A DNA stretch of 24,685 nt from a virus. Each line of letters starts with the position of its first letter. Within the stretch, counting starts at the first letter, position 1. Both the position numbers and the translations under genes were made by a program. Shown piece by piece: positions 1-24,685 of the stretch. The DNA is taken from IMG/VR virus record IMGVR_UViG_3300038701_000237, positions 1-24,685 of that record. One strand, given 5' to 3'. Below the pieces are notes generated by a model that saw only the letters and a program-made list of their open reading frames with translations, did no database searches and was not told where the DNA came from.

Positions 1-2190
1 GACAAAATCTGTAACTACTAGGCTATGTAAACGCTGAACTTTGCCGTTCCGGTCTCGTATAAACGGCATGGTAGGTTTAGCTGTAGCTATGTATGGAAGA
101 CCGTAATAAACAGTTGCACCTGTAGGCGCAATCTCTTTAGATATCTGGTATACATAAGGCCCGGAACCTGTCCGCGTACTAAGTATTTCTATTCCGGGAG
201 TATAACAGCCCTCTCCTTGAACTAAGGTCAAGTCAGGATAAGCAGAAGAGATATAGTTATACTCCGCTGCTACGTCTACCTGTACGCTGTCGTTAAGGTC
301 TAGGCACAGTACGTATCCTAGTATAGGATCGTCACTGTAATCTAAATCCACCTTGCATAAACTATACCCGGCCCCTGTATCAAGAAGAATTACAATCTCT
401 GAGTTATCAAAATACACGTTCTTAACAGGAAAAGGAAATTCCCATTTATGCCAAGCATCTTGAACCTTGGATTGCCCATCCCAAATGTACTGATTAACAA
501 AAATCGTATTTGTTTGCTCTGGACTGTCTGTGGTTACTAAAGTTATATTCATGTTTATAGAAGATACAATAGAGGACACCTGTCCCTTTAGATACCTGTC
601 TTGTAACCGAGTTATAGTGGATGCTGTATTAGCCTCCGTAGAGTTCACAGAGAACTTCTCTTTAATACCGCTGTATGCGCCTTTACTAAAGGGAAATAGT
701 AGAGTCCGGCCTGTATTTACAGGCTTAACGGCCAGTGTACTATCAAACGTAGTTGTCTGCACCATAGATGCATTATCCGGTGTTATGACGTTTGCTCCGG
801 TCACTACAAACTGTGCGTTATTCCCAAATAACACGAGGTCTCTATCAAAAGGTACAATCCACTGTAACAGATTATCGTCCTCTGATGTAGAAAGAATATC
901 AATCGGATCAGTAGCCGTACTTGCTACAACAGACTGAGAATAAAAATCACTCGGTATGTTTGTACGAGACATAATTAAATTAGGACCGCTAACAAAGACT
1001 AAGCGCGATTGAAAGCCGCCCACGTCTCTAATAGTATAACCTACAAAACTAGGAGCAGGATTAGTATTCTCATCTCCGGTCCGTCTTGATTGCCAATCAC
1101 CATGTCGTATGGTAAACTCATTCGTACCTGTCTTAGTCAATGTATACGGCATAGTGTTAAGATCAAAGGCGACTGTTTCAAATGCATTTACCCACTCTCT
1201 CCATACACCGTCTGAACCAAAAGAACTACCTACGGCAGGATCACCGTCTACTTCGTAACGCATCCAGAAATCATCCTCTGTGTCGTCAAGGCCAATAACT
1301 TTAACCAACGTACCATGAGGTGCAAATTCTGCTAGGTCTTCTGTAGACTTAGATATAGAAGTCTGCTTACGCAATATATCGCCACCGGAGCCATCCTCAA
1401 CAGAGAGTTTAATTCCCGGTACACCCTTAATCATTAAAGTGTCACCCGCAGTCTGTATAACCGTACCTGCTACAGGTGTACCTGTCTGTACGATATCGTC
1501 AGGAAGGGCAGTGAAATCAAAGGCTGTGCCGAATACATCAATCTGCGACCGATCAGCACGAAAATCGTAATCATCGGTTAAACTGCCTTGTCCACGTAAG
1601 CCTGCTGCTAGACGGGCAATAATGAAATCTGATGTAGTCTTTGCTGCATCTCCGTCTTCTGTGCCATCTGGACATGTGTAAGACGCGGTTAACTTTGTAC
1701 CATTAGCGTACTCTACGGTTACAGAGTAAGTGTGGCTAAATAAACCGCCTAGACAAGTTACTAAGCCTATATCTGTAATCACCTCGTCTTGGGCAGTTGT
1801 GTTAGTAGGGTCTTGTAAAACTACTTTGTCCCTATTAACAATATAAACTACATTGTCGTAAGTGTAGGCAGACATATCATCGCCTATATAAGTCAATGCA
1901 TCGTCTTCTACAACTAGGTTAGATAAATTACCATCTTCGTCAATAATAATAAGCTGTCCTGCTTTATAGCCGATCTGGTAATCGTTGTCTTCCACAGATA
2001 AATTCATAAATTTGAAGTCTGTATCTATGTCCAGTGTGCTCACGTACTTACTTCCGGGTCTGGTTGATAGACCTAGAACAACATCAGAAAGCATATTTAT
2101 CTGTTCTGTAAGTTGACCGTCATTCCGTATATGTGCAGGCTGTTGACTTACTCCTTGAAGAAGAGAGCCTAAACTACCGTGGTCCGCCAT
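1..2190 (-). CDS. Tail tubular protein B (T7 gp12-like), partial, runs off left edge
   Basis: A reading frame of 730 codons starts with ATG at 2190 and has no stop before the window edge, so the C-terminus is missing. T7 gp12 is 794 residues, so probably only a short piece is lost. The N-terminus reads MADHGSLGSLLQGVSQQPAH, and the 'LLQGVSQQP' start followed by a GQ..EQ.N segment is the hallmark of podoviral tail tubular protein B. In this family it forms the nozzle of the short tail and binds fibres. The rest is acidic and rich in Thr, Val and Gly, as expected for beta-rich nozzle domains. The start overlaps the TtpA stop as TAATG, with GGAG upstream, so the pair is translationally coupled. 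Family call is firm; the true end is unseen. Confidence 0.92.
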   Translation of the reverse strand, partial: MADHGSLGSLLQGVSQQPAHIRNDGQLTEQINMLSDVVLGLSTRPGSKYVSTLDIDTDFKFMNLSVEDNDYQIGYKAGQLIIIDEDGNLSNLVVEDDALTYIGDDMSAYTYDNVVYIVNRDKVVLQDPTNTTAQDEVITDIGLVTCLGGLFSHTYSVTVEYANGTKLTASYTCPDGTEDGDAAKTTSDFIIARLAAGLRGQGSLTDDYDFRADRSQIDVFGTAFDFTALPDDIVQTGTPVAGTVIQTAGDTLMIKGVPGIKLSVEDGSGGDILRKQTSISKSTEDLAEFAPHGTLVKVIGLDDTEDDFWMRYEVDGDPAVGSSFGSDGVWREWVNAFETVAFDLNTMPYTLTKTGTNEFTIRHGDWQSRRTGDENTNPAPSFVGYTIRDVGGFQSRLVFVSGPNLIMSRTNIPSDFYSQSVVASTATDPIDILSTSEDDNLLQWIVPFDRDLVLFGNNAQFVVTGANVITPDNASMVQTTTFDSTLAVKPVNTGRTLLFPFSKGAYSGIKEKFSVNSTEANTASTITRLQDRYLKGQVSSIVSSINMNITLVTTDSPEQTNTIFVNQYIWDGQSKVQDAWHKWEFPFPVKNVYFDNSEIVILLDTGAGYSLCKVDLDYSDDPILGYVLCLDLNDSVQVDVAAEYNYISSAYPDLTLVQGEGCYTPGIEILSTRTGSGPYVYQISKEIAPTGATVYYGLPYIATAKPTMPFIRDRNGKVQRLHSLVVTDFV

Positions 2191-2816
2191 TAATAACTCC
2201 CATGTCCTAACTGAGCACGAGTATCTGTAGTAGAGGAGTAATAACCTCTTCCTCCCTTTCCCGTCCTACGGTTTATAAATGCAGTATATGCTGGACTACT
2301 AAACCAATTAGTATCCTGCATTTTTATATTCATGTTGATTAGCGCGTATTCTTTAGCTTCTGCTAAGGCGCGATAATTATCTAGCTTACGTTGTCCTCCG
2401 TCTGCATCTAAAAAGTATTCATATCTTGCTTTAGCACGAATGAATTGATATGCGGTAGGAGGAAGATCAGATAAGTCTAGTTGAGTTACAAGAATACACT
2501 GTACCTCTTTATTAATAATAGATGTGTTATTATCCGTATCGAACAGATATTGTCCACGAATGGCATAATTATTTTGTCCATCTACGGGATCACATGTAAG
2601 GGTATTTGCAGGCACAAGTACTCGGCCATCTGTATTAGGGAGTAATGTAGTAATACTTGTATTAAACCATAGAGACATTGTAGAAAACTCTTCTAAAACA
2701 TCTTCAAGTATATTATTTGCTTTTATGTAGCTGGGGTGGCGGCTGTCTGATGCCGACAGTGCTGCCGTACCTGTCGTAGCAAGCATAGCGTTAATTAAAC
2801 GAATACGTGTCGTCAT
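2190..2816 (-). CDS. Tail tubular protein A (T7 gp11-like)
   Basis: A 208-residue protein, close to the 196 of T7 gp11. It begins MTTRIRLINAMLATTGTAAL, the usual N-terminus of the family ('R...IN.ML...G'). A helical segment of the 'A..IL......S..LWFNT' type follows, and a Tyr/Phe/Arg-rich 'IRAKARYEYF' stretch lies near residues 125-135. In the family it forms the gatekeeper ring between portal and nozzle. The gene lies between capsid and TtpB exactly as in T7 and phiKMV. A GAAAGG ribosome site precedes the ATG. The upstream gap carries the capsid terminator and a second hairpin, so its transcript must come from read-through of the terminator or from a start inside the gap. Confidence 0.93.
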   Translation of the reverse strand: MTTRIRLINAMLATTGTAALSASDSRHPSYIKANNILEDVLEEFSTMSLWFNTSITTLLPNTDGRVLVPANTLTCDPVDGQNNYAIRGQYLFDTDNNTSIINKEVQCILVTQLDLSDLPPTAYQFIRAKARYEYFLDADGGQRKLDNYRALAEAKEYALINMNIKMQDTNWFSSPAYTAFINRRTGKGGRGYYSSTTDTRAQLGHGSY

Positions 2817-2831
2817 GTTAGTGCCTTTCTT

Positions 2832-2888
2832 TGTTAGTGGTGTAGTTCCTACGTGGAGAGTACGATTTACAGAACCACACTACAAACA
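2832..2888 (-). repeat. Imperfect inverted repeat between capsid terminator and TtpA
   Basis: Two 17-base arms at 2832-2848 and 2872-2888 are complementary at 14 positions, plus one G-U pair if transcribed leftwards, with a 23-base loop. The element lies just downstream of the capsid terminator and ends about 15 bases before the TtpA start codon. It could be an RNase III-type processing hairpin or a structure that affects TtpA translation. Only the base pairing is seen; the role is inferred. Confidence 0.5.
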
Positions 2889-2919
2889 AGAAAGGCCCTG
2901 CTCCCGAAAGAGCAGAGCC
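2882..2919 (-). terminator. Intrinsic terminator after the major capsid gene (T-phi-like)
   Basis: On the minus strand, GGCTCTGCTC pairs with GAGCAGGGCC (plus positions 2910-2919 and 2894-2903) to give a 10-bp stem with one G-T pair and the loop TTTCGG. The T-rich run TTTCTTGTTTG follows at 2893-2883. It begins 7 bases after the capsid stop codon. Its place directly after the capsid gene matches the single late terminator of T7, which lowers expression of the tail genes relative to capsid. Termination by the phage enzyme is inferred from the position and shape. Confidence 0.87.
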
Positions 2920-2926
2920 AATAACA

Positions 2927-3895
2927 TTAGGCCTTACGGATTGCGTAAGACGTGTCGGAGCGGTTAACACCCGCACCATATGATAGCCAGCTATCAATGA
3001 ACCATTGCTTCTCAACTTTGTCAAAGTAAACATCTGACGTAAGTGGAATAGTCTCACCAACTAGGATGGACTTAGGATGCATAATAAGGGCTGTAACATT
3101 TGCCTCTGCCGCAGAAACGTCATAGAAGTTACTGTTAGTAGCGTTAGACAGAATGTGGCCTGTAATAGCCTCCTGAGGAAGACGATTAGTCATAACAATC
3201 GGAACACCTTTGAGTGTCATAACCTTACCGTCTGCAAAGTCACCATTAGAAGATGAGAAATCACGAGACAATAGCTTATCGTTGTTCATAAGAACATCGT
3301 ACTGTGTAGGATTAACGAAGATTGCGCACTCGTCTGTGTCAATGTCTTGAAGCTCGTACTGGACGATGCCAGCAGCAATAGCCTCATACAAAGCATCCGG
3401 ATCAAGCTCATCGCCAGCGGCTGCTAATGTAGTAGTTGTACCGGGGCCAAACGCGCCGTTAAGCGTATCTTGGTTAGTTGTAGCAGATGATTTCACTGCT
3501 GCAATAAGCAAGCTCTCGTCGAAGTATTTACCTAGGTTCTTACCGTGATCTTCACCAAGCTCTTTACGAACATTAAAGTCACTTTGGAAAGTGTTAAGGA
3601 GTGATTGATTATCACGGGCCAATACAACGGTATCAACTGTGACAGACACTTTGCCCTGAGGGGTAGGTGTCGCAGGTGGACGGACGCCCGGTGTTAGACC
3701 AACAATAGAAGTCTTACCGATACGACGATCAACCAATGTATCCGTACCACGTACAGGACGCACGTTTACGAATTTACGCATCATAGAGCGTTTTACGAAT
3801 TGACTGTCAACGACGCCGCCGAAGTGGTCAATAAGGTCAGCACGGTCCTGATCGGATAGGTGTGTGCTGTCTGATGGGATATTAATTCCAGACAT
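2927..3895 (-). CDS. Major capsid protein (T7 gp10-like)
   Basis: A 322-residue protein, near the 345 of T7 gp10A. It is recognised as a T7-type HK97-fold capsid protein by its position between scaffold and TtpA and by its content: an N-terminal 'VRPVRGTDTLVDRRIGKTSI' strand region, a 'GKNLGKYFDESLL' spine-helix region near residue 120, and 'CAIFVNPTQYDVLMNNDKLL' in the central domain, where such capsids discuss strand and helix of the A domain. It forms the icosahedral shell. The start ATG at 3895 is preceded by AGAAAG. It is followed at once by a strong terminator, consistent with the highest late expression. No alternative frameshifted form (as gp10B) is apparent. Confidence 0.93.
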   Translation of the reverse strand: MSGINIPSDSTHLSDQDRADLIDHFGGVVDSQFVKRSMMRKFVNVRPVRGTDTLVDRRIGKTSIVGLTPGVRPPATPTPQGKVSVTVDTVVLARDNQSLLNTFQSDFNVRKELGEDHGKNLGKYFDESLLIAAVKSSATTNQDTLNGAFGPGTTTTLAAAGDELDPDALYEAIAAGIVQYELQDIDTDECAIFVNPTQYDVLMNNDKLLSRDFSSSNGDFADGKVMTLKGVPIVMTNRLPQEAITGHILSNATNSNFYDVSAAEANVTALIMHPKSILVGETIPLTSDVYFDKVEKQWFIDSWLSYGAGVNRSDTSYAIRKA

Positions 3896-3936
3896 ATTAT
3901 ATCTTTCTGTGTTTTTGGCATTAGCCAGTTATAGGC

Positions 3937-4755
3937 TTAAATGCCTTGTTTACGACCCGCTGCACGGGCTGCTTTAATACGGTCAACAGCTTTCTGATCG
4001 CCTGCTGCATGTGCTGCATCAAGTTGCTCAACAAACTCTGCTCGTGTAATAGGCTGTATAGCCGGGGCCGCGCCGCCTTTAGAAGGCTCAACACGTTTGG
4101 TTCCTGCTGTGATAGCAGTGTTTTTAGGGTCTGCGTTAAACAGTTCCGTAATCTCTTGAACAGCAAATCGTGCTGCTGCACCACCTGCGTCAATCAACCC
4201 CGCGTACTCGGAAATATCCGTACCGGATGTTTCTGCCCACGTTGTCAACTTGTTCCAAGCTTCTTCTCCACCAGCGGCTTCATATACTACTTGCTTAATA
4301 GCACTGTTTTTCTCGGCAGTCTCTTGGATAAATCCTTTGATACCTACTAAGATAAGAGAGGCCTTAGCTTTACCAACTTTAGCTTCTAATGCTACTTGGT
4401 CAATCTTTGTTGCATCTCCTGCAACTACCGCGTCATACAATAGAGCTTTTGCGTCTTCTGTACTAATCTCTGCGTTCTGTAGAAGGGTAAGGGTATTGTT
4501 ACCTATTTCTGAGCCTGTATCGCCCCATACGCTTGTATCAAGCTCAGGCTCGTCTGTAGGTTCGTCTGTAGGCTCTTCACCGCCGCTCTCTGTCGGCTCC
4601 TCTGTAGGCTCCTCGCCCTCCTTAGGTTCCTCGTTAGTAGGCTCAATTACCTCGTCCTTAGGCTCCGCCGGAACGTCGGACTCACTAGGGATGGGAGATG
4701 GAGCATCGCCTTCTGCGACTGATCCGGGGATTACTTCTGTAGGTTCGTCTGACAT
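3937..4755 (-). CDS. Capsid assembly scaffolding protein (T7 gp9-like)
   Basis: A 272-residue protein lying between portal and capsid genes, the fixed place of the scaffold gene in T7-type phages. The N-terminal third is very acidic and low in complexity, with Glu-Pro-Thr/Asp repeats (about residues 28-75). The middle is helical, and the C-terminus is basic (ending 'KAARAAGRKQGI'), the part that binds capsid protein in scaffolds. The family guides procapsid assembly and is lost or expelled on DNA packaging. T7 gp9 is 307 residues. The start is set by AGGAGAG seven bases upstream of ATG at 4755. Sequence similarity between scaffolds is low, so the call rests on position plus composition. Confidence 0.85.
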   Translation of the reverse strand: MSDEPTEVIPGSVAEGDAPSPIPSESDVPAEPKDEVIEPTNEEPKEGEEPTEEPTESGGEEPTDEPTDEPELDTSVWGDTGSEIGNNTLTLLQNAEISTEDAKALLYDAVVAGDATKIDQVALEAKVGKAKASLILVGIKGFIQETAEKNSAIKQVVYEAAGGEEAWNKLTTWAETSGTDISEYAGLIDAGGAAARFAVQEITELFNADPKNTAITAGTKRVEPSKGGAAPAIQPITRAEFVEQLDAAHAAGDQKAVDRIKAARAAGRKQGI

Positions 4756-4764
4756 GTATCTCTC

Positions 4765-6345
4765 CTATGTCTGTTGGTTATCTACTGCTGCTTTACCAGC
4801 ATGTTCTGCTACATTACTCTGAGCTTGTTGTTCATTAAGGCGTCCAGCTTCTTCAAGGGCATGTTCTCTAGCCTCTTCCATTTCAGCGGGAGTATTTAAG
4901 AACTCTTTTAGATCAACGGAACGATTAGTAAATATAAAGCTTGCAAATCTCAATGGATTAATAGCTGCCCTAATATCATCAGGAACAGATTGCATCATTT
5001 GTAAATCGCTTATAGCTAATCGAAGATTATCTACTTGACCCTCACGAGATAAGCTTTCAAGGCCTGTAGTAACAAGCACTTCAAATAAGTCTAATGATCC
5101 ATCAACTTCCTTGTTAAAGTCGATCTGCTCTATAGCATAGTCTGCTTCCTTTTGCTGCCATGATAAAGCAAGCTGAGAATATAAGCCGCCATATGAACTC
5201 TCAAGTTCACTAGCAATAAGTCTAATCTCTTCTGCTGTAACACGCTCAGCATCTCGGACGCTGGATAACAAGAATGCTTGTGATAGGTCTTGTTCCCATT
5301 TCTGAATAGCTCCCATCATTACACTTAAGTCGCCGCGCTTCCCTAGCTCTGGTATAGTAATATCGCCCTCGTTTCCGGGGAAGTATGCGCCTCTCGGTGC
5401 TGCATTAAGCTCCGGTATTTGCATAGCAAGCGGTGATCCAGTTTTAACTAAAAACTTAACATCGCATATTACTGCCATAAGGTCAGTAGTTGCATCCGTT
5501 GTTACGTCTAGTTGGTGGAATGTTGCTGCGTGATCTTCTACTAGACCTCTTCCGTAATAGTCGCCACTAGCGAGGTTCCACGTAAGAGGTAGTAGATCAT
5601 AATCTTTCTCTGAAAGGGTTTGATCGTTGTTCAGATTAACACCATCAGCTTCTTGACATACTTTCCATCTTCCGTCAGGAAGCTTGGTATAGTGTGTAAG
5701 TAGAACTACTTCGTCTTTAGCACCTGACTGTCCTTGAAAGGATTTAGTCTGATTTGTCCGTATTAGTTCTTGAAGTTCGGGTGTAAATGTTGCAAATGTT
5801 TTCTTATCATAGAGTACTATTTCAAGGTCATTGCCTTCAATGTCTCTACGAATACCAAAACGATTAACCCCATACATAATTCTCTTACCCGAAGGCATAC
5901 GTCTAATTAGCGCGTTGCCTGTAATGACTAAGTGCTTTGCTGCTTGAATAGCTACGGGACGGTACTCTGTGAGGTTCAGCTTCCTTAGGGCAACTTTCTC
6001 TAGGTTAGAGGTACTTGACCTAACATGCTCTTGTATAACAGATACGTTTTCTTCCCCGTGCTCTTTCTTCAAGTCTAGCAAGGCCTCGGGCGTTAATGCT
6101 ACTGTAAAGAAGGGCCGAGATACAGGAAACAATACGTCAATAAGACGGTTAGCTAAGTGATTAACTAGCCTAGCTCCGATCATCACGCTTCCTTTATCCT
6201 GCTCTTGATTAGAAGAACTAGACACAGGCATTATTGATGGAATAGTCCATCTAGCATATGCCTCAGAGCGCTCAATAAGGTCGCCCTTCTCTGTCTGCAT
6301 TTCTTCCCATATGTCAGAGATGACGTGCATTTTTCTAGTTTGCAT
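4765..6345 (-). CDS. Portal / head-tail connector protein (T7 gp8-like)
   Basis: A 526-residue protein, almost the length of T7 gp8 (536). It shows typical features of the T7 portal: an early 'RSEAYARWTIPSIMP' segment, 'GARLVNHLANRLIDVLFP' near residues 55-72, 'GNALIRRMPSG', 'YYGRGLVEDHAATFHQLD' in the middle, and 'RDAERVTAEEIRLIASELES' near the 'R..ER.TA.EI' motif common to these connectors. The dodecameric portal is the DNA entry channel and tail joint. The C-terminus is helical, Ala/Glu/Gln-rich and acidic. The ATG overlaps the stop of the upstream small gene (TAATG) and has GGAGGG upstream, so it is translationally coupled. Confidence 0.95.
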   Translation of the reverse strand: MQTRKMHVISDIWEEMQTEKGDLIERSEAYARWTIPSIMPVSSSSNQEQDKGSVMIGARLVNHLANRLIDVLFPVSRPFFTVALTPEALLDLKKEHGEENVSVIQEHVRSSTSNLEKVALRKLNLTEYRPVAIQAAKHLVITGNALIRRMPSGKRIMYGVNRFGIRRDIEGNDLEIVLYDKKTFATFTPELQELIRTNQTKSFQGQSGAKDEVVLLTHYTKLPDGRWKVCQEADGVNLNNDQTLSEKDYDLLPLTWNLASGDYYGRGLVEDHAATFHQLDVTTDATTDLMAVICDVKFLVKTGSPLAMQIPELNAAPRGAYFPGNEGDITIPELGKRGDLSVMMGAIQKWEQDLSQAFLLSSVRDAERVTAEEIRLIASELESSYGGLYSQLALSWQQKEADYAIEQIDFNKEVDGSLDLFEVLVTTGLESLSREGQVDNLRLAISDLQMMQSVPDDIRAAINPLRFASFIFTNRSVDLKEFLNTPAEMEEAREHALEEAGRLNEQQAQSNVAEHAGKAAVDNQQT

Positions 6346-6632
6346 TATAGCCCTCCGATAGGACTTGATATTTTAGTGCCGGACTTAGTGGCTCGTCTCT
6401 GTCCCCGCTTTAGAAGGGCGTCTGAGGCTTTACTTGTTCCGAATATCAAGTCTGCGCCTACTTTATTACGTGTTCGGTCTTTAGCTGCTGCCTCTTTAGC
6501 TTGTATCTCTTGTCGCTGATTGGCTGCTGCTGTCTGTTTTCTTTGTTTCTTAGCTTGGCTAATAGAAATTGCGGTATTTGCTGCACCTAATCCTAGGGCG
6601 GCTCCTGCAATGATTGTACTCACTGCTGCCAT
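6345..6632 (-). CDS. Small pre-portal protein, possible virion component
   Basis: A 95-residue protein with a hydrophobic, Ala/Gly-rich N-terminus (about residues 5-25, one possible membrane helix) followed by a very basic, Gln/Lys/Ala-rich coiled region (residues 26-55) and a Ser/Gly/Lys tail. Small proteins of this layout stand just before the portal gene in many T7-type phages (T7 gp6.7 and gp7.3 occupy the same interval and are virion proteins). A similar role in the tail or head interior is inferred only from position. GGAGAC lies upstream of the ATG, and the stop overlaps the portal start. No named family is recognised. Confidence 0.75.
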   Translation of the reverse strand: MAAVSTIIAGAALGLGAANTAISISQAKKQRKQTAAANQRQEIQAKEAAAKDRTRNKVGADLIFGTSKASDALLKRGQRRATKSGTKISSPIGGL

Positions 6633-6633
6633 G

Positions 6634-7050
6634 TTAAGTCTCCTTTAGTATAAGCCTATGGCTATGTTCAACAGGAGAAAATCCAACTCTACGGAGTACC
6701 TTCTCCGCTACGGGATCGCTGTCTTCTAGGGTACACATACGTATCTCGTCTACTCCGTATTCCTTAGCCTCTTTAATGAAGCGAAGTAACAGGGAATATC
6801 CAGAGCTATCTGTAGAGTACCATCCGAGTTCTTGTAGATATACCCAATTACGGAACATATCTGGAACGATCATACCGCCTATGAACCCCTTAGGGGAAAC
6901 AAAGACTACACCGTTTAGGATAAGTTCGGCTACCATAACCTCTGTCTTATCTTGGTCTAACTCAATATCAAAGTGGGCGCTATTGAACTCGTTCACTAGA
7001 TTAATTATATGATCTAGGTCAGTGATCGTAGCTGCCCTTACACCACTCAA
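6634..7050 (-). CDS. GNAT-family N-acetyltransferase
   Basis: A 138-residue protein with the compact GNAT layout: 'VRAATITDLDHIINLVNEFN' (strand 1, helix 1), a 'GGMIVPDMFRNWVYLQELGWY' central strand pair, a 'SSGYSLLLRFIKEAKEYGVDEIRM' segment in the acetyl-CoA-loop/helix position, and a C-terminal 'AEKVLRRVGFSPVEHSHRL' typical of the GNAT final fold ('...GF......'). The classic Q/R-x-x-G-x-G/A loop is weak. GNATs transfer acetyl from acetyl-CoA to amines; the substrate is unknown. The start is a TTG that shares TTGA with the stop of the upstream gene, with GAGAG six bases before it; no in-frame ATG lies earlier. It sits among virion genes, so it may act late or modify a virion protein (inference). 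Confidence 0.83.
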   Translation of the reverse strand: MSGVRAATITDLDHIINLVNEFNSAHFDIELDQDKTEVMVAELILNGVVFVSPKGFIGGMIVPDMFRNWVYLQELGWYSTDSSGYSLLLRFIKEAKEYGVDEIRMCTLEDSDPVAEKVLRRVGFSPVEHSHRLILKET

Positions 7051-7235
7051 AACAACTCTCGTGAGAGCATAGTGTTTAGTTGTTGGCGTATCTGTGCCTT
7101 TTGGAACTCAACTCCCACATCAAAGCGGTCACTGTCTTTTCCAAGCACCTCGGGTGCTAAGGCAATTTTCAATTTATTCAATACGCTTTCCGATATATGG
7201 TTGGTCGGAAGGAAGCGCTGCTCTATCCGGGACAT
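7047..7235 (-). CDS. Hypothetical protein, 62 residues
   Basis: A 62-residue reading frame begins with ATG at 7235 inside the end of the preceding 49-residue gene (13-base overlap) and ends in a TTGA overlap with the acetyltransferase. The protein is charged and helical in its second half ('VEFQKAQIRQQLNTMLSREL'). No family is recognised. Its ribosome site (GGTGA) is weak, so expression would depend on coupling to the upstream gene. It is accepted because it exactly fills the interval between two neighbours. Confidence 0.65.
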   Translation of the reverse strand: MSRIEQRFLPTNHISESVLNKLKIALAPEVLGKDSDRFDVGVEFQKAQIRQQLNTMLSRELF

Positions 7236-7372
7236 ACTGTCACCGGGTTCTTAATGTCTTGTAAATCTTGCATATCAATTAGGTCTGCAAGCGCCGTAGG
7301 TATACTAACCTCACGGGATACAAAATCTATCGCAAGTAATATACGTTCAGCAGGACTTAATTCTTCGTACAT
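7223..7372 (-). CDS. Hypothetical protein, 49 residues, first late gene
   Basis: A short frame from ATG at 7372 to TAG at 7225-7223. The product is MYEELSPAERILLAIDFVSR followed by 'EVSIPTALADLIDMQDLQDI' and a short tail ending VCPG. It looks like a compact acidic helical protein. The ribosome site GGAGAG, five bases upstream, is good, and the gene overlaps the next one by 13 bases. It is the first gene after the RNA polymerase gap and the 20-base repeat at 7421-7440, so it heads the late transcript if that repeat is a promoter. No family recognised. Confidence 0.68.
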   Translation of the reverse strand: MYEELSPAERILLAIDFVSREVSIPTALADLIDMQDLQDIKNPVTVCPG

Positions 7373-7440
7373 AGTCTCTCCTACTACAGAACCGTCAACT
7401 CCAAAGGAGCAGGCGTATTCTCTAATAAGGAGGGATTAAG
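7373..7440 (-). other. Gap between RNA polymerase and the late operon
   Basis: This 68-base space holds the 20-base repeat at its upstream end, then on the minus strand a small CTCC-TTT-GGAG hairpin (about 7400-7411) and the ribosome site of the 49-residue gene. It has no T-tract, so it does not look like a terminator. Confidence 0.6.
7421..7440 (-). promoter_or_regulatory. Candidate phage RNA polymerase promoter, copy 1 (20-base repeat)
   Basis: The minus-strand sequence CTTAATCCCTCCTTATTAGA occurs here directly after the RNA polymerase stop codon, and again, base for base, at 12225-12244 after the DNA polymerase stop. The bases on either side differ. Repeated sites of about 20 bases in gaps ahead of gene blocks are how promoters of single-subunit phage polymerases usually appear. 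It does not match the T7 promoter consensus. The promoter role is inferred. Confidence 0.5.
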
Positions 7441-9900
7441 CTACCCAAAAAAGTAATTTGATCTTAAAACCCCGGATAAATCTAGGTTTCCTTTAGGAGG
7501 TAGATCAGGAAGCTCAATGTCATGCCTCTCCTCGTGAACTCTCTTAAAGTCTGCTAAAATATCATACTCGTTATGTAACCTAAAGAATTGGTTACGTATA
7601 GCTAAGTGCAAAGCATCTGTATCAGCAGCGTGTGTGCCGAAATCATCGTGTATCATGGCAAAGCTTATATCGTCCTCGCACTGTGTCATCGCATTAATCG
7701 TCATCATCATGTGACATGCATCGACATGATGCACTAGATTAGGGCTAGAGCCTTGTCTCTGTTTACGTCCGTTTAGCTTATCTGTATAGGTTGCTATGCG
7801 TACCCGAAGCCTGCCGCCTATCTGTGTCTCTATTTGCTTAGATATATACTTCATAGAAGACTGTAGTACAGGGAACCCTAGCGGACTATTGTACTGCATG
7901 GGATGACCTGCTTTAGACAACACAGATGAACACTCCTGTATCCAATCCATAGCTGCTCTGGCCGCAATAACTACCTCGCTTATACTTTCCCATAGAATAG
8001 GGCTTAAGTACAAGGCGTGTTTGAATTGTGTATTATTTGGAAAGGCGTGAGGAAGGTTCTCATGTTGCCAGCTATAAATGCTGGCTGTACAAGACTGTTG
8101 CGTAGAGCCATATGGTAACGTCATCACTGGCTTCTTAGGTAGACCCCTAGGAATTACATTATCTGGTAGGCTAGTATACCAGTTGACTGCACCACCTTCT
8201 CTGAATGAGGCTAGTTCTTTAACCTTCTCAAGACAGGTATCTGCAACATCTTGGTAAATGTCCTCTGGAGTTTCCGAAGGAATAAGGTTGACCGCTTTTC
8301 CTCCGACTGCATCAAGGAGCATCGCAGAGAAGTGTTGTAGGCCGTTACATGAACCGTCAAGCCCAATGGGCAAGTGAGACACGAATGTCTCCGGATACGG
8401 TTGTCTGGACATGGCCCTATACTCGAAACACCACGCAAGGAACTGATACGGCTTATCTGCCTCGGCCCACACGCTACGGTGTGTAATCGGGTCTTCCCCC
8501 ACTGCCTGCCACTTATCTGCATTTTCATCAATAAATCTAACTCTGTCATCGTAGCTTCCTTTGTCATTTCCGTATTTGTTAGCGCCATGTACCTTAAGCC
8601 AATACATTCCCCGCTTACCTATCTTCTTTCCTTTACTGAACTGGATGAGGCCCTTGGACTGATCTGTACCCTGTGGATTAAGGCCACTAGATGTACAGTA
8701 TACCCGTCCTCGGAAGTCACATTGATATACGTACCAGAACTCGTCCACAGCCTTCATCTCATTTGCTATACGTATAGTGCGGACAAGAGATAGGTTCTTA
8801 GCTACACGTTCTTTCTCAAGGGTATGTAATTCTCGTGTCTCTGCTTTCCAGTTATTGAATAGCTCTAGTCTAGGATCACCTTCTGGTATAGCATCCACTT
8901 TATCTTCGTCTGCTAACGGACAGGCAGGGAATACATAGGGTTCTGATCTAGGCATACCACATCCTAGGTTCTTATTCCATACCTCTTGCATCACCTCTAG
9001 GACTTTTGTGTTTACTGTCCATGCTGTACTTTGCATAGCGTTAATAGCAGATAATACTTCTGGCATCTCTGCATTATTGTACAAATCTGTTCGTAAACTA
9101 GAAGAGCCCCGTACCTTAATTAGAGGCGTTATACGACGCATACCCGGACTGTAATAGCCACCGTCTGATACACTTGTCCACGGATCAGGTTCTACTATAC
9201 AAGGCATACGGTCAGGGCTAGTAAGCTCTACTACATCGTTATGTTTAGTGATCCAATCAAGGCACTGCGCTGTTGGGACAACTCTCGCAGTCCCAGACTT
9301 TCCGCCTTTTCCTCTTTCTTGTGATTGTTCAACAAGGTCGCATACTTCCATAAGAAGAGATATAACCAAAGCACCTACCCCGAAGGTGTCAATATCAGAC
9401 CAGCTATTCCATAACATGCCTTTGTCGGTGGACTTAGCCGCGAGTACCCGCCTCTTGTGTTTATAAGACGTTGTGCCTCTTCTTTCAAAGTCTCTTATGA
9501 GGGTGTCATAATACTCTTTGTATTCCTCTTGGAATTTCATAAACCGTAACTCATCTTCGCAACTACGGCCAATTTTTTTACATACTGTTGCTAGGCTAGC
9601 TCCGTCATTAAACACTGCGCCGATAACAGACCGAAGAGCGAACAAGGCTACCTTGTCCGTCTCAACGGTGTCTAGGAGTTTAGCGTATTTATTACGTCTG
9701 CGTCCCTCTGGATGCTTTCCAGCGAGGTATGCAGACAAGTGCTCTGATATAGTCAATACGTATCCATGTAGCATACGGCTACCTGCTGACGTATCTTGGG
9801 GACGATCTTGCACAGCTTTCTGCTGCTGATTACGAAAACGGTTAATTCCCCGGTTCATCATCTCATCTTCCCATCTAAGCTGTTCTGCAATAGTTGACAT
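7441..9900 (-). CDS. Single-subunit DNA-dependent RNA polymerase (T7 gp1 family)
   Basis: An 819-residue protein, close to phiKMV RNA polymerase and shorter than T7 (883). Catalytic residues are all visible: Asp515 in 'DGSCNGLQH' (T7 Asp537), Lys589 and Tyr597 in 'KKPVMTLPYGST' (T7 Lys631 and Tyr639), a 'NLVHHVDACHMM' segment, and Asp752 in 'HDDFGTHAAD' (T7 Asp812). 'QCDFRGRVYC' precedes the palm. It ends ...NYFFG, comparable to the aromatic C-terminal foot of T7. It would transcribe the late genes from phage promoters. The gene lies after the replication genes and directly before the structural block, as in phiKMV, instead of at the early end as in T7, so the host polymerase must transcribe the upstream genes. 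Its ATG overlaps the endonuclease VII stop (TAATG). Confidence 0.97.
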   Translation of the reverse strand: MSTIAEQLRWEDEMMNRGINRFRNQQQKAVQDRPQDTSAGSRMLHGYVLTISEHLSAYLAGKHPEGRRRNKYAKLLDTVETDKVALFALRSVIGAVFNDGASLATVCKKIGRSCEDELRFMKFQEEYKEYYDTLIRDFERRGTTSYKHKRRVLAAKSTDKGMLWNSWSDIDTFGVGALVISLLMEVCDLVEQSQERGKGGKSGTARVVPTAQCLDWITKHNDVVELTSPDRMPCIVEPDPWTSVSDGGYYSPGMRRITPLIKVRGSSSLRTDLYNNAEMPEVLSAINAMQSTAWTVNTKVLEVMQEVWNKNLGCGMPRSEPYVFPACPLADEDKVDAIPEGDPRLELFNNWKAETRELHTLEKERVAKNLSLVRTIRIANEMKAVDEFWYVYQCDFRGRVYCTSSGLNPQGTDQSKGLIQFSKGKKIGKRGMYWLKVHGANKYGNDKGSYDDRVRFIDENADKWQAVGEDPITHRSVWAEADKPYQFLAWCFEYRAMSRQPYPETFVSHLPIGLDGSCNGLQHFSAMLLDAVGGKAVNLIPSETPEDIYQDVADTCLEKVKELASFREGGAVNWYTSLPDNVIPRGLPKKPVMTLPYGSTQQSCTASIYSWQHENLPHAFPNNTQFKHALYLSPILWESISEVVIAARAAMDWIQECSSVLSKAGHPMQYNSPLGFPVLQSSMKYISKQIETQIGGRLRVRIATYTDKLNGRKQRQGSSPNLVHHVDACHMMMTINAMTQCEDDISFAMIHDDFGTHAADTDALHLAIRNQFFRLHNEYDILADFKRVHEERHDIELPDLPPKGNLDLSGVLRSNYFFG

Positions 9901-10289
9901 TACTTTCCTTTAAGCTGTGCTCGTTTCTTCCGTGCCTTTGCGTTACGTGCTAGGCGCTTCTCTTGTTCTGTCTTGTGAGTAGGGTGGAGGTATCTACCGT
10001 GCTTAGGTTCTACGTGTCTTTCTAAGTACTCTACAAGACGCCTAAGAAAAGAAAGTACGTTATCTTTTCCTACGCATCTCGTAGCAAGATTAAATATCTT
10101 ACCTTCCATACCGTTACAATTAAGACACAGCACGTCGCGTATGTAGCCTGTCCTATGATCGTGATCTAATGCAGGCTTCTTTCCTTTAGTTCCTTTCATA
10201 GACTTCAAACAAAGAGGACATAAGTGTTCTTGCTTTACTAAGAGATGGTTACGTACTGCTGGTAGTTGACTGCTCTTTAGCCTTTTCAT
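9900..10289 (-). CDS. Recombination endonuclease VII (T4 gp49 family)
   Basis: A 129-residue His-Me-finger nuclease. It has the zinc site Cys24-Pro-Leu-Cys27 ... Cys55-Leu-Asn-Cys58, and the catalytic segment 'ALDHDHRTGYIRDVLC' with Asp42, His43, then Asn59 after the second Cys pair, matching Asp40/His41/Asn62 of T4 endonuclease VII. The family cleaves four-way junctions and branched DNA and trims replicative concatemers for packaging. The basic C-terminus ('KARKKRAQLKGK') would bind DNA. It replaces T7 endonuclease I (gp3) functionally, as in phiKMV-type phages. The ATG at 10289 with AGGAGAGG upstream sits inside the end of the exonuclease gene (41-base overlap). Confidence 0.93.
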   Translation of the reverse strand: MKRLKSSQLPAVRNHLLVKQEHLCPLCLKSMKGTKGKKPALDHDHRTGYIRDVLCLNCNGMEGKIFNLATRCVGKDNVLSFLRRLVEYLERHVEPKHGRYLHPTHKTEQEKRLARNAKARKKRAQLKGK

Positions 10290-11214
10290 TCACCTCTCCT
10301 AACCAATCTAACACACTCTCGCCTTTAACACGGCGCATCCACAGAAGCTCCATATCTCCTACTAAGGCTTTATTCCATGTTGTAGGTTCCTGTGTTCTAT
10401 AGTCAATCCATTCATGTTGGCTCTCTGACCACAGTTTCTTGATAAGATTAAAGCAATCTATATCTGTCTTACAGTCTGCAAGAAGCTTTTCAGTAGTTAC
10501 TGCACCACAGTTCATAGACTTTCCGTCTTTTTCACGAGTGTACTTAGGAAGCCCTGCGATGTTATCTGCCGCATCTCCCATTAGACATTGCGCCCAAAAG
10601 AACTTGGTTCCCCATCCTAGTAACTTTGCCGCAGACGCACTACGATCAATCCAGATATGTCCAAATGTATCCTCTGAGTTGTCTACAATCGTCTCTGTAT
10701 CGAAGTCCCATAATAGTCCGGGGGCCATACGTAGGTCTTTGTCTTTAGATACAATGACGGACAACTCCGGTGTACCCGCTCTACAAGCGGCATAATTAGC
10801 CTGTGTCATACCGTCATCTGCTTCTTGGTCAAGATGAACAATACTATTCAATTTTTCACCAATGAAATGCCTAATTGCATCTAAATCAGCAGGTTTAGCT
10901 TTATCCTTGCGGTTAGCTTGATACGGTTTAGTTACTGCCAAAGCCTCGCGCCCACCTTTGTCTGATCCGGGAGGTGTAATATGTGCTACGTAATCTGTAG
11001 CCCCTACTTGCTTCATATGCATCTTTAGAAGGGAAATTACTTGCTCCTTCTTCTGCGCAAGGCTACGCATAGGGGCAATACCATCCAACTCATCCTTGCG
11101 ATTAGCGGCGGCGATATACGCCATGAAATCTGCATCAATGTGTGCTACCCTGCCTTCTACGGGAGCTAAGTAATTGTATTCAGGATTTTGACCGGGAAGA
11201 TTATCCCCGGTCAC
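10249..11214 (-). CDS. 5'-3' exonuclease (T7 gp6 / flap nuclease family)
   Basis: A 321-residue protein (T7 gp6 is 300). Metal-binding motifs of the PIN/FEN fold are present in order: 'HIDADFMAYIAA' near residues 25-36, 'DQEADDGMTQANY' near residue 120, 'VIVSKDKDLRM' near residue 150, and 'MGDAADNIAGLPK' near residue 215. It removes RNA primers and degrades host DNA to mononucleotides in T7. The start is uncertain: the frame opens after a TAG at 11250-11248, and the best start is GTG at 11214 with AGAGG eight bases before. No ATG comes before residue 31, after the first metal-binding Asp, so a GTG start is likely. It lies 25 bases after the SSB gene. Confidence 0.92.
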   Translation of the reverse strand: MTGDNLPGQNPEYNYLAPVEGRVAHIDADFMAYIAAANRKDELDGIAPMRSLAQKKEQVISLLKMHMKQVGATDYVAHITPPGSDKGGREALAVTKPYQANRKDKAKPADLDAIRHFIGEKLNSIVHLDQEADDGMTQANYAACRAGTPELSVIVSKDKDLRMAPGLLWDFDTETIVDNSEDTFGHIWIDRSASAAKLLGWGTKFFWAQCLMGDAADNIAGLPKYTREKDGKSMNCGAVTTEKLLADCKTDIDCFNLIKKLWSESQHEWIDYRTQEPTTWNKALVGDMELLWMRRVKGESVLDWLGEVNEKAKEQSTTSST

Positions 11215-11239
11215 TCCAAAGGCCTCTAGGACGCTTATA

Positions 11240-12115
11240 CTATAGCCCTAAGTCAGCAAGAACATCGTCTTGCGCGGGTTTCTCTTCTACTTCTGGAGAG
11301 CTATCTTCAATAGTCTCGGGAAGCTTTGTCTCTTCCTTAGGTTCCTCTTTAGGCCCCTCAGACAGTTCTTTGGTAATATCGTCTCCGCCTGCTAAGAAAG
11401 CTTCGAGAGGCGATCCTACGAAGTCTACGGCGGCAAGGCAAGTCTGTTGAATGAAGTTCTTACTTACTTCTGTATCAACACCATCTACTTTACGAGTGTA
11501 CGTCCCGTCAATAAAGATGCTCTCCCATTGCTCTATACTAGGACTTTCCCACAAGAGCAGGCGAGGTGCAACGGTAGCCGCAGGAACCTCAATCGGCGTA
11601 GAGGTTTCTGATACTGGATCAAATGTCTCTGGCGCACCGATGTTCCATCCGTTCTCGTCGTCGAGGTTAACCCATGTGGTTTTCTTACCATCTTTCTCAG
11701 TCACGTTATGTGTGACTTTAACAAGGAAACCTTCGCCTAACATTTCAGCCATGTGCTTAATATCTTGGCGACCTGCAATCATCTTAGTAAGTAGTTTATA
11801 AAATTTAGCTTTCTCATTAGATGATACTTTGATCTTAATATCTACAGTATTTGTACGGCGTTTTAACTCACCATCTTTCTCATACTCTGCGATATGTTTT
11901 TTACCATTCAACTCAAAGGTAAGCCGAGCTTCAAGTGCTGGTGGTTTATCTTTGCCTTTGTAGGGACGCTGTGGCTGTTTCCCTAATTCAACATAGCCAA
12001 CAAAACGCGCAGTAGTCCATCCCTCGGGTGCTACAGTGCGTTCAAAGCCTTTAATGGCCTCGGTCTGATCTGTAACGTCCTTAGCTGATTTAGCTTGGTC
12101 TAGTAGTGTACTCAT
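11240..12115 (-). CDS. Single-stranded DNA-binding protein (T7 gp2.5-like role)
   Basis: A 291-residue protein with a globular, Lys/Thr-rich N-terminal two-thirds ('GWTTARFVGYVELGKQPQRP' opening strands; 'ARLTFELNGKKHIAEYEKDG') and a long Glu/Pro/Asp-rich C-terminal tail (from about residue 245) ending 'DDVLADLGL'. A disordered acidic tail with a hydrophobic tip is the standard partner-binding end of phage and bacterial SSBs. It sits between DNA polymerase and exonuclease, as expected for a replication SSB. The alternative is a structurally different SSB unrelated to gp2.5. AGGAGA precedes the ATG, and the gene opens after the A+T-rich gap that holds the candidate origin. Confidence 0.8.
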   Translation of the reverse strand: MSTLLDQAKSAKDVTDQTEAIKGFERTVAPEGWTTARFVGYVELGKQPQRPYKGKDKPPALEARLTFELNGKKHIAEYEKDGELKRRTNTVDIKIKVSSNEKAKFYKLLTKMIAGRQDIKHMAEMLGEGFLVKVTHNVTEKDGKKTTWVNLDDENGWNIGAPETFDPVSETSTPIEVPAATVAPRLLLWESPSIEQWESIFIDGTYTRKVDGVDTEVSKNFIQQTCLAAVDFVGSPLEAFLAGGDDITKELSEGPKEEPKEETKLPETIEDSSPEVEEKPAQDDVLADLGL

Positions 12116-12239
12116 ATTTATCTCCTGTGTTATGAGTATTAATTATATCTTTAGTGTATACTACTATAGTATAATAAATAGGTATAATAGTATGTTTTAT
12201 AATCCTAATCATATTTCTCCCTTATCTAATAAGGAGGGA
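12116..12239 (-). other. A+T-rich gap, candidate replication origin
   Basis: Seventy-seven of the 100 bases at 12121-12220 are A or T, the most A+T-rich stretch between genes in the window. On the minus strand it follows directly after the 20-base repeat at 12225-12244. It includes the palindrome TACTATAGTA and several TATA runs. In T7 the primary origin is a phage promoter followed by an A+T-rich segment, so the layout is suggestive. No gene of useful length fits here. Confidence 0.45.
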
Positions 12240-12244
12240 TTAAG
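12225..12244 (-). promoter_or_regulatory. Candidate phage RNA polymerase promoter, copy 2 (20-base repeat)
   Basis: Identical over 20 bases to the site at 7421-7440. It covers the last bases of the DNA polymerase gene (the TAA stop is inside the repeat) and points towards the SSB gene. On the minus strand it runs on into ATAAGGGAGAAATA, where TAAGGGAGA resembles the initiating end of T7-type promoters; this extension is not shared by copy 1, so it may be chance. Confidence 0.5.
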
Positions 12245-14513
12245 ACGGTTTCCAGTGATGCAGGTCTAACATGTTTGGACCGACTTCTGCATCAACCGGG
12301 AACGGTACAGCACAATCATAATCGAAGTACTTTTTCAACATCTGCGGTACAGCCTCCATAATCCTTTTGGCCCCTCTCATGACCTCATCTACCACCTCGG
12401 GCTGCATATCAAACCAGACGCAGTCATGAACCGTGTTGACAAGCAGAGCACGTCCTCCGAAGTTATCGGTAGATACAAACCATCTCCAAAGGACACCCAA
12501 AGCCATTTGGACGATTTCTCCGCCTGTACCTTGAATTGGATAGTTTTTAAGTTCGGGTGGTGCGAACGTGTCCATAATACCATCGCGGTCTCTAAGCCAC
12601 TTAGGTGCATCATAGGAGCGGAAACTATAAGTTGTTCCTGTAGGGGCCTGCCAAGAACCTCTTCTAAAAGTTCTATAGCCTCTTTCTCCGTCTCGGAAAG
12701 CAACAGCCATATGGTTAACTTCTTTCTCCACCTCTTGATTAAATTTAACGACATCGGGATATAATAGCTCCTCTGCTATAATTAGTGCTTCTACGTCTTC
12801 CTTAGGTATACCCGTCGCTAGAGCGATTGCGGACGCACCTGCTCCGTAAGCTCTCTGGAACGAGAACTCCTTAACTCCTGTACGTCTTGGCTTCCATGTA
12901 CCGTGGTCTGGATGGTTCTCATCCTTACACCATAGAAGCGCATCCTCATAGGATATACCAAACTTATTTGATACGCGCTTACAGTGAAAGTCTACCCGTG
13001 CTCTCAAGTCGTTTACAAGGTTAGTGTCTCCTGTCAACATACCCTGTACAACTACTTCTAGCTGAGAGTAGTCAATCTCTCCTACGACCCCATCAGCAAA
13101 CCTGCTTATAAACATAGCCTTAACCCTACTAGGAGCACGAGGAATGTTTTGGCAGTTAGGATTAGAGCTAGATAGGCGGCCCGTTACTGTACTACTGTGG
13201 TTAAGCATATGATGGATAATGTGAGTAACAGGATCAACGCAGGTAAGCATACCTTTGTACTCTCCATTCTTATCCTTAACAGCGTAGTATGTACCTATCT
13301 CCTTATCTAGCTTCGTCTTCAATGACATAGCTTTCAAGAAGGGTACTCCTGTGCCGCCAAGTAGGATAACCGTATCGCTGTCTGTAGAGTACAAAGGATT
13401 TCCTGCACCGTCTGTGGTAGCAAGCTTCTTAATATCTAGCTCGACAGGATCGACATATCCGGGAAGCTCCCAAAAGAAGTCTTGGTATTTAACCTTAAGC
13501 TCTCCCGGTACATCTACGTTCTTGAATTTACCCTGTCCAACTTTCTTTCCTGATTTGTACGTGTCCTGTCCTGCATAAACACCGTACTCGTCTTTATCAC
13601 CGTCATCAAGGGTATCCGGATCACAGGCCTCGTTTCCAAACAAGGGCCACTTAGCCTTAGCCTTCTTACGGGCAAGTTGCCCTGTAGCTTCATCAAGGTA
13701 AGTAGTACGTTTCTTGTAGCGTATAGTACCGCCATAGATAATAGCAGACTTATGCGTACCTGATCCCCAAGAGAAGCCTACTTCCTCAGGAATGTCTTTA
13801 AGGTACTCTTCTAGTTCTTTAGTGGCTTTGGATAACTCTTCGTTAAGCCGCTTCAAATCAGTATTAGCTGTCTGTACGCATACCTTAATTCCATTGAACT
13901 CCATCTCAGTAGTTGCACATAACCCGTCCATACGGACTTCTATCATCTTCAACATACCTTGAGATTTAGCAAGCTCTAGCTGTCCTAGGTAAATAAGCTC
14001 CGTATTACCAATGTCGCCGCTGTTACGATGTTCACTCTCCGTACCTACTAAGTAATCTTTAATAAGCTCTGGATCAATGTCAGAGGTCTGGACGCCTGCG
14101 TTCCAAAGCTCTTTCATACCATCAACCTTCTTACGTCCGCCATAGCTCTCAATGATTTGATCCATCGAGTTCATATGGAATTTACTCTGCATGTGTCGTA
14201 GTAGATATTCCGCATACTGCGTACACCATACTCTCCCACCGCGCTTGTAGAACGCCTTTAGGTCAGGACTATTGTTTGCCATCTCATAGAGTAAATCGAA
14301 CTTAATGTTATGGCCGACAAGGACGCTAACGTCATCGTCAATCTTTAGGTAGTTGTCACCTGTCTTGCCGGGGTAGAACTCATGTGAGCAAGCGACATGG
14401 CCCTCTTTCTTCCATCCCCGCGCAACAACGTAGTTCTCAGGGTGAAACGGATTAGCTTTCCTCTTGTGGGACTTGTGTATCTGTGTCTCGCTGTCGAATA
14501 TCATATACACCAT
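12240..14513 (-). CDS. DNA polymerase, family A (T7 gp5 type, with 3'-5' exonuclease)
   Basis: A 757-residue replicative polymerase (T7 gp5 is 704). The exonuclease domain opens with 'IFDSET' (Exo I, D-x-E) and 'VGHNIKFDL' (Exo II). The polymerase domain shows motif A 'GEIDYSQLE' with Asp481, the O-helix 'RRTGVKEFSFQRAYG' with Lys and Phe552 at the position of E. coli Pol I Phe762, 'NYPIQGTGGE', and motif C 'VNTVHDCVWFD' with Asp697. A Phe at the 762 position is common among lytic phage polymerases. The ATG at 14513 has GGGAG eight bases before it and lies within the end of the upstream 80-residue gene (62-base overlap). ATG codon 4 is a less likely start. Helicase, primase and SSB genes lie nearby. 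Confidence 0.97.
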   Translation of the reverse strand: MVYMIFDSETQIHKSHKRKANPFHPENYVVARGWKKEGHVACSHEFYPGKTGDNYLKIDDDVSVLVGHNIKFDLLYEMANNSPDLKAFYKRGGRVWCTQYAEYLLRHMQSKFHMNSMDQIIESYGGRKKVDGMKELWNAGVQTSDIDPELIKDYLVGTESEHRNSGDIGNTELIYLGQLELAKSQGMLKMIEVRMDGLCATTEMEFNGIKVCVQTANTDLKRLNEELSKATKELEEYLKDIPEEVGFSWGSGTHKSAIIYGGTIRYKKRTTYLDEATGQLARKKAKAKWPLFGNEACDPDTLDDGDKDEYGVYAGQDTYKSGKKVGQGKFKNVDVPGELKVKYQDFFWELPGYVDPVELDIKKLATTDGAGNPLYSTDSDTVILLGGTGVPFLKAMSLKTKLDKEIGTYYAVKDKNGEYKGMLTCVDPVTHIIHHMLNHSSTVTGRLSSSNPNCQNIPRAPSRVKAMFISRFADGVVGEIDYSQLEVVVQGMLTGDTNLVNDLRARVDFHCKRVSNKFGISYEDALLWCKDENHPDHGTWKPRRTGVKEFSFQRAYGAGASAIALATGIPKEDVEALIIAEELLYPDVVKFNQEVEKEVNHMAVAFRDGERGYRTFRRGSWQAPTGTTYSFRSYDAPKWLRDRDGIMDTFAPPELKNYPIQGTGGEIVQMALGVLWRWFVSTDNFGGRALLVNTVHDCVWFDMQPEVVDEVMRGAKRIMEAVPQMLKKYFDYDCAVPFPVDAEVGPNMLDLHHWKPS

Positions 14514-14694
14514 CTTCGTACTCCCTTACATTTACAAAACAGTCTGGATAGTTATGCTCTAGCACTGCTCTTACGAGTTCAATACTGTTATCATATAAAT
14601 CCGGATCGTCATCCTCTCTAATGACTACCCTACACTCTGTAGGATGCCCGGCACAAGTTCCAAACACTACACTTAATACGGAAACTTTACTCAT
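14452..14694 (-). CDS. Hypothetical protein, 80 residues
   Basis: A small acidic protein between phosphoesterase and DNA polymerase. It starts MSKVSVLSVVFGTCAGHPTE and has many Asp/Glu residues, with 'VREYEDGVYDIRQRDTD' at the end. Its ATG shares ATGAGTAA with the end of the upstream gene, with GGAGAG in place, which supports a real start. It overlaps the DNA polymerase gene by 62 bases, more than any other pair here, so its C-terminal 20 residues are encoded over the polymerase N-terminus. No family is recognised. Confidence 0.72.
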   Translation of the reverse strand: MSKVSVLSVVFGTCAGHPTECRVVIREDDDPDLYDNSIELVRAVLEHNYPDCFVNVREYEDGVYDIRQRDTDTQVPQEES

Positions 14695-15898
14695 TAAACT
14701 CTCCTTTAATGTGTCCTAGTTGTATAGCCATGCTATCGAAGATGGAGGTGCGGAAATTATCTTTGCGTTTAACATGGGCAAACATAAGCTGCGCGGGCTC
14801 CCCATCGTATCCTGCGATACCGGAATACTCTTCTCCTCCCCTACTATCACCGAAGAACGCGCCATTCACTACGTAACGGTCATTGTTGAAGCGGCAGATA
14901 TTGTGCTTATCTCCCATACGGAATAGCGTGATATACTCCTTTAGTTGGTCTGTACGCTTAGCTACATGGTCTTTCATAGACTTGTAAGAAGCTGCTACAC
15001 CTACGCCGTGCTCATATAGAACCTTGTTACCGTAAATCTGGTGAACATGGAAAGCACCTTTAGGAATATAGTAAGTAGCATTAATCCCAGCTAAGGTACT
15101 CATCTCCTTAATCGCGTGATAAAGAGGCCAACTAAGTTGCTCCTGTCCCGGCTGGAACATAAACAATCCATGCCCATCCCAATCGTGGTTGCCTGTAATC
15201 ATAACACACTCAAGAGGGGCAATCGTAGCGAGTCGGCGTATAACGTCATGGAAGATTATCTCTTGTGCCAGCTTAATCTGATCTGCTGTACCAATGTCAC
15301 ATGCTCTCGCTGATTGTAGTCCATGCTTCTTGTCACTCTCGATAATATCTCCGAGTAATGCGAATACAATCTTGTCAATAATAAATCCGTCGCGTTGGTA
15401 GCGATAGATATTATTCATAGCTACTTCTATATACTCTTGTACACGAAGACGCGCTACCTTGCTGTCATAGTCGTTCATGAGCTTACCTATTTGTAAGTCA
15501 GAGAACAGCAACTCAATGGTTAGATTTTTACCTTCTCCTGTCTGCTCACGAACTACGGGAGGATTAACAGCAGGTATGCTTCCGACAGCCTTCTTAAGAG
15601 CCACTAGGAAATCATCCCGTCCGTTAATACCGTCTTCTGTACGACGCGCTTCACGGCGTAGACGGTTGTTTGTGATAGTCAGGCGGCGATTAGTCTGCCT
15701 AAGCAGCGCAGTATCTGCGGATATTAGAGTATCCGGATCACCTAAATCGTCTACCCATGTCTGTAGGTTCTGGCGAGTTACGCGGGAAGCAGGACTATAA
15801 TTCTTGTTAATAAACCTAGCAGCTTCTGTGTAATTACCATTACTCTCTCGCATGGCAGTCCGGATTTCATCATCCGTGACTTCATTTCGTTTACCCAT
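14687..15898 (-). CDS. Helix-turn-helix plus metallophosphoesterase protein
   Basis: A 403-residue, two-part protein. Residues 8-50 form a Fis/HTH-like DNA-binding segment ('NGNYTEAARFINKNY', then 'TRQNLQTWV'). A charged linker follows (60-125). From residue 128 comes a calcineurin-like phosphoesterase: 'LFSDLQIGK' (Asp134; the usual D-x-H reads D-L-Q), 'LLGDIIES' (Gly183-Asp184), and 'ITGNHDWDGHG' (Gly236-Asn237-His238-Asp239), with 'RMGDKHNI' later. Members hydrolyse phosphodiesters or nucleotides using two metals. Phosphoesterase genes beside the DNA polymerase occur in phiKMV-type phages, so a role in replication or DNA repair is likely, though the substrate is unknown. AGGAG lies six bases before the ATG, and the gene overlaps the upstream gene by 8 bases. 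Confidence 0.9.
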   Translation of the reverse strand: MGKRNEVTDDEIRTAMRESNGNYTEAARFINKNYSPASRVTRQNLQTWVDDLGDPDTLISADTALLRQTNRRLTITNNRLRREARRTEDGINGRDDFLVALKKAVGSIPAVNPPVVREQTGEGKNLTIELLFSDLQIGKLMNDYDSKVARLRVQEYIEVAMNNIYRYQRDGFIIDKIVFALLGDIIESDKKHGLQSARACDIGTADQIKLAQEIIFHDVIRRLATIAPLECVMITGNHDWDGHGLFMFQPGQEQLSWPLYHAIKEMSTLAGINATYYIPKGAFHVHQIYGNKVLYEHGVGVAASYKSMKDHVAKRTDQLKEYITLFRMGDKHNICRFNNDRYVVNGAFFGDSRGGEEYSGIAGYDGEPAQLMFAHVKRKDNFRTSIFDSMAIQLGHIKGEFNE

Positions 15899-16088
15899 AT
15901 AATTCTCCTAATTTCTCATATAGACGTATAGCATCCTCTTTATCTAATATAAAGGCATCTTGGAAAGGATCAGTAAGAATCATATGCAATCCAATTCTTT
16001 CAGACACAGGGAAATATACAATTTCTATTTCATCTTCTGGTATTACCAAATCAATTCCTCTAAACACTTCTACAGGTTTATTATTCAT
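15891..16088 (-). CDS. Hypothetical protein, 65 residues
   Basis: A 65-residue acidic protein that starts right at the helicase stop (TAA then ATG) and overlaps the phosphoesterase start by 8 bases. It has alternating hydrophobic strands ('EIEIVYFPVSERIGLHMIL') and a C-terminal helix ('KEDAIRLYEKLGELYG'), so a small alpha/beta fold is likely. No family recognised. It is kept because it exactly joins two real genes with coupled starts. Confidence 0.75.
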   Translation of the reverse strand: MNNKPVEVFRGIDLVIPEDEIEIVYFPVSERIGLHMILTDPFQDAFILDKEDAIRLYEKLGELYG

Positions 16089-17354
16089 TTACTTCTCCGT
16101 TGATGGATCAATCGGAACATCATCGAACCGAGCGATCTGTGGTTTGAAATTCACTGTGGCCCTAGGGTCGCCAGCTTCGCCTTCTCGACGTAATTTATTC
16201 TTAGGCAGTCCAATGTATCTGTATCCTGCTAGATTAACGTCATTAGACGCACCAATCATAAGCTGGAAGTCACATGCACCTTGCTTACCCGTCTTACTGT
16301 CCTTGAGCATACCAAGGGTAGGGAACTGTAGTCCGTCACCCTCATTACTGATCTGAGATGTGGCTAGGCCCACTAGGTCATACTTAACGGCAATCTCTCG
16401 CCCCCAAGAGTACATCTCTTCAAGCTGCAAATCCGTCCGGGCCTCCGAACCAAAGCCTTTGATCTTATCAATCATATCGTACACTACTAGCCCTGCGTTA
16501 TTGGCCCTAATAATGTTCTCTACGGCGTAAGTATCTTGGCCGTGAATGTCTACAATACGTATACGGTGTTTGTCACCGATAATACCTGCATATGCTTCCA
16601 TCACGTCGTTCTTCTCTCGGAAGGTACGTATCTCACTTAGGGTCATACCTAACGCAGCTTGGATAAGGCGTAAGTAAATACGCTCTCCCTTACCCTCGTT
16701 GTTAAGCCACACCGCATTACGTCCCGGATCGAGTTGCCCTGCTAGATGTGTTATCTCAGAAGCAATAAACGTAGTCTTACCCTTATCAGGTCGCCCAGCG
16801 ATAATACCGAAGTCCCCGCCACGTAAGCCTCTCATAGACTGCCTCAGGCACTGTAAGCGCCATTGTAGGCCATTAGTCTCCTGCGCCTCTTCCAGAAGCC
16901 CATCAAGGTCTGGTCGGATATAATCCAAGGATTTAATATCAGCATCTCTCTCGTAGGCGTCAGCAGCTTCTCTGAGCGCTGCATGGATATTAGGTAAGTC
17001 TCCTGCATCCCACTGCGCAATAAGCCCTGCTAGGTCTGTACCTAGACGAAGCTCAAGCATCTGTCCCATGACCCCTGCTTTAGTGTCTTCTGCAACATCA
17101 GTAGATACGTTCTTGATTATGCCTTCATAGGCATTGCGCTCTTCGTCTGACATAGCAGTATGCAGAGCACGGAACACGCTAAGGAACGTAGGAATGTCAA
17201 CCTTAGTATGCTCTGGAAACTTCTTAAAATATGTGTCGAAGTCATTCAACAGCATAGTCGTCTGAGGATCAATAGCCGCTTTAGGGATACGTCCTCGGAT
17301 ACGATAGAAGTCGCCTTTGTGTTTAAGTATGCGTAGTAAGGACAGGTCTATCAT
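16089..17354 (-). CDS. Replicative DNA helicase (DnaB / T7 gp4 helicase family)
   Basis: A 421-residue RecA-fold hexameric helicase. Walker A is 'GRPDKGKTT' (residues 187-195), the Walker B strand is 'LVVYDMID' with Asp293, and the sensor segment 'LATSQISNEGDG' carries Gln334. The conserved 'LNNEGKGERIYLRL' follows the first strand, as in DnaB (catalytic Glu near residue 220). The N-terminal 150 residues are helical and lack the zinc finger and Toprim primase found in T7 gp4. Primase is a separate gene here (19717-20496), as in phiKMV. AGAGGAG precedes the ATG, which overlaps the upstream membrane-protein gene by 32 bases. Confidence 0.94.
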   Translation of the reverse strand: MIDLSLLRILKHKGDFYRIRGRIPKAAIDPQTTMLLNDFDTYFKKFPEHTKVDIPTFLSVFRALHTAMSDEERNAYEGIIKNVSTDVAEDTKAGVMGQMLELRLGTDLAGLIAQWDAGDLPNIHAALREAADAYERDADIKSLDYIRPDLDGLLEEAQETNGLQWRLQCLRQSMRGLRGGDFGIIAGRPDKGKTTFIASEITHLAGQLDPGRNAVWLNNEGKGERIYLRLIQAALGMTLSEIRTFREKNDVMEAYAGIIGDKHRIRIVDIHGQDTYAVENIIRANNAGLVVYDMIDKIKGFGSEARTDLQLEEMYSWGREIAVKYDLVGLATSQISNEGDGLQFPTLGMLKDSKTGKQGACDFQLMIGASNDVNLAGYRYIGLPKNKLRREGEAGDPRATVNFKPQIARFDDVPIDPSTEK

Positions 17355-17610
17355 TCTGACTCCTCTTGTAATAATACGCCGCGCCTAGGTATGAAGCATT
17401 AGCACCGAAATTAGCTAAGGCTGTCCACATAGGCCATACAGCGTCCTTGTGATGAAAGTAGAAAACCATCCATGCAGCGTAAATGGTAAAGAAACAAAGC
17501 GTTGTCAAGGACACGCCGTTAACTTTCTTGTCTTTAAATACAGCATGGATATTCAGCATGAGCATAAGGCTACTAGCAGCAGGAAATACTGCCATTATTA
17601 AGTCTATCAT
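17323..17610 (-). CDS. Three-helix membrane protein, SemiSWEET/PQ-loop-like
   Basis: A 95-residue protein with three hydrophobic helices at about residues 3-24, 34-53 and 59-81. The segment 'HAVFKDKKVNGVSL' between helices 1 and 2, an aromatic helix 2 with a Trp (Trp47), and 'ALANFGANASYLG' in helix 3 match the SemiSWEET/MtN3 layout (lysine-rich turn, G-x-S, W-x-x-Y/F, Asn in helix 3). In bacteria such half-transporters dimerise to move sugars. The hallmark PQ pair is replaced here by Asn-Ile, so the transport role is open. It starts in an ATGA overlap with the Cys-rich gene and overlaps helicase by 32 bases. Membrane nature is sure, family likely. Confidence 0.78.
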   Translation of the reverse strand: MIDLIMAVFPAASSLMLMLNIHAVFKDKKVNGVSLTTLCFFTIYAAWMVFYFHHKDAVWPMWTALANFGANASYLGAAYYYKRSQNDRPVLTTHT

Positions 17611-17759
17611 GGGAGGTTTCTAACAGGTTCTGGATTTACACTTTGAAAACATGCATCCTCTGCACAATCTTTACAGCAGTACTCTTCATCATAGTGTACA
17701 AAAGGGTCTGTGCAATCTGAGCAATAATGCTCTTCGCAGAAAGCGCATTGTTTAATCAT
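17607..17759 (-). CDS. Cys-rich mini-protein, 50 residues, zinc-ribbon-like
   Basis: A 50-residue protein starting MIKQCAFCEEHYCSDCTDPF and containing 'YCCKDCAED', with nine Cys in about 35 residues arranged as paired C-x-x-C units, plus His. This is a cross-brace or B-box-like zinc-binding pattern. It may be a small adaptor or DNA/RNA-binding factor; no named family is recognised. A frame upstream could extend it by 31 codons, but ATG at 17759 is chosen because GAGGAG lies just before it and it overlaps the ligase stop by exactly 8 bases, the same junction used throughout this operon. Confidence 0.78.
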   Translation of the reverse strand: MIKQCAFCEEHYCSDCTDPFVHYDEEYCCKDCAEDACFQSVNPEPVRNLP

Positions 17760-18678
17760 AACTCTCCTCTGTCTTCTCTGGACGCCAGTGCTGGAACGTA
17801 GGTTGTCTGAGCGCTTCATAGCTGTCATCACGTTTGTATTTAATTGTGGCAATCATATTAGGAAATTCTTTTGTAGGTCGTGCACCGTGATAATTAATCC
17901 ATAACTGTTTTCGCTCAACATGGGATAACTTTCCCGGCCCAATACCAATACGCTTTCCTTTGTATTCTGCCACAAGTCTTCCGACCATACCTAACGGCTC
18001 TTTGGTCTTAGATACTGCCTCTTGTACATCAATAATACGTAGGTCTACTGTAGGATCAATAACGATCTTCTGGTAATCCCAATGCCGACTATTTGGTTTG
18101 AAAGTCGCATCACCGCTCCTCGCAATATGGCCTTCTGCGTCTGGCTGCGTCTCTTGTAGATGTACTAGCTGTTCAATGAAATCGTCTACGTCATAGCACT
18201 TCGTCTGTTTGACATACTTAAACCTATCATCTGAGAAACGGTTTGTAATAGATACAATAATATCTTCTAGTCCGCAATTACGTGTTGTGAAACCTGCGTC
18301 TAGGTCGCCTACTTGATAGTCAAAGAAATTATACAGAAGGTCTTCCTGTGGCTCTTGTCTACGCACTACTCCAGAAATGTCTTTGAAGTTCTTTAGAGTA
18401 CGGTGCGTTACCTCTGCGACAAATACATGCTTATCGTCTGTAAGACAATCATGGTCAATTAGCATCTGTAAGAAGTCTGCTAAATCATCTGATGTAGACT
18501 TGAGGTTTTCTCCTGATCTACTCTCTCCTGAAATTGCATAACAAGGAGAGCCTTTCACGTCATGTTTAGTAACTGCGATCTTAACAGGAACACCGTCATA
18601 CTTTGTGCTCAAGTAAGCAGGCCATGTAATCTTAGTTATGTCATAGCCTTTAGCGAGAGGTATAGTTGCCTTAGCCAT
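17752..18678 (-). CDS. ATP-dependent DNA ligase
   Basis: A 308-residue ligase. The adenylated lysine is Lys26 in motif I 'TKYDGV' (K-x-D-G), followed by 'SGESRSGENL' (motif Ia), 'FVAEV' (motif III), 'EGHIAR' (motif IV region) and 'WDYQKIV' (motif V, with one of the two usual lysines replaced). The C-terminal part ('GMVGRLVAEYKGKRIGIGPG') looks like the OB-fold, and total length is near the small phage ligases (T7 359). It seals nicks left by exonuclease and polymerase. A longer frame starts at 18693, but ATG at 18678 is preferred: GCGGAG is seven bases before it and it overlaps the HD gene by 8 bases. Confidence 0.92.
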   Translation of the reverse strand: MAKATIPLAKGYDITKITWPAYLSTKYDGVPVKIAVTKHDVKGSPCYAISGESRSGENLKSTSDDLADFLQMLIDHDCLTDDKHVFVAEVTHRTLKNFKDISGVVRRQEPQEDLLYNFFDYQVGDLDAGFTTRNCGLEDIIVSITNRFSDDRFKYVKQTKCYDVDDFIEQLVHLQETQPDAEGHIARSGDATFKPNSRHWDYQKIVIDPTVDLRIIDVQEAVSKTKEPLGMVGRLVAEYKGKRIGIGPGKLSHVERKQLWINYHGARPTKEFPNMIATIKYKRDDSYEALRQPTFQHWRPEKTEESYD

Positions 18679-19210
18679 TGTAAAACTCCGCACGGAATAC
18701 TTCTAAGAACTCTTCCTTAACGCATCGCCACAAGCGCTCATGGAACAGTGTATTAAGTCCCGGAGGAACCCAAAGAGGTTCTCTCTCGTCTCCCATCCCT
18801 GTCTCGTCAATGTTATCGAACAAGGCATCACGCTCATTCACGTAGATGCTCTTATCATACGGACGAAGCTCTGCTAGTGTCGGCTCATAAATCTCAAAGA
18901 TTTTAGCTAACTGTCTTCCAGCTTCTGCTTCTGCAACAACATAAGCAGGACACTCGTACTTAACAGGTGCTGCTAAGTCGTTGAACAAAGCCTCCTGTAA
19001 GTCATGGACAAGGGCTGCTTTCTTTAGATGACACGGCACTAGGTAATACAAGTTCAAGCTATGCTGAGCTACACTGTAGGGATACTTTGTAGCACCATGA
19101 AAGCGATTAATAAGACATAGTTGGTGGATCAATACCTCTGGTTTAATATCAGCCTTGCTAAAGTTAAATGGATCAATTAATGACCCATCATACAGTCGAA
19201 TTTTAGACAT
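18671..19210 (-). CDS. HD-domain phosphohydrolase (YfbR-like 5'-nucleotidase)
   Basis: A 179-residue HD protein. Metal ligands follow the family order: the 'RFHGATKYPYSVAQHS' segment with His50, 'ALVHDLQEALFNDL' with His69-Asp70 and Glu73, and Asp78. This pattern matches YfbR-type enzymes that hydrolyse dNMPs to nucleosides, and related phage nucleotide phosphohydrolases. Standing between a dNMP-kinase-like gene and the ligase, it probably shapes the nucleotide pool, for example by recycling dNMPs from degraded host DNA (inference). It begins in an 8-base overlap with the kinase gene, with AAAGG upstream. Confidence 0.88.
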   Translation of the reverse strand: MSKIRLYDGSLIDPFNFSKADIKPEVLIHQLCLINRFHGATKYPYSVAQHSLNLYYLVPCHLKKAALVHDLQEALFNDLAAPVKYECPAYVVAEAEAGRQLAKIFEIYEPTLAELRPYDKSIYVNERDALFDNIDETGMGDEREPLWVPPGLNTLFHERLWRCVKEEFLEVFRAEFYNG

Positions 19211-19733
19211 TACTTGCCTTTCGTTTCTTGACCCAATGCATCATAGCATGTACGCGGTCAACTAGTTCTTCCTCTGTACCATCATTGTAAATGATGTAGT
19301 CATGTCCTTCTGCTGTGAGATCACAAGAGGCTGTAGGCTCTGGCCCTAAGCCTCGCCCTGAGGCGTCTACCCAAATTGAGGCATCGAATACACACTTGGT
19401 TAGCTCAAAGCTCTCTCGGCGTCTCTCACCACAGTATATGTCGCCTTCACGCATGACTTCTAAGCACAATGTCTCTGCGCCCATATCTGATACAAAATTA
19501 TACCATCCTGTGCGGTGGTTTACACGATCTTGATACGCAGCTTCTACCTGTTCGGATAACGACAGTGCTGCGCCTGATGGCCCAGCGTACCAATCCTTAG
19601 GTAGGCGAGAAGTTATTAGATACCGAGCAATAATACGGGAAGCGTCTGGCTTAACTAGGCCGTACTCTCTCGCAATAATGTCTGCAACCGTATCTTTACC
19701 GTGTCTGGCGTATCCGTTAATTCTGAGTTTCAA
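19203..19733 (-). CDS. P-loop deoxynucleoside monophosphate kinase-like protein
   Basis: A 176-residue NMP-kinase-like protein. The P-loop is 'GYARHGKDTVADII' (Gly7 to Thr15), very like the 'G.ARSGKDT' start of T4-type dNMP kinases. The C-terminal strand and helix read 'DYIIYNDGTEEELVDRV', the usual ending of this fold ('I.N.GT...L...V'). Such enzymes phosphorylate dNMPs recovered from host DNA. The nucleotide specificity is not visible. The start overlaps the primase gene by 17 bases. A separate adenylate-kinase-like activity cannot be excluded. Confidence 0.82.
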   Translation of the reverse strand: MKLRINGYARHGKDTVADIIAREYGLVKPDASRIIARYLITSRLPKDWYAGPSGAALSLSEQVEAAYQDRVNHRTGWYNFVSDMGAETLCLEVMREGDIYCGERRRESFELTKCVFDASIWVDASGRGLGPEPTASCDLTAEGHDYIIYNDGTEEELVDRVHAMMHWVKKRKASNV

Positions 19734-20496
19734 TTACGGCCTCCTTTATTAAGCGGACTATCTCACCGCGATGAATTTTCTTAGGGTCTTCCTCAGTACG
19801 TATACGGTACAATACCGTGGGATATAATCCCATACGCTTCCTGAGCTTAACCCATGCTCTATCGCCTGCTTTATCTGCATCTGTCCAACTAATAAGGACA
19901 GGGTACTTACCTAGGTCTGCGGCGATGGTAGCTGTGATAGCTGTCCCTAGGGCGGCAATAGATGTAAAACCTGCTCGGTTAATTGCAATAGCCGAGAGTA
20001 CATCTTCCACAAGCACAGCAGGGCCGTTTCCTTGTAGAGTATATGTTTCTGTTTTATTAGCTCCCGCCTTTATGTACTTAGGACGCTCATTGAATACAGC
20101 GCGAGATAAGAACCCATCTGCAATAGGTATACACACTCGCCTTGTTATAGGATCGTATCGCATACCATAAGTAGTCTCTGCCATCTCGGGTGTAAGCCCT
20201 GCCTGTAAAACCCAAAGCACAGCTTCTGAGGGCGTTTTTGCGTCTGACAGCATAATACACCTCTTAGGTATCTCTCGTAGCTCAGCAACAGCCTCAATAG
20301 CAGCACGGGCCGCTATAACCTCTGCAACAGACCTAGGGCCATGCGGGACGTAGCGCTTATCGCCACATCGGAAGCACGGCCCCATACGAATACCTTTGTG
20401 ATCCTGTGATACATAGCTAGTAGCATCTGCACCACAACAAGGTATCTTACGTTTCTGTCCAATAGGCAGGGACTTTGCAATCTCCTGCCAAGACAT
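19717..20496 (-). CDS. DNA primase (zinc finger plus Toprim)
   Basis: A 259-residue primase. The N-terminal zinc site is Cys20-Cys21 with Cys41-x-x-Cys44 ('PCFRCGDK'). The Toprim core begins with Glu164 in 'VLVEDVLSAI' and has the D-x-D 'SWTDADKAGD' (Asp206, Asp208). It matches the primase half of T7 gp4 without a helicase domain; helicase is the separate gene at 16089-17354, as in phiKMV. It lays RNA primers for lagging-strand synthesis. The ATG overlaps the stop of the upstream 99-residue gene (TAATG). Confidence 0.9.
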   Translation of the reverse strand: MSWQEIAKSLPIGQKRKIPCCGADATSYVSQDHKGIRMGPCFRCGDKRYVPHGPRSVAEVIAARAAIEAVAELREIPKRCIMLSDAKTPSEAVLWVLQAGLTPEMAETTYGMRYDPITRRVCIPIADGFLSRAVFNERPKYIKAGANKTETYTLQGNGPAVLVEDVLSAIAINRAGFTSIAALGTAITATIAADLGKYPVLISWTDADKAGDRAWVKLRKRMGLYPTVLYRIRTEEDPKKIHRGEIVRLIKEAVIETQN

Positions 20497-20795
20497 TATA
20501 CCTTAGCGGCTTTACGTAGGGCCTTAATATCTGCTAAGCGATTAGGCTCTACAGCTTCCAGAGCCTTTTTTAAGTTTAGACTCTGTTTTGCAGCACACTG
20601 GTTGATGCGAGCAGCTTCCGCTAAGAATACATCGTAACGCGCATCCTGCTTAGCGTCAAGTGCTTGGAGGCCTGCTACAACGCGGTTCTCCACGAATGTC
20701 TGTAGACCTTCTACGATAGAGTTAGATGTACGGTTAGCTGCTGTACGGGCAGATAGCACGATAAGCTGTGCTTGAGCTTTGATTGAAATAGACAT
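20496..20795 (-). CDS. Hypothetical helical protein, 99 residues
   Basis: A 99-residue, Ala-rich, basic and almost wholly helical protein ('IKAQAQLIVLSARTAANRTS', 'AAEARINQ', C-terminal 'DIKALRKAAKV'). The layout suggests a coiled coil or DNA-binding helical bundle, but no family is recognised. Start and stop both use TAATG overlaps with neighbours, a strong sign that it is a real gene at the head of the replication operon. Confidence 0.78.
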   Translation of the reverse strand: MSISIKAQAQLIVLSARTAANRTSNSIVEGLQTFVENRVVAGLQALDAKQDARYDVFLAEAARINQCAAKQSLNLKKALEAVEPNRLADIKALRKAAKV

Positions 20796-21067
20796 TATAT
20801 CTCCTTAAATTCTAGTCTAAAGTCTTCCGCTGACATTACGTCCCAAAAAGGACCATGTACTACAAAGTAGTATCCGGGGAAGATCGCGGCAGTCTCTTCC
20901 TCCGTATCTCCGTCAATGAAGCATCGTGTTCCTGCTTCCGGTGTACCTTCTAAGTCATCAACGAATGTTAAATGCATACTATCCAGTAGCATCTGTAGAT
21001 CGTCTGTAAGCTCTCCTGTGAAGAGCACAGCACGACTATCCTGCTGTGTTGCCTTGATTGTTAGCAT
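20795..21067 (-). CDS. Hypothetical acidic protein, 90 residues
   Basis: A 90-residue acidic protein (MLTIKATQQDSRAVLFTGEL ...) with alternating strands and a final 'FWDVMSAEDFRLEFKEI'. A longer start at 21091 is possible, but ATG at 21067 is chosen: GAGGAG is five bases before it and it shares TAATG with the stop of the 58-residue gene. No family recognised. Confidence 0.77.
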   Translation of the reverse strand: MLTIKATQQDSRAVLFTGELTDDLQMLLDSMHLTFVDDLEGTPEAGTRCFIDGDTEEETAAIFPGYYFVVHGPFWDVMSAEDFRLEFKEI

Positions 21068-21243
21068 TACGTCTCCTCGACCAATCGCCATACTTTTTCT
21101 GGAGTTTCTTTAACCCAAGAAGAGTACGATTGGCCTTTAATATCAATAACAGTAGCGCCTGTACAGGCTACAGATATACGCTGAATTTCAGAAGCCCGTA
21201 TGTAAACAAAATTACTGCCTCTGTCTTCTGTTAACCTAATCAT
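21067..21243 (-). CDS. Small protein, 58 residues, FlbD-like layout
   Basis: A 58-residue protein: MIRLTEDRGSNFVYIRASEI, then 'QRISVACTGATVIDIKGQSY' and 'SSWVKETPEKVWRLVEET'. The order 'MI.LT...G..FYI....I..I ... TVI...G..Y.V.ET...V' is that of the small beta-rich FlbD/YlzI family, whose members occur widely in phages without a defined role. The ATG lies in an ATGA overlap with the upstream 53-residue gene, and its own stop overlaps the next start (TAATG). It is easily missed because of its size. Confidence 0.72.
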   Translation of the reverse strand: MIRLTEDRGSNFVYIRASEIQRISVACTGATVIDIKGQSYSSWVKETPEKVWRLVEET

Positions 21244-21401
21244 TTATTGTGCCTTAGTAATCTCCCACGGCGACCCGCTGAGAACTTGTTCATAGAATCT
21301 ACGACAACTCGTGGGTAGCGTAGCTTAGGCGGTGTGCCTGTACTAAACGGATTAGGCCTAGTAGGTAGTTTCGTCCATACAACAGATCGTTGTGCTGACA
21401 T
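21240..21401 (-). CDS. Hypothetical basic protein, 53 residues
   Basis: A 53-residue, very basic protein (MSAQRSVVWTKLPTRPNPFS, then 'TGTPPKLRYPRVVVDSMNKF' and a tail rich in Arg ending 'RRGRLLRHNK'). An excellent ribosome site, AAGGAGA, lies seven bases upstream, and the stop overlaps the next start (ATGA). The charge suggests nucleic-acid binding; no family recognised. It opens the small-gene string after the structured gap. Confidence 0.72.
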   Translation of the reverse strand: MSAQRSVVWTKLPTRPNPFSTGTPPKLRYPRVVVDSMNKFSAGRRGRLLRHNK

Positions 21402-21514
21402 AGTATTCTCCTTGGTTAGTGCGCCTGTGAAGGCGGTGGATTGCCGTTACTTAGCTATTAGGTCTATATGAAGGTAGAGCGTTTCCACCGACCACAGAGG
21501 CGCACTGGTATTAA
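21402..21514 (-). other. Gap between lipoprotein and small-gene string
   Basis: One hundred and thirteen bases without a gene, the second largest intergenic gap in the window. It holds the long inverted repeat at 21419-21505 and the ribosome site of the 53-residue gene. No T-tract and no copy of the 20-base repeat are present. Confidence 0.6.
21419..21505 (-). repeat. Long imperfect inverted repeat, possible structured RNA or processing site
   Basis: Arms of 22 bases at 21419-21440 and 21484-21505 pair over 8 outer bases (GTGCGCCT with AGGCGCAC) and 7 inner bases (CGGTGGA with TCCACCG), separated by an internal loop, with a 43-base loop between them. A short internal hairpin (CGCCT-TCAC-AGGCG on the minus strand) competes with it. 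It lies in one of the few gaps of the early region and has no T-tract, so it is not an ordinary terminator. T7 early gaps carry RNase III hairpins of this kind. Confidence 0.55.
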
Positions 21515-22000
21515 TTAAGGTTTAGGTAAGTCGTACCCGCGTAATATATTATCTGGTCCAATAATGTAGATAGTGAAGTCTTGGAATACAAGACCATCAG
21601 TGGCTAGGCTAAGCGACCATTGGTAGTCTTGGACAGAAGGGCGGTGATTTAGAGTGTCGAATAGAGTGTTTACCACAAGACTATCGTAATCTGATTTAGG
21701 ATGGGAGTGGATATTACCGACTAGGTAATCTGTGTCCTCTTCCACGTATACCCTAGAGCCTTCTGCCGCAGAAATAGAATTACTGTTTCCATACATCAAG
21801 TCACTACTCCAACATATATCTTCGTTACAGTATAGAAGTGCTCCGTATTCTTTATTGTCATCTAGATTATTAATAGCATCGGTGACGAGTTCAGCAAGTG
21901 CTTGTGGATTATCTGCCTCATAACGTACTTCGTTCGCTACAGCAGGTGCAGTGCATGAAGTTAGAATTAGCGCCGCAACGCTACATAGTAAGTCTTTCAT
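21515..22000 (-). CDS. Lipoprotein with JAMM-type metalloprotease residues
   Basis: A 161-residue exported protein. Residues 1-16 form a lipoprotein signal peptide with lipobox Leu13-Thr14-Ser15-Cys16, so the mature protein would be lipid-anchored facing the periplasm. The remainder shows the JAB/MPN pattern: Glu51 in 'EYGALLY', then 'GNIHSHP' with His98 and His100, then 'PSVQD' with Ser122 and Asp125. The H-x-H to S-x-x-D gap (22 residues) is longer than in canonical JAMM but is like phage and toxin JAB relatives. JAMM proteins are zinc peptidases; in tail proteins they cut peptidoglycan peptides. It lies just after a membrane-protein gene (one base between) and may act on the envelope. Activity is inferred. 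Confidence 0.8.
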   Translation of the reverse strand: MKDLLCSVAALILTSCTAPAVANEVRYEADNPQALAELVTDAINNLDDNKEYGALLYCNEDICWSSDLMYGNSNSISAAEGSRVYVEEDTDYLVGNIHSHPKSDYDSLVVNTLFDTLNHRPSVQDYQWSLSLATDGLVFQDFTIYIIGPDNILRGYDLPKP

Positions 22001-22001
22001 T

Positions 22002-22394
22002 TCATTTCTCCAAAGGCTTCTTTAGTCCGAGCAGATTTCTCCAGAAGCCCAGCTTAAAGAAACACTGCGGGAAACCATCAGGCAAGATATGCCACCAGCG
22101 GTATCCGAGTTGATAGAAAATTTCATTATTCATTCCGGCCTTTTGTGCTGCCCATCTACGGCAGTAGCTCAACCGGAAGTATCTTATGTCTCGTCCTGAC
22201 CACGGCGCACCTTTGTTAACGAGTATGATATACTCGCGGTAACGTGCTCCTGTATCAAATAGGAATATAACACCGAGGATAAACGAGATAAGCACCTGCC
22301 ACCATACTGTCCCAACAGTAGCGGATAGAAAGCATACAAGTGTAGCTACGAAAGGTGGCGAACACGCTATATGTGTTGGTTTGTATTTACTCAT
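22002..22394 (-). CDS. Hypothetical membrane protein, 130 residues
   Basis: A 130-residue protein from ATG at 22394, with two neighbouring hydrophobic helices at about residues 12-32 and 35-48 in a hairpin ('FVATLVCFLSATVGTVWWQV', 'ISFILGVIFLF'). A basic, Trp- and aromatic-rich tail follows ('RYREYIILVN', 'YRWWHILPDGFPQCFFKLGF'). Upstream codons would extend it by 17, but GGAG lies just before this ATG and it overlaps the sulfotransferase stop by 8 bases. Inner-membrane location is likely, with the tail probably cytoplasmic. No family recognised. Confidence 0.78.
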   Translation of the reverse strand: MSKYKPTHIACSPPFVATLVCFLSATVGTVWWQVLISFILGVIFLFDTGARYREYIILVNKGAPWSGRDIRYFRLSYCRRWAAQKAGMNNEIFYQLGYRWWHILPDGFPQCFFKLGFWRNLLGLKKPLEK

Positions 22395-22980
22395 TATAAA
22401 TCTCCATGTCCCACGAATGAAACTCATGTAAGAACCGCATAACATGGGAAGTACATTCCACAGCCTTCTTGTCTTTAGCTGCGTTTACATGTCCTACATC
22501 TACTCCTAACAGTAGAAATGCGTCTTCGTTCAGATGCTCATTCCTTAACAACTGATCTGCACCCTTAGCCCATAAAATCTGTGATTTCTTTTGAGAAGGT
22601 CCGATCCATTTCTGACAATCACGAGGACGTAAATCTAATCCCGGTATACCGGAGGATACAAAACACGTTGGGTCATGTAACCACTCTTCAAAAGACTTAT
22701 TAGACGCCGCTTTAACTCTAGCTACCCACTTAGCACACGTCCTCGGCTTTATGTTTGGATTACGCATGTAGAAATACATAGACTTAAGGCGCTCAAAAGG
22801 ATGACGTACCTGACAAACTTTACGGAAATGATTATAACCAAACGGTATACCATCTGCTTCCATGTGTCGATAAATAAGAAACGCTTGTGGATACTCTTTC
22901 AGTAAAGCGTCTCGCAAACTAGTAGTTCCTGTACGAGGAGGCTGTAGTACAATGGTTTGTGTTTCTGGTATGATAATCAT
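22387..22980 (-). CDS. Sulfotransferase-like protein
   Basis: A 197-residue P-loop-related protein. The 5'-phosphosulfate loop is 'QPPRTGTTSLRDAL' (residues 13-26), after a beta strand, and the 3'-phosphate site is 'VRHPFERLKSMYFY' (Arg59 and Ser67), the two signature regions of PAPS-dependent sulfotransferases. They move sulfate from PAPS to hydroxyl or amino groups of carbohydrates or small molecules. The protein is short for the family (usual about 250-300), but the core is present. It is followed by membrane and lipoprotein genes, so the target may be an envelope glycan (inference). GGAG precedes the ATG within a 17-base repeat also found at 23697-23713. Confidence 0.85.
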   Translation of the reverse strand: MIIIPETQTIVLQPPRTGTTSLRDALLKEYPQAFLIYRHMEADGIPFGYNHFRKVCQVRHPFERLKSMYFYMRNPNIKPRTCAKWVARVKAASNKSFEEWLHDPTCFVSSGIPGLDLRPRDCQKWIGPSQKKSQILWAKGADQLLRNEHLNEDAFLLLGVDVGHVNAAKDKKAVECTSHVMRFLHEFHSWDMEIYNE

Positions 22981-22983
22981 GCT

Positions 22984-23000
22984 TCAACTCCTATTGCTCT
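22984..23000 (-). repeat. 17-base direct repeat, copy 1
   Basis: On the minus strand AGAGCAATAGGAGTTGA, identical to 23697-23713. Here it holds the ribosome site of the sulfotransferase gene and the end of a 13-codon frame. In the other copy the same bases form the end of the HhH-GPD gene and the ribosome site of the next gene. Together the copies flank the two-gene cassette at 23029-23693. Confidence 0.8.
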
Positions 23001-23032
23001 AGCGCTCCTATAAGGGCTTTAGTATCGGTCAT
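22991..23032 (-). CDS. Possible 13-codon minicistron (recombination scar)
   Basis: A frame of 13 codons, MTDTKALIGALEQ, starts in an ATGA overlap with the upstream gene and ends inside the 17-base repeat. Its first twelve bases are the same as those at the start of the 101-residue gene (23314-23325). It may be the shrunken remains of a gene, or translation may only pass through it to couple the sulfotransferase. Little argues for a functional peptide. Confidence 0.3.
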   Translation of the reverse strand: MTDTKALIGALEQ

Positions 23033-23325
23033 AAGTCAGTCTCCGTTGATGGGTGCAGCGTTTCAATTTTTCGATAGGTTTCAAACCATCGACCACTTTT
23101 AATGTCGTCACCATTAAACAAAGCTATACCAGCACGTAAATTTGAATTTTCAGGTTCGTTTAGGGCTTTTTGCATGACCGCATGAACGGTTTTATCAGTC
23201 ATTTGACCATTTTCCACGCAACATTCAAAATCCCTCGATATACCGTTGCGCGGGATTCCCCTTCTACCATATCGGCGTAGGGTGTTTAAAACAGTCTCAT
23301 AATGATATTTAAAAGTATCGGTCAT
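23029..23325 (-). CDS. Hypothetical protein, 98 residues
   Basis: A 98-residue protein from ATG at 23325, MTDTFKYHYETVLNTLRRYG then 'RRGIPRNGISRDFECCVENG'. It is mainly helical and charged. A TTG three codons earlier is a possible start, but the ATG shares ATGA with the stop of the upstream gene, with GGAGG about ten bases before. No family recognised. It forms, with the next gene upstream, a two-gene unit bounded by the 17-base repeats. Confidence 0.72.
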   Translation of the reverse strand: MTDTFKYHYETVLNTLRRYGRRGIPRNGISRDFECCVENGQMTDKTVHAVMQKALNEPENSNLRAGIALFNGDDIKSGRWFETYRKIETLHPSTETDL

Positions 23326-23693
23326 ACTCCCCAAGCCTCCGCTATGCTTTTACAATAAGCGATTAAACCGCGTACAGCGTCTTGGGCTTCCTCATCCTCC
23401 ATAAGGCTATCACCCTGTTGCATGAAGGGTTCAGGAGCTATGTAGTCTGGTAGGTTGTCAACATCGAAAAATTTATCTTCATCTACATAGGGAGAAAAGA
23501 GTTTAGGCTTTCTTGGTACGGGCGCTATGAAATATGTATCTGGGACATAGCCTCTGCTATACGGATCACTTAAGCAAAAACACACTCCGTTAAATGTATA
23601 CGTATGTACGCTCATCAGCCGCCCTTTTTTATCGTAAAGGTGATATTTCTCGTCCTTCACGGCTTCATTCGCTTTCATTAATGTATGGGTCAT
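23322..23693 (-). CDS. Hypothetical protein, 123 residues
   Basis: A 123-residue acidic protein beginning MTHTLMKANEAVKDEKYHLY. It has several aromatic and Pro-rich strands ('FCLSDPYSRGYVPDTYFIAP') and an acidic helical end ('EDEEAQDAVRGLIAYCKSIA'). No family recognised. Start ATG at 23693 shares ATGA with the HhH-GPD stop, and AGGAG lies in the 17-base repeat just before it. Confidence 0.75.
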   Translation of the reverse strand: MTHTLMKANEAVKDEKYHLYDKKGRLMSVHTYTFNGVCFCLSDPYSRGYVPDTYFIAPVPRKPKLFSPYVDEDKFFDVDNLPDYIAPEPFMQQGDSLMEDEEAQDAVRGLIAYCKSIAEAWGV

Positions 23694-24310
23694 ATATCAA
23701 CTCCTATTGCTCTACAGTGCATTTCTGATACGTCGTAAGCACTGCTGTAATGAATTGGCTGCTTTTGTGCCACTAGTTTACACCAGTGATCCCACAAGGC
23801 TTCACAGCCGCCCTTGTCTTTAACCAAGGCCTGATAGTCTTGAATTATCTTAGCCTTTAGTTGTGTAGAGGCGTTCTTAAAGCGAGAGGCTTTGAACTTT
23901 AATGCCGGAATATCGAAGTACCTGAGATTGTGGGTGTCGAAGCAGCCACTAACTCCAAAGCACAACTGAGCCATAAAGCCGCCTTTAATCACGCCTAATC
24001 CGGGGAGCGTGGCGAAATACCGGAGTAACTCCTTGGCTCTAACGCTTGGGTCAGCATAACCTTGAGATATAGTCATAGCTGTCTCATAAACCGTCTCCTT
24101 GTGTTCCTGTAGCCAATCATAGGCGGGTATCTTAAATCCCCACAGGAACCTGCTCTCTTCGCCTCTGGCGTCTATATCCTGCATCATTTCAGGCACAGTA
24201 TATAGGCTCTGCTGTATTGTCATCAAGACGAAGGTATACACCCTCGCCATATTATCGGCAGAAGTCCTAGCAAACTTTCCTATTTTGGGCTGATGCTCTC
24301 TAAACATCAT
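23690..24310 (-). CDS. HhH-GPD (DNA-glycosylase-like) protein
   Basis: A 206-residue mostly helical protein. Residues 101-128 read 'TLPGLGVIKGGFMAQLCFGV' then 'SGCFDTHNLR', the helix-hairpin-helix and aspartate segment of the endonuclease III/AlkA/OGG1 superfamily ('LPGVG.K.A......FG......DTH..R'). Asp125 would be the catalytic aspartate, and Lys109 sits one position from the usual catalytic lysine. No iron-sulfur cysteine cluster is seen. It may be a repair or base-excising enzyme, or a phage DNA-binding derivative. Start is the first of two adjacent ATGs, with TAGG upstream. Its final codons lie in the 17-base repeat. Confidence 0.72.
   Translation of the reverse strand: MMFREHQPKIGKFARTSADNMARVYTFVLMTIQQSLYTVPEMMQDIDARGEESRFLWGFKIPAYDWLQEHKETVYETAMTISQGYADPSVRAKELLRYFATLPGLGVIKGGFMAQLCFGVSGCFDTHNLRYFDIPALKFKASRFKNASTQLKAKIIQDYQALVKDKGGCEALWDHWCKLVAQKQPIHYSSAYDVSEMHCRAIGVDI
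23697..23713 (-). repeat. 17-base direct repeat, copy 2
   Basis: Identical to 22984-23000. Here it encodes the C-terminal residues RAIGVD of the HhH-GPD protein and provides AGGAG for the 123-residue gene. As it is part of a coding region, this is probably the original copy. Confidence 0.8.
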
Positions 24311-24365
24311 GCAACCTATTACTAGAATTAATCATATTTACGCTGCCTGTGTCGGGAACCCATGT

Positions 24366-24608
24366 CTATAAACCCGTATCAAACAATATATCTTGTTCTG
24401 TCGGTGTAAGAACTCTCGTTCTTCTAGCCTGCGCCCTTGCCTGACAGCGTTCTCCATGAAACTTAGCAGTCTCCTCTGGAGCTATACCAGACAAAATGTC
24501 CGGGTAGTGGTCATTGGTTCCTTGCACTGCAATGAAGTATTGGTCGTGGTCTGGCCTATAAGACCAAGAGTCTTCCTTCATTGCCTCTTCTTTGGTAACA
24601 GACTTCAT
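24366..24608 (-). CDS. Hypothetical protein, about 80-92 residues, start uncertain
   Basis: An open frame ends at 24366. Possible ATGs are at 24644 (92 residues), 24608 (80 residues, 'MKSVTKEEAMKEDSWSYR') and 24581. No start has a strong ribosome site; 24608 has TAGG seven bases upstream and is chosen with low certainty. The product is hydrophilic, with 'YRPDHDQYFIAVQGTNDHYP' followed by a basic 'RCQARAQARRTR' segment. No family recognised. It is the first gene seen in the window in the direction of transcription. Confidence 0.55.
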   Translation of the reverse strand: MKSVTKEEAMKEDSWSYRPDHDQYFIAVQGTNDHYPDILSGIAPEETAKFHGERCQARAQARRTRVLTPTEQDILFDTGL

Positions 24609-24685
24609 ACAACCTAGATGGGTTTGAGCGCCGCCTTGTAACATAACAAGAGTTGTGTACTTCTTGTTACACCCAGAGATACCTC

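Follow-up and report, generated by a model that had tools for sequence, protein, structure and literature searches.

Paired 20-base elements at the ends of the DNA and RNA polymerase genes of an uncultured autographivirus: candidate promoters for the phage-encoded RNA polymerase

Few phages have known promoters for polymerases of the phiKMV type. The Klebsiella phage KP34 has a promoter directly after its RNA polymerase gene that was proven in vitro (PMC6834552), and a promoter at the same place was proven in vitro in the Pseudomonas phage VSW-3, whose layout was likened to that of KP34 by its authors (PMC9624206). The KP34 promoter reads TAATGTTACAGGAGTA followed by a start at GGG, and that of VSW-3 reads TTAATTGGGCCACCTATA followed by a start at GTA. 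In LUZ100, the RNA polymerase gene is itself transcribed from a phage promoter, phi1, which lies upstream of it, and positive feedback was proposed (PMC10134795). The phiKMV annotation contains a putative phage-specific promoter at 13979-14015, upstream of the hypothetical-protein, exonuclease, endonuclease VII and RNA polymerase genes.

Here, we analysed the window, which is the whole stretch of viral DNA in the record, a fragment of 24,685 bases to which the repeat counts for the phage itself are confined. The source phage is a member of the Autographiviridae with the phiKMV-type gene order, in which the RNA polymerase gene comes after the DNA polymerase gene, unlike in T7 and T3, where it is early. 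All recognised genes lie on the minus strand in the order primase, ligase, helicase, exonuclease, DNA polymerase, phrog_862 protein, exonuclease, endonuclease VII, RNA polymerase, portal, scaffold, capsid, tube and nozzle. Domain and family library matches confirmed the names that had been given to the DNA polymerase, RNA polymerase, exonuclease and endonuclease VII genes, while the name SSB for 11240-12115 was not borne out by the libraries, which give phrog_862, of unknown function. Judged by RNA polymerase identity (at most 47%), the nearest annotated isolates are phage MedPE-SWcel-C56, the Paracoccus phages ParMal1 and ParKuw1, the Agrobacterium phage Atu_ph02 and Rhizobium phages. No DNA-level relative of the record was present in the phage collection searched; IMG/VR contained 20 loci with an RNA polymerase 59-66% identical. 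The features of the window that we refer to below are as follows.

12240..14513, minus strand: DNA polymerase (family A); the gene end falls inside copy 1 of the repeat
12225..12244, minus strand: predicted promoter copy 1 (-17 to +3), which includes the DNA polymerase stop (exact repeat; register against 12 promoters; same place in all close relatives)
12137..12216, minus strand: 80 bases with the highest A+T content of the record (84%), a candidate replication-origin element that lies some 10 bases downstream of copy 1
9900..12115, minus strand: block of genes downstream of copy 1, followed by the RNA polymerase gene (gene matches)
11240-12115, minus strand: phrog_862 protein (library match, function not given), in this block
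10249-11214, minus strand: exonuclease, in this block
9900-10289, minus strand: endonuclease VII, in this block
7441..9900, minus strand: single-subunit T7-type RNA polymerase of 819 aa (Pfam RNA_pol, 2.4e-107; RPOL_N), proposed reader of the promoters
7795..7845, minus strand: codons of the predicted specificity-loop beta-hairpin, residues 686-702 (alignment to T7 and structure model)
7421..7440, minus strand: predicted promoter copy 2 (-17 to +3), immediately past the RNA polymerase stop (exact repeat; register against 12 promoters; same place in close relatives)
1..7235, minus strand: late block downstream of copy 2, with small unknown ORFs, an acetyltransferase-like gene, portal, scaffold, major capsid, tube and nozzle, the last truncated by the record end

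The sequence CTTAATCCCTCCTTATTAGA occurs exactly at 12225-12244 and 7421-7440 on the minus strand, as the original prediction had it, and the 24,685-base record holds no third copy with up to three mismatches. The predicted placement was also confirmed: copy 1 covers the DNA polymerase stop, with TAA at 12242-12240 within the repeat, and copy 2 begins one base past the RNA polymerase stop codon TAG (7443-7441). Both copies are co-oriented with all recognised genes. The repeat had been described as far from chance, and our controls agree, with no copy at up to three mismatches in 100 dinucleotide shuffles and any exact same-strand 20-mer repeat, at any position, in only 1 of 200 order-3 Markov windows. 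The flanks had been said to differ immediately, which does not hold on the 3' side, where the likeness extends to 22 of 23 bases (GATAA/GAGAA). A weak site at 15940-15958 was not prominent in the motif scan, in which the two copies alone exceeded the shuffles, and it was not retained as a third copy. The same scan found no promoter-like site ahead of the capsid gene in the window, whereas soil relatives have one. The exact 20-mer had no match among 2.9 million viral contigs and is therefore known from the source phage alone. The sequence CTTAATCCCTCCNTATNAGA had one match, on a 145-kb contig with no recognised relatives of the window's genes nearby, which is probably due to chance.

The element consists of TTAAT, CCCTC, CTTATT and AGA, corresponding to an AT-rich box, a specificity block at -11 to -7, an AT-rich melting segment and a purine start, and the 20-mer fits the T7 promoter frame from -17 to +3. 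With +1 at A (CTTAATCCCTCCTTATT followed by AGA), the alignment was better than with +1 at G for 10 of the 12 compared promoters, which places the predicted starts at A 12227 (alternatively G 12226) in copy 1 and A 7423 (alternatively G 7422) in copy 2. VSW-3 was neutral in this comparison. The register with +1 at G (TATTA followed by GA) was rejected: it is preferred by the copy behind the RNA polymerase gene of one relative, L020, but is worse with 10 of the 12.

The original prediction called the sequence unlike T7. The letters do differ, but the length and layout from -17 to +3 are those of the T3/T7 class, and the CCCTC block at -11 to -7 is identical to that of T3. Compared with T3, the source phage has one extra base between the AT box and CCCTC (T at -12), and position -5 is T, not C as in the T3/T7 class. 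The start context, TATT before AG, is that of T7 phi2.5. As in KP34 and VSW-3, the RNA polymerase gene follows the DNA-metabolism genes, the predicted promoter comes directly after the RNA polymerase stop, and the AT box, variable block and start lie in one 16-18 base frame. The promoters of both phages had been located by the same reasoning. In contrast, the middle block of KP34 and VSW-3 differs from CCCTC, their start context is TA before G, and the reported strong-promoter copies of KP34 omit the DNA-polymerase end. The annotated putative promoter of phiKMV is at the position of copy 1. LUZ100 shares a phage promoter ahead of the polymerase's own gene, but it has the T7-type gene order and another motif, mapped by RNA 5' ends. 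Because of these precedents in KP34, VSW-3, phiKMV and LUZ100, we regard the repeat as an element whose sequence is new but whose kind is already known. Features of T7-class promoters are found together in the window: an encoded T7-type RNA polymerase, near-identical co-oriented sites at operon starts, and an AT box, specificity block, melting segment and purine start.

The two gene ends share a motif in all nine records that have both ends and an RNA polymerase at least 60% identical, namely the window and eight relatives. We compared the best word common to both ends with about 200 random windows of the same record and obtained p = 0.005 in each case, which is the floor set by 200 random windows. 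The two ends also share a motif in Atu_ph02, RHEph02, Paso and SI01 (p 0.005-0.01). The motif itself differs between clades (CTTA[AG]TGCTTCTCTATAGAG, CTTAA[TC]GCTTCACTATAGAG in L015 and CTTAA[TC]GCACACCATAG in L003); five loci (L006, L008, L010, L014 and L017) have CTTA[AG]TGCTTCTCTATAGAGA at both ends, and the two sequences in L016 are related yet unequal. The clade motif TTAATGCTTCWCTATAGAGA of the L008 group matches 8 of 2.9 million viral contigs, all of them in the same phage group. Across nine distinct genomes, of which two (L008 and L015) are closely alike, the two sites agree at a mean of 17.8 of 20 positions within a genome and 8.4 between genomes. The true pairing of sites is the best of 362,880 pairings, and no other reaches that agreement. 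Such concerted change of two copies per genome is the pattern expected from one trans-acting reader per genome. The marine isolates ParMal1, ParKuw1 and SWcel-C56 (about 45-47% RNA polymerase identity) have a copy after the RNA polymerase gene and others elsewhere, but their DNA polymerase end lacks one; that site is therefore not universal.

Since the record is a fragment, a whole-genome count of copies was feasible in relatives alone. Seven complete or near-complete isolate genomes have 3-6 copies each with up to four mismatches, on the coding strand only and with none on the other; Atu_ph02 and RHEph02 have 6 predicted sites each. According to the annotations, individual copies are found in the early region, at the end of the DNA polymerase or the RNA polymerase gene, ahead of the capsid or tail-fibre gene, or near the genome end. 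A reversed-motif control at four mismatches gave no match in five of the genomes, one in RHEph02 and four in Paso, so that single weaker copies in these last two may be chance matches. The 42-kb contig of L008 has further imperfect copies in a long genome-end stretch without forward genes. Thus, of the checks that the original prediction had proposed, those made on the sequences of relatives came out in its favour, with further copies at gene ends or between genes and in the orientation of the genes.

The encoded RNA polymerase is homologous to T7 RNAP over nearly its full length (E 1.3e-115). Its AlphaFold model, built with an alignment of the loci, has a mean pLDDT of 87.6 and matches T7 RNAP in Foldseek with a TM of 0.84-0.86. 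Beta strands 686-691 and 697-702 of the model form the predicted specificity hairpin, where an alignment to T7 read by hand places Q689, E691, R699 and R701 at T7 R746, N748, R756 and Q758. The first three assignments recur in the automatic family alignment, in which the Q758 place falls in a gap. The residue at the N748 place is thus acidic in the source phage (Glu) as in T3 (Asp), and E691 occurs with CCCTC just as D748 does in T3. When T7 RNAP was evolved toward the T3 promoter, N748D appeared in every surviving clone (PMC4633624). L008 has Arg at this place and the promoter TGCTTCTC.

We then compared this residue with the promoter bases across relatives, calling one promoter behind each RNA polymerase gene by a model of -7 to +2 alone, with the upstream block left out of the calling; registers assigned in this way may contain one-base slips. 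Asp or Glu at the 748 place goes with C, and Arg, Lys or Asn with G, at -12 to -9 (first run, permutation p = 4e-4, unadjusted). The automatic calls of the first run had misplaced L005, L019, L028, L030 and KP34, which were anchored or excluded in a second run; there, eight registers were anchored on repeats or experiments and weak calls were excluded, a choice made after the first result was known, and the permutation p was 2e-5, with the difference peaking at -11/-10. The association, clear in these permutations, weakens to borderline once shared ancestry is considered: of 7 independent contrasts on a tree from which the loop was left out, 4-5 were as expected, none was opposite and 2-3 were ties (sign test p 0.06-0.125). 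L023 is an exception, with Asp and GG. The promoter and the polymerase appear to change together in the relatives, and we take this as good but not decisive support.

Placement in relatives, concerted change within genomes and variation with the recognition residue, all read directly from the sequences together with the repeat itself, support the original prediction, and we consider it very probable that the two copies are promoters for the phage-encoded single-subunit RNA polymerase. We weighed four other readings. The first is that the repeat acts in RNA, as a processing hairpin, a terminator or a stability element at the ends of the polymerase-gene transcripts. Copy 1 can pair into a small hairpin with the following ATAAGGGAG, the leaders after copy 2 (z -2.3) and after the L003 promoter (z -5.6) are structured, and T3 is annotated with RNase III sites beside promoters. 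However, the two window copies fold differently, the L008 and L015 copies have no common fold, neither window copy has a terminator-like site or an Rfam family match, and it is the sequence, not the pairing pattern, that is kept within genomes. We therefore judge this reading very improbable as the explanation of the repeat; an added RNA-level role is a slight possibility for copy 2 and some relatives, which have structured RNA just downstream. The loop CGTAGCCAATCTGCG, common to the L003 and L016 leaders, matches 40 contigs and was discarded as not specific.

Repeats at operon starts could also serve any trans-acting protein, so the copies might serve the host RNA polymerase as promoters or be sites bound by a different phage regulator. 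Yet predicted sigma-70-like sites miss the copies and are no commoner than in shuffles, and the motif stays within the T7 promoter frame while its bases vary along with the recognition residue in the phage polymerase. No further DNA-binding regulator was recognised in the window, which does contain several ORFs of unknown function. This reading seems to us even more improbable than an RNA element. We give almost no weight to the idea that the plus-strand TCTAATAAGGAGGGATTAAG is the Shine-Dalgarno sequence of unannotated plus-strand genes, or the minus-strand CCTCCTTA an anti-Shine-Dalgarno mimic: AAGGAGGG is a strong ribosome-binding sequence, but neither copy is closely followed by a start codon with a real frame, and the relatives' sites (CTTCTCTATAGAG, CACACCATAG and CTTCACTATAG) lack the AAGGAGG complement, which refutes it as a general explanation. 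Chance or a historical duplication, such as a copied gene-end segment without function, is equally hard to credit; the window does have another exact 18-base repeat, but this reading is refuted by the relatives, in which the two places are once more occupied by a matching pair of sequences, different from those of the window. Copying by descent alone would not yield such pairs.

Returning to the promoter reading, we infer binding, start site, strength, timing and feedback at the two copies along the following lines. The host polymerase would first transcribe the early and middle genes and some of the RNA polymerase gene, and the phage polymerase would then bind the 20-base element. If the contacts are like those in T7, the TTAAT box (about -16 to -12) would be read by the AT-rich recognition loop of this polymerase and the CCCTC block by its specificity hairpin, which has Glu at the T7 N748 place. 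The TTATT segment would melt and RNA would begin at the A, or the next G, of AGA after TATT. Copy 1 would drive the phrog_862, exonuclease and endonuclease VII genes and the polymerase's own gene; its position ahead of that gene would provide positive feedback. Copy 2 would drive the structural genes.

The surroundings of copy 1 also have the layout of a T7-type primary origin, in which a phage promoter is followed by an AT-rich non-coding stretch. In T3, the annotated primary origin is a stretch of 77% A+T immediately behind promoter phi1.05. In L016 and L003, as in the window, the 80 bases richest in A+T lie within about 50 bases behind the DNA polymerase-end copy, and this is nearly so in other relatives. 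Moreover, the DNA polymerase end carries a tandem pair of promoters in L003 and in L015, comparable to phi1.1A and phi1.1B of T7. We therefore put forward, as a tentative and somewhat doubtful proposal, that the copy at the DNA polymerase end might also be a transcription-primed primary origin and that switches between Glu or Asp and Arg, Lys or Asn at the 748 place might track the C-to-G change at -11/-10 across many uncultured phages. If this is true, phiKMV-type phages would have their origin between the DNA polymerase gene and the one after it, coupled to the promoter that also amplifies the RNA polymerase.

Our search, which covered the open literature, turned up no previous account of these promoters. 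Looking right after the DNA and RNA polymerase stops yields candidate polymerase-promoter pairs for an alphaproteobacterial and marine phage group that is mostly uncultured. Across this natural series of pairs, promoter bases appear to co-vary with one contact residue. The pairs may be of use as orthogonal parts for transcription and for testing how polymerases and promoters evolve together.

Just 3′ of the predicted promoter behind the RNA polymerase gene, we noticed an RNA hairpin in the window and in two loci of related phages, L003 and L016, whose hairpins have the loop CGTAGCCAATCTGCG in common (z, score of RNA folding downstream of promoters).

L003:9560-9605, RNA hairpin, z -5.6
Window 7376-7420, RNA hairpin, z -2.3
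L016, after 12451, RNA hairpin

Behind the same gene in the related loci L005 and L019, promoter-like sequence is included in a long hairpin-like inverted repeat, which in L019 reads CCCCTCTCTCAAG...CTTGAGGAGGGG.

At the DNA polymerase end, L003 and another related locus, L015, carry predicted promoters in tandem, resembling the phi1.1A and phi1.1B pair that T7 carries behind its RNA polymerase gene. In the window, a putative small open frame, preceded by a GGGAGA leader, begins just behind the predicted promoter copy at the DNA polymerase stop.

L015:6779-6847, two predicted promoter copies in tandem
L003:4642-4684, two predicted promoter copies in tandem
Window ~12211 into the phrog_862 gene start, minus strand, putative small open frame

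On the minus strand of the window, two early genes have a near-identical 25-base leader ahead of their start codons (TAGAGCAATAGGAGTTGA...ATGA; 22977-23001 and 23690-23714), and the pair of leaders looks like a duplicated translation-start region. Near the genome end, ~800 bases of the contig of L008 (L047:1190-2005) lack a forward gene, and two degenerate copies of the predicted promoter lie within them, at about 1282 and 1501; this stretch is likely the junction at which the late end meets the early region.
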